The position numbers were made by a program, and so were the translations under genes. From positions 1 to 45,429 of the forward strand of contig JAMDCQ010000004.1 of NCBI GenBank assembly GCA_023488905.1: a DNA stretch of 45,429 nt, given 5' to 3'. Below the pieces are notes generated by a model that saw only the letters and a program-made list of their open reading frames with translations, was not told where the DNA came from and did not search any database. Of this stretch, positions 1 to 45,429 are shown piece by piece; position 1 is the stretch's first letter, and each line of letters opens with the position of its first letter. Source of the DNA: Candidatus Bathyarchaeota archaeon. Its GTDB lineage: Archaea; Thermoproteota; Bathyarchaeia; Bathyarchaeales; Bathycorpusculaceae.

Positions 1-153
1 ATTGTTTGTTTAAAATATAAGTAAGCCTTTAGCTTATCTTTTCGTTTAGGGATAGTGCTGTAGCTAGTCATTTCAGTTACCAAAGCTGGTTACAGCGCTA
101 TTCCGATAAAAATTTTTGATCTACTGTATATAAAAGGGGAAAAGTGTGAGTGT
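1..153. other. left-edge intergenic DNA
   Basis: No gene is seen here. The stretch holds a 16-bp sequence at 111-126 (AATTTTTGATCTACTG) that recurs exactly at 5498-5513. In both places it is followed by a TATA-like run and a G-rich run. It lies just past the stop codon of the minus-strand regulator that ends at 154, so it could be part of that gene's 3' region or a dispersed element. Confidence 0.4.
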
Positions 154-1461
154 TCAGCTGTTTATGGTCTGGGGACTGTTGCGCGGCTCTATCTGCCCAA
201 TTTCGCCTGTGTCCGCCCAAACTGGAACAGAAATCATGTAAATGTTGCCCGCGTACACTTTGTCTAGGTAGAAGGTAACTGTCCACTGGGGGTATAGTGC
301 TAAGTCGTTTTTGGTGGTTGGATGGAAAATGACTGAGGCGGGTTCAGGGTTAAATTGGAAGCTGGAAACTACTATACCGTTGTATGTCCATGTGTAACCG
401 TTGAGGGCGCTACGTGCTAGTGTTACGGCGCGTTCACTTGAAATCTTGGCATCTGTGCTTCCGATGGTAAATAAGTTCCAGCCGTCAGTCAACTGCTTCA
501 ATACGTTGTTTTCGAAGATTAACTCTAAGCTCTTAACTGAGAAGTCAACATCTTTTTCGGTGTATTCCATTAGAACGTCTCCTTTGTCGCCGGCAACGGT
601 TGCGGTCAATTTGATGTTGCCTTCTTTGATTTCTATATGATCTGAGTTGCTCGCCCGAGACATAAGCTGGCTCATGTTAGCCAAATAGGAACCTGTGCCG
701 TAATTTTGCAGTCTGTCAACTATGTTTTTGGCTGCATCCAAAACGAAAGGCGACTGTGCTTCAGCGTAAATTGGTGACCCCTCTTCAACTGTGAGTTGGT
801 AGCGGTAGAATTCGCAGTTACGGAAATTAAAGATAATGTTTAATCTGCTTGCGGAACCGCTGCCGGTGCTTGTTAGTGAGTAACGCATTACTTCCTCAGA
901 TATTCCGCCTAAATCTTTACGGGTTTCCACTGTTCGGCTTAGCAGTGTTGCTTGATACTTTGAAGTATCTATTTGCACTACACTTTGTAGAAAATCGATG
1001 GCGTCGTTGGTTGTGCTAGTCCAAGATAGCAGTTGATTATAATCCGACTTTATAGAGTCTCGTTCGCTAATGGCTTGGGTTACTGTACCAAACTCTACTG
1101 CAATGACACTCGCACAGACAATTAACCCGATAAGAAGAGCAACTGTCATTACGCGCCATTTCCGTGTTACATGGTTGCCTTTTTTGGGTTGAATCTGGGG
1201 GGCTTCCTCAACAATTTTCATGGTGTTAACAGAGGCTTGCCCAAACGTTGACAGGCGGTAGACGCCGTTTTCGTCTTTAGAAACTAGTTCACCCAAGTTT
1301 TCGAGGTGATAGGTCAAGTTGGAGCTGGATATGCCCAGTAGCTCAAGCATTTCAGAGAACGCCAACGGTTTATCTGCCAGTACGCGGAGTATTTTTCGGC
1401 GTGCTGGATGCTTAAGTGACGTGAACATGATGGAGTAGATTTCTTCTTTACCGTCAGGCAT
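154..1461 (-). CDS. membrane-anchored ArsR-like winged-helix regulator
   Basis: A 435-residue protein. Residues about 8-75 form a winged helix of the ArsR type (HPARRKILRVLADKP, then a recognition helix SSSNLTYHLENLGEL and a wing ending in VYRLSTFG). A linker to about residue 100 is followed by a single membrane helix at about 103-124 (MTVALLIGLIVCASVIAV) and a roughly 300-residue extracytoplasmic domain that I do not recognise. This architecture suggests a one-component sensor that carries an outside signal to DNA, which is inference. The gene is divergent from the GH57 operon, with about 190 bp between them. Three TCTGCC words at 1462, 1471 and 1491, just upstream of the start, could be operator half-sites. 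ATG start. Confidence 0.8.
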   Translation of the reverse strand: MPDGKEEIYSIMFTSLKHPARRKILRVLADKPLAFSEMLELLGISSSNLTYHLENLGELVSKDENGVYRLSTFGQASVNTMKIVEEAPQIQPKKGNHVTRKWRVMTVALLIGLIVCASVIAVEFGTVTQAISERDSIKSDYNQLLSWTSTTNDAIDFLQSVVQIDTSKYQATLLSRTVETRKDLGGISEEVMRYSLTSTGSGSASRLNIIFNFRNCEFYRYQLTVEEGSPIYAEAQSPFVLDAAKNIVDRLQNYGTGSYLANMSQLMSRASNSDHIEIKEGNIKLTATVAGDKGDVLMEYTEKDVDFSVKSLELIFENNVLKQLTDGWNLFTIGSTDAKISSERAVTLARSALNGYTWTYNGIVVSSFQFNPEPASVIFHPTTKNDLALYPQWTVTFYLDKVYAGNIYMISVPVWADTGEIGQIEPRNSPQTINS

Positions 1462-1603
1462 TCTGCCTCATCTGCCCGAATAGCATGCTGTCTGCCTCAA
1501 CCGCTCAAATACAATGCTCAGTATGGACATTAAAGCTTTTTCAATTCCAAAAGTGTTCCACAAGATAGACAGCTACTAGATGCAAGGGCTCATAGAGGCA
1601 ACA

Positions 1604-1613
1604 AATTAAATAC
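1604..1613 (+). promoter_or_regulatory. TATA box of the GH57 operon
   Basis: AATTAAATAC lies 38 bp before the ATG at 1651, so transcription would begin near 1635-1640. The short leader carries a GAGGG ribosome binding site. Confidence 0.5.
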
Positions 1614-1650
1614 CCACCTTCTTTGTATTGAATGATTAAGAGGGCACTTT

Positions 1651-3192
1651 ATGACGGATATTGTGTTTGTGTTTGAAGTCCACCAGCCACATCGACTGCG
1701 GCGGAACCTGTTTTGGGAAGGCAAAGTGTTTCGGCGCCAAACTAAAGAAGAACTCTTCAACTACTACTTCGACAACGAAGTCGACAAAGAAATCTTCAAA
1801 CGCGCCGCACGCAAATGCTACTTCCCCTCAAACCAAATCATTCTAGACACAATAGACCGACACAAGCACAGCAAAAAACAAGCCAAATTCTCCTTCAGCC
1901 TCTCAGGAGTCTTTTTAGAGCAATGCGAAATGTTCGACAAAGACCTGCTGGAATCCTTCCGTCAACTCGCCGCCTCTGGACGCGTAGAATTCCTCAACCA
2001 AACATACTACCACTCCATCGCCAGCCTTTACCCCGAAAAAGAAGAATTCATCGCCCAAGCGCAGCTGCATAAGCAAACCGTCACAGACCTCCTCGGCTAC
2101 ACCCCAACCGTTTTTGAGAACACCGAATTACTCTATAACAACACCATCGCCAAAACGGTTGAAGATATGGGGTATCGGGGCATCTATACCGAGGGCGTGG
2201 AGAAGATTCTGGGCGAAAAATCCCCCAACTATATTTACACCCCTAAAGGCTCAAAGAAAATTCGTGTGCTTCTGCGCAATTACAAGTTAACTGACGATGT
2301 TGGCTTCCGTTTTTCGGCTCGGTGGTGGCCTGAGTGGCCCTTAACCGCTGACAAATACGCAGGCTGGCTCGCCACGACTAAAGGTGAAGTCATTAACATC
2401 TTCCCCGACTACGAAACCTTCGGCGAGCACCATTGGCCCGAGACGGGCATTCACAGCTTCCTCCAACACCTCCCAGACTACATATTGAAGTATGACCACC
2501 TACAGATGGTGACGCCCTCAGAAGTCATCGATAAGCACGCCTCGGCTGGCGAGGTTGATGTGCCTGAATCGCAGGGCACGGTTTCTTGGGCTGATATCCA
2601 GCGTGACCAGTCAGGCTGGCTGGGCAATGTCATGCAGTGGGCGTATTACACGACTCTGCGCAGACTCGAACCACTAATCAAAGAAGCAGACGACAACGAG
2701 TTTATGCGGCTTTGGCGGGACTTCCAGACAAGCGACCACCTCTATTACATGTTCACTGCAGGTGGGGGACCAGGCGAAGTCCACTCCTACTTTAGCCCAT
2801 ACGAGTCCCCCATGGACGCCTTCGTGGCAGCCCAGACGTTGATTAACGATTTTGAGGCGAGACTTCGGCTATCAATTTTGACGGCTAATGAGCCTTTCCT
2901 GTTCCACACAGGCAACGGAAAAGAGTTCTACACGGGCGTTTCAGCGTGGAGCCTAAAAGGGTTCTTGAAAGCACTCAAAATCGTTGAACCCGAAGCACTA
3001 GAGTTCCATGTGGGCAACGGCGACTTTGAGAGTTGGGCACGGCATTCGCTTAAAGACCTCACATTGGCAACCAGCATTAAAGCACTGAAGACAGAGAAAG
3101 GGGCGAAACTGCGAAAAGCTCTCATAGACGCCGTCAAGAAACGCTTTGTCACTCAAAGCAAAGAAGTCACTGATGCAACCAAGCTTACGTAG
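1651..3192 (+). CDS. glycoside hydrolase family 57 alpha-amylase-type enzyme
   Basis: A 513-residue GH57 protein. The family motifs are in order: HQPHR at residues 11-15; VEFLNQTYYHS; FENTELLYNN with E159 as the probable nucleophile; and FPDYETFGEHHW with D253 as the probable acid/base. GH57 enzymes hydrolyse or rearrange alpha-1,4 glucans with retention of configuration. Length and motifs resemble the archaeal alpha-amylase branch rather than branching enzymes. There is no signal peptide, so action on intracellular glucan is likely. It is the first gene of a four-gene operon with two glycosyltransferase-fold proteins, which fits glycogen turnover. A 4-alpha-glucanotransferase activity cannot be excluded from sequence alone. 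Confidence 0.92.
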   Translation: MTDIVFVFEVHQPHRLRRNLFWEGKVFRRQTKEELFNYYFDNEVDKEIFKRAARKCYFPSNQIILDTIDRHKHSKKQAKFSFSLSGVFLEQCEMFDKDLLESFRQLAASGRVEFLNQTYYHSIASLYPEKEEFIAQAQLHKQTVTDLLGYTPTVFENTELLYNNTIAKTVEDMGYRGIYTEGVEKILGEKSPNYIYTPKGSKKIRVLLRNYKLTDDVGFRFSARWWPEWPLTADKYAGWLATTKGEVINIFPDYETFGEHHWPETGIHSFLQHLPDYILKYDHLQMVTPSEVIDKHASAGEVDVPESQGTVSWADIQRDQSGWLGNVMQWAYYTTLRRLEPLIKEADDNEFMRLWRDFQTSDHLYYMFTAGGGPGEVHSYFSPYESPMDAFVAAQTLINDFEARLRLSILTANEPFLFHTGNGKEFYTGVSAWSLKGFLKALKIVEPEALEFHVGNGDFESWARHSLKDLTLATSIKALKTEKGAKLRKALIDAVKKRFVTQSKEVTDATKLT

Positions 3193-3248
3193 CTGAAACG
3201 GTTTATAAGATGATTCACTGTACTATTTGGTGACACGGAGATATAGAT

Positions 3249-3500
3249 ATGAGAGAAGAACTGCCGTTTCCCGATAAAGTCCTGCAAACCCTCCATAACC
3301 TCTGCGCTACCGCTGCTGATTTAGCGCGGCGAGGTGAGGAAGTGGCGAGGCTTTTGCAGAGGGACCAAGTCGAAATCGAAGATATCCTAGACCGCTACAA
3401 ATCGGAAGGATTCGCTGAAAGCTTCATCGATAACGAAGGCAAGAAACGTTACTACCTAAATGGACGAGGAATAATCAAGGTCTGCTCACTGTTTACGTAG
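3249..3500 (+). CDS. small winged-helix-like protein
   Basis: An 83-residue protein predicted to be helical, followed by a short wing (EGFAESFIDNEGKKRYYLNGRGI). The arrangement, a helix-turn-helix stretch EEVARLLQRDQVEIEDILDRYKSEG then a beta-hairpin, looks like a MarR/ArsR-size DNA-binding domain. It lies between the GH57 gene (57 bp upstream) and the glycosyltransferase-like gene (9 bp downstream). GGAG at about 3238 precedes the ATG. A role as local regulator of the glucan operon is inferred from position only. Confidence 0.7.
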   Translation: MREELPFPDKVLQTLHNLCATAADLARRGEEVARLLQRDQVEIEDILDRYKSEGFAESFIDNEGKKRYYLNGRGIIKVCSLFT

Positions 3501-3509
3501 TGAAAGGTT

Positions 3510-4142
3510 ATGTTGCGTGCCATCGTTTTTTCTTGGGAGTATCCGCCTCGAGTGGTGGGTCAACTTGCCGAGTACGTTAAGGCATTAGCAACAGGTCTTG
3601 CCGCAAACAAAGTAGACGTTAATGTAGTGACTTATGACGACCGCTTGATGGGTGAAACACAGGAACCCAGCGGCGTCAAAACCGCCCGAGTAACTAACCC
3701 AGTGAAGACCCACATAGGCGTCCTAACATGGGTACTAACGTTGAACCAAGAGGTTGAACGCGCCGCAGCAAACATTTACTACAGTTCAGGCAAAAAAATC
3801 GACCTCATCAACGTTTTCGACTGGCACTTTATCCCCGCGGCGGTTGCCCTCAAAAACGGTTTAGGCATCCCGTTTGTTTATTCGGTTGAAAGTTTAGAGG
3901 ATCATCGGTCGCCCACTGCGAATTCATCCTACAACTTGGCAATCAAAAGCATAGAGTGGCTTGGCTTCTATGAAGCTCAGTCGGTAACTGTGAAGTCAGA
4001 GTGGATGAAAGAGGAAGTTGCCCGAATCTATCAGGTGCCAGCCGAAAAAATTTCGGTTATCCCGACTAACATGGATTCAGGGAAAAATGGATTCCTAAAA
4101 GTGTACAGCACCGTCGCGGAGGCGAAGAAGAATGCCACATAA
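3510..4142 (+). CDS. orphan GT-B N-terminal domain (GT4/GT5-like)
   Basis: A 210-residue protein equal to only the N-terminal Rossmann half of a glycogen-synthase-like glycosyltransferase. It starts SWEYPPRVVGQLAEYV, very close to SWEYPPRVIGGISPHI of the next gene. It ends where the second, nucleotide-sugar-binding half would begin (EKISVIPTNMD). The GG loop of the active enzyme is GQ here, and the C-terminal E-x7-E motif is absent, so it should not be catalytic alone. It overlaps the full-length GT4 gene by 11 bp. A regulatory or scaffolding partner of that enzyme is a reasonable guess. The frame is clean, so it does not look like a decaying gene. Confidence 0.8.
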   Translation: MLRAIVFSWEYPPRVVGQLAEYVKALATGLAANKVDVNVVTYDDRLMGETQEPSGVKTARVTNPVKTHIGVLTWVLTLNQEVERAAANIYYSSGKKIDLINVFDWHFIPAAVALKNGLGIPFVYSVESLEDHRSPTANSSYNLAIKSIEWLGFYEAQSVTVKSEWMKEEVARIYQVPAEKISVIPTNMDSGKNGFLKVYSTVAEAKKNAT

Positions 4143-5331
4143 ACTATCCGTGCTTATGCTGAGCTGGGAGTATCCGCCCAGAGTCATCGGAGGCATATCC
4201 CCCCACATCTATTTCCTAAGCAAGCACCTCGCAAAGCAAGACGTCAAAGTCTACGTTGTAACCTGCGATTTCCCCGGTGCCCCAGCACATGAAGTCATCG
4301 ATGGCGTTGAAGTCTATCGGATCGATTCCTACAAGAACCCCTCGCCTGACTTCGCCACTTGGGTTTACTTGATGAACATGAATATGCAGAGAGAAACCGC
4401 GGCGCTTATGAAGAAAATCTCCAGCAAAATCGACGTTATCCACGCGCATGATTGGCTGGTGGCTGACGCAGGCATAGGGTTGAAGCATATTTTCCGTAAG
4501 CCGCTTTTGGTGACGATGCATTCGACTGAGATGGGAAGACGCGACGGTTTGCACACCACAGCGGAGAAGATGATTCACGAAACTGAAGCGTGGCTCACCT
4601 ATGAGGCGTGGAAAGTTATCTGCTGCAGCGACTACATGATAAACCATGTCAAATACGTTTTCGGGTTACCTAACGACAAGATGGTGATGGTACCAAACGG
4701 AGTTAACCCACAGAACTACGACGTTGATGTGCCTTCCGATTTCCGGGGCAAGTTTGCTTTGCCTGAAGAAAAAATCGTCCTCTACGTCGGCAGATTGGTT
4801 TACGAGAAAGGCATCCACATCCTCATAAATGCCGTACCAAAAATACTGAGCGAAGTTAACGCTAAATTCATAATCGTCGGCAGCGGCTACATGAAAGAGC
4901 AACTCCTCAATATCGTGCGGAGTATGGGGTTGGAGCATAAGGTGCTCTTTGAAGGCTTCATGGATGAAGCAACTCTGTTTAGGCTGCAGAAATGCGCGGA
5001 CGTGTCGGTTGTGCCGTCGCTGTTTGAGCCGTTTGGCATCGTGGCATTGGAGGCTATGGCGGCGAAAAGCCCCGTAGTTGCCTCAGACACAGGCGGCCTC
5101 TCAGAAATCATCGAACACGACAAGACAGGCGTAAAGGTCTATTCAAACAACCCTGACTCGCTGGCTTGGGGCATAACCAAAGTCCTCAAAGACGAAGCCT
5201 ACGCCAAGTACCTGCGTGAAAACGCTTACCGCCGAGTACAAGAAAAGTATGATTGGGCAAAAATCGCGCAGGACACCAAACGCATCTATGAAGGCGTTTT
5301 AGGCGAGTACTCCAAGAGCTTCTGGGCATAA
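4132..5331 (+). CDS. GT4 family glycosyltransferase, glycogen synthase-like
   Basis: A 399-residue GT-B enzyme with both halves. The N-terminal half has SWEYPPRVIGGISPHI (donor/acceptor loop with GG) and HAHDW. The C-terminal half has VLYVGRLVYEKGIHIL and EPFGIVALEAMAAKSPVV, the E-x7-E motif that holds the nucleotide sugar. Family members transfer glucose from UDP- or ADP-glucose to a growing alpha-glucan or to a small acceptor. The operon with GH57 favours storage glucan synthesis. Starts inside the end of the preceding half-enzyme gene, implying coupled translation. Cytosolic, with no membrane segment. Confidence 0.88.
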   Translation: MPHKLSVLMLSWEYPPRVIGGISPHIYFLSKHLAKQDVKVYVVTCDFPGAPAHEVIDGVEVYRIDSYKNPSPDFATWVYLMNMNMQRETAALMKKISSKIDVIHAHDWLVADAGIGLKHIFRKPLLVTMHSTEMGRRDGLHTTAEKMIHETEAWLTYEAWKVICCSDYMINHVKYVFGLPNDKMVMVPNGVNPQNYDVDVPSDFRGKFALPEEKIVLYVGRLVYEKGIHILINAVPKILSEVNAKFIIVGSGYMKEQLLNIVRSMGLEHKVLFEGFMDEATLFRLQKCADVSVVPSLFEPFGIVALEAMAAKSPVVASDTGGLSEIIEHDKTGVKVYSNNPDSLAWGITKVLKDEAYAKYLRENAYRRVQEKYDWAKIAQDTKRIYEGVLGEYSKSFWA

Positions 5332-5356
5332 TATATGTGGCTGAAGTGAAGCGCAA

Positions 5357-5372
5357 GGCTTTTTTTATTTTA
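5357..5372 (+). terminator. T-rich terminator after the glucan operon
   Basis: GGCTTTTTTTATTTTAG, 26 bp after the GT4 stop codon. T-rich runs act as archaeal transcription terminators. Confidence 0.5.
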
Positions 5373-5458
5373 GTTGTTGCCGTGGGCCCCTCTTATTTCA
5401 TCTTCTTCCAGCCGCTTGCGTAGACGACTGCTTTTTGACTCTGGAATGTGTGTCGCGT

Positions 5459-5492
5459 TGCAGACTGGTTGTGGAGCAATCCGCAAGCAGAA
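5459..5492 (+). repeat. dispersed 34-bp repeat, copy 1
   Basis: These 34 bases recur exactly and inverted at 43305-43338, about 38 kb away, again in noncoding DNA. The sequence begins TGCAGACTGGTTG. It is immediately upstream of the 16-bp repeat at 5498. Confidence 0.75.
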
Positions 5493-5497
5493 CAGCT

Positions 5498-5513
5498 AAT
5501 TTTTGATCTACTG
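5498..5513 (+). repeat. 16-bp dispersed repeat, copy 2
   Basis: AATTTTTGATCTACTG is identical to 111-126. It is followed by ATATAGGGGGAGG, which resembles the TATA plus purine tract seen at several other intergenic sites in the window. Confidence 0.65.
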
Positions 5514-5617
5514 ATATAGGGGGAGGTAGCTGCAGAGCAACAACAAGCTGAGCTACCGTGCTTGGGTCGAAAGGTTCATTACTTTTATCGTTGCACTCGT
5601 AAACGGAGACGACATCT

Positions 5618-6379
5618 GTGCCCCTAGTATTTATCATTGGAACCGCGGGCAGCGGCAAATCCCTTTTCACTGCAGCGTTTGCAGAGTGGCTCAAAATGAG
5701 CAAGCAAGACGTAGCAATCGTCAACCTTGACCCCGGCGCACTCAAATTACCCTATCAACCGGACGTGGATGTCCGCAACTATGTGGATGTCGGTAACTTG
5801 ATGGAGAAATACAACCTCGGCCCCAACGGTGCCCTGATTATGGCTGCGGATTTGATTGCGGACGAAATCGAAAACCTAACCCGCGACATAGACGAAGCCC
5901 ACGCTGACCTCGTATTAGTCGACACACCGGGTCAGATGGAGCTTTTCGCGTTCCGCGCCTCTGGACCATACATAGTCAATGAATTAACCAGAGAACCAAA
6001 AGCGCTCATCTACCTCTTCGATGCAGTCTTCTGTGTAAACCCATTCAATTACGTTTCAAACATGTTCCTCTCCGCAGCAGTCTACAACCGCTTCTTCCAG
6101 CCACAGCTGCATGTACTCTCAAAAGTTGACTTGGTGCCAAAAAAGAATGCTCAAGAAGTTGCCTCGTGGTCAGCGAACTCGATGGCGCTAGAAGACGCCC
6201 TCCAATCCAAACGGGAAGACACCAAACGCATATTCAGCCAAAACATGATGCAAGCAATCAACAAACTAGGCATGAAATTCCTATTGATGCCCACATCCTC
6301 AAAAACAAACGAGGGCATGGTCAACATCAACACTACCCTTGAACGCATCTTAAACTACGGCGAAAAATACACAACCTAA
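5618..6379 (+). CDS. GPN-loop GTPase
   Basis: A 253-residue P-loop GTPase. Walker A is GTAGSGKS at residues 8-15. The family signature Gly-Pro-Asn is at 68-70 (NLGPNGALI), and DTPGQMELF is the G3 region. The G4-type SKVDLV is also present. Archaeal and eukaryotic GPN proteins form homodimers that close the active site with the GPN loop. In eukaryotes they assist RNA polymerase II assembly, and the archaeal role is less clear. The start is a GTG at 5618, because the Walker A strand PLVFIIG follows directly. The gene converges on the next one with a 4-bp overlap of stops. Confidence 0.92.
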   Translation: MPLVFIIGTAGSGKSLFTAAFAEWLKMSKQDVAIVNLDPGALKLPYQPDVDVRNYVDVGNLMEKYNLGPNGALIMAADLIADEIENLTRDIDEAHADLVLVDTPGQMELFAFRASGPYIVNELTREPKALIYLFDAVFCVNPFNYVSNMFLSAAVYNRFFQPQLHVLSKVDLVPKKNAQEVASWSANSMALEDALQSKREDTKRIFSQNMMQAINKLGMKFLLMPTSSKTNEGMVNINTTLERILNYGEKYTT

Positions 6380-7002
6380 GCGCTGATTAGTGACCAACTG
6401 GCTGCAAATGCACCCCGCTTCGCTCTAAGAACAGACTCCGCCGACGCAACCACAATGGCATCGTTTTCTTGCGGCTGCAACTGCTCTATCATCTGTTTGG
6501 TGGTTTTTGGATACTGTTTTTCCATGTCATCCACGACAGACTCAATTCTCAAACGTCCATTTCGATAAACCATTACGAAGGCTTTACGTGCACCAGCAAT
6601 TATGGCGGCGTCACGCTGGTTTATACCTGAACCGACCTTTTCTCCGCAGTTCTTCACTAAAAAGGCATAGTTATACTCGTTTGGATTCAACTCTGACTTC
6701 CCGAAATCTATCTCTCTGGGGAAAATCTCTTCGAATTGGCGCCAAATGTTCTTGCCTTTTTCCGTTAATTCGCAACCCGCCTTCGATGCAGTTATCAGGT
6801 CTGCTTCGCGGAGTCGGCTGATGATGGTTCGGATTGCGCCGTCGCCTACGTTTAATTGCTCGGCAAGCTTGTTTCGGCCGATGGGTTTCTTCGACAGAAG
6901 TTGAAGTGCGTAGAACACATGGAATATAGTGAAACTCGTTGAGGGTCCAGGGGCTTTTTTGCCTGAGAGCTGTTGCATGAACTTTTTCAACGATGTCGCC
7001 AT
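6376..7002 (-). CDS. HTH protein, DUF4443-like
   Basis: A 208-residue protein. The N-terminal 80 residues form a winged helix (KKPIGRNKLAEQLNVGDGAIRTIISRLREADLI, then GCELTEKGKNIW). The C-terminal half (about 95-208) is a compact alpha/beta domain with NYAFLVK, GINQRDAAIIAGARKAFVMVYRNGRL and AIVVASAE. I associate this layout with the archaeal DUF4443 group, from memory and not searched. A small-molecule-responsive regulator is plausible. It overlaps the end of the convergent GPN GTPase gene by 4 bp. Confidence 0.72.
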   Translation of the reverse strand: MATSLKKFMQQLSGKKAPGPSTSFTIFHVFYALQLLSKKPIGRNKLAEQLNVGDGAIRTIISRLREADLITASKAGCELTEKGKNIWRQFEEIFPREIDFGKSELNPNEYNYAFLVKNCGEKVGSGINQRDAAIIAGARKAFVMVYRNGRLRIESVVDDMEKQYPKTTKQMIEQLQPQENDAIVVASAESVLRAKRGAFAASWSLISA

Positions 7003-7038
7003 GTTGATTCCACCTGATATTTAGCATCAACTAGATAC

Positions 7039-7443
7039 TTATAACTTATCGAAGCTGCGACTGCTGCCTATCTTGCAAGCTACCGCTGAAACCTCAACCA
7101 GCGCTCCTGCTTTAAGTTCACAGGCAACAGTTTGGCGTGCTGGGGGTGCCTCTGGGAAGTATTTTGCATATTCCTTGTTGAAGTCGCTGAAATGCGTCAT
7201 GGAGGAGAGGTAAACGGTTGTTTGGACGATGTCTTTTAGGCTAAAGTTGGCTGCTGCAAGGATGGCTTGGATGTTTTGCATTACCTGTCTTGTCTGGGCG
7301 GTGATGTCTGCTTCTATTAGTTTGTTGTCTTTTGGGTTTATGGCGAGTTGGCCTGATATGTAGAGTGTGCTGCCTGCTTGGATGGCTTGGCTGTATGGTC
7401 CTACTGGTTTAGGTGCATCTGGGCTTGTTACTACTTGTTTCAT
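7039..7443 (-). CDS. ridA: RidA family enamine/imine deaminase
   Basis: A 134-residue RidA/YjgF protein of typical length. It has the N-terminal GPYSQAIQAG, the SGQLAINP strand and PPARQTVACELKAGALVEVSAVA, with Arg103 and Glu117 at the family's ligand-binding positions. RidA trimers hydrolyse reactive 2-aminoacrylate and related enamines made by PLP enzymes. It lies just upstream of the HTH gene on the same strand, 36 bp apart, so co-transcription is possible. Confidence 0.92.
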   Translation of the reverse strand: MKQVVTSPDAPKPVGPYSQAIQAGSTLYISGQLAINPKDNKLIEADITAQTRQVMQNIQAILAAANFSLKDIVQTTVYLSSMTHFSDFNKEYAKYFPEAPPARQTVACELKAGALVEVSAVACKIGSSRSFDKL

Positions 7444-7613
7444 GGTGTGTCAGCATTGTTTTTGTGGGGGTTTTGGCTTTTAAACCCTTACGTGGTAGGT
7501 GAATAAGCGGCTGTTTTCATATTCTGTTTGGAATATTTTATTCAGAAAGCCATATAAGAAAAACTCCGAGTAAGCTATGCCTAACAAAACTTGTAAACGG
7601 AAGAGAGAACTCC

Positions 7614-8792
7614 ATGAAACGAAACGGAAAATATTTGTTCACATCCGAATCCGTCGGAGAAGGCCACCCAGACAAAGTCGCCGACCAAATCTCTGACAGC
7701 GTCCTAGACGCAATATTCGCCAAGGATCCCAAAGCGCGCGTTGACTGCGAAACCCTCGTCATGCAGGGCACAGTTATGATTACAGGTCAAATCACAACAT
7801 GCGCTTACATTAACATCCCAACCATCGTTCGTCAAACCCTAAGAGAAATCGGCTTTGACAACGCCAAAGATGGTTTGGACTGGGAAACCTGTGGCATCTT
7901 GGTTTCTTTAACTGAGCAGTCACCCGACATCGCCATGGGTGTCGATGCAACTAACGGTAAAGAGCAGGGCGCAGGCGACCAAGGCATGGTTTTCGGTTAC
8001 GCAAGTAACGAAACCAAAGAGCTTATGCCCTTGCCGATTCTGCTTTCTCATAGGCTTGTTAAACGTCTGGCGCAACTCCGCCACGACGGCACGATGCCCT
8101 ATCTGCGTCCTGACTGCAAATCCCAAGTTACTGTTGAATACGAAGGCGGTAAACCGAAATGCGTTAAAACCGTGGTCATCGCCGCTCAAAATAATGGCTC
8201 CGTGGAAGATACGGTGCTAAAGCAGCAGATCATCGAGAAAGTAATCAAGTACGTTATCCCCGCAAACCTGCTCTCTCCAGACGTGAATTACGTCATCAAC
8301 GGTACAGGCAGATTCGTCATCGGCGGCACACTCGCAGACTCTGGCTTAACTGGTCGCAAAATCATCGTAGACACTTACGGAGGCGTCGGCAGCCACGGAG
8401 GCGGATGCTTCAGCGGCAAAGACCCATCCAAAGTTGACCGCAGCGGATGCTACATGGCACGCTACATCGCCAAAAACGTGGTGGCAGCCGGCTTAGCAGA
8501 CCAATGTGAAGTCCAAATCAGCTATGCCATCGGCGTCGCTGAACCAATCAGCGTTCTCGTCAACACATACGAAACAGGCAAAATTCCAGACGAGCAAATC
8601 TTGGAATTAGTCAAGAAGAACTTCAACATGAAACCACGCGGAATCATCGACACACTCAACCTGCTACGACCAATTTACAAGAAAACCGCGTGCTTCGGTC
8701 ACTTCGGACGAGACGACGTTGAGTTCCCATGGGAAAGATGCGACAAGGCAGAGACACTCAAGAAAGACCTTGAGGCAGCCAAAAAAGCCTAA
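7614..8792 (+). CDS. metK: S-adenosylmethionine synthase, bacterial type
   Basis: A 392-residue methionine adenosyltransferase that makes SAM from methionine and ATP. It is the bacterial/eukaryotic form: [20 protein letters not shown] at the N terminus, [12 protein letters not shown] for the ATP/methionine loop, and [14 protein letters not shown] with the [17 protein letters not shown]-loop-like stretch. Most archaea use a different, highly diverged MAT, so this is a likely ancient transfer. Only one MAT gene is visible in the window. SAM from it would feed the radical SAM and methyltransferase genes nearby. ATG start with GAGAGAACTCC upstream. Confidence 0.95.
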
Positions 8793-9149
8793 ACCCTTCC
8801 CCCTTCACTTTGTTTATTTAATTTTGCTATAATTTCCTTCTATACGTCCCTTATTTAGAGGCATTGAACAGGGTTTTGTTGCTCTGAAGCGAACCCCTAT
8901 CCCTATTTAAAGGCTAAAAGGTCAGGTTCTTGGGGCAGGTAACTTCGTGTTGCGTTAAGCGTACGGTTTCGCCGCAGAGCTCTATCCCTCTATAGGTCTG
9001 TGCATAGAACCTCTAATAGGCGGCAAATATGTTGGTGCGGCGCTATCCCCTCTAGGTGCTGTGCATAGGTTGGATATTAGGCGCCAAATATGCTGGTTTC
9101 AGCTTGATTCTTATATCCACGACGCAATAGTCTCTGTTGAGGGTTAGGT
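8793..9149. other. intergenic region between metK and the DUF488 gene
   Basis: No gene is seen. It contains a T-rich stretch just after metK (about 8808-8838), two copies of a pyrimidine/TATA motif at 8844-8862 and 8891-8914, and an imperfect tandem repeat at 8982-9097. Confidence 0.6.
8982..9097 (+). repeat. imperfect tandem repeat, two 55-bp units, period 61
   Basis: Unit 1 is at 8982-9036 and unit 2 at 9043-9097. Both begin CTATCCC(C)TCTA. They share GTGCATAG and end (G)CAAATATG(T/C)TGGT. The units are diverged but clearly alignable. There is no open frame across them. A small structured RNA or a double operator are possible. Confidence 0.6.
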
Positions 9150-9725
9150 TTGAGCAAAGAAATCGAACTGACAGTTTTCACCATCGGGCACTCAACCCGC
9201 ACCTTAGAAGAATTCACCGAGCTACTCCAAACCTACCAAATCACCCTCCTCATAGACGTGCGAACCGCCCCCCACAGCCGCCACAACCCCCAATTCAACA
9301 AAGAAGCCCTCCCCGACCACCTCAAACCCCTCGACGTCAAATACATTCATCTGCCCGAAATCGGCGGCTTACGGCACCCCAACCGCAACAGCATCAACCT
9401 CGCCTTGGAAAACGCCAGCTTCCGCGGCTACGCCGACTACATGCAGACCAAAGAGTTCTCTGAGGCGTTGCTTAAGGTGATGGCGTTGGCACGGGAAAAC
9501 CGCCTTACCCTCATGTGCGCGGAGGCGCTACCATGGAAATGCCACCGAATCCTGCTTTCTGACGCCCTTGTTGCGCGGCATGTGCGGGTGCTGCATATCA
9601 TAAGCAAAACCGACACCATAACCCACCAACTAAACGAACTGGCGCATGTAGAGGGCTCCAAGGTGACGTATCCGCTATATAGTAAAGAGACGCCACAGAG
9701 AACACTAGTCGATTTCAGCCTTTAA
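9150..9725 (+). CDS. DUF488 family protein
   Basis: A 191-residue DUF488 protein. Hallmarks are the N-terminal TIGHSTRTLEEFTELL, LLIDVRTAPHSRHNPQFNKE and the Cys-containing LMCAEALPWKCHRILLSDAL. The family is widespread, and the conserved Cys and His suggest a nuclease- or rhodanese-like chemistry that has not been settled. TTG start at 9150, preceded by GAGGG. The gene is more GC-rich than the cassette that follows it, so the two probably have different histories. Confidence 0.85.
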   Translation: MSKEIELTVFTIGHSTRTLEEFTELLQTYQITLLIDVRTAPHSRHNPQFNKEALPDHLKPLDVKYIHLPEIGGLRHPNRNSINLALENASFRGYADYMQTKEFSEALLKVMALARENRLTLMCAEALPWKCHRILLSDALVARHVRVLHIISKTDTITHQLNELAHVEGSKVTYPLYSKETPQRTLVDFSL

Positions 9726-9751
9726 ATCAACACCGTAACAATGCAAAAGTA

Positions 9752-9760
9752 TTATATTTA
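9752..9760 (+). promoter_or_regulatory. TATA box of the radical SAM cassette
   Basis: TTATATTTA lies 23 bp before the GTG at 9783. That places the transcription start at or next to the codon and suggests a leaderless mRNA. Confidence 0.6.
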
Positions 9761-9782
9761 AGACGCAGGAACTAAGCAATCG

Positions 9783-10161
9783 GTGTACTGGTTGAAAATA
9801 CGATCTGACTTTGTCACTAATAGCAGTTCGGTGAGTTATATACTTACAATGAAAAAGGACCTCGCCGATCACATGAAAGATTGGTTTGTTCAAAGAAATT
9901 CAGAAGAATCCGCGGTTTATGAAAAGTTAAAAGAGATTATCGCAACTGGAGAACAGCGTAACAATTAACGGTGAAGAACTCTATGCAAAAACAGTAAAGT
10001 TTGATACTGGCGATACTTTAACAAATGGTCAGAATACGAGAGTTAACTTTCAAACGTTGTCTGATGAGGACCTGATAGCCTACATATACGGAGAGTATAT
10101 CCTAAATGGAAAAATCTCTAAACTAGGCGTTTTTGCAGCTACGTTAATAGAGTCGTATTAA
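9783..10161 (+). CDS. SDFVTNSSS-motif protein, apparent frameshift; putative radical SAM substrate
   Basis: Frame one (9783-9968) begins with GTG and gives YWLKIRSDFVTNSSSVSYIL, a Ser/Thr/Asn-rich N-terminal motif I recognise as recurring at the start of small proteins in many prokaryotes. The frame then ends early. The +1 frame is open from 9931 to the stop at 10159-10161. It encodes a coherent tail (ENSVTINGEELYAKTVKF ... GVFAATLIESY) with no start codon of its own. Joined, they give about 125 residues. Removing one A from the AAAA run at 9929-9932 restores one frame. The stop overlaps the ATG of the radical SAM gene (TAATG), so the two are translationally coupled. The function is unknown. 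Modification by the neighbour is inference. Confidence 0.65.
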
Positions 10162-11222
10162 TGTCATTTAGCATTTCTGAAAAAACACTCAGGAGACATA
10201 GTCCTGAGTATAATTTTTTAGGACTTTACGAAAAAGGGATCACTTTTAGATGGGGAAAAACTTTTCAAGAAAACCCAGCGTTAGCACCTTTTCCGGAACT
10301 GGCAGATATTTCAATTTCAAACAGTTGTAGTAAAGGATGCGATTTCTGTTATAGAGACAGTACGCCTAAAGGAAAAATTATGGATATTGATGCCTACAAA
10401 TTTGTTTTAGAACAATTGACATCACAAGAATATGGACCTGTCTTCCAAATAGCTTTAGGTGGTGGTGAACCAACAGAGCACCCCCAACTAGAAAAACTGC
10501 TATTAGAAACTCGAAAATACAAAATTATCCCTAATCTTACAACAAATGCAACAGCTGTTAGCGATGAGACACGTGAAGTTTTTAGAAAAACTTGCGGAGC
10601 GATAGCTATTTCGATGGCTTCACTGGAGTTAGAGTTCATCAAGAAAAATGTCCAACCATTTTTAGAATCGCAATTGAGAACCAATATACATTTTCTCTTG
10701 ACAAACAAATCGCTGAAAGAGGCAATTGAAATATTAAATGGGCGTTGGGACAGCGCACTTAATGGCGTTAATGCCGTAGTTTTTCTTACTCACAAAACCA
10801 TAGGCAGAGCTAAAAAAGAAAACAACCTAACACGCAACGATGAAATGGCACGATTTTTACACTTGGTTGACCAGAAAAAGTCAAAGCTTCATATTGGGTT
10901 TGATGCTTGTTTTGTGCCTCTGTTAATTACCGAAACAAAAGTGGATTGTCGATTTCTAGACTCATGCGAGTGCGGGTTCTTTTCAATATACATCAACGAG
11001 GCTTTAGAGGTAAAACCTTGCTCATTCGCAAATGATAATAGGTACACGTTCAGTCTCGAAAAGGAAACTCTCTCAAACATTTGGAACAATAAATTTGCCG
11101 ACTATAGAAAAAGGGTAACCCAACTTTGCACGTTGAATTGTAACCGAAAAGATGAATGTAGGGGCGGTTGTCTATTTCATTCAAACCTAAACTTGTGCAA
11201 ACCAAATAATTCATTTTCCTAA
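10161..11222 (+). CDS. radical SAM protein with SPASM-like C-terminal cysteines
   Basis: A 353-residue radical SAM enzyme. The [4Fe-4S]-SAM motif is CSKGCDFC (C56, C60, C63), followed by the SAM-binding GGGEPTEHP at about 100-108. The C-terminal third carries ten Cys (250, 263, 269, 271, 287, 323, 327, 333, 337, 346), including CTLNC and CRGGC. This resembles a SPASM or twitch domain with auxiliary Fe-S clusters. Enzymes of this build modify ribosomally made peptides or proteins, for example by thioether formation or by anaerobic sulfatase maturation. The ATG overlaps the stop of the TNSSS-motif gene. The pair is AT-rich relative to its neighbours and probably horizontally acquired. Confidence 0.88.
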   Translation: MSFSISEKTLRRHSPEYNFLGLYEKGITFRWGKTFQENPALAPFPELADISISNSCSKGCDFCYRDSTPKGKIMDIDAYKFVLEQLTSQEYGPVFQIALGGGEPTEHPQLEKLLLETRKYKIIPNLTTNATAVSDETREVFRKTCGAIAISMASLELEFIKKNVQPFLESQLRTNIHFLLTNKSLKEAIEILNGRWDSALNGVNAVVFLTHKTIGRAKKENNLTRNDEMARFLHLVDQKKSKLHIGFDACFVPLLITETKVDCRFLDSCECGFFSIYINEALEVKPCSFANDNRYTFSLEKETLSNIWNNKFADYRKRVTQLCTLNCNRKDECRGGCLFHSNLNLCKPNNSFS

Positions 11223-11225
11223 AGT

Positions 11226-12572
11226 TTAGCCTTTTTGTAGTTTTGCTATGAAGAAGCCGTTGCAGCTATGTACGTGTGGATAGAGGCGTTGGCATTGGGT
11301 TAAGCCGTTTAAGCCTGGGACGCCGATTTTGGGTTCAACCTCCACCAGCTTGAAGTCGGGGTGGGCTTTTAGAAACTGCTCGATCACGCCTTCGTTTTCT
11401 TCCAGCGTGATGCTGCAGGTGGAGTAAGCTAAGATGCCGCCGGGTTTGACTTTGTCGGCGCAGTTGTTAATCATCTGCAGCTGGATTTCACTCATGTTTT
11501 GGATGGATTTTGGGCTGAGGCGCCACTTCGCGGAGGGTTGCTTGGCGAAGACGCCTGAACTGGTGCATGGCGGGTCTAAGACGAGCAAATCAGCTTCTCC
11601 GACCAGGGGCACCGAAACCCGTGCGTCAGCGACCAGTGGGTCAGCAATTTTTGTGTCCATCCGAGCGGTCTCCTTCTGCCAAGTGCACATGCGTTTGGCT
11701 GAGAAATCCACCGAGATAATGGTGCCTTGGTTGCTCATGAGTTGGGCGATGAAGGTGGTTTTGGCGCCTGGAGCCGCGCAGATGTCGAAGACGGTGCTGT
11801 TCGGAGCGGGGTTTGCGGCTTGGGTGGCAAAGCAGCTGGCTTTATCCTGCACATAAAACAAGCCCTTTTTGAGGCTTGGCGACGTGTTAAGGGGCGCTTT
11901 AAGCTCCAAAACTTTATAAGTGTATTTTAGGAGTTCGACTTTTTCGAGTTTTGTGCCTTCCGTGGCCAGCTTAGTCACGATTTCCTCTTCGGAAGCGGCA
12001 AGGGTGTTTACTCGGATGTAGGTGGGCGGGGGGTTGAGGCTGCCTTTGAAGAAAGCGGTGGCTTCTTCTTTGCCGAAGAGTTTGGTGAGGTATTCAACGA
12101 ACCAGGTTGGGTGGAAAGTTTCAAGGGCAACGCGCTCGGTTTCGCTGGCGGCTTCGAGGATGGGTGCAAGCTGCCGCGTTAACAGAAAACCCAAAAACGG
12201 CTCCACTTCGCGCATAACTTCCCAGCCCAAAATCGCTCTGCCCAAACTTGCGATGGATTCGGCTTCTTTAAGGTGGATTTTGCCCCAGTTTTTAGCGACG
12301 CGCGTCTGGTAAACGTAGAGGCGCAGAAACGCTTGGATGCCTTGGTTGTATTCGCCTATTTTTTTGGGTGCCACCACCGTGTTGACGAGTTTGTCGATGA
12401 GGTTTTTGCGCCTTGTGGTTTCAACGACTAAGCCGTATGCGAGGCGCATGGCCTGCGGGTTGCTTATGCCCAGCTGCTTAGTTGTACGCACCAGCGCTGA
12501 GCGTTCGTTTAGGCGGCGTAGTTCCATCCAACTCAAAGTTTCTATAGCGATTGTCCAAGCTTCCCGCAACAA
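11226..12572 (-). CDS. RsmB/NSUN-family m5C RNA methyltransferase with NusB-like domain
   Basis: A 448-residue protein. Residues 1-140 are helical and NusB-like. A pre-catalytic segment (about 155-240) leads to the Rossmann methyltransferase: DICAAPGAKTTFIAQL (SAM), DPPCTSSG with C336 and YSTCSITLEENE with C386, the two Cys needed for the m5C reaction and product release. This family methylates cytosine C5 in rRNA or tRNA. The NusB plus methyltransferase layout matches bacterial RsmB. Archaeal homologues act on tRNA or rRNA, and the target here cannot be told. TTG start. Its 3' end lies 3 bp from that of the radical SAM cassette. Confidence 0.9.
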   Translation of the reverse strand: MLREAWTIAIETLSWMELRRLNERSALVRTTKQLGISNPQAMRLAYGLVVETTRRKNLIDKLVNTVVAPKKIGEYNQGIQAFLRLYVYQTRVAKNWGKIHLKEAESIASLGRAILGWEVMREVEPFLGFLLTRQLAPILEAASETERVALETFHPTWFVEYLTKLFGKEEATAFFKGSLNPPPTYIRVNTLAASEEEIVTKLATEGTKLEKVELLKYTYKVLELKAPLNTSPSLKKGLFYVQDKASCFATQAANPAPNSTVFDICAAPGAKTTFIAQLMSNQGTIISVDFSAKRMCTWQKETARMDTKIADPLVADARVSVPLVGEADLLVLDPPCTSSGVFAKQPSAKWRLSPKSIQNMSEIQLQMINNCADKVKPGGILAYSTCSITLEENEGVIEQFLKAHPDFKLVEVEPKIGVPGLNGLTQCQRLYPHVHSCNGFFIAKLQKG

Positions 12573-12727
12573 ATCAGTTCACACTCCAACCAAATGCATC
12601 GCCCTAAATAAGCAATTCAACACGCGCCACTGTAACTGCATGTAAACAGCCACATAGCTTTATCAATTTTTCAATTGTGCTAGAGGAGTTGTGTTCTGGG
12701 GCAGACTCCAAGTGGGAGGTGAAGTAT

Positions 12728-12859
12728 TTGTCCAGAAGACGAAAAGACATGGATATGGAGTGGGATAAGGGTAAGATGACGGTTCAGGAAGCAGGCAAAA
12801 AAGGCGGCTCACGCGCCCGCGAACTCGGTGAGGAAGACAGGGAACGCACAGAAAGATAA
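12728..12859 (+). CDS. short KGG-motif protein
   Basis: A 43-residue, very charged peptide. The start chosen is the TTG at 12728, because a strong GGAGGTGA sequence sits at 12715-12722. The C-terminal part, MTVQEAGKKGGSRARELGEE, has the KKGG motif found in many small archaeal and bacterial stress-associated peptides. It continues only 25 residues past the motif, so there is one KGG unit rather than the usual two or three. No function is assigned. An upstream GTG at 12677 is also open but lacks a ribosome binding site. Confidence 0.5.
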   Translation: MSRRRKDMDMEWDKGKMTVQEAGKKGGSRARELGEEDRERTER

Positions 12860-12929
12860 GTGCGTACAAAAATAGCCGCACACATCAGCTTATCCAACTT
12901 TTCTTTTTCTATTCAGAGGAGACTTAAGG

Positions 12930-13112
12930 ATGAATTCAAGTCAAATGGTCAAGCGCCGAGTGACACCCCAAACCCGCGCGGGGCAATACATGTGTGCTGA
13001 ATGTGGCAAAATCTTCGACACCAAAAAAGAAGTAGACAGCCACCGACGCAAAAAGCATGGATCACAACTCAAATCGGTCCATGACGCACTCAACGGCCTA
13101 TACACCGAATAA
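12930..13112 (+). CDS. single C2H2 zinc finger protein
   Basis: A 60-residue protein with one classical finger: C22-x2-C25-x12-H38-x4-H43 (CAECGKIFDTKKEVDSHRRKKH). The N-terminal 20 residues are basic. Single-finger proteins of this size are common in archaea and are presumed nucleic-acid binding. Promoter and ribosome binding site (GAGGAG) lie upstream, and the gene stands alone. Confidence 0.8.
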   Translation: MNSSQMVKRRVTPQTRAGQYMCAECGKIFDTKKEVDSHRRKKHGSQLKSVHDALNGLYTE

Positions 13113-13219
13113 GCCCAAGTTTAGGCGGAAAATACCGATTTCTGTAGGGATACCTCTATTCGGTTTTTGAGCAAGTTTATTTAGCCCAAACCAAAATAGA
13201 ACCTCTGGAGACCCCCGCA

Positions 13220-14020
13220 GTGAAGCCAACACCTAAAAGTCAACGCAAACTCATCCTTACCCACGACGTTGACTGGCCATTTAGGGGCCCCGGCAAAGCA
13301 CACGTTTTGGCAAGGCAGGACAGGTTTTCGCCTGAAATCATCCAGAAAGTCCAAACCGAAGACTTCAACCCCTACTTCGGCGTTCCTAGGGTCAGGGAAA
13401 TTGAAGAGAAATTCGGGGTTAAATCAACCTTCTTTTTTAGACCCGTCTATGACGACGGATGCGAAGTGGGCGAGTACAGCCAAACCATACGCGACCTCTT
13501 GGCGCATGGCTGGGAAGTGGGGTTGCACGCCAACAACACCGCCATGCAGCAAGATGTGGACAGAGAAAAAGCGCTCATCGAGAAAGCCGCGGGAACCCAA
13601 ATCGATGGCTGCAGGATTCACTGCCTAAAAATCTGCGACAACACTTACCCAAACTTCGCAAAAGCAGGCATAAAGTACGATTCATCCATCTCGTTTGATA
13701 AGCACCGTATTGACTCCAGAAACACGGGGCACCTTACCAGAAACGGGGTGGTGGTGTTTCCAATCACGTTTATGGATGCTTACCTGTTTACTTACATGGG
13801 GCAAACCGAAGAGACTATCGTGCCCTTCATCGTTAAAACCGTAGACCAGCTTTATGAGTCAGGCGCAGAAATCCAAACACTACTATGGCATGACAACGCA
13901 GTCATGATGCGAGGCGGCAGAGTATACCCCCAACTAATCGAGCAACTCATCAGCAGGGATATAACGTTTTTAACTGGAAGACAAGCCTTTAAACAGGTAC
14001 AAGAGGCAACACAGCGATGA
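13220..14020 (+). CDS. polysaccharide deacetylase-like protein
   Basis: A 266-residue NodB-fold protein. The metal-binding motif appears as LTHDVDWP (D16, D18), with VGLHANNT (H103) as the histidine motif and LWHDNAVM near the end. Members deacetylate N-acetyl sugars or act on related amides. No signal peptide is visible, so the substrate is probably a cytosolic sugar or sugar nucleotide. It is the first gene of a tight operon: its stop overlaps the ATG of the ATP-grasp gene (ATGA). GTG start at 13220 after CCTCTGGAGACC. Confidence 0.82.
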   Translation: MKPTPKSQRKLILTHDVDWPFRGPGKAHVLARQDRFSPEIIQKVQTEDFNPYFGVPRVREIEEKFGVKSTFFFRPVYDDGCEVGEYSQTIRDLLAHGWEVGLHANNTAMQQDVDREKALIEKAAGTQIDGCRIHCLKICDNTYPNFAKAGIKYDSSISFDKHRIDSRNTGHLTRNGVVVFPITFMDAYLFTYMGQTEETIVPFIVKTVDQLYESGAEIQTLLWHDNAVMMRGGRVYPQLIEQLISRDITFLTGRQAFKQVQEATQR

Positions 14021-15099
14021 CCAACATTTTGGTAACTGGGGCAGGCGGCTCAGGCGGCATAAGCTTCATCCGCGCACTCCGACTGGCAGAACAACAAAAA
14101 AAACTCAAACCCTTCATCGCATGCACCGACCACAACCCGCATTTCCTCAACTTCCCCGACTCCGACGCCCACTACCACTCACCCCGACACGACGACCCCA
14201 CCTTCATTCCACTCCTGCAAAAAATCATCCAAACCCACAACATCGAATTCCTCCATCCCCACCCGAGCAGCGAAGCCCAAATCGTCGCAGAAAACCTAAA
14301 GCAATTCGAAAACGTCAAAACCTACCTCCCCAAACCCACCGCCATCATGCCAGACAAACTCCTCATCCACAACGCCCTGCACAAAAAAGGCGTCAGGGTG
14401 CCCAGAACCGTCGAAGTCAACACCTTCGCAGACGTGGAAAAAGCTTTCAAGAAAATCGGGAGCCCGCTGTGGATTAGGGCAAGGCGGGGCGCAGGCGGCA
14501 GACTCGGCTTGAAAATGGAAAACGTTGAGCAGGCGCGGCACTGGGTGGAACTTAACACGTCACAGGGCAGATGCAAGGTCTCGGATTTTGTGGCTCAAGA
14601 GTTTCTGTGTGGAAGAGATTTAGCGTTTGACTCACTCTGGTACAAAGGCAAATTGGTAACTTCTTACTGTCGAGAACGGCTTGAGTATTTCCTCAAACAC
14701 ATCTCACTCTCAGGTATCACGGGCACCCCAACCATCGCCCGCACGGTGATGGACGAGAAAATTGACCGCGTCGGCGTAGACTCAGTCAAAGCCCTCGACC
14801 CCCAACCGCACGGCTTCTATTCAACCGACATAAAGGAAGACTCCAAAGGCAACTGCGTCGTGACTGAAGTGGACGGCAAATGGCACACCACCGCACCACT
14901 CTGGGGGTACGCTTTCGCAAAAGCCTTCAACAAACCCGAACTAAACTTAACCTACCAATACCTCAAACTGGCATTGGAAGGCGAAACAGACGGCACCTTA
15001 CCCACCCACGACCTCTTCCCAGACAATTACCTCTTAGTGCGGCAGCTGGATGCAGGCGTTATGCTTGAACACGAGGACCAGACATGGCGAGTAGTGTAA
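14017..15099 (+). CDS. ATP-grasp ligase (carbamoyl-phosphate synthase-like)
   Basis: A 360-residue protein. It has an N-terminal pre-ATP-grasp domain starting NILVTGAGGSGGISFIRAL, then the ATP-grasp core with PLWIRARRGAGGRLGLKM (ATP-binding lysine/arginine region), VAQEFLCGRDLAFDSLWYKG and a C-terminal GNCVVTEVDGKW that carries the metal-binding acidic and polar residues. Such proteins join a carboxylate to an amine or thiol through an acyl-phosphate. The substrate is unknown. Its operon, with a deacetylase before it and a HAD phosphatase after it, suggests assembly of a modified sugar or small conjugate. Confidence 0.82.
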   Translation: MTNILVTGAGGSGGISFIRALRLAEQQKKLKPFIACTDHNPHFLNFPDSDAHYHSPRHDDPTFIPLLQKIIQTHNIEFLHPHPSSEAQIVAENLKQFENVKTYLPKPTAIMPDKLLIHNALHKKGVRVPRTVEVNTFADVEKAFKKIGSPLWIRARRGAGGRLGLKMENVEQARHWVELNTSQGRCKVSDFVAQEFLCGRDLAFDSLWYKGKLVTSYCRERLEYFLKHISLSGITGTPTIARTVMDEKIDRVGVDSVKALDPQPHGFYSTDIKEDSKGNCVVTEVDGKWHTTAPLWGYAFAKAFNKPELNLTYQYLKLALEGETDGTLPTHDLFPDNYLLVRQLDAGVMLEHEDQTWRVV

Positions 15100-15653
15100 A
15101 AATCTCTGCGGTCGCATTGGACTTCGACGGCGTAATAGCCAACTTGGAAGTTGACTGGAACGATGTTATACGGAAAATTTCAAAAATAGCGGGTCAAGAC
15201 ATTAAAAGCCTCCTGACTTTCTATGAAGCCAACTTTGGGGTTCCAATCTACCAGAAAGTCAGCGCCGAAATCGAAAACATCGAATTAGAAGCCCTCAAAA
15301 AAACCCAAGCAGTCCCTTTCATAGCTGAATTTCTAAAAAGCCTCCAAGAAAAGCAAGTCCCAGTCTACGTTGTTTCCATGCAGACAGCCAAAGTAATCCA
15401 AGTCTTCCTCAACCAACAGGAACTAAGCAGCTACGTTAAAGAGGTTGTTACCCGGGACAGGTTTCCCAGCAAGAGAGCACAGGTGGATTACGTCACGAAA
15501 ACTGTCGGGGGCAGGGTGCTGTTTGTGGATGACTTAAAGCGGAACCTGATTAGCTGCCAAGACCTAAATGTCGTGTGCTTCCATTTTCAGCGTACCAAGA
15601 AACCGAAAGATGCCCAAAAATCTTGGGATAGAATCCTTGAGTTCATCAAATAG
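15084..15653 (+). CDS. HAD superfamily hydrolase
   Basis: A 189-residue HAD phosphatase. Motif I is ALDFDGVIANLE (D13 nucleophile, D15), motif II is VYVVSMQ, a lysine lies in FPSKRAQ, and motif IV is VLFVDDLKRN. A helical cap lies between motifs I and II. It overlaps the ATP-grasp gene by 16 bp, so co-translation is likely. A phosphate-removing step in the same pathway is the simplest reading. Confidence 0.85.
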   Translation: MASSVKISAVALDFDGVIANLEVDWNDVIRKISKIAGQDIKSLLTFYEANFGVPIYQKVSAEIENIELEALKKTQAVPFIAEFLKSLQEKQVPVYVVSMQTAKVIQVFLNQQELSSYVKEVVTRDRFPSKRAQVDYVTKTVGGRVLFVDDLKRNLISCQDLNVVCFHFQRTKKPKDAQKSWDRILEFIK

Positions 15654-15778
15654 GCTTTTTGCAGTCTAAAAAGAGGCTTCAGTTAGGTTGCTGTTTGTCA
15701 ACAAGGGTTTCGAAGTTGTGTTGCGGTAAAGATTTTAGTGCCGTTACACCATAGTGGGAGCGAAGGTTCAGAGAGAGG

Positions 15779-18541
15779 ATGCCGCAACAAAGCTTAGACA
15801 CATACTGGGGAACACCCAAAACAGCCAAAGCACCACCCCAGCAGGCGGCAGCGCCACAAACCCAAGCGCCCCCCACACCGCAGCCCACTGTTGCAGTTCA
15901 AGAGGCTGAACCAAAAAAGCGGGAACGCACACCCCGAGTTCTACCGCCAATTGCACCCCAGAACCTTCCGCCGTCGTATTTTGTTTCAGCGTCGTATGAT
16001 GGTAGACAGAAAAAGGCGGTTGTGAAGCTCTATGAGCCCTTGTCGGGGCAACTCTACTTCTGGTACGATAATACAGGGCATTTACCGTACTGTATAACTA
16101 ACTTGACTGTTGAGGAATTGGAAAGATTCGGGCGCATAACAAGTCACGAGGGCTTCGACAGCTTCCAGCCCGAAGAACGCTTCGACCCACTCAACGACAA
16201 AATAATCCAAATTACTAAAATAGTAGCCAAAGACCCCTTGGCAATCGGCGGCAGAGCCACAGGCACCATCCGAGACATCATCCCCGAAGACCACGTAAAA
16301 GCCTTAGGCACCCGCATCGGCGACAGCAACACCAAGATTTGGGAATCCAAAATCAAGTACTACCAATCCTACATCTACGACCAAGAACTGCTTCCGGGGA
16401 TGATTTATGAGGTAAAAAACGGTGACCTCCGTCCAGTCGTAGATAACACGGCAGCCGAGAACCTCACCAAAATCCGAGAAATCTTCAAAGACTGCACCAA
16501 AGAGGAACGGGAATACGCTGAGATGTGGGCTGAACTGCTTGAGTACCCTGCGCCCCAGTTCCGAAGGGCAGCCATAGACATCGAAGTTTACTCGCCACTA
16601 GCTAACCGTGTGCCCGACGCGCGTGAAGGCGCCTGCCCCGTTATGGCTTGCTCCGTCTATAGCAGTGACGGCGACAAAAAAGTCCTCGTCCTAAAACGCG
16701 ACGGCATGGTTGAAGGAGACCCCAAACTCACAGCAGGCATCGAAGTTGAGTTCTGCGAAAACGAAGAAAAACTCCTCAGAAAAATCTTCGGCGTCCTAAA
16801 CGATTTCCCCTTTATCTTAACTTTTAACGGCGACGACTTTGACCTCCGATACCTCGCCCACCGAGCAGCCAACCTCGGCTTCACCAAACGAGATATCCCA
16901 ATCGAAATCGGCAAACGCGTCTGCCTACTGCGCTACGGAATCCACATTGACCTCTACAAGTTCTTCTTCAACCGTAGCGTGCAGATTTACGCTTACGGCG
17001 GCAAATACAAAGACGTCAGCCTCGACGATGTCGGCTGCGCGTTGATTGGCACACAGAAAATTCACCTCGACAAAGACTTCGGCGACCTCAACCAGAGCGA
17101 ACTCATCGCCTACTGCTTCCGAGACTCAGAAATCACGTACAAATTGACCAGCCACGACAACGACTCCGCCATGAAGCTGATGCTGGTTCTAACCAGAATC
17201 GCCAGCATGCCCATGGAAGACGTCAGCCGACAGGGCGTCAGCCGCTGGATCCGCAACTTCATGCAGCGCGAACACCGCAAAAAACACCTTCTCATCCCCA
17301 ACGCCGAAGACATCCTTACCAAAAAAGGCAAAACCAGCACAACAGCGGTCATTAAGGGCAAAAAATACAAAGGGGCCATCGTCGTCGAACCCACGCCCGG
17401 CGTGCACTTTAACGTGGCGGTTATGGACTTTCCCAGCCTATACCCCAGCATCATTAAAGTCTGGAACTTGGGCTACCAGTCCATCTGCTGCAACCACCCC
17501 GGCTGCAAAGGACACACAATCCCCGACACCCAGCACTGGGTATGCACAGAAAAACGCGCGCTGGAAAGCCTGCTGATTGGTTCACTTCGGGATTTGCGTG
17601 TGCGATGGTATAAGAGCCGCGCCAAAGACAAGTCGTTGCCGCCTGAGTTGCGGAGTTGGTATGGCATCGCTCAGGGAGCGCTCAAAGTCATTTTGAACGC
17701 GAGCTACGGCGTATTCGGCGCGGACAGCTTTGACCTCTACTGCCCCCCAGTCGCGGAAGCCACCGCAGCCATCGGTCGCTACAGCATCACCCAGATACTT
17801 AGCCACGCCAAATCCGTGGGCGTACAGGTACTCTACGGCGACACCGACAGCGTTTTCCTCAAAAACCCCAGCAAAGAACAGATTGAAGACGTAATCCACT
17901 ACACCGAACACGAGCTGGGCATGGGCATAGACATGGAAAAAACCTACCGCTACGCAGTTTTCAGCAGCCGCAAAAAGAACTATCTCGGAGTGCTGGAGGA
18001 TGGCACTGTGGATGTGAAGGGGTTAACGGGCAAAAAGAAGCATATTCCGCTGTTCATCAAGGAAGCGTTTAACCAGATGAAGACCCGGCTTGCCCAAGTC
18101 AAGAACCCCGAGGACTTCGAGAAAGCCAAAAAAGACATCGCAAACATCGTGCGCGACCGCTACAACACACTGAAACGCCGCGAATGGAAAGACAACAGCG
18201 AACTCGCCTTCCACATGGTCTTGGGCGATGAACTGGCAAGTTACACAAAAACTACTCCCCAACATGTTAAAGCCGCCAGAATTTTGCAGCACAACGGCAA
18301 AGAAATCCGCGCAGGCGACCAGATTAGTTTCGTAAAAGTTATCAAGTCATCGTCACGCGGCAGTTCAGCGGAAGACAACTCAGGCGTTAAACCTGTTGAG
18401 TTAGCTTCACGTAACGAAATTGATGTGGATAAATATGTTGCCTATTTGCAGGCTACGTTCGATCAGGTACTCGATGCGTTGGGACTGAACTTCGAGGAGA
18501 TTATTGGGATGACGCGGTTAGCTAGTTTTCTGGGCGCTTAG
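15779..18541 (+). CDS. polB: family B DNA polymerase
   Basis: A 920-residue replicative-type polymerase. The 3'-5' exonuclease is intact: Exo I AAIDIEVYSP (D267, E269), Exo II FNGDDFDLRY, Exo III YCFRDSEIT. Polymerase motif A is MDFPSLYPSI (D550), motif B is the KVILNASYGVFG helix, and motif C is YGDTDS (D688, D690). A CNHPGC and HWVC pair just after motif A suggests a small metal site, as in crenarchaeal PolB1-like enzymes. The N terminus, QQSLDTYW at residues 3-10, fits a PCNA-binding box followed by a Pro/Ala/Gln linker. The C terminus (TRLASFLGA) looks like a second, weaker one. The gene is solitary. Confidence 0.95.
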   Translation: MPQQSLDTYWGTPKTAKAPPQQAAAPQTQAPPTPQPTVAVQEAEPKKRERTPRVLPPIAPQNLPPSYFVSASYDGRQKKAVVKLYEPLSGQLYFWYDNTGHLPYCITNLTVEELERFGRITSHEGFDSFQPEERFDPLNDKIIQITKIVAKDPLAIGGRATGTIRDIIPEDHVKALGTRIGDSNTKIWESKIKYYQSYIYDQELLPGMIYEVKNGDLRPVVDNTAAENLTKIREIFKDCTKEEREYAEMWAELLEYPAPQFRRAAIDIEVYSPLANRVPDAREGACPVMACSVYSSDGDKKVLVLKRDGMVEGDPKLTAGIEVEFCENEEKLLRKIFGVLNDFPFILTFNGDDFDLRYLAHRAANLGFTKRDIPIEIGKRVCLLRYGIHIDLYKFFFNRSVQIYAYGGKYKDVSLDDVGCALIGTQKIHLDKDFGDLNQSELIAYCFRDSEITYKLTSHDNDSAMKLMLVLTRIASMPMEDVSRQGVSRWIRNFMQREHRKKHLLIPNAEDILTKKGKTSTTAVIKGKKYKGAIVVEPTPGVHFNVAVMDFPSLYPSIIKVWNLGYQSICCNHPGCKGHTIPDTQHWVCTEKRALESLLIGSLRDLRVRWYKSRAKDKSLPPELRSWYGIAQGALKVILNASYGVFGADSFDLYCPPVAEATAAIGRYSITQILSHAKSVGVQVLYGDTDSVFLKNPSKEQIEDVIHYTEHELGMGIDMEKTYRYAVFSSRKKNYLGVLEDGTVDVKGLTGKKKHIPLFIKEAFNQMKTRLAQVKNPEDFEKAKKDIANIVRDRYNTLKRREWKDNSELAFHMVLGDELASYTKTTPQHVKAARILQHNGKEIRAGDQISFVKVIKSSSRGSSAEDNSGVKPVELASRNEIDVDKYVAYLQATFDQVLDALGLNFEEIIGMTRLASFLGA

Positions 18542-18561
18542 TCACGCGATGTCTCAGCGGT

Positions 18562-18586
18562 GACCTCCCCTCCCTTATTTAAAGGC
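18562..18586 (+). repeat. pyrimidine/TATA intergenic motif, copy A
   Basis: GACCTCCCCTCCCTTAT followed by TTAAAGGC, 20 bp after the polB stop in a convergent intergenic gap. The first 17 bases are identical to those of the copy on the minus strand at 30951-30972. Confidence 0.55.
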
Positions 18587-18677
18587 GAACAACGCTGTCA
18601 ATTTTAAAATTAATGCTTAGTCGTGAATAACGACCTAAACACGGTCTACAACTACCTACTTTGAGGCCGAACGTAAC

Positions 18678-19541
18678 TTAGGACATTACTTGCAGAAGCA
18701 AACCCAACAGAGTAAAAATCACAACAATAAAGGCGATTATCGCAACAACCCACCGCTCACTCATCGGGCGATGATAAGTTATTGCGGTAACCAAGCTTCG
18801 CATGCTGTCTGAGCATAGTTTTTTTCCGTCAAAACTAACTGAAGCCTTTTTACGAGTGAAGAAAACTGAAAGCAGAATGATTGACGAGTTGAATATGAAG
18901 GGTATTATGGAGATGATGAGGTTGACTTTCATGTCGGAGAGGATGGCAAAAGCCGCGATGGTCATGCCTATGGCGAAGGAGCCCGTGTTGCCGACAAAGA
19001 TTTTTCCTGACAGGTTTAGAGTTGCAAGCACTAGCCAGAACAGCAGGGGTCCCACCATCAGCAGCCAATTCGGAGAGAAAACCATCAAACCCGCAATAAC
19101 TATGGCGGGACATAGGGATTCTAACCCGTTTAAGCCGCCGAGTTGGTTCACGGTGTTGGTTACTATCATGACGATTAGGGGAATTATGAGGTAGAAGTAG
19201 AGCACACCGAAGTCTATCATGCCTACGAAGGGAAGAGTTATGGTTGTTCTTGCTTGGGTAAACTGTGCGAAGTAAATCAGCGGCAAAGCAGCAATCAGCG
19301 GCATGAAGGCTTTGTAGCGCCATTTAAGGTCAATCCAGTCATCCATCATCCCCATAAAACCGCCGAACAAGACGCAGGCGGCTAAGGTGAAAGCGGCTGA
19401 AACAGGTTCAGGATGAGAACTCTGCTGCAAAAAATACACTAAGAAAAGGTAGACGGTTGAGAATAGGACGTAGAATACGCCTAAACCGTTAGGTACTAGG
19501 GGGCGACCAACTTTGTGTTGGTCGGGGACCTTTGGGAACAC
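18678..19541 (-). CDS. Alg7/MraY-like UDP-GlcNAc:polyprenyl-phosphate GlcNAc-1-P transferase
   Basis: A 287-residue polytopic enzyme. Family motifs: GRPLVPNGLGVFY near the N terminus, MDDWIDLKWRYKA (catalytic Asp pair), TVNQLGGLNGLES and GNTGSFAIGM. These match the eukaryotic/archaeal GPT branch, which starts the dolichol-linked N-glycan. The GTG at 19541 has GGAAG eight bases upstream, and an in-frame stop lies at 19560-19562. The usual first membrane helix before the GRPxVP loop is therefore missing, which is odd. The start lies 24 bp from the end of the STT3 gene, in the same operon. Confidence 0.88.
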   Translation of the reverse strand: MFPKVPDQHKVGRPLVPNGLGVFYVLFSTVYLFLVYFLQQSSHPEPVSAAFTLAACVLFGGFMGMMDDWIDLKWRYKAFMPLIAALPLIYFAQFTQARTTITLPFVGMIDFGVLYFYLIIPLIVMIVTNTVNQLGGLNGLESLCPAIVIAGLMVFSPNWLLMVGPLLFWLVLATLNLSGKIFVGNTGSFAIGMTIAAFAILSDMKVNLIISIIPFIFNSSIILLSVFFTRKKASVSFDGKKLCSDSMRSLVTAITYHRPMSERWVVAIIAFIVVIFTLLGLLLQVMS

Positions 19542-19564
19542 TTTGCCGCTTCCTTTCAGTTAAT

Positions 19565-21844
19565 TTAGGGGTGAGCTGCGTTGTAAGCTGCCCAGTCAAT
19601 CTCGTAGATTGCCACGATGGGAATTAAGCCGCCGTATTGTCCGGGTGCAACGTCGAGTCCTGCGAAGTAGGCTTCTTTAAGGTATTTTGGAGCTGCAACA
19701 GTTGTGTCTGGTTGAACATAGTAGGTTCCTCCAGCGGAGACGCGAGTAGCGTATGCATTTTTCGCGTAGCCTAAGAGGCCATGTACTACACTGGCTTGGC
19801 CTTTGGCGTTCCAATCCCACATGCCGGTGGTTGAGTTGCTTGCGCCGAAGTATGTTTCGGCACGACGATCTGCTGAGTCACGCCAAGCATCTGCTTCGCT
19901 GATGAAGCCTTGCTGAATTAGACGGTCCATGCCCTCGGTGGAGATTCTTGCCATCCAGATCCATTTGCCTTCGTCACCATAGTTTGCTGGGTAGACGACG
20001 TATTGGTTGTTGCCGACTTGGTAGGCGTAGAGGGTTGTGAATATGGCCATGTATTTGACTCTGTCTTGACCGTAGCTTCTGGATATCATGTTTAGGGATT
20101 GGTTCTCGTTAGACATGAACATGAAGCCGATGTTTTGGATTTGGGTTGCGTTGACGGTGGTGTTGTCTGCTAGGCTGGTTACGTTTCCTAAATCGCTTAG
20201 CCAGTTACCGTAGTCCCACCACATTACGCAGACATCGGATCTTTCCGCATTGCGATTGAGCCATTCAACTGCGTTTAGCCATGCATCTACATTGTCGTTG
20301 AGTCCGGCTCCTCCCACTGGGATACTTGCGCTGCTGATTGCAGTGGGCACATAGGCCTGTGATACGGATCGGGGCATACCGCCTGTCTGCGGTGAAAACG
20401 CAAAGTTCGTCACCAAAATCAGGAATATGAGCATTATGGCAAATCCGCTGTATTCTTTGCTGACACGCAACATTTTACGCTTTGTTTTTACCATGGCTCT
20501 TGATGCATCATGCAGTTGGTTGATGAAGGGCTTTACCATGCCGATGACGCCGATGCCAGCGATTATCGCGAATGCTGGAGCGAGAATAACCAGTAGACGC
20601 ACCATCGAGTTTGCGAAGTACAGTGAAGTTACGGCGAAGAGTAAGAGGAAGATGTTTCTGTTGGTGGGCTTCTTGAGAATGAAGTATAGGCCGATTAGGA
20701 AGAACAGGATGCTGACTCCGAATTCTATGTAGAGGTTGCCCCAAGCGGAAATTCTCTGTTCAGCCACTGAATCGACCAGTGGAGAAGAAGCCCTGATGAA
20801 GGGGTCTAGAACTGTGATGAATTTGCCTGCGAGGCTGCTAAGGGCGCCTGTAACTCCCAGAGCAACAAAAGCGCCGACTATTGCAACTATGGAAGCAATA
20901 ATTAGGTAAAGTTTGCTTTTTGCAGATATGTTATTGCGCAACAGTTCTGCCACAAGCAAAACCACAAAGACAGCGGCAACGGGCAAGATTGCGCCTGAAG
21001 TCAGGTAGTTTAAGCCGAGATAGGGCACTTTTGTGCCAATCATCAACGCTAAACCGAAGGTTATGCTGTAGTTGATGAGCATTCTTTGGCTGTACCGTTT
21101 TAGCAAGACCAAGACGAATATGAAGAGGACGGATAAGCCGATGATGAAGTATGCGGCGCCCCAGCCCATGATGAAGTAGGCTAAAGCTAAGCCAGCGCCA
21201 ACTGAATACATCAAAGATGCCTTCAGGGATCGGTTGCCGTCAAGTGAGCGCATGAATAGGAATATGAATAGAACTAAGCCGAGGACACCGGGGACTTCTG
21301 TATCGAAGAAACCAAGCGAACTTCTCTGCAGGAAAGAGGGCGCTAACGCCAAGAACAAAGCAGCAAATAAACCAACTGCACGCCCGCCCATGTCTTTACC
21401 GACTAAGTAGAGAACGAAGCAGGAGACAACTGCTAAAAACGCTGGGAGTATAGCGCAGAAAGTCATGAGGTCAAAGTGCCCAAAAACTGACACGATGCTG
21501 TATAGGACCGCTGCTGTAGCGGGTAATGCAGGCAACGAATTAGACATGTCTAACCCGTCTGGGAACCACTTCATCGTGTCAATCCAAGCGGTTGGATAGT
21601 ACGGGGAAAGCAACCCGTTGTCTACCATGTGCCTTGTTATACTTAATTGATAGTAGGGGTCAAACTCGTTCAGCAACGAGGTGCCAGCTGCAAGGTTTTC
21701 CCAGCGGAGAGGCAGCATACGAATTGTGAACGCGATGAAGAAGATAGTGATTAACGCTGCGTAAGCAAGAATTGTGCCGTGGCTAACATTTATTCCAAGC
21801 CTGCTGAAGCCATTGCCGAGTCGATCTCTGATTGTTTCCCCCAC
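19565..21844 (-). CDS. aglB: STT3/AglB oligosaccharyltransferase catalytic subunit
   Basis: A 759-residue protein. About 13 membrane helices occupy residues 1-480, then an extracytoplasmic domain. Catalytic features: NEFDPYYQL with D62, the DTEVPG motif (D181, E183), and WWDYG near residues 541-545, which reads the +2 position of the sequon. It transfers the lipid-linked glycan to Asn in Asn-X-Ser/Thr. GTG start at 21844, with a TATA box about 60 bp upstream. The gene precedes the Alg7-like gene in one operon. An OSTC-like three-TM protein, a possible partner, is encoded about 2.8 kb away at 24668. Confidence 0.94.
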   Translation of the reverse strand: MGETIRDRLGNGFSRLGINVSHGTILAYAALITIFFIAFTIRMLPLRWENLAAGTSLLNEFDPYYQLSITRHMVDNGLLSPYYPTAWIDTMKWFPDGLDMSNSLPALPATAAVLYSIVSVFGHFDLMTFCAILPAFLAVVSCFVLYLVGKDMGGRAVGLFAALFLALAPSFLQRSSLGFFDTEVPGVLGLVLFIFLFMRSLDGNRSLKASLMYSVGAGLALAYFIMGWGAAYFIIGLSVLFIFVLVLLKRYSQRMLINYSITFGLALMIGTKVPYLGLNYLTSGAILPVAAVFVVLLVAELLRNNISAKSKLYLIIASIVAIVGAFVALGVTGALSSLAGKFITVLDPFIRASSPLVDSVAEQRISAWGNLYIEFGVSILFFLIGLYFILKKPTNRNIFLLLFAVTSLYFANSMVRLLVILAPAFAIIAGIGVIGMVKPFINQLHDASRAMVKTKRKMLRVSKEYSGFAIMLIFLILVTNFAFSPQTGGMPRSVSQAYVPTAISSASIPVGGAGLNDNVDAWLNAVEWLNRNAERSDVCVMWWDYGNWLSDLGNVTSLADNTTVNATQIQNIGFMFMSNENQSLNMISRSYGQDRVKYMAIFTTLYAYQVGNNQYVVYPANYGDEGKWIWMARISTEGMDRLIQQGFISEADAWRDSADRRAETYFGASNSTTGMWDWNAKGQASVVHGLLGYAKNAYATRVSAGGTYYVQPDTTVAAPKYLKEAYFAGLDVAPGQYGGLIPIVAIYEIDWAAYNAAHP

Positions 21845-21900
21845 TTTAAGCCATCTCTCGTTTAGTGTGTATATTGGATTGTACTATTTTACACATTGGA

Positions 21901-21913
21901 GATTTATTTATGG
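21901..21913 (-). promoter_or_regulatory. TATA box of the STT3/Alg7-like operon
   Basis: On the minus strand the sequence reads CCATAAATAAATC, about 57 bp before the GTG at 21844. No ribosome binding site is obvious, so the exact transcript start is uncertain. Confidence 0.4.
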
Positions 21914-22071
21914 CTTTCCAAAACGTACCAAATTGAACCCTGAACTTTTACGCAGAGCGATCTAGGGTGTTTTTTCATAAAGTGGATGTTCCGAGCTTTT
22001 CCACGTTATAATTTCTTCAAAACCTAACAAAATGGTTGAAGAATACTCAAAAACCTCCGCGACCACAGGAA

Positions 22072-22248
22072 CTACTTGAAGCGTTTGTTTAAGGCTATAA
22101 CCTCAACATCTAAAGGTAACAAAGATAGTTTTCGACTGCACTTGGGACATTTCCCGCCGTGCTCCTCAATGATTTCGTCTGGGGGCCTTAACTCGGAGCC
22201 TTCGTATAAGACGTGGTTACAACCGTGACATATAACTCGTTGCGGCAT
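22072..22248 (-). CDS. 58-residue zinc ribbon protein
   Basis: An open frame of 58 residues: MPQRVICHGCNHVLYEGSEL, then LRPPDEIIEEHGGKCPKCSR, then the C terminus. Two knuckles, CHGC at residues 7-10 and CPKC at 34-37, fit a treble-clef or zinc-ribbon fold. AGGGGG upstream is a plausible ribosome binding site, and a TATA-like ATTAAATATTCC lies about 40 bp before it. I take it as real because of the paired CxxC motifs and the upstream signals. It is divergent from the TopA gene. The function is unknown; nucleic-acid or ribosome association would be typical. Confidence 0.75.
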   Translation of the reverse strand: MPQRVICHGCNHVLYEGSELRPPDEIIEEHGGKCPKCSRKLSLLPLDVEVIALNKRFK

Positions 22249-22384
22249 GCCAGCTTCCCCCTAACATACGATGCCCATGGAATATTTAATGATTACTAAA
22301 AACAGCAGCTTAAACCAAAGAACCTAAACTGTAAAGGTTTTATTTGGCAGTTCAGCCTCAATGTGCTTTGTGGAATAAAATCAA

Positions 22385-24457
22385 GTGGGAAAATACACGT
22401 TAATCGTCACAGAAAAGCCTGATGCAGCCGCAAGAATAGCTTCTGCGCTTGACGTGCTGGGTAAACCTGAGAGGAACCAGAAAAGTGGGGTTCCCTATTT
22501 TAGGGCGCAGCGAAACGGCGAAATCGTGGTTGTCCCAGCAATTGGACACCTCTACACGATTACCAGCAGAGATAAAATGAGAGGGTACCCAGTTTTTGAT
22601 TACGAGTGGGTGCCGCGGTGGCAAGCAGAAAAAGGTGCCTCAAAAATCCGCACTTGGCTCAAAGTGATTTCTGAGTTAGCAGCAGACGCAGAGAGCTTCG
22701 TGGACGGCTGCGACTTTGACATCGAAGGCAGCATAATCGGCTACACTATTCTCAAGTACGCTTGCGGAGAAAAACAGCAAGTAGCCAAACGCATGAAATA
22801 CTCTACCTTAACCACCGAGGAACTTCAACAGTCTTATGAGCGTTTGATGCCTAAGCTGGATTTCGCGTTGGTGGAGGCAGGGTTAACTCGCCACGAAATC
22901 GACTGGCTCTACGGCATAAACCTCTCTAGAGCGCTTACGACTGCAGCTAAAGAAGCCAGCGGGCAATATGCAACTTTAAGCACGGGTAGAGTGCAGGGTC
23001 CAACCTTGCGTTTTCTGGAGGAACGTGAAAAAGAAATCCTGTGTTTTGTGCCTACACCCTACTGGAAATTAACCGCGAAAATCAGCATGAACGGCACAAC
23101 GGTAGCTGCTGAATACCCCGAAACGTTGGAAACTCTCAAAGAAGCCACCGAGTTAAAAGAGAAAAGCAAAGCTAAACAAGGCAAAATAGAAGCCGTAAAA
23201 GTCACAGAATCCCTGCTTAGCCCACCTGTCCCATTCGACTTGGGCGCATTACAAAGTGAAGCCTACAAACTTTTCCACCTCACACCGATGCGGACTTTAA
23301 CGATTCTGCAGCGCCTCTACATCGGCGCCTTGATTTCTTATCCACGAACAAGCAGCCAAAAACTGCCTCCGTCAATCGGTTACCGCAGCATCCTCAAAAA
23401 GCTTAGAGCTAACCCAGCGTACAATCGACACACTGCAGAGTTGTTAACCAAGAAGGATTTGAAGCCTAACGAAGGCAAAAAAATCGACCCCGCCCACCCT
23501 GCCATCTACCCCACGGGCAATTTACCGCAGAAACCCCTAGATGACGCGCCAAGAAATGTCTTTGACTTGGTGGTTAAACGGTTTTTAGCTGTTTTCGCGG
23601 AGCCAGCACTTAGACAAAACGTTGACGTGACGGTTTCAATTAGCGGGGTGCCGTTTGGGTTTTCTTTGGCGCGAACCTTGAGTGAGGGCTGGATGAAGTT
23701 CTACAAGCCCTACGTTCAAGTAAAAGACGACGCCCTGCCAACATTGAGTGAAGGGCAACAGGTCTATGTCAAGCGGGTAACCCTAAAAGAGCATTACACG
23801 CAGCCGCCGCCCCGATACAACCCCCGAAGCTTGCTGCAAAAGATGGAGAAAGAGGAAATCGGAACCAAAGCCACCCGAGCCGTCATCATAGAGACGCTAC
23901 AGGAACGCAAGTACCTCAGGGGCACAGACAACTTTGCAGTCAGCGCCTTAGGCTTCGAAGTGGTCGAGGTTCTGCAGAAGTATTGCCCGATTGTGGTTTC
24001 CTCTGAGATGACGCGGAATCTTGAGGAGCGAATGGATTTGATTCAGCAAGGCAAAGAAAACAAGCAAGCGGTGCTGGCGGGGGCTGTTGAAACGTTGAAG
24101 ACTGCCACGGCTGAGTTGAGGACAAAAGAGAAGGCGGTGGGCGTGCAGCTAAGTCAAGCGTTGCAGAGGGCGCGGCTGGAGGAGCGCACAGTTGGTTTTT
24201 GCCCGAACTGTAAAAGCGGGCAACTGCTCATTTTACACTCCAAAAAAACAGGCAAACGCTTCGTAGGCTGCAACAACTACTTCCAAGGCAAATGCAGCAC
24301 CACCTATCCGCTGCCCCAAACAGGCATGGTTAAACCGCTGGCTAATCCCTGTAAAAGCTGCGGAGCACCAGTCGTGTCGGTTTATATGCGTGCAAGGAAG
24401 CCTTGGCGGCTTTGCCTCAACCCCCAGTGCCCCAGCAAAGGAGCAGCAAAACCATGA
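22385..24457 (+). CDS. topA: DNA topoisomerase I, type IA
   Basis: A 690-residue type IA enzyme. Toprim domain: LIVTEKPDAA (E10) and CDFDIEGS (D110, D112, E114). Active-site tyrosine Y319 is in ALISYPRTSSQ. Two zinc modules lie at the C terminus, CPNCKSG...CNN and CKSCGAP...CLNPQCP. It relaxes negatively supercoiled DNA by cutting one strand. GTG start at 22385. Its stop overlaps the ATG of a small zinc protein gene (ATGA), and an OSTC-like gene follows, so three genes form one operon. Confidence 0.95.
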   Translation: MGKYTLIVTEKPDAAARIASALDVLGKPERNQKSGVPYFRAQRNGEIVVVPAIGHLYTITSRDKMRGYPVFDYEWVPRWQAEKGASKIRTWLKVISELAADAESFVDGCDFDIEGSIIGYTILKYACGEKQQVAKRMKYSTLTTEELQQSYERLMPKLDFALVEAGLTRHEIDWLYGINLSRALTTAAKEASGQYATLSTGRVQGPTLRFLEEREKEILCFVPTPYWKLTAKISMNGTTVAAEYPETLETLKEATELKEKSKAKQGKIEAVKVTESLLSPPVPFDLGALQSEAYKLFHLTPMRTLTILQRLYIGALISYPRTSSQKLPPSIGYRSILKKLRANPAYNRHTAELLTKKDLKPNEGKKIDPAHPAIYPTGNLPQKPLDDAPRNVFDLVVKRFLAVFAEPALRQNVDVTVSISGVPFGFSLARTLSEGWMKFYKPYVQVKDDALPTLSEGQQVYVKRVTLKEHYTQPPPRYNPRSLLQKMEKEEIGTKATRAVIIETLQERKYLRGTDNFAVSALGFEVVEVLQKYCPIVVSSEMTRNLEERMDLIQQGKENKQAVLAGAVETLKTATAELRTKEKAVGVQLSQALQRARLEERTVGFCPNCKSGQLLILHSKKTGKRFVGCNNYFQGKCSTTYPLPQTGMVKPLANPCKSCGAPVVSVYMRARKPWRLCLNPQCPSKGAAKP

Positions 24458-24675
24458 AATGCAGCATCTGCCCTCGGGATGCACAGGAGAGGGGTTACTG
24501 CGCTCTGCATCTGCAGGCTTACCATGCCATCCGCGAGAAATATCAGGTTTGGGTTAAGGCTTCTGACATAGGTTGGAGGGAGTATTTAGACCAACTTCAG
24601 AAAAATTCATTAACTGGAGAATGGGCTAAAGATGTAGCAAAGCAGCTAATTAGGGAAGAGGAAAAAGATGTCTGA
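24454..24675 (+). CDS. small zinc-binding protein in the topA operon
   Basis: A 73-residue protein starting at the ATG that overlaps the topA stop, with AAAGGAG upstream. An earlier in-frame start at 24403 would lie inside topA and is less likely. The N terminus carries C3-x2-C6-x9-C16-x2-H19, a possible zinc site, followed by a helical stretch. Position suggests co-translation with topA and with the following membrane protein, whose ATG overlaps this gene's end by 8 bp. I do not recognise a family. Confidence 0.75.
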   Translation: MKCSICPRDAQERGYCALHLQAYHAIREKYQVWVKASDIGWREYLDQLQKNSLTGEWAKDVAKQLIREEEKDV

Positions 24676-25090
24676 CAAAATAAGGAAAACATCTGAGGAC
24701 ATGTCGTTCTCGCTTAGCCGATGGTTCCGCAAGTTATCAACCAACGCTCCATCAACCTTCATAGTTACCGTGGCGGGTCTTGCATACGCGATTTTCCTCT
24801 TCGGAGGCGGCTTATACACCTTAATCAACCAACCCGTCGCGTCCTACTACACGGAGTCTGGAGGATTCCTGTTCCTCTACCCAGACATAAGCTACCAATT
24901 CGGCGCTGACACCGTCGTAGCTGCAACGCTCTACGTCATGGGCTTTATCGGTATGCTGTTTATCTATCAAAGCGCCAAAAACGCAAACAAACCAAGACAG
25001 GCCTATATGTTGATGGTTGCGGGTGTTGCTTTCCTGTTGCTCTCATACATATTCTTGGAAGGTGCAATCAGCTTCAAACTCTCCGGCTAA
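24668..25090 (+). CDS. three-TM protein resembling OST subunit OSTC/DC2 (OST3/6-like)
   Basis: A 140-residue membrane protein with three helices at about 31-53, 82-101 and 113-133. Several features line up with the human OST subunit OSTC/DC2 as I remember it: PS before TM1, a GGG-x-Y end to TM1 followed by a Pro-containing loop, AATLYVMGFIGMLFI resembling SSFLFTMGGLGFII, and a final LLLSYIF helix with a basic FKLSG tail. In eukaryotes this protein bridges STT3 and the translocon. An archaeal STT3 accessory role is inferred. It is the third gene of the topA operon and lies about 2.8 kb from the STT3 gene. No alignment was run. Confidence 0.65.
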   Translation: MSDKIRKTSEDMSFSLSRWFRKLSTNAPSTFIVTVAGLAYAIFLFGGGLYTLINQPVASYYTESGGFLFLYPDISYQFGADTVVAATLYVMGFIGMLFIYQSAKNANKPRQAYMLMVAGVAFLLLSYIFLEGAISFKLSG

Positions 25091-25096
25091 AAGCCG

Positions 25097-25111
25097 CCCC
25101 AATTTTTGGGG
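25097..25111. terminator. palindromic terminator between convergent genes
   Basis: CCCCAATTTTTGGGG forms a 6-bp stem with a TTT loop, 7 bp after the OSTC-like gene and facing the end of the CarS gene. It could serve both strands. Confidence 0.45.
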
Positions 25112-25160
25112 AACTCTCCTTTTGCTGAACTAAACAATTTTTAAGTGAAATTAGTGTGGG

Positions 25161-25679
25161 TTACCACGGGTTTTTCTTTAACTTCATCTTGTAAGCCAAA
25201 TAATTAGTAAACAGATGAATCGGCGGCGTAATCAACAATACCGTCAAGATAACCTGCCAACTCAAACCCGACCAACTAATCAACGCCAGCGGCAACGAAA
25301 ACACCACAGCACCCACAACGAAATCAATCTGATCCACAACAGGCAACAACCCACCCGGCGCAATGGAAAACCGCCGTTTTATGAATGCCCCCGTCAAGTC
25401 GCCTAAAAGTGCACCTAAAGGAATCAGCAGGCTAAACAGCACGGGGTAGTTGTCGAAGCCGAAAACTGCGCCTTCTGCTAAGCCGACGCCGAAGCCCACT
25501 GCCCAGCCGAAGAAGAAGCCGCGCCAGGTTTTGTTGTTGCCGAAGATGCGTTTGCCGTCCACAAAGTTTCTGCCGAAATCCATCTTTGCTCCGCCGCCCG
25601 CCAATACGGGGGTGCCGTTGGCGCAGTAAGCAGGAAAAATGAATTTCAAGGCTTCAACGATGAGCAGCGCGACATCCAT
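25161..25679 (-). CDS. carS: CDP-archaeol synthase
   Basis: A 172-residue CarS (DUF46) protein. Family features: YCANGTPVLAGGG, the FGNNKTWRGFFFGW motif, GDLTGAFIKRRFSIAPGG and LPVVDQIDFVVGA, across about five membrane segments. It activates the archaeal ether lipid 2,3-digeranylgeranylglyceryl phosphate with CTP, giving CDP-archaeol for polar head-group attachment. Its length is typical. It follows the RadB-like gene on the same strand (17 bp gap), so a two-gene operon is likely. Confidence 0.94.
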   Translation of the reverse strand: MDVALLIVEALKFIFPAYCANGTPVLAGGGAKMDFGRNFVDGKRIFGNNKTWRGFFFGWAVGFGVGLAEGAVFGFDNYPVLFSLLIPLGALLGDLTGAFIKRRFSIAPGGLLPVVDQIDFVVGAVVFSLPLALISWSGLSWQVILTVLLITPPIHLFTNYLAYKMKLKKNPW

Positions 25680-25696
25680 GACTTTTCAACCATACT

Positions 25697-26401
25697 TTAG
25701 GGGAGTTGTGTATCTCTTATTCCAGCTTCCCCTATTTGTATATAGCACACCAATGGACCGCCGCTCTGCTGTGGGGCTTTTTCGACGGTGGCTTTGATGG
25801 TTTGGGGAAGGTCGGCGGGTTTAAGGAAGAGGATGCTGTCTGCCCAGAATTTGAGAACCCTTGTTGCTACGGGGCGTACACTTGAGGCTTGATCGCTTAT
25901 GACGCTGCGAACTTGGCTGGTCATGACCAACGGAATCTTTTTGGTCTTCACCGTCTGCGCTAAAACGGCGAGTTGACGGTTTAATTCTCGGTTGAAGCTA
26001 AAGGTTTTGGGGCTTTCCGCAGCTCTTGCGCTATAAAGCGATGTGAAGGTGTCGATTATGATTAAGCCCACGTTGACAGTGTAGTCTTCGATGCGGTCGA
26101 TTAGGGCGGTTTGTTCCCTAAAATCTGTGGGCTTCACCAGCACAATCCGCTCCGCCACGGCTTCAAAGTTTCTGCCTGCTATTTGGTAGAGGCGCTTGGT
26201 TGAGAAGGTATTATCGCAGTCCACGTAGAGCACTTTGCTGTTCTGTAAGGCGCAGTTCACGGCAAGATGTAGCATCAGGGTTGATTTCCCCGTTTCAGGT
26301 TCACCATACACCAAAGTAATTGTAGCGGGGTTTATGCCTCCTCCGAGGCTTTTGTCGATGCATTCTAAGCCAGTTGGGATATGCGCCATGAGACCACTCA
26401 A
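25697..26401 (-). CDS. RadB-like RecA-family ATPase
   Basis: A 234-residue RecA-fold protein without the N-terminal helix-hairpin-helix domain of RadA. IPTGLECIDKSLGGG opens the core. Walker A is GEPETGKST at residues 33-41 and Walker B is VGLIIIDTFTSLY. The size and missing N domain match RadB, an archaeal recombination mediator. Just upstream of carS on the same strand and divergent from the RNase H-like gene at 26466. Confidence 0.85.
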   Translation of the reverse strand: MSGLMAHIPTGLECIDKSLGGGINPATITLVYGEPETGKSTLMLHLAVNCALQNSKVLYVDCDNTFSTKRLYQIAGRNFEAVAERIVLVKPTDFREQTALIDRIEDYTVNVGLIIIDTFTSLYSARAAESPKTFSFNRELNRQLAVLAQTVKTKKIPLVMTSQVRSVISDQASSVRPVATRVLKFWADSILFLKPADLPQTIKATVEKAPQQSGGPLVCYIQIGEAGIRDTQLP

Positions 26402-26465
26402 GGATTATTAACTTGAAGCTAGATATTGTGTTTTGCACTTAAAGTATACTCTTCAAGGATGGTTT

Positions 26466-27116
26466 ATGAAAGAAAAAGTTGCAGTGGCAACAGTACAGGG
26501 CAGGGCTTACTTCCTCATAGTCAACGCACTACGCGAACAAGGCATCGACTTTGTCAGTTTAGTTCCAGGCGAACCCATGCCCGGCAAAGTTAAAGTCGTC
26601 ATCACAACCGAGCAAGAGAAAAGCAAGGTAAACTATGGAAAAATCCTCGTCTTCAAAGACGAAGATGAACTGGAGAGCTTAATCATCGAAGTCAAGAAGC
26701 TGCTGTTAGGCAAGGAAACCTACGAAAAATTGGTAGTTGGAATCGATCCCGGTGAAGCCATCGGACTGGCGGTTTTGGCTGATGGGAAAGTGATTGAAGA
26801 GGGCAACTACTACAGCAGCCACGAATTAACCAGCAGCATCCTTAAGGTACTAAAAACCGTAAACTTCGCCACCACAGACGCGGTAGTTAAAATCGGCAAC
26901 GGTGTACCCGTATATAAGGAGTTACTTGAAGACCTCGACTGCACCCTCCCACTTCAGGTGGCGCTGGAAGTGGTGAGTGAAGCAGGAACCAACCGCCCCC
27001 TAAAGGCGCACAGCAGAAAGATTAGGCATATATCTTCCGCTATCCGTATAGCTGGGAGAAACGGCCCTAAATATACAAGGAGGAAGACGATTGCATCAAA
27101 CAGTACAACCCAATAG
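26466..27116 (+). CDS. RNase H-like fold protein (RuvC/YqgF type)
   Basis: A 216-residue protein from the ATG at 26466; an upstream in-frame start adds 11 residues but lacks support. The second half has the RNase H-fold opening VVGIDPGEAIGLAVLADGKVIEEG, with a possible catalytic Asp in GIDPG. The first about 85 residues are an alpha/beta domain with KVKVVITT and KILVFKDEDELESLI. The end is basic. It overlaps the Clp1-like gene by 26 bp, suggesting coupled synthesis and a role in RNA or DNA processing. Nuclease activity is inferred from the motif only. Confidence 0.72.
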   Translation: MKEKVAVATVQGRAYFLIVNALREQGIDFVSLVPGEPMPGKVKVVITTEQEKSKVNYGKILVFKDEDELESLIIEVKKLLLGKETYEKLVVGIDPGEAIGLAVLADGKVIEEGNYYSSHELTSSILKVLKTVNFATTDAVVKIGNGVPVYKELLEDLDCTLPLQVALEVVSEAGTNRPLKAHSRKIRHISSAIRIAGRNGPKYTRRKTIASNSTTQ

Positions 27117-28179
27117 AACCTTACTCGTGGATGGCCCCGCATCGGTTCAACTAGTCACGGGAAACGCTGAAGTATTCGGCTATCCACTCAGAGAAGAACA
27201 GAGGATTCTGGTTCGGGAAGGCAAACGTCAACCCTTCTACACAGTTGAAACTTCCGTTTTCAACGTATTGCTCGGCGCAAACGCAGCAGTGCAGGATATG
27301 GAGGGCGGCACAGTTCCAGCTTCTTGGAGCAAACCTGTCCAAACTGTTCTGGGCTTAGAGAAAAAGCCAGTGGTAATCATCGTTTTAGGTGCCTCTGACA
27401 CTGGAAAAAGTAGCTTCTGCACCTACATGGTAAACAAGCTGGCGGAATCCAAACGCACTGTCGCCGTCATCGACGGAGATTTAGGGCAATCAGACATCGG
27501 CCCCTCAGCCTGCGTCGGCTACTCGGTGGCTTCTTCACCTATAACGGAACTCTACAATCTACGCTTTTTAAGCGGTTTCTTTGTCGGCGCCACATCTCCT
27601 GTTAAGGCGGTGCCGCAAACAATCAAAGCGCTAAATTACATGATGACTGAGGCAACCGCGAAACAAGCCGATTACATCTTGGTCAACACGGATGGGTTTG
27701 TCAGCGGCGAAGCAGCAATCAGATACAAACTGTCACTAATCAAAGAACTAAAACCCGATGTGGTCGTGGGAGTTCAAATAGCGGGTGAACTGGAAGAGTT
27801 GATGTCGTATTTGGGCGGCGGCGGATTAATGATGGTTGAACCCTCCCCAGCCGTGAACCAGCGCACCCCCGAAAAACGCAAACTCCTTCGCGAAATGACC
27901 TACGCCAAATACCTCAAAAAATCCAAACTCCATTGCATCCCCATCAGCCAAATCAACCTCGAACCCCGAAACGGCGTACCTAAAGAACAGAAACCTGAGA
28001 AAGGTTTACTTGTCGGCTTGTACGGTCGCGGGACCAGATTTTTAGGCATCGGCGTTTTGCGAGCGGTAAACTCGGAGAGAAAGATTCTTAAAATTCAGAC
28101 AGCTGTCAGGTCGAAGCCGTTTAGGTTGGTCTTCGGAAAAGTCCACTTGAACGAGAAGCTTCAAGAAGTCGAGGACTGA
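27091..28179 (+). CDS. Clp1/Grc3-like polynucleotide 5'-kinase
   Basis: A 362-residue protein. An N-terminal beta domain (residues 1-90) is followed by a P-loop kinase core: Walker A VLGASDTGKSS at about 99-108, then VIDGDLGQSDIGPSACVGYS, which is the Clp1/Grc3 signature. These enzymes phosphorylate 5'-OH ends of RNA during tRNA or rRNA processing. TTG start at 27091, supported by AAGGAGGAAG just upstream. The C terminus (about 275-362) is a further beta-rich domain. It overlaps the convergent helicase gene by 19 bp. Confidence 0.88.
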   Translation: MHQTVQPNRTLLVDGPASVQLVTGNAEVFGYPLREEQRILVREGKRQPFYTVETSVFNVLLGANAAVQDMEGGTVPASWSKPVQTVLGLEKKPVVIIVLGASDTGKSSFCTYMVNKLAESKRTVAVIDGDLGQSDIGPSACVGYSVASSPITELYNLRFLSGFFVGATSPVKAVPQTIKALNYMMTEATAKQADYILVNTDGFVSGEAAIRYKLSLIKELKPDVVVGVQIAGELEELMSYLGGGGLMMVEPSPAVNQRTPEKRKLLREMTYAKYLKKSKLHCIPISQINLEPRNGVPKEQKPEKGLLVGLYGRGTRFLGIGVLRAVNSERKILKIQTAVRSKPFRLVFGKVHLNEKLQEVED

Positions 28180-30116
28180 TTGCTGAAAAAGTCTCGGATT
28201 TCTTGGGCTAAGACGTCGGGTTTGTCTGGCAGTATTTTCATGCCGTTAGTTACCCATGAAGGTATGAAGCTTTTACAGTACGCCGTTGCGTAGCGGAAGT
28301 CCAAGAAGACGATGGCGCCTTTATCGTCTAGGGTGCGTATGGGTCTGCCGGCGGCTTGGCAAGCTTTTTTCATCGCGGGCAAAATGTAACCGTATTCTCG
28401 GCCTCTACTGGGAAAACGGTCCTCGTAGTAGTCGATTTGCGCCCTAACCCGAGGGGTCGGTTCAGCGTAAGGCACACCCACAACCACCACCGAATTCATC
28501 TGATTACCCGGAAAATCCACACCCTCCGAAGTCCTGCCCCCCTGTACGCCGAGGAAAACTGCGCCGCCCTTATCGCCACATTCTTTGAAATCATGCACAA
28601 GTTTCTCGTTGACTTTTGAGGTCATGCCGCTTTTTTCGTAGTAGAGCGGTTTTAGCAGTTGCTGTTCTAAGCCTTCTGAGAGGAGGGCGTTTAGGACTTG
28701 GAAGCTGGCGGCGAAGATGCCTGTGTTGGTGGGGGTGCTGTTGACGACTTCGTTTATGCGGTCAATCATCGTCTGATACATTTTGGGAGTCCGTTGATCC
28801 ATGGATGTGGAGACTCCTAAGCAGACTGCAGAAAAAACGTGCTCTTTGGGGAACGGTGAAGGCGCCAAGAACCGCACGGTATTCTCAGGCAGTTTGTTGA
28901 TGCGTGCATAAGCTTCGAGTGGTTGAAGGGTGCCAGACATGATAACGTTGGCGTATGTGGAGGAGAAGACGGGTTCAGTGATTTTCGCAGGGTCTAAGGC
29001 GACGATTTCAAGTTTTGCGGTTTTGTTGCCGTCTTTGGTGAAGTATTTGCTGGCAACGTTGATGTATGAGTTATCGTTTATGGTGTCTAGCCATTTGTTG
29101 AAGAAGTCGGCTGTGGCGTTGACGTAGCTGCGGGGATTTTTGCCCTCTGCAAGCAATGCCTTTTTGATAGCGACGCCTGCTTCATGCATGTGGATGAAGA
29201 ATTCGCGGGGTTTAGCGATGCCGCCCTGTTTCTCTATGATCTCAACTATACGGTCGGGCGAGATGATTTCTTCTTTGCTTATTTTGTCGGTTAATTTGTC
29301 TAATTCGCCGCGGAAGAAATGGGTAAATTCTTCGATGTCTTTGTAGCCGAACCGTTCAGCCTCCATCTCCGCCTGCCGCAGAATGAAAAGCGTGAGTTGA
29401 CTGCTGGAGATGTCAACAGCGGTTTCGGGCAGATTGTGGGCTTCGTCGACTACGAGTATGATCTTGTGAAGCTCCGTTTCCAAGTTTTTGAGAAATGCCG
29501 AGCGAATTTGGGGATCAAAAACATAGAGATAACTCAAAGCGATAACTCGGGCGTCATGCACTGCGCCTTTAACGAGTTCATAGGGGCATATCTCTTTTTT
29601 CTTGCACACCCTAAGGATTTCTGAGCCCATGTAGGGGCGGCTGGCTACTTGCTGCTGAAGGGAAAGGTACTCGTAGGAGCGGTTTTCCACGTTTCGGTAG
29701 TAGGAGCATCTGCCTTTGGCTTTGAGAAGCTCGCAAACTTCCATGAGTGATTTGGAGTCGAATGCACCTTTGGCGGCGAAGACGTTTAGGCACATCTCGT
29801 TTCGGCCGCGGATGCTGACGCCTGTAACTGGTCGCTGCTTGTAAATCATCCTTAACTCGTCGATGACTCGGTCGTGTTGACGGTGGGTGCGTGCGACGTA
29901 GAGGATTTTGAGGTTCTTTTTCATCGCCACAGGCAAGCAGGCGGATAACGCGGAGATGGTTTTGCCGAGTCCGTTGCTTCCTTCGATTAGGACTGATTTG
30001 CGGTCGTTTACCGCTTGGTTGACGGTGGCTATGAATTCGTCTTGGTGAGGACGTGCACTGGTGTAGGGGAAGTACTCGAGAACTTCTGCAGGCAACTTAC
30101 AGGGTGGTTTACTCAT
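28161..30116 (-). CDS. XPD/Rad3-like superfamily 2 helicase with Fe-S cluster
   Basis: A 651-residue helicase. Motif I is SNGLGKTISALSA (residues 47-59) and motif II is VVDEAHNL (DEAH, 224-227). Between them are Cys 109, 128, 137 and 177, spaced like the XPD iron-sulfur cluster, plus an extra C171. Motif VI is a QAAGRPIRTLDDKG segment. XPD-type helicases unwind DNA 5' to 3' in repair. It overlaps the Nth gene by 4 bp (stop-start coupling), which makes a repair pair, and its end overlaps the Clp1-like gene. Confidence 0.93.
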   Translation of the reverse strand: MSKPPCKLPAEVLEYFPYTSARPHQDEFIATVNQAVNDRKSVLIEGSNGLGKTISALSACLPVAMKKNLKILYVARTHRQHDRVIDELRMIYKQRPVTGVSIRGRNEMCLNVFAAKGAFDSKSLMEVCELLKAKGRCSYYRNVENRSYEYLSLQQQVASRPYMGSEILRVCKKKEICPYELVKGAVHDARVIALSYLYVFDPQIRSAFLKNLETELHKIILVVDEAHNLPETAVDISSSQLTLFILRQAEMEAERFGYKDIEEFTHFFRGELDKLTDKISKEEIISPDRIVEIIEKQGGIAKPREFFIHMHEAGVAIKKALLAEGKNPRSYVNATADFFNKWLDTINDNSYINVASKYFTKDGNKTAKLEIVALDPAKITEPVFSSTYANVIMSGTLQPLEAYARINKLPENTVRFLAPSPFPKEHVFSAVCLGVSTSMDQRTPKMYQTMIDRINEVVNSTPTNTGIFAASFQVLNALLSEGLEQQLLKPLYYEKSGMTSKVNEKLVHDFKECGDKGGAVFLGVQGGRTSEGVDFPGNQMNSVVVVGVPYAEPTPRVRAQIDYYEDRFPSRGREYGYILPAMKKACQAAGRPIRTLDDKGAIVFLDFRYATAYCKSFIPSWVTNGMKILPDKPDVLAQEIRDFFSNQSSTS

Positions 30117-30790
30117 GCAGTTACCCCCTTCGATGGGCAGTAGGTGTTGACTGGGCAGGTGTTGCAGTGGGGGTTGCGTGCTTTGCAGGTTTTTCTGCCA
30201 TGCGAAATCAACAGCAGATGCACCGAGAGGTAATCTTTGGGTTTGAAAAGTGATTGAAGGCTAAGCCGCACATCCTCGTAGTCGCCTTCGCAGGGCGCTA
30301 ACCCCAGACGCCTCGAAACACGGTTAACATGCGTATCCACAGGAATCGTCGGCTTGCCCTCAGAAAACAGCAAAACAACATCTGCCGTTTTGGGTCCAAC
30401 TCCAGGCATTTCCATGAGAGTCTTCCGCGCTTCCTCAACTGGCAGCGACAGGATGGGCTTTAGGGCACCGCCGAATTTTTCAAGGATGATTTTCGAGGCG
30501 GTTTGGATGGTTTTGGCTTTGTTCTGGTAGAGTCCGCCGATACGGATGCATTCTTCAATCTCGCTTAATTTTGCGTTGGCAAGCGCTTTGGGAGTTATTT
30601 CAAAATGCTTGGTGAGATTTTTGAAGGCGCGTTCGGTGTTTGTGTCGGCGGTGTTCTGGGAGATAATCGTGACAACCAGCGTTTCGAAGGGGTCGGCGCT
30701 GGCTTTGACGAGTTTAGGCAGACTCAGAGTGTCTTTTAGGGTTGATAGAACTGTTTGCGCGCATGCCTCTGTTAACGTGTGTGCCTTCAC
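30113..30790 (-). CDS. nth: endonuclease III, Nth-type DNA glycosylase/AP lyase
   Basis: A HhH-GPD protein. LMEMPGVGPKTADVVLLF holds the helix-hairpin-helix and the catalytic Lys, and PVDTHVNRVSRRL holds the catalytic Asp. A [4Fe-4S] loop C-x6-C-x2-C-x5-C is at CKARNPHCNTCPVNTYC. It removes oxidised pyrimidines. The GTG at 30790 is preferred: a TATA box on this strand at 30829-30838 would lie inside the longer frame beginning TTG at 30841, and a GGTGGG ribosome binding site precedes the GTG. The product would be 225 residues. Confidence 0.92.
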   Translation of the reverse strand: MKAHTLTEACAQTVLSTLKDTLSLPKLVKASADPFETLVVTIISQNTADTNTERAFKNLTKHFEITPKALANAKLSEIEECIRIGGLYQNKAKTIQTASKIILEKFGGALKPILSLPVEEARKTLMEMPGVGPKTADVVLLFSEGKPTIPVDTHVNRVSRRLGLAPCEGDYEDVRLSLQSLFKPKDYLSVHLLLISHGRKTCKARNPHCNTCPVNTYCPSKGVTA

Positions 30791-30828
30791 CCCACCTATG
30801 AGAATTCTGAATTCTATGCGCGGTCTGG

Positions 30829-30838
30829 CTATAAATAC
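30829..30838 (-). promoter_or_regulatory. TATA box of nth-xpd operon
   Basis: On the minus strand it reads GGTATTTATAG. It lies about 40 bp before the GTG at 30790 and argues against the longer start. Confidence 0.45.
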
Positions 30839-30950
30839 CAATTGCGCACAAAAAAAGCATTTTTCAAGTTCTTATCCCAAAAAATCTGTTACGGTCGCCA
30901 TAAACAGGGGGATGGGGTCGGTGAAGCAGAAAAAAGCCGCTCGATGTTGC

Positions 30951-30972
30951 TTTATATAAGGGAGGGGAGGTC
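30951..30972 (-). repeat. pyrimidine/TATA intergenic motif, copy B
   Basis: Reads GACCTCCCCTCCCTTATATAAA on the minus strand. The first 17 bases equal copy A at 18562. Confidence 0.55.
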
Positions 30973-31100
30973 CACAGAGAGGTCGCGTGGTTTTCTACAT
31001 GGGCTTTGGTTGCTTGTAAAAGGCGTTTTCTGTTGTACGTTTTTACGTGATGCTTTTTTTAGGGTGGTTGTACTGAAAACAAAAGAAAAGAGGACTGGCT

Positions 31101-32408
31101 TTAAAAATTAGGTTGATTGGGAGCGAATTCCCAGGCGATGTTGCCTTTCCAAAGTTCGCCTTTCTTTGTTAAGCGGATCTCGTTGTCGTCAGTCTCGAGT
31201 AAGCCCTCAGCTTTTAGCTTTTCAATTTGTTTCGGGAACACTTTTTCGGGGGTGGTGTTGAATTTCTCTTTGAACTCTTTTTTGCTAACTGGTAACCTGA
31301 GGTATAGTCGTGACATTGTGCGTCGCATCATGTCATCAGTTGTGGATTCAGATAATCTGGATATGGGCAGTTTTCCTGACTTGACCGTTTCCATGTAAGC
31401 GTTGATGTCTTCGAGGTTTGAGTAGCTGAATTTCTGCAGATACCCCATGAAGCAGCCTGCGCCAGTGGTTAAGATGCCTCCCCATGGCCAACCGTTGAGG
31501 CAGTTCTCACGCATGTGCCACTCGACGCGGCTGTAGCGGTCGTGCCCAACTGCTGAGTAGCCTGCTTTGGTAAGCATCTCGTGGGCTTTCATGAACATTT
31601 GCTTCTCGTATTCTGCGTTGCCTTGTGGGGGTGATTGGCCGTTCTTGATCATTTTTTCTAGGATGGTTCCGGGGTCGACGTGGAGGCTGTAGCAGTCGAC
31701 TTCTGCGTCTAACTCGATGGTTTTTTTGAGTGTGGCTTCCCAGCTTTCCATGGTTTGACCTGGCAGGTTGTACATGATGTCGGCGCAGACGACTAAACCA
31801 AGTTTACGTGCGTATCTGATGGCTTCCTCGACTTCTTTGGCGCTGTCTGGTAGGCAGAGGGCTTTGCGTAGTTTGTCGTCGAAGGTTTGCGCGCCCATGT
31901 CCATCTGGTAGACGCCGTATTCGGCGAGTTTTTTGATTTTTGGGAGGGCCAAGGTTTTTGATGAGCCGGTGACTTTGATGAAGTATTCTTTGCTTGTGTT
32001 AAAGTTCGCTTTGCAGAAGTCGATCAAGTCGATTATTTGTTCAGCGCTCAATACGCTGGGTGTTCCTCCGCCAAGTACGATTTCGTCGAAGTAGCTTGTT
32101 TTCACGTACTTGGTTTTGGCGTACATGGCGAGTTCTTTTTTGAGTAAATCCAAGTAGGGGCCAATCTGAACTTTGCTAGATGCGGTTGTTGGGAAATAGC
32201 AGAAGGCGCATCTTGAGTCGCAGACGGAAACCCAGGGTTGCAGCTCCATGAGTCTGCCTGAAGTGTTTTCTGTGTTAAGGAACTGCATGAATGATTCGTA
32301 GGTTTCGGGTTTTATATCGGGGTAATCTCGGTAGGTGTAGGGGGGCCAGTTTTCCCGTGAATCGTAGGCTTCTGTGGCGCCTTTTTGGGTTGCGGAGGCT
32401 TTTGTCAT
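31101..32408 (-). CDS. HemN/HemW-like radical SAM protein
   Basis: A 435-residue radical SAM protein with motif CDSRCAFC (C63, C67, C70), GGGTPSVLS, MGAQTFDDKLRKAL and NLPGQTMESWEATL. The C-terminal about 90 residues form a winged-helix HemN_C-type domain (MSRLYLRLPVSKKEFKEKF... RLTKKGELW). In true HemN/HemW the motif is C-x3-C-x2-C-x-C, but here the fourth Cys is Phe, so a different function in the family (such as class C methyltransferases or haem-degrading relatives) is possible. The protein is longer than HemW because of a 50-residue N-terminal extension. It is a single gene. Confidence 0.82.
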   Translation of the reverse strand: MTKASATQKGATEAYDSRENWPPYTYRDYPDIKPETYESFMQFLNTENTSGRLMELQPWVSVCDSRCAFCYFPTTASSKVQIGPYLDLLKKELAMYAKTKYVKTSYFDEIVLGGGTPSVLSAEQIIDLIDFCKANFNTSKEYFIKVTGSSKTLALPKIKKLAEYGVYQMDMGAQTFDDKLRKALCLPDSAKEVEEAIRYARKLGLVVCADIMYNLPGQTMESWEATLKKTIELDAEVDCYSLHVDPGTILEKMIKNGQSPPQGNAEYEKQMFMKAHEMLTKAGYSAVGHDRYSRVEWHMRENCLNGWPWGGILTTGAGCFMGYLQKFSYSNLEDINAYMETVKSGKLPISRLSESTTDDMMRRTMSRLYLRLPVSKKEFKEKFNTTPEKVFPKQIEKLKAEGLLETDDNEIRLTKKGELWKGNIAWEFAPNQPNF

Positions 32409-32802
32409 CGTTATCCCTTTGAATGTACGTTTAAAAACGCCTTGATACCATAATAAAGTTTACGCGAAATAAACCCAATGCGGACCAAGGGGCAGAGTGA
32501 AATAAAGGGATGAAAATGGTGGTGGTCAGGGGTTTTCTATCTTGAATCTTGAGATTTTTATTTAGCTTTTGTGGTTAGGATTTAGCATTTGTATATTTTG
32601 GGAACATTTTTGGGTAACTTTTTAGTTTCCGATAGGTCTTTTTTTGCTCTTTATTAACTAAAATACAAATTTTTATTAATTGTGATAAAAAATTAATTTA
32701 ATATTTATTATTTGTTAAAATAAAGTCGTTTATTCAACGTTTTTGGCAAATTATAAATACACAAAAAAACAACTAGCCACTACCTACTAAGGAGAAATAA
32801 AA
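32409..32802. other. AT-rich promoter region between HemW-like and PQQ-like genes
   Basis: The 394-bp divergent gap has no gene. Minus-strand TATA candidate: TTTTTAAACG near 32429-32438 for the HemW-like gene. The second half (about 32580-32770) is extremely AT-rich and holds the promoter of the surface-protein gene. Confidence 0.55.
32749..32760 (+). promoter_or_regulatory. strong TATA box of the secreted PQQ-like gene
   Basis: AATTATAAATAC is 43 bp before the ATG. A long A/T-rich stretch precedes it. AAGGAG sits about 8 bp before the start, so this looks like a high-expression promoter. Confidence 0.6.
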
Positions 32803-35430
32803 ATGAAAAAATCAAAATCTCTGGTAGCGATGTTTTTTTTGCTTGTTCTCACAATACCCATGATCGTACAGGTATCTCAAATAGCACCAGCGACAGCAGC
32901 AGAAGACATGCCAGTATACCTCAAAGTCTACGCTGAACCAAACGTAGTCGGTGTCGGCCAAATTGTCTACATCAGCCTCTTCTTTACAAAACCAATCCCC
33001 ATAGTCGGCGCAGCAGGAGGAGCCAGTCTCTACACGGGGCTAACCATCAACCTCATCAAGCCAGACGGATCCAACCAAACCTATGGGCCATACACAAGCG
33101 ACACCACAGGCGGCGTCGGCGGAATCGAATTCGTACCAGACACCGTAGGTAACTATACAGTTCAAGCATTCTACAAGGGGCAAATAATTAACGGTACAGT
33201 CTCTGGTAAAGTCTTTACCTACAACATACTCCCGACTCAAAGTGAAATTGCCACTTTCACCGTGCAAACAGAAGCAATCCCGGGCAATCTCGTTGTTCCG
33301 CTTCCAACTGAGTACTGGTCACGACCGATCTACGCCACTAACTATCAATGGGCGCAACTTGGTGGTAACTGGTGGGGCTTGGGAAAACCCTCCTTCACCG
33401 ACACCGGTGGATACGATGCACAGGGCAACAACTTTAATCCATACACCCAAGCGCCTAACTCACCACACATTATGTGGGTTAAGCCAACAGCGTTTGGTGG
33501 CCATGTCGGTTTACCCGTAAGCGCCGACCAAGAAAGCCAATATACCTCCACCTCAATCCTCTACCGACAATTCGAAACAGTTATTCTCAACGGCATCATA
33601 TACTACAAGCTCTACCCCAACACACCAACCACTGAAACCAGCACTGAAACACCTGGTTGGGCAGCAGTAGACCTCCGCACAGGCAAAACACTGTGGACCA
33701 AGAACACCAGCGATACTTTAGACTTCGCTTTTGTCATGCAGTTCCACACAGTGCAAGAATATGGCACGCAAGCATTCCTCGTCGGAAGCGCCAACAGTCC
33801 CCGACTGTTCGGTATTCCCCGCGCTGAAGGGTACACTTGGCAGCTATTCGATCCAATGACCGGATATTTCATTGCAAACATAACTAATGTGCCTGCGACA
33901 ACAGCCCCCGGATTAGTTGAAACCGAAGACGACAATGCACAAGGAGCAGTCTACATATACACGGTTAACGGTACCTATCCGAACCTAACTCTAACCATGT
34001 GGAATTCCACGCGATGCTTGCAGGGGCCAACAATGTCCTCTGTTATCCGTCCCTCTGGGAACATTAACTATACGCGAGGTTACCAATGGTCTGTTTCAAT
34101 ACCCTCAACCATCAACGGTGTAAACATCACTGACCTGACTAATACTCTGAAGAATCCAGCTCTAAGCATTGCAGCAAGGACAAACGAAGTTATCCTGCTA
34201 CGTGCTTACGGAGAAACTATGGATACTTTCGCAGCAGAATTCGGTGAGGGATCCGAAATTGAATGCGGCTTCAACGCTAAGACCGGTGAATTGATGTGGG
34301 GTCCAGTGAATAGAACCGTGCCAAAATACCACGAAGTAAGCGTTATAGCTGCAGGCAACGGCACTTACGTCGAGCAAGACAAAGACACAAACATCGCATA
34401 TGTCTACAATATGAAGACAGGCGCACAAATCGGAAGCCCAGTTCAACTCGTCGGCAACGCATTGAGCACCCTCTCAAGAGGCGGCGCCATCGCATACGAT
34501 AAATGCTACATCTGGGACTTCGGCGGCTACGTAAACGCCATCGACCTAAAAACCGGCAAACTCGCCTGGACCTATGAACCCCGACCCGCAGGATACAACA
34601 CCCCCTACGGAATCTATCCATTCTGGCACTTCGGCTCACACAGCATCGCAGACAGCAAACTTTTCCTCTCTGAAAGCCGCATGTACGACCCACCCCTATT
34701 CTCAGACGCACACAAAATCGTTCTCAACTGCACAGACGGCTCGCTAGTCTGGAAAGCCTTGGGCTTCTATGGCCGTGAACCAAGCGCCATCGCAGACGGC
34801 TACCTCGTAGCTTGGAACAGCTATGACGCTCAAATCTACACCTACGGCAAAGGCCCAACACAGATGACCGTTGATGCACCAAAAGCAGGCTTACAGTACG
34901 GGCAATCAGTAGTAATCAGCGGCACCATAACCGACATCTCCACAGGCACCACAGACGCCGACAGAAGCGCACGTTTCCCCAACGGAGTTGCAGCAGTCTC
35001 CGAGGGCAGCATGGAATCATGGATGGAATACATCTACATGCAGCAGCCTAAACCAACCAACGCCACAGGCGTCCCCATTGAACTGTTCGTTGTTGACGGG
35101 AACGGTAACTACCGCAGCATCGGCGCAGCCACAAGCACCGTCGAGGGCTACTTCAGCTACAACTGGGTACCAGACATCTCAGGACCATACATGGTATACG
35201 CGTCGTTCGCAGGCAGCGAATCCTACTGGCCATCCACCGCAGTAACCTCATTCGTAGTTGAAGGGGAACCTGAACCAACAACCGCACCCACACCGCAGCC
35301 TCAAACAATGTCAGAGCAGTACTTCCTACCCAGCGTCGCAGCAATAATCATCGTGATCATCATAATCGGCGCAATAATCTTGCTCATGCTACGAAGACTA
35401 CCACAGCTCTACTTTAACGACAAAAAGTAA
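32803..35430 (+). CDS. large secreted PQQ-like beta-propeller surface protein
   Basis: An 875-residue protein. It has a signal peptide (K-rich start, hydrophobic core, AATA before EDMP), an Ig-like domain (about 35-150), a propeller region with PQQ-type blades (DLRTGKTLWTKN, NAKTGELMWGP, DLKTGKLAWTYE), another Ig-like domain (about 690-815), a Pro/Thr linker and a membrane helix at about 843-865 followed by RRLPQ. It has many Asn-X-Ser/Thr sequons, consistent with N-glycosylation by the STT3 encoded here. A surface or S-layer-associated role is inferred. The strong promoter suggests abundance. Confidence 0.8.
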   Translation: MKKSKSLVAMFFLLVLTIPMIVQVSQIAPATAAEDMPVYLKVYAEPNVVGVGQIVYISLFFTKPIPIVGAAGGASLYTGLTINLIKPDGSNQTYGPYTSDTTGGVGGIEFVPDTVGNYTVQAFYKGQIINGTVSGKVFTYNILPTQSEIATFTVQTEAIPGNLVVPLPTEYWSRPIYATNYQWAQLGGNWWGLGKPSFTDTGGYDAQGNNFNPYTQAPNSPHIMWVKPTAFGGHVGLPVSADQESQYTSTSILYRQFETVILNGIIYYKLYPNTPTTETSTETPGWAAVDLRTGKTLWTKNTSDTLDFAFVMQFHTVQEYGTQAFLVGSANSPRLFGIPRAEGYTWQLFDPMTGYFIANITNVPATTAPGLVETEDDNAQGAVYIYTVNGTYPNLTLTMWNSTRCLQGPTMSSVIRPSGNINYTRGYQWSVSIPSTINGVNITDLTNTLKNPALSIAARTNEVILLRAYGETMDTFAAEFGEGSEIECGFNAKTGELMWGPVNRTVPKYHEVSVIAAGNGTYVEQDKDTNIAYVYNMKTGAQIGSPVQLVGNALSTLSRGGAIAYDKCYIWDFGGYVNAIDLKTGKLAWTYEPRPAGYNTPYGIYPFWHFGSHSIADSKLFLSESRMYDPPLFSDAHKIVLNCTDGSLVWKALGFYGREPSAIADGYLVAWNSYDAQIYTYGKGPTQMTVDAPKAGLQYGQSVVISGTITDISTGTTDADRSARFPNGVAAVSEGSMESWMEYIYMQQPKPTNATGVPIELFVVDGNGNYRSIGAATSTVEGYFSYNWVPDISGPYMVYASFAGSESYWPSTAVTSFVVEGEPEPTTAPTPQPQTMSEQYFLPSVAAIIIVIIIIGAIILLMLRRLPQLYFNDKK

Positions 35431-35440
35431 AAATCATTTC

Positions 35441-35463
35441 CCTTTTTCTTTTTTGTTTTTTAA
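35441..35463 (+). terminator. T-rich terminator after the PQQ-like surface gene
   Basis: CCCTTTTTCTTTTTTGTTTT and following T residues, 11 bp after the stop codon, between convergent genes. Confidence 0.55.
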
Positions 35464-35469
35464 GCGCAC

Positions 35470-36870
35470 CTACATCTTGGACATGATTCGCCACAGGTTA
35501 TAGTTTATGGCGGTTCGGGTCATGATTTTGCTGTACAGGTTGCCTTTGATGTAGCCTTTGACTGCTTGTCGCATGACGTAGCGGGGGCTGTAGAATTTGT
35601 TGTAGAAGCGTCTGCGCATCTCCGCGATTTCCTTGGCTGGCAGGTTGGGGTCTTCGTAGATGGGGTTCATGGTGTTGTAGGTTTTCCAATCCTGCGACAT
35701 CGACCACCCATTCTTCACCACGATTTCGCGGAGGTGTGTTCCGGGGTATGGTGTGGCGTGGCAGAGCCAAACATCGTCGGGTTGGATTTTGGCGGCGAAG
35801 TCAAGTGTTTCCTGCAGGGTTTCTTTGGTTTCGCCTGGATATCCCAAGATGACTGAGACGGTGACAAACATCCCCGCGTCTTTTGCCCATTTTATTGCGT
35901 TCTCGATTTGCTCGTTAGTGACACCTTTCTTGAGCACGGCACGAAGGCTGCTGCAGCCTGATTCGACGCCGAACATGGTTTCGTCGCAATGCGCCTTCGC
36001 CATCTTATAGAGAACTTCTTTGGTGACGACGTCGGCGCGTGTACCGCAACCCCAGTGCAGCTTCAATTTGCGTTCGATCATGCCGTCGCAGATTGCCATG
36101 GCTCTTTTGCGCTCAAACGTGAAAGTGTCATCTTGGAATGCGACGCCTTCTGCGCCGAACTCGTTTTGTAGCCATTCTAATTCGTCGAGGACGTTTTTTG
36201 GGCTGCGTGCACGGAACCGTTGACCAAACATCTGAGATGCTACACAGAAACTGCATGCGTAGGGGCAGCCTCTGCTGGTTATGATTGGAAGCAGTTTGCG
36301 TTTGGAAACGTAGTATTTTTCGATGGGTAAAAACTTGTAGGCTGGCAGCGGTAACGCATCAAGGTCCGCTATGAAGGGGCGGTCTGCTGTCCGAATGATT
36401 TCGCCGTTTTTGCGGAAGCTTATGCCTTTGATGTCGCCGAGTTTCATTCCAGTTTCGGGCTGTTTAGCGAGTTCAAGCAGTGTCTCTTCGCCTTCACCCC
36501 GCACGATCACATCAACAGTTTTTTCGGTGGTGAGGACTTCGGTGTCTGAGAATGTTGCGTGTGGGCCGCCCATGACCATGCGGGCGTCTGGGCAGACTTC
36601 CCGCGCTACTTGCGCGCACTTAAACGCGGATTCAATGGTGGGTGTCATTGAGCCTGTGCCGATCAGTGCTGGCTGGAACGCTGACAGTTCTGCTTTGAGT
36701 TTGTTGTGGTCGTAGTGGTTGACGGGGCAGTCGATGATTTTTACTTCAAACCCGTTCTGGTCCAGCACAGCCGCCATGTAGGCTAAGCCGAGCGGCGGGA
36801 ACTGTGGGTGATGACCGATGTCTACTGGGAGGGGTGGATTGACGAGGGCTACTTTCTTGTTAGACGCCAT
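35470..36870 (-). CDS. B12-binding-domain radical SAM protein
   Basis: A 466-residue enzyme. Residues 1-135 resemble a cobalamin-binding Rossmann domain (PPLGLAYMAAVLDQNGFEVKIIDC, VVMGGPHATF-like) but without an obvious DxHxxG base-off motif. The radical SAM motif is SRGCPYACSFC (C202, C206, C209). The C-terminal third carries the ILGYPGETKETL stretch and ends with a basic tail. Relatives modify tetrapyrroles, hopanoids, lipids or tRNA. The substrate is unknown. It is a single gene between two surface-protein genes. Confidence 0.85.
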   Translation of the reverse strand: MASNKKVALVNPPLPVDIGHHPQFPPLGLAYMAAVLDQNGFEVKIIDCPVNHYDHNKLKAELSAFQPALIGTGSMTPTIESAFKCAQVAREVCPDARMVMGGPHATFSDTEVLTTEKTVDVIVRGEGEETLLELAKQPETGMKLGDIKGISFRKNGEIIRTADRPFIADLDALPLPAYKFLPIEKYYVSKRKLLPIITSRGCPYACSFCVASQMFGQRFRARSPKNVLDELEWLQNEFGAEGVAFQDDTFTFERKRAMAICDGMIERKLKLHWGCGTRADVVTKEVLYKMAKAHCDETMFGVESGCSSLRAVLKKGVTNEQIENAIKWAKDAGMFVTVSVILGYPGETKETLQETLDFAAKIQPDDVWLCHATPYPGTHLREIVVKNGWSMSQDWKTYNTMNPIYEDPNLPAKEIAEMRRRFYNKFYSPRYVMRQAVKGYIKGNLYSKIMTRTAINYNLWRIMSKM

Positions 36871-36983
36871 AACATGTTCACGTGTGTGCTGGAGTGTTAT
36901 GGATGCTTATTGAATCGATTTGGATATAGCTTACGCATAGGGGCTTGGGAATTTGAAGGTTTTCTCCATTTGCAGGTTCTGCG

Positions 36984-39206
36984 TTAAGGGTGGCATTTGT
37001 TTCTCCTAAGCCAGATAAGTCCCGCTATGACACCAATCAGCGAAACAGCAATCACTACTCGGGCAACTAGCCCAACGGGAAAATTGCCTGAACCATCCCC
37101 CTCTGGCGCAGAGCCAAACGCATAAACCATGTGGTCGTAGGAGCCAACGTAAATTATGCCGTTTGCTACAGCGGGCGAGGAAACGACTTTGTCTTCTGTT
37201 TGGTAGCTCCATTTGAGACTGCCTGTTTGGGAGTTGAGCGCGTAGAATTTTGCGTCGTAGGAACCGAAAAGCAAGGTGCCGCCAGCGATGGCAGGCGAAG
37301 AAGCAACAGGTTCTTGTGTCGTGTAAGCCCAAGCTTCCGAACCATCAGAGGCGTGCAAAGCGTAAAGCTTGTTGTCGTCGGAACCCACATAAACCAAACC
37401 GTTAGCTACAGCTGGAGAAGAAGACACAGCCCCGCCTGTCGCGAAGCTCCAAATTAAGGAGCTATCTGCCGCTTTTATCGCGTAGACGTTGCGGTCATAG
37501 GAACCAACATACACAACGCCATCCACAACGGCAGGCGAAGAAACCACATGCCCACCCGTCTCGAACTTCCACAGCAAGCCCCCGTCTGTAGCGTCCAAGG
37601 CGTAGACGTAGCCGTCGTTTGAACCAAAAAACACTTTGCCATCAACTATGGCGGCGGAGGACACCACAATCTGGTCGCCAGTCGTATATTTCCACAACAG
37701 GGCACCGTTTGAGGCGTTGAGGGCGTAAAAAACGAAGTCTTCGGAACCCACATACACCACGCCGTTGTAGACTGTGGGGGAAGAAACCACCGCGTAACCT
37801 GTTTGGTAACTCCACCTCAAAGCGCCTGTTTGTGCGTCGAGCGCGTAGAATTTGCCGTTGTAAGAACCCACGTAAACCGCGCCATCAGCAACTGCAGGGC
37901 TGGAAAACATAACCATATCGCCCGTATCGTAACTCCAAACCACTGTGTTATGGAGCTCCCAGTCGTAACCCACCATCCCCGTGTAAGCGTCCAAAGCGTA
38001 AACTTTGCCGTCATGCGAACCCACATAAACCCGCCCATCCGCCACCGTAGGCGAAGAGTCAATGTTGCCGCCAGTCGAAAAACTCCACATCAAAACACCC
38101 AACTCCGCGCTAAAAGCGTAGAATCTGCCATCCCAAGACCCAACATAAACCATACCCCCTGCCACTGCTGGGCAAGAAATGACGAGGTCGCCTGTGGTGT
38201 AACTCCACTTAGGCAACCCCGTTGACGCGTTAAGAGCGTAGAGCCGATTATCGTTTGCTCCCACGTAAACGACGCCGTCTGTAACGGTTGGCGAGGACGC
38301 GACACCTGCACCAGCCTCAAAAGCCCAAACCTGCCTGCCATCCGACGCGTTGAGGGCATAAACTCGGCCGTCCAGTGAACCCACATAGACCAAGCCATCA
38401 GCTACTTGGGGCGAAGAGTAAACGTCGCCGCCCGTTTGGAAAATCCATTTCAATGAGCCATCTGCCGCATCAAGTGCGTAGACATTGTTGTCTGATGAGC
38501 CCACGTATACCGTTCCGTTGGCGACTGCTGGAACTGAAACAATTTGGTCCCCTGTGGTGTAGCTCCAAACGAGTGTGCCGTCGGCTGCGTTTAAGCAGTA
38601 GAGCTTCTTATCTAAAGAGCCCACGTACACCAAGCCTTCGCTGACGACGGTGGCGGAGAGCATGATTTTGTCGCCTGTCTGGTAACTCCACAACAACTCG
38701 CCCGTAGCAACCTTTAGCGCATAGACTTTGCTGTCCTCTGAGCCAAAATACACTACCCCGTCAACGATGGCTGGGTCGGAGTCCACGTAGTAGCCTGTCG
38801 AATAATTCCAAAGCTTCCGTCCTGTGGCTGCGTCGAGGGCGTAGAGGTTGAAATCCTCAGAGCCCACGCAGACGATGCCGCCTGATACGGCGGGTTTAGA
38901 AATCACTATACTGCCCGTCTCATAATTCCAGATTACCCTGCCTGTTGCCGCATCGAAAGCGTACACGTTATGATCGTAGGAACCAATGTAAACCACGCCA
39001 TCGACGACGGTGGGGGAACCTACTTGGCCGCCAGTGTTAAACTTCCAGAGAGTCTGGTTAGTTTGGGGTGCTTGTGAGGTGGTGACGCCATCGTGTGCAA
39101 GGTTGCCGCGAAACATCGGCCAATCATGCGGCTGATCAGCTAAGGTAACGCTTGAAACCAAAAACAGCGCCGTCAACACGAGGCAGGCGATTGCTCTTCT
39201 ATACAT
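36984..39206 (-). CDS. secreted PQQ beta-propeller protein with 16 blades
   Basis: A 740-residue protein. A signal peptide (residues 1-24) precedes a repeat domain of 16 units of about 40 residues, each like SSPTVADGRVYVGSHDGKVY followed by ALDAxTG and WSYxTG. Sixteen blades fit two tandem eight-bladed propellers. Blade 9 has a ten-residue insertion (YDWELHNTVV). A membrane helix (residues about 712-734) and a RRNKCHP tail end it. Repeat units are similar at the DNA level too. No PQQ-dehydrogenase catalytic residues are evident, so a binding or surface-adhesion role is inferred. Confidence 0.85.
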   Translation of the reverse strand: MYRRAIACLVLTALFLVSSVTLADQPHDWPMFRGNLAHDGVTTSQAPQTNQTLWKFNTGGQVGSPTVVDGVVYIGSYDHNVYAFDAATGRVIWNYETGSIVISKPAVSGGIVCVGSEDFNLYALDAATGRKLWNYSTGYYVDSDPAIVDGVVYFGSEDSKVYALKVATGELLWSYQTGDKIMLSATVVSEGLVYVGSLDKKLYCLNAADGTLVWSYTTGDQIVSVPAVANGTVYVGSSDNNVYALDAADGSLKWIFQTGGDVYSSPQVADGLVYVGSLDGRVYALNASDGRQVWAFEAGAGVASSPTVTDGVVYVGANDNRLYALNASTGLPKWSYTTGDLVISCPAVAGGMVYVGSWDGRFYAFSAELGVLMWSFSTGGNIDSSPTVADGRVYVGSHDGKVYALDAYTGMVGYDWELHNTVVWSYDTGDMVMFSSPAVADGAVYVGSYNGKFYALDAQTGALRWSYQTGYAVVSSPTVYNGVVYVGSEDFVFYALNASNGALLWKYTTGDQIVVSSAAIVDGKVFFGSNDGYVYALDATDGGLLWKFETGGHVVSSPAVVDGVVYVGSYDRNVYAIKAADSSLIWSFATGGAVSSSPAVANGLVYVGSDDNKLYALHASDGSEAWAYTTQEPVASSPAIAGGTLLFGSYDAKFYALNSQTGSLKWSYQTEDKVVSSPAVANGIIYVGSYDHMVYAFGSAPEGDGSGNFPVGLVARVVIAVSLIGVIAGLIWLRRNKCHP

Positions 39207-39631
39207 TTATGCTCTATTATTCATGAATGTTATTGCTAAAGATGTTTTCGATAAAAACTGAAAAACTGTTTTGGAAATGTTTGGGCTGTTTTGTTTTTGT
39301 TTGTCTCAGGTTAGTCTGATTTGTAAGAAAGCTTTTAAAAAATCAAAATGATATATTTTCTTAGGAATATATTTGGACGATAATCAAGAAAAAAGGCTTT
39401 GTTCGGTATGTTTTTTCTATCACCGGGCACAGCTTTGGTTTCTTTGTCGATCTTTGTGTTTTTCTATAACCCTCATGGCTGGTTTCTAATCTGGCCTTTT
39501 CATGTACTCGGGTTGATAATTGGGACTCTTTTAATTTATTTTTATATCTATGCTTGGAGGAAAAGATTTTTGTTTTTAATTCCAAGAATCTGTAATTGAT
39601 GAATAAACGGATACCATAACGCTAAAAATGG
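39207..39631. other. AT-rich boundary of the accessory island
   Basis: Apart from a possible small membrane peptide at 39399-39599, the 425 bp hold only promoter-like runs (a TATATTTT near 39352-39359 on the plus strand, TTTTTTAAAA near 39331-39340). Base composition shifts from here to about 43.0 kb. Confidence 0.4.
39399..39599 (+). CDS. possible small membrane protein
   Basis: A 66-residue frame (TTG at 39399, or ATG at 39408). It has two hydrophobic stretches, GTALVSLSIFVFFY and FHVLGLIIGTLLIYFYIYAW, and a basic tail. A TATA-like run lies about 45 bp upstream. No family is recognised, and the hydrophobicity may only reflect AT-rich DNA, so this call is tentative. Confidence 0.35.
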   Translation: MFGMFFLSPGTALVSLSIFVFFYNPHGWFLIWPFHVLGLIIGTLLIYFYIYAWRKRFLFLIPRICN

Positions 39632-39895
39632 CTAATTCTTTCCTTCTTGTTCGAGCCTTTTTTCTAACATTTGAATTCTCCCTTCAAGCTGCGAGATCGT
39701 AGCTGAAAGAAAGAACATTGCTAAGCCCATTCCGAAGATAAATGAACTTGCTATCACTGCTCGTGTTTCATCCCAAAGCGAACCTCTAAACGGTTCACCT
39801 ACAAAATATGCTAATACCCCAACAACCATAACAATAATGCCGTCTAATGTCAAAAAACTTGCCCGAGGTCTGTATTTTTCAATCATATTCAGCAC
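39632..39895 (-). CDS. small two-TM protein with C-terminal coiled coil
   Basis: An 87-residue protein. Two membrane helices (about 15-33 and 48-66) are joined by a short loop (EPFRGSLWDETRA). The C terminus (SQLEGRIQMLEKRLEQEG) is a short amphipathic, coiled-coil-like helix. Function unknown. Confidence 0.6.
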   Translation of the reverse strand: MLNMIEKYRPRASFLTLDGIIVMVVGVLAYFVGEPFRGSLWDETRAVIASSFIFGMGLAMFFLSATISQLEGRIQMLEKRLEQEGKN

Positions 39896-39971
39896 TGATT
39901 TCCATTTTGTTTGAAATGCAATATGACTTTATGCAGATACATGTTTTTCTGTGTTGCTTGTGGCAGTCTCT

Positions 39972-40421
39972 TCAGCCTTTGTGGAATACTGAGGTGAACA
40001 TCATCCGCGCGACCGTGCCGTCTTTGCCTGTTACCCAGACCTCGTCAACCAACTCCACCGCTTTATCGACGTGGCGTTCGTCTACGCCGAAGGGGAAAAT
40101 AATGACAAGATAACTGTTAGTAGGTAAAGAGTTGCGTAGCTGCTCAATCCGCTTACGCAGTTGTCCCATTTTGGGGTTTGATGTGCATTCTACGCCTACC
40201 ATGCTCTCAGCGTCCTTCGCCAAAACATCAATGTGAAATGTTTTTCCGCCAAGATCGGACGATACCTCAAACCCCATCTCCCGATAACCACGATCACACC
40301 AGAGCTTCAACGCCGCAGCAACCTTCAACCCCTCAACAACAGCAGAACCCTTGCGCGTATGCCCCTCGTAATTTTCCCTGAGCTCCTCAGGCAACCTATC
40401 AGCGACATCATTAACTGCCAT
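39972..40421 (-). CDS. PD-(D/E)XK-like nuclease-fold protein
   Basis: A 149-residue protein. The central part, LGGKTFHIDVLAKDAESMV followed by GVECTSNPK, looks like the Asp - beta-hairpin - Glu core of PD-(D/E)XK nucleases. The Lys of E-x-K is Thr here, although a Lys follows three residues later. It overlaps by 11 bp the RHH gene that precedes it on the same strand, the way many toxin-antitoxin or nuclease-regulator pairs are organised. It lies in the AT-rich island next to a restriction-modification system. Activity is uncertain. Confidence 0.6.
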   Translation of the reverse strand: MAVNDVADRLPEELRENYEGHTRKGSAVVEGLKVAAALKLWCDRGYREMGFEVSSDLGGKTFHIDVLAKDAESMVGVECTSNPKMGQLRKRIEQLRNSLPTNSYLVIIFPFGVDERHVDKAVELVDEVWVTGKDGTVARMMFTSVFHKG

Positions 40422-40590
40422 TTGTGGTAGTCTCCATCGGATCGACGTTGAGATGTCGAGCCTTTTCGTTAACTAAAACTCTAACGAGTTCAGCATCGCT
40501 TTGAACGTCATAGTACTTTTTGAGCGCATTAACTTTCTTAAGCAAATCAGCCTCAAATCCGAGTTTAACTATTTCTCTTTTTTCAACCAT
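40411..40590 (-). CDS. ribbon-helix-helix-like protein
   Basis: A 59-residue protein from the ATG at 40590; a GTG nine bases upstream is the alternative. The layout, EIVKLGFEADLLKKVNALKK then YYDVQSDAELVRVLVNEKAR, fits a beta-strand plus two helices of the MetJ/Arc type. The sequence resembles the divergently encoded 56-residue protein at 40742 (same helix spacing). It overlaps the nuclease-like gene, so it may be its regulator or antitoxin. Confidence 0.65.
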   Translation of the reverse strand: MVEKREIVKLGFEADLLKKVNALKKYYDVQSDAELVRVLVNEKARHLNVDPMETTTNGS

Positions 40591-40598
40591 GCAAATCA

Positions 40599-40657
40599 CT
40601 TAAATTAAATTTGTTTTCAATTAATTTAATTTTAAATAACTTAATTTAAATATATTG
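40599..40657. promoter_or_regulatory. AT-rich palindromic operator candidate between divergent RHH genes
   Basis: Repeats of TTAATTTAA and TTAAATTAA on both strands (for example TTAAATTAAATTTG, and TAACTTAATTTAAAT) lie directly upstream of the minus-strand RHH start. RHH proteins bind tandem palindromes of this kind, so autoregulation is a fair guess. Confidence 0.4.
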
Positions 40658-40741
40658 CACAGGTTCATGTATGAAGCAGTGAGATAACAGCAAGATTTAT
40701 ATTCATTTTAACATAAAAACTGTTAATCAGAGTGAAAATAA

Positions 40742-40912
40742 ATGGGCAGAGAAAGAAAAGGACCACCATCAGCAACAGTAGTATTTGAGGGCGAGCTTGA
40801 AAAGAGAGTAGATGCCCTAAGAACTCACTATGGCATAAAAAACTACACAGAACTGATAAGAATGCTCATCACAACAAGATACGATGAACTAAGAAAAACA
40901 GGGGAAATTTAA
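40742..40912 (+). CDS. 56-residue ribbon-helix-helix-like protein
   Basis: An open frame from an ATG at 40742 to the TAA at 40910-40912. The product begins MGRERKGPPSATVVFEGELE. The strand ATVVFEGEL is followed by two helices, KRVDALRTHYGIKN and YTELIRMLITTRYDELRK. It is similar in pattern to the divergent protein at 40411-40590. A TATA-like TTTATATTC lies at 40696-40704. Probably a paralogous DNA-binding regulator. Confidence 0.7.
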   Translation: MGRERKGPPSATVVFEGELEKRVDALRTHYGIKNYTELIRMLITTRYDELRKTGEI

Positions 40913-41200
40913 AAACGAATGCTACCTGACTAACTTATAGCGCATTTGCGAAGTTAGAATAGTTTTTGAAGGCGAACTCATCCCAGAACTACTAAAAAAC
41001 AGCATAGCCAAAATATCAGTCTACTAGAATAAGAAATTTAAATACAACTTTCTTCTGTTTTAGGAAGCGGTTGAATAAAGCGATTCCCTATGTATGATTA
41101 CCTCTCCAAGTTTCAGGGTGAAGCGTAGATAAATATTGTGTCAAGACAAGCGCAAACAACCTGCTACACTAAACGCCAAAACTAAAGAAGTTTGGAACGA
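40913..41200. other. gap with a degenerate RHH remnant and an orphan TATA box
   Basis: An open stretch at about 40944-41027 reads RIVFEGELIPELLKNS and ends SVY, with no start codon. It matches the VVFEGELEKRV start of the RHH protein just upstream, so it may be a broken paralogue. A TATA-like AAATTTAAATAC at 41034-41045 has no gene after it on that strand; a short RNA antisense to the restriction gene end is possible. Confidence 0.35.
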
Positions 41201-41800
41201 CTATTTTTTCCACTCAATGTGACCATTTACATTATTTTTATCGTATACCTCAAGGATTTGCCTGCAAAAATCCGCAAGCGGTTTGTCGTTGTTTGCTTTC
41301 GCGGCTTCATACAAGCGTATAAAGAAGCGCTTTCCAGACTCGGTTTGTTTGTAATTCTTCTTTTGAAAGTTATGTTGTGCGCAAAGTGTTTCGCCGTTCT
41401 TTATAGTAGCCCTTCCGCCTTGGTCCTTAGGCTTGATATGGTCTATTTGTAACTCAACGCCGTTTTCACGTCCACGACCACAAACAACGCAACGATAATT
41501 ATCTCTCTTCAGTATTTCCTGTTTTTGTGCTTCTGTGAAATCCTCTAATTCTCTATTTTTCACAAAATCAGGGTCATATCGGTAAATCCCTTTTGCGACC
41601 TTAATAAGTAAACCATCTTGAGATAATCTTCTTATGCCTCTATCAGGGTCTCTAAAAACTTTACCAGTTCGTCTCAGCCATTCTTTTGTTGCCCAATCGA
41701 CAATTTCGGGATGACTTATGTTTCTTTTTTGATTTTTCTTGAAATATTCAAGCAATAGATTAAGTTGAGACTGGTTGTTTTCTTCAATGTTATTATTCAA
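41201..41800 (-). CDS. HNH type II restriction endonuclease
   Basis: A 199-residue protein. The N-terminal about 80 residues look like a winged-helix DNA-binding domain (SHPEIVDWATKEWLRRTG, then IYRYDPDFV). The C-terminal HNH domain has CVVCGRGRENGVELQIDHIKPKD (C104, C107, D120, H121) and ETLCAQHNFQKKNY (C140, H143, N144), a zinc-stabilised beta-beta-metal nuclease. It starts 8 bp inside the end of the methyltransferase gene, so the two form a restriction-modification operon. The recognition site is unknown. Confidence 0.87.
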   Translation of the reverse strand: MNNNIEENNQSQLNLLLEYFKKNQKRNISHPEIVDWATKEWLRRTGKVFRDPDRGIRRLSQDGLLIKVAKGIYRYDPDFVKNRELEDFTEAQKQEILKRDNYRCVVCGRGRENGVELQIDHIKPKDQGGRATIKNGETLCAQHNFQKKNYKQTESGKRFFIRLYEAAKANNDKPLADFCRQILEVYDKNNVNGHIEWKK

Positions 41801-42980
41801 TTAAATCACTTGATTGAGCTAGCTTAGCGTTGAGTATGTGTGCTTCTTTAGTTAAGCGTTTCTTTGCCAACTTGCAATACTCTAGGTCAACGTCTATGCC
41901 AATAGCCTTGCGGTTATCCAAAACTGCGGCTACTAGAGTCGTTCCGGAACCCGAGAAGGGATCTAAAATTACGTCGCCCACATAACTGAAAAGTTTAATG
42001 CATCTATGAGGGAGTTCAAGAGGAAACGGCGCAGGGTGCCCAGTCCGCTTTTTACTTTCTCCTTGAAATGTCCAAAGGCCGTTAGTCCAATTCATAAAGT
42101 CATCGCGGTTGATATCAGAAATCTTGCTACCGCTGTTTTTCTTCCAGGTTTCTTTGTACAGGATAACAATTAATTCAACAGGTGCAATAACAAAAGGAGC
42201 AGAAGCACGCATCCACGAGCCCCAAGCAGTCCTTCGTGAAATATTACCTTCGTTCCAAACAATTGTTGAATGATACTTGAAGCCTATTTTCTTAGCTATA
42301 GTGGTTAAATCTGCGCCCACGCTTTGTTGGCCATTTTTGTTTTTGTCCAATGGAATGTTTAAGCAGAAGCGCCCGTCGTTTTTCAACCACTCGTAACAAC
42401 GAGACATCCATTTCCTGCTAAATTCGAGATATCCCTCGTAAGAAATTTGATCGTTATGACTGTTGTATTTTATGTCTACGTTGTACGGGGGGGACGTAAC
42501 TATCAGATCTATGCTGTCATTTTCTATAACTTTAGTTTGGATAACATTTTCATTAAATATCCAAGCAGAATTGGCCTGGAAATATGGCTTAACGCTCCCT
42601 ATCTCAGTCGCTTCCAGCTTGATATTCGTTGGTTTTAATTCTGGCTCTTTAGGGCATATTTTAGTTTGAGGCAATGACAGTTCAAGAGGGACAGTTTCTA
42701 TCGGCTTTACTTCGACAGAGGTACTTTTCAGAAATGGTTCGACTGTGTCAATTTCGAAGCTTCCATTATTTCTGCGAATGGTGACTTCAGTACCCACAGC
42801 ATATTTACTCTTTAAAAAATCTGACCACAAGCGTCCATACTTATCGACTTTTGCTGGTACACCATTAACTTTGGTAGTGAAAGGCATCCTATTTTGACCC
42901 AAGAGTTCTGCCCTATTTTTAACTGGTATTTGAACGAAACCTAATTCAACCTCTTTTCCCTTGAGCGCCTTTGTTACCAT
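41793..42980 (-). CDS. type II DNA methyltransferase (amino-methyltransferase, TSPPY class)
   Basis: A 395-residue enzyme. The catalytic motif TSPPY is at 162-166 and the SAM-binding FSGSGTT at 342-348, in the order typical of the beta class of N4-cytosine or N6-adenine methyltransferases. Residues 1-130 are an extra domain (with KVDKYGRLWSDFLKSKY and VGTEVTIRR) that I do not recognise; it may recognise DNA or tune the pair. A minus-strand TATA candidate lies at 43010-43022. It forms an operon with the HNH nuclease gene. Confidence 0.88.
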   Translation of the reverse strand: MVTKALKGKEVELGFVQIPVKNRAELLGQNRMPFTTKVNGVPAKVDKYGRLWSDFLKSKYAVGTEVTIRRNNGSFEIDTVEPFLKSTSVEVKPIETVPLELSLPQTKICPKEPELKPTNIKLEATEIGSVKPYFQANSAWIFNENVIQTKVIENDSIDLIVTSPPYNVDIKYNSHNDQISYEGYLEFSRKWMSRCYEWLKNDGRFCLNIPLDKNKNGQQSVGADLTTIAKKIGFKYHSTIVWNEGNISRRTAWGSWMRASAPFVIAPVELIVILYKETWKKNSGSKISDINRDDFMNWTNGLWTFQGESKKRTGHPAPFPLELPHRCIKLFSYVGDVILDPFSGSGTTLVAAVLDNRKAIGIDVDLEYCKLAKKRLTKEAHILNAKLAQSSDLIE

Positions 42981-43085
42981 TACTATCCGTTCTGCTATCG
43001 TATCTTTTCTTAGCTATAAGTTTACTCTATTTTTCAGGTATATTAGCTGAAGCCTCACTTAATGGAATCCACATGGCGATGTCTT

Positions 43086-43103
43086 CAACATGGAGCCATG
43101 TTG
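43086..43103. promoter_or_regulatory. perfect palindrome near the R-M operon
   Basis: CAACATGGAGCCATGTTG: 8-bp arms around AG, about 106 bp upstream of the methyltransferase start. It could be a control-protein operator or a structured RNA stem. Confidence 0.45.
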
Positions 43104-43241
43104 GGACTGTGGTGGAAATCGGTTATGCCACACCGAAACAGACGCCCCAAACCGCTGCAACCCCAAAACGCAGCCGCCCACAGTTGCCGTCGTGTGGTGT
43201 GCCGTAAACCAAAACACCCACATAAAGAGCGAAACAATTTT

Positions 43242-43265
43242 GCCTTTTTATAAGGGGAGGGGGTC
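43242..43265 (-). repeat. pyrimidine/TATA intergenic motif, copy C
   Basis: On the minus strand it begins GACCCCCTCCCCTTATAAAA and continues AGGC. It is similar to copies A and B, with the same C-rich tract abutting a TATA-like run. Confidence 0.45.
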
Positions 43266-43304
43266 TATGGCAGAGCAACAAACTTCCTCTTGACGTGGCT
43301 TCGC

Positions 43305-43338
43305 TTCTGCTTGCGGATTGCTCCACAACCAGTCTGCA
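43305..43338 (-). repeat. dispersed 34-bp repeat, copy 2
   Basis: The reverse complement equals 5459-5492 exactly. Confidence 0.75.
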
Positions 43339-43736
43339 GTTGCCCACAGCAGCCAAACCCAAAATGCAGCTGCCCACACAAGCCGTTGGTTGTTGTTGAA
43401 ACAAGAGGGGGGTTCGGCAACAACTACTAAAGAAAAAACAGGTTATAACCAAAAAGAAACAGCCTAAAAGTCTAAAATAGCCTAGAAAAGACCTAAATTC
43501 CATTTCCAATAGAACCCCAGAAAAAGAGAAAACAGAGACGTAGCAAAACCCTTTTACCATTTTTGTTTTTGGTGTGGGCGCAGATTTGCAGTCACATATT
43601 TTTAAATCACAGCCGAACTGACATATTGATGTAAACCTATCATGAGGTCACAGCTAAACGAGTAAAAGCGACGCGAGTTTCCAAGCCGCTGCTGACTTTT
43701 TTCATGTAATGACCTGATTGGTAGGGAGGTGAAGAC

Positions 43737-44291
43737 TTGTCAAGACATAAATTTGAATCCCAAAAGAATCGCCCCGACTACATAGAAGACTTAACCTCAC
43801 GAGACATGAAACACATACATGAAGACGAAGAAACCCCAGAGGACGAAGCACAAACTATAGAAGACGCAGAGGAAGGCTGGCAACAGAAAAATCCGTCACC
43901 AATGGCAGGGCGAATATCTGGAACCATGGAGGAACTTGAACGCATGCAGAGCTCTGAAATGATAACCAGCGACGAAGTCCGCCAATGCATCAAAGATTCC
44001 CTGGATTGCTATCAAAGCTGCACCGACACCACCATTCACTGCCTAAACCTCAGAGGAAAACACGCCGAACCCGACCACATCAACCTCCTCATGGACTGCG
44101 CAAAAATCTGCAACCTCAACGCCGACTTCATGATACGCAACTCAATCTACTACCCCCAAACATGCGGCATCTGCGCGGACATCTGCGACGAATGCGCGGA
44201 TGATTGCGACCGCTTTGACGAAGACTTCATGAAGGAATGCGCCAGCGCTTGCAGGCGTTGCGCTGAGTCTTGCCGGGAAATGGCGAGATAA
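43737..44291 (+). CDS. Cys-rich four-helix protein, copper-storage (Csp/DUF326) like
   Basis: A 184-residue protein. The first about 80 residues are acidic and low-complexity (DEETPEDEAQTIEDAEEG). Residues about 95-184 carry 15 Cys in the helical CxxxC/CxxC pattern (CGICADICDECADDC and CASACRRCAESC) of cytosolic Csp copper storage proteins and DUF326. Those proteins bind many Cu(I) ions in the bundle core. TTG start, supported by GGGAGGTGAAGAC just upstream. The acidic extension is not a usual part of the family. It precedes a hemerythrin gene by 42 bp, probably in one operon. Confidence 0.8.
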   Translation: MSRHKFESQKNRPDYIEDLTSRDMKHIHEDEETPEDEAQTIEDAEEGWQQKNPSPMAGRISGTMEELERMQSSEMITSDEVRQCIKDSLDCYQSCTDTTIHCLNLRGKHAEPDHINLLMDCAKICNLNADFMIRNSIYYPQTCGICADICDECADDCDRFDEDFMKECASACRRCAESCREMAR

Positions 44292-44333
44292 CCCCGAATA
44301 CTTTCTTGTTTTTCGCGGGATGGAGGTGATTGT

Positions 44334-44819
44334 ATGGAGAGCCCTGTTTTACAGGATGAACTCAGACGGGAGCAGGAAAAACTAAGAGACAACGCTACAA
44401 TCTATGACATACTGAAGCTGGAGCATAAAGATGTAAAGAGACTGTTTAAACAAATCATCGATGAAGAACGCTACCAAGACAACATTTACAATCAGATTCG
44501 GACAGCTTTGCAGATACACATGGCAGGCGAAGAAAAACTTCTCTACCCACGGTTAGAAAACAACGAGGAAACAAGGTTGCTGACGCTTGAATCCTACGAG
44601 GAACATGAAGTTAGCAAGAAAGTGATGAACGACATAGACGACACTAATGACAACGAAGCCAAACTAGCAAAAATTAAGGTTCTAAGCGAAACAATCGACA
44701 TGCACGTTGAGGAGGAAGAAGGGGAACTTTTCAAGAAAGCTAAAAGAGTCCTCTCAGACGAAGATGAACGGGAAATTGCTAGGCAGTTCATGAGCGAAAA
44801 AATGAATAAGCTACCATAG
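44334..44819 (+). CDS. hemerythrin HHE-domain protein
   Basis: A 161-residue protein. Ligand pattern of a di-iron bundle: H31 in KLEHKDVKRLF, H62 and E66 in HMAGEEKLLYP, H91 in EEHEVSKK, H124 and E128 in HVEEEEGELF. Hemerythrin-like proteins bind O2 or NO at a di-iron site or repair iron centres. ATG at 44334 with GGAGGTGAT upstream. It follows the Csp-like gene at 42 bp spacing, so a common role in oxidant or metal stress is reasonable. Confidence 0.9.
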   Translation: MESPVLQDELRREQEKLRDNATIYDILKLEHKDVKRLFKQIIDEERYQDNIYNQIRTALQIHMAGEEKLLYPRLENNEETRLLTLESYEEHEVSKKVMNDIDDTNDNEAKLAKIKVLSETIDMHVEEEEGELFKKAKRVLSDEDEREIARQFMSEKMNKLP

Positions 44820-44843
44820 AAACAGGCATAATCAAAGTGCCCT

Positions 44844-44871
44844 CTTTTTAGATTATTTTAGACTATTTTTT
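44844..44871 (+). terminator. T-rich terminator after hemerythrin
   Basis: Three T-runs (CTTTTTAG, ATTATTTTAG, CTATTTTTTCG) begin about 25 bp after the stop codon. Confidence 0.5.
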
Positions 44872-44969
44872 CGAGGTGCATTGGAACTGTCGCTGAATAA
44901 ACCCTTCCAAAGAAGCCCGACTTTCAAGGTGATGCTGTTCACGGAAAACGCAACGGACGCCACGCAAAG

Positions 44970-44990
44970 CGCACCGTTGGGTGCGTTTTT
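44970..44990 (+). terminator. hairpin followed by T-run
   Basis: CGCACC-GTTG-GGTGCG is a 6-bp GC-rich stem with a four-base loop, followed by TTTTT. It has the look of an intrinsic terminator. It lies in the gap before the truncated secreted-protein gene, about 150 bp from the hemerythrin stop. Confidence 0.35.
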
Positions 44991-45101
44991 CGTCATCCTA
45001 TTAGGATCCAAATATCTGGTGTATGCAGAAACCTATAGAGGGAGTAGTCCAGAAACCTTGACAAGGCTTTAGTCAAGAAACCTAAACAAGAAGTCTTTAA
45101 T

Positions 45102-45429
45102 TTGAAATCCCCGCCAGTGTTCATGTGGCTGGCAAACTTGACCAAAACCATCGCTTTAGCCCTCATACTGGTTCTGGCAACATCAAGCCTAATAATGGTT
45201 GGAAGTAGCTCTGAGCAAACAATACCTAAACCGTCAATACCAGAATTCACCCTTAAATATGTTGATCTATCCTATGACGTTCCAGTAACGACCAGTATAG
45301 ACCAATATACAGGAAAAACAGTGACTATACAGGGGTACCACGTAGAGAACAGAACGATACAACTTACCATTAAGAACCAACCATTTACCTCATATATTGA
45401 AAATGGGCAAAACATATCATTCTACTTCA
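45102..45429 (+). CDS. secreted/membrane protein, N-terminal fragment
   Basis: The frame runs off the right edge. From the TTG at 45102 (GTG at 45117 and ATG at 45123 are alternatives) it gives KSPPVFMWLANLTKTIALAL, an N-terminal hydrophobic segment, then IPKPSIPEFTLKYVDLSYDV and VTIQGYHVENRTIQLTIKN. This looks like the beta-rich ectodomain of a family I associate with Bathyarchaeia secreted proteins, from memory. N-glycosylation sequons are present (NRT, NIS). There is no obvious ribosome binding site. Confidence 0.65.
   Translation, partial: MKSPPVFMWLANLTKTIALALILVLATSSLIMVGSSSEQTIPKPSIPEFTLKYVDLSYDVPVTTSIDQYTGKTVTIQGYHVENRTIQLTIKNQPFTSYIENGQNISFYF

Follow-up and report, generated by a model that had tools for sequence, protein, structure and literature searches.

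A radical SAM/SPASM-like enzyme family linked to a short N-terminal tag on many unrelated proteins

An intact enzyme beside a broken tag gene

A 45,429-nucleotide stretch of contig JAMDCQ010000004.1 from a Candidatus Bathyarchaeota archaeon (the window, at its full length) contains a small gene with a Ser/Asn/Thr-rich motif coupled to a radical SAM gene, and the question raised by this locus is whether the small protein is a substrate of the enzyme. The junction described in an earlier, sequence-only reading, in which the gene of the TNSSS-motif protein ends TAATG on the radical SAM gene, was confirmed (at 9792 and 10161-11222; Table 1), as was the N-terminal position of the motif, with the tag encoded from the first codon (9792-9839). 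What did not hold was a single small protein of about 125 aa. The tag ORF opens KIRSDFVTNSSSVSYILTM... at TTG 9792 and reaches a stop at 9966-9968 after 58 codons; the rest lies in another frame, readable from 9946, that carries ...SVTINGEELYAKTVKFDTGDTL...ATLIESY, followed by TAATG into the enzyme ATG, so that the stop of this remainder overlaps the start of the enzyme at 10161. An intact 119-aa tag protein adjoins the sibling enzyme (56% identical to the window enzyme) in a genome of the same genus (locus L017), and because both window pieces align consecutively to this one homologue, the window tag gene is frameshifted. Decay or an error in the assembly sequence is a likelier cause than a programmed frameshift, since aligned relatives keep the gene in one frame, and the window system is probably non-functional, or mis-sequenced, at its substrate gene.

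Table 1. Features of the tag-enzyme cassette in the window.
Feature	Position	Strand	Basis or remark
N-terminal tag, 16 codons, L/M-KIRSDFVTNSSSVSY	9792..9839	+	TTG start
5' piece of tag protein gene, 58 aa	9792..9968	+	matches residues 1-52 of the intact L017 homologue
3' remainder of tag protein gene, other frame, VTINGEELYAKTVKFD...ATLIESY	about 9958..10161	+	matches residues 54-119 of the L017 homologue
Radical SAM/SPASM-like enzyme (P0002), 353 aa, ORF intact	10161..11222	+	Pfam, AlphaFold2, Foldseek
[4Fe-4S]/SAM motif CSKGCDFC (CX3CX2C) codons	10326..10349	+	Cys conservation in alignment
SPASM-like Cys-rich tail, C269 to C346	10965..11198	+	SPASM profiles, invariant Cys

The stretch is AT-rich, as had been noted, with a GC content of 0.370 against 0.482 elsewhere in the window; of 821 overlapping segments of equal size, 5 reach that value. 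The suggestion that it is a transferred module also gained support: the archaeal enzyme was found in 2 of 150 genomes, the window's own included, and the flanking genes tested differ between the two archaeal loci, as three genes that flank the pair in the window were not found at the sibling's locus. Low GC, unshared flanks and this narrow distribution together make the archaeal pair look laterally acquired. The pair lies downstream of a DUF488 gene (Pfam) and upstream of a methyltransferase-like gene on the opposite strand (from a reading of the ORF list), and, as to the promoter suggested earlier, an archaeal TATA-like stretch was seen by eye near 9748-9760, ahead of the tag gene.

The window enzyme scored 47.2 bits against Pfam Radical_SAM (PF04055; cut-off 29.5) and 16.1 bits against Pfam SPASM (PF13186; cut-off 21.5), and because the latter score is below the Pfam cut-off the enzyme is called SPASM-like here. 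The ten Cys reported earlier for its C-terminal third were counted by eye in residues 250-346. The SPASM-like character proposed for this tail is seen in its pattern, where C269, C287, C323, C327, C333, C337 and C346 give the seven-Cys arrangement of SPASM domains. In an alignment of 59 rows (the window enzyme and 58 relatives, drawn from 85 enzymes), C56, C63 and these tail cysteines are invariant, apart from the nearly invariant C323, and C60 is invariant in the 31 clade A rows; TIGR04085 (SPASM) was matched by 44 of the 59 family members (E 0.001). The cluster motif varies within the family: CX3CX2C was found in the window clade (30/30 loci), the clade with K4 tags (18/19) and the rhizobial type (3/3), CX7CX2C in the enzymes of phages Lw1 and D479, CX5CX3C among other relatives, and CX7CX6C, an unusual cluster loop, in most of the SSSSSF clade (49/67 with an R4-T9-S14 tag).

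An AlphaFold2 model of the window enzyme had a mean pLDDT of 92.6, and its best Foldseek match was SuiB (E 1.5e-13, about 16% identity), which in a profile search was also both the best solved relative (8.9e-10) and the best full-length match. Further good fold matches were SkfB, a sactipeptide enzyme (5why), DesII and anSME (4k39, E 1.2e-9). Among the best 25 of 31 NCBIfam models none exceeded its cut-off, the top model being NirJ2 (50.1 against 500), and for the 58 other family members, compared by E-value only, the best listed value was 9.2e-18. Viperin structures were also among the fold and profile matches; the NCBIfam viperin score was 38.4 against a cut-off of 180, and the match to PADLOC pVip (5.2e-12) covers residues 52-158 only, that is, the SAM core. 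Identity with a known NCBIfam maturase or with viperin was therefore rejected, as the scores are below the cut-offs among the listed models. The PHROGs family phrog_7293 matched all 59 family enzymes.

Co-occurrence of tag and enzyme in genomes and phages

The sequence-only reading had made the substrate idea depend on homologues of the small protein being usual neighbours of radical SAM genes. To this the loci give a clear answer, with tag and enzyme found together at 82 of 85 loci located through the enzyme and at 67 of 76 viral loci located through the tag. The enzyme-first scan of a genome collection with a seven-row enzyme alignment gave 203 relatives, of which 80 were kept, and a three-row alignment gave 6 viral loci; the count covers 85 readable loci (L016, with its gene truncated where the contig stops, was left out) and takes ORFs of 35 aa or longer. 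It gave 121 motif ORFs no more than 4 kb from the enzyme and none farther away in the flanks; 120 were on the enzyme strand, and the one minus-strand match (L055) is likely due to chance. Ten permuted motifs used as a control gave 0-3 matches within 4 kb and 0-2 farther away, which rejects a chance or low-complexity motif as the source of the 121. By a start-codon criterion, the tag gene lies upstream of the enzyme in 56 loci, downstream in 24, on both sides in 2 and in neither place in 3. No tag was found at the enzyme loci L078 and L091, the latter cut by a contig end, and the 23-aa tag ORF of L092 was uncounted because ORFs under 35 aa had been removed.

The converse scan of viral sequences, with tags only as the query, gave 169 relatives and 76 kept loci, some on contigs that are near-copies. 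In addition to the 67 loci with an enzyme in the fetched stretch, a whole-contig search of the nine misses found it on 3 more contigs, bringing the count to 70/76; none was found on the contigs of the other six loci, whose records may be fragments. Two enzyme-less contigs of 121 and 111 kb, apparently of the same virus, carry four tags each, and these tell against strict dependence of the tag on the enzyme, unless the genomes are incomplete or a host enzyme is used. All six viral loci found with the window's own tag protein had the enzyme on the contig.

Whole-genome searches gave a similar picture. In 16 genomes with a cassette, the tag pattern occurred at 20 sites in 13 genomes, all within cassette coordinates, and the backward control at none; 15 of these sites are within 1.5 kb of the enzyme and the other five form the L076 array, 1.5-3.8 kb away. 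The three cassette genomes without a match have tags with G6 or Y7, which fall outside the pattern. Of 200 genomes in the family of G150 (Lachnospiraceae locus L058), 14 had any pattern match, the backward control gave 6 hits, and DFVTNSSS occurred in G150, G296 (three sites), G308 and G357, exactly the 4 of 200 genomes with a full-length enzyme. Two genomes of this family (G279, G359) have enzyme fragments and no pattern match, and two (G189 with DFVSNSSS, G344 with DFVTNSTS) have near-tags and no enzyme. Of 251 genomes in the G151 family (Prevotella locus L043), 4 have the enzyme; pattern matches in 7 genomes were equalled by 7 backward-control matches, and [DG]FVTNSSS was confined to G151, G535 and G584, each of which has the enzyme. 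In G386, the fourth genome with the enzyme, a tag is presumably present as well, since the coordinates of G386 match those of L044, and the L044 tag has Y7, which the pattern does not cover. Thus full-length enzyme and tag occupy the same 4+4 genomes of the two families, with the one tag in G386 taken from coordinates. In each of three rhizobial and Rhodobacter plasmids, the only tag site of the entire record is in the adjacent gene starting MKIK.DFVSNSSSTSF.

In two phages tags were predicted from the enzyme and then found. The enzyme of Escherichia phage Lw1 (RB43-type), at 26% identity, has no tag gene beside it (it lies at 89188-90342 of NC_021344); a scan of the whole record for a tag predicted beforehand turned up two ORFs that begin MKIRSGFVSNSSSSSF, at distances of about 19 and 23 kb from the enzyme, both behind a ribosome-binding-like sequence (by eye), with one tag protein at 66094-66558. 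A tblastn search of phages with a 36-aa tag query had given no match, probably through low-complexity filtering. Among 50,697 phage records, 175 match the Lw1 tag protein and 173 the Lw1 enzyme, with nearly equal organism tallies, a comparison made by tallies that cover 60/175 and 60/173 records. Because they are close relatives, the Lw1-type phages count as a single evolutionary instance. In Vibrio phage D479, which was detected through its enzyme and which the Lw1 tag protein did not pick up, there are five tag ORFs (backward control 0), all with F at residue 7. Taken together, the link between tag and enzyme far exceeds chance.

The loci are widely spread. The 80 genome loci include 59 in Bacillota, 12 in Bacteroidota and one each in Bathyarchaeota, Aminicenantota, Verrucomicrobiota, Acidobacteriota, Synergistota, Kaiseribacteriota and Chloroflexota, with two records lacking a phylum; the pair is also found on rhizobial and Rhodobacter plasmids. 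Ruminiclostridium hungatei (L035) has one of the clade A pairs. Genome loci mostly have one or two tag genes and phage contigs carry arrays of small tagged proteins. At 13 loci (12 in Bacteroidota and the Aminicenantes locus L018) a large gene, always of one family, comes immediately after the enzyme, and all three of the large genes tested from this group match Avs2 (8.3e-103 to 4.1e-45). Cassettes of the rhizobial type have a gene annotated with a SMEK domain, the one tested combining SMEK_N with weaker similarity to Avs2. In the window clade, the Bacillota and Acidobacteriota pairs occur with homocitrate-synthase-like genes, nitrogenase-like genes and metal transporters (the first two kinds at 9 loci each, under nif-type names that come partly from sequence reading), and Pfam identified HMGL-like in 7, FecCD in 8 and AnfO in 2 of 66 clade A neighbour proteins. 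With its Avs2-like, nitrogenase-type and phage settings, one module thus serves several contexts. Neither an Avs2-like nor a nitrogenase-type partner was found near the pair in the window, where the ORF list contains no ORF above 448 aa in 6000-15000 and thus no gene of Avs2 size.

Conservation of the tag and variety of the proteins behind it

The tag is a 16-residue start sequence, MKIR.DFVTNSSSSSF, or in general form MK(I)RxDFVTNSSSxS(F/Y), that heads many unrelated proteins of archaea, bacteria and phages. Among 142 tag ORFs of related loci, for which an ATG, GTG or TTG start was required (the reason that the L096 tag is absent) and which include two or three likely chance matches, N10 is invariant (142/142), variation is slight at K2, R4, D6, V8, T9, S11-S13 and S15 and greater at residue 14, and conservation fades beyond about residue 18 (138 of the 142 were aligned). 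The F of the motif is exactly residue 7 in 139 of 142, placing the motif at residue 1 of proteins whose bodies run to 711 aa, so that the classic short RiPP precursor considered by the sequence-only reading is unsupported. No conserved Cys, Lys-Trp pair or Glu-Tyr pair was found in the tag; among the seven commonest residues at each of positions 1-16, Cys appeared only at position 15 (n=3).

Within arrays, residues 7-16 of the tags have 403 identical codons and, where codons differ, 637 synonymous against 40 replacement differences, and the serines are encoded by both TCN and AGY. The synonymous excess and the use of both Ser codon families indicate selection on the amino acids and tags that are not recent copies of one another, and so rule out a DNA-level repeat or recent copying. 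In the model of a clade A tag protein (mean pLDDT 76.5) residues 1-10 have a pLDDT below 50, and residue 13 opens the first strand; the tag is thus predicted to be a loose or disordered tail before a folded body.

The bodies are diverse. After removal of duplicate bodies and close pairs, the bodies of 284 distinct tag proteins fell into 50 sequence clusters, 25 of them single, with lengths of about 40-711 residues counted from the motif, and up to 8 tag genes with different bodies lie beside one enzyme. Pfam analysis of 138 tag proteins found leucine-rich repeats in 4 and other families in one or two each. No sulfatase domain was found among these matches, nor among the best 25 of 53 families listed for the 66 clade A neighbour proteins. 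A fold search with the clade A tag protein gave no match at E 0.001. The PHROGs family phrog_7397 matched 58 of the 138. The sequence-only reading had held that the substrate idea would fail if the enzyme occurred with different partners. The bodies do differ, but the partners share the 16-residue tag, and so the idea survives, a promiscuous pairing is rejected, and the tag rather than the whole protein is the unit that goes with the enzyme.

Tag and enzyme also vary together. On a tree of 130 enzymes, which joins long branches (the Lw1 type with the rhizobial type) in a position that is not trustworthy, the majority residue changes 2 times at residue 4 (R/K), 3 times at residue 9 (T/S) and 2 times at residue 14 (V or A against the rest), and all tag labels require 8 changes against 56.6 when shuffled, a difference to which relatedness contributes. 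Tags on unrelated bodies at one locus have a similarity of 0.873 against 0.830 with shuffled labels (0/1000), and tags on unrelated bodies elsewhere 0.825. Since tags of homologous bodies at different loci are equally alike (0.878), the tag follows the ancestry of the body as well as the enzyme. Covariation of this kind would also arise if the tag merely binds the enzyme.

A cis form exists in a sister family, in which the enzymes of a Methylobacterium plasmid and Salmonella phage Arash start with their own tag-like R.G[FLV]ATNSSS.HS. The plasmid enzyme is 27% identical to that of the window over 71% and has H for F in the tag-like motif. Of 12 viral relatives found, 10 were inspected, and nine of these have the same N-terminal fusion, with two that look identical; the tenth (L239) has a shorter enzyme with a separate tag-like gene upstream. 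Cis and trans tags have in common R4, D/G6 and T/S9-N10-S11-S12-S13, and our best guess is that this core contains the recognition residues and the modified stretch. On this comparison N10-S13 would be important and F16 dispensable.

Possible role of the enzyme and relation to known systems

From linkage, position, selection and covariation, all drawn from genomes or predictions, we infer a modification, its residue and its purpose. We consider it probable that the radical SAM/SPASM-like enzyme modifies the portable N-terminal tag, and the modification probably lies within TNSSS. The two genes would then encode a maturase and its substrate, the substrate being the tag at the head of many unrelated proteins. 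The enzyme would recognise about the first 16 residues, with R/K4 and D/G6 as recognition residues, and modify, by radical chemistry, the T-N-S-S-S core or residues close to it. The likeliest chemistry would be oxidation of Ser, giving a formylglycine-like product, or, on an equal footing, a crosslink that does without Cys and uses Ser, Asn or an aromatic residue; because the tag lacks a conserved Cys or Lys-Trp pair, thioether and streptide-type bonds are disfavoured as a shared product. As a loose tail, the tag would deliver the folded body with a modified N-terminus. The most likely purpose of such a mark is to let different bodies act through one common partner in conflict-type settings such as phages and Avs2-linked loci. 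The broader proposal, of a general protein-marking system in which the enzyme marks a 16-residue tag on about 50 unrelated bodies, is one that we favour by a modest degree; such a system would be used by phages, Avs2-like immune loci and nitrogenase-type operons, and the enzyme with its own tag would be its cis form.

Three other readings of the pair were weighed. The tag could be a leader of the RiPP type, bound by an enzyme that modifies residues in the variable body, and the arrays in which one enzyme adjoins as many as 8 tag genes of differing body, like the combination of a common N-terminus with a variable rest, do resemble the logic of shared leaders and variable cores. Nevertheless, the bodies are long (about 40-711 residues), belong in a few cases to known folded families (leucine-rich repeats in 4/138) and fall into 50 sequence clusters, in which a common modification site is unlikely; the conserved stretch is short and itself holds the invariant N10 and near-invariant S11-S13, and the body model of the window clade is mostly folded, all of which makes a leader unlikely. 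We regard as rather improbable a tag that serves as a docking peptide for an enzyme acting on a nucleotide, cofactor or other small molecule, with the tagged proteins as carriers, sensors or regulators. Linkage and covariation would look the same under such an arrangement, the contexts are widely different and the window enzyme is weakly viperin-like, with viperin structures among its matches, but that similarity is limited to the SAM core and far below the NCBIfam cut-off, and a peptide cyclase, SuiB, heads both the fold matches and the full-length profile matches. The phage contigs with arrays of small tagged proteins would also suit a sorting or assembly signal, for example for virion packaging, beside which the enzyme is a neighbour in a mobile module with no direct action; this reading is made very improbable by the recurrence of the pair in several bacterial phyla and an archaeon, for the most part with no more than two tag genes, by the covariation of tag and enzyme, and by the sister-family enzymes that carry a tag-like motif of their own.

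Modification of the tag can be compared with several known systems. As a rule, a radical SAM/SPASM enzyme is dedicated to a single peptide or a single enzyme family. SuiB is the streptide Lys-Trp cyclase, and Lys-Trp, Glu-Tyr and Cys are the substrate features of enzymes of the SuiB, PqqE and sactipeptide types. SuiB, SkfB, PqqE and the sactipeptide enzyme (5why/5wgg) resemble the family described here in the SAM core, the Cys-rich tail and a linked substrate. The differences are that identity to SuiB is about 16%, that many relatives here have CX7CX6C or CX5CX3C instead of CX3CX2C, and that what is conserved is the opening 16 residues of long proteins with no relation to one another; sactipeptide and other thioether RiPPs have a conserved Cys in the modified stretch, which the tag lacks. 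The anaerobic sulfatase-maturating enzyme (anSME) acts on a Ser or Cys that belongs to a short motif within a large protein, the sulfatase motif being of the (C/S)XPXR type. The likeness here is a Ser in a short motif of a large protein, together with the fold match to 4k39; in contrast, the tag lies at residue 1 and does not match (C/S)XPXR, and no sulfatase domain was found among the bodies. In multi-precursor RiPP systems of the prochlorosin type, a shared leader precedes variable cores. These are alike in having one enzyme and several adjacent substrates that share the N-terminus only, whereas the conserved part here is short, Ser/Asn-rich and at residue 1, and the bodies are long proteins. 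A further case is that of the FxSxx systems which, in Kaur et al. 2020 (PMC7159879), combine an FxSxx peptide with a radical SAM/SPASM enzyme of NTP-dependent conflict systems that is predicted to modify the motif. These likewise have a radical SAM/SPASM gene, a short Ser/Phe motif and conflict-system neighbourhoods; as described there, the FxSxx motif lies in a C-terminal peptide, and the peptide-processing systems are tied to VMAP-ternary systems, whereas the tag here is N-terminal, longer and found on dozens of protein clusters.

No description of the tag or of the tag-enzyme pair was found among the matches listed in an open-access literature search, which took in few subscription papers and was made by titles and abstract openings. 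The data thus point to the pair as an undescribed way of chemically marking proteins, in which a constant N-terminal tag, carried by many unrelated proteins, accompanies one family of enzymes across an archaeon, phages and several bacterial phyla. If the tag is modified, the modification would be new, with T9-S13 as candidate residues, and the system could, by analogy, stand beside lipobox or sortase tags as a tag-and-enzyme system of the radical-SAM kind. The Avs2-like neighbours tie the pair to phage-host conflict, and E. coli phage Lw1 offers a testable model. Finally, phrog_7293 (enzyme) and phrog_7397 (tag proteins) have no function label and no mutual link in the tables seen, and these formerly unlabelled families can now be described as an enzyme and its likely substrate.

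Avs2-like genes and nitrogenase-like settings

At L018, L020, L034, L036-L040, L042-L045 and L067, a large gene starts where the radical SAM gene ends. These large genes belong to a single family, and all three members that were tested were Avs2-like, Avs2 being an anti-phage STAND family. The arrangement may represent an undescribed Avs2-type defence operon. Nitrogenase-like neighbourhoods in Bacillota and Acidobacteriota also hold the tag/enzyme pair (among L021-L041, not at every locus), where its neighbours include genes for homocitrate synthase-like proteins, AnfO and transporters of the Fec type.

Variation among SSSSSF-clade enzymes

Most enzymes of the SSSSSF clade, a clade associated with R4-T9-S14 type tags, carry CX7CX6C, and others CX5CX3C or similar (enzymes of L011, L012 and L046-L096); CX3CX2C is the usual spacing at that position among radical SAM enzymes. 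At one locus of this clade, L078, neither strict nor relaxed motifs identified a tag gene across flanks of approximately 10 kb and 7 kb, and a neighbouring gene product groups with proteins read as leucine-rich-repeat-like.

Mobile-element carriers and base composition

A tag-like motif, ATNSSS.HS, also occurs at the N-terminus of a second radical SAM family, carried by a Methylobacterium plasmid, viral contigs and Salmonella phage Arash. At a viral locus, a set of elements that, as read from its sequence, looks like a diversity-generating retroelement directly precedes a radical SAM gene accompanied by three tag genes. The window itself contains further AT-rich islands (GC 0.38-0.41); GC is 0.45-0.54 over most of the remainder.

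Positions of the islands, second-family genes and retroelement-like set (locus-internal outside the window)
Feature	Locus	Position	Components
AT-rich island	Window	32001-33000	
AT-rich island	Window	39001-43000	
Radical SAM with own ATNSSS.HS-like motif	L100	3485-4810	
Same	L228-L238		
Same	L240	2495-3925	
Retroelement-like set	L006 (IMGVR_UViG_3300010998_000001)	695-2979	Target-like ORF, small accessory ORF, template-like stretch, reverse transcriptase ORF
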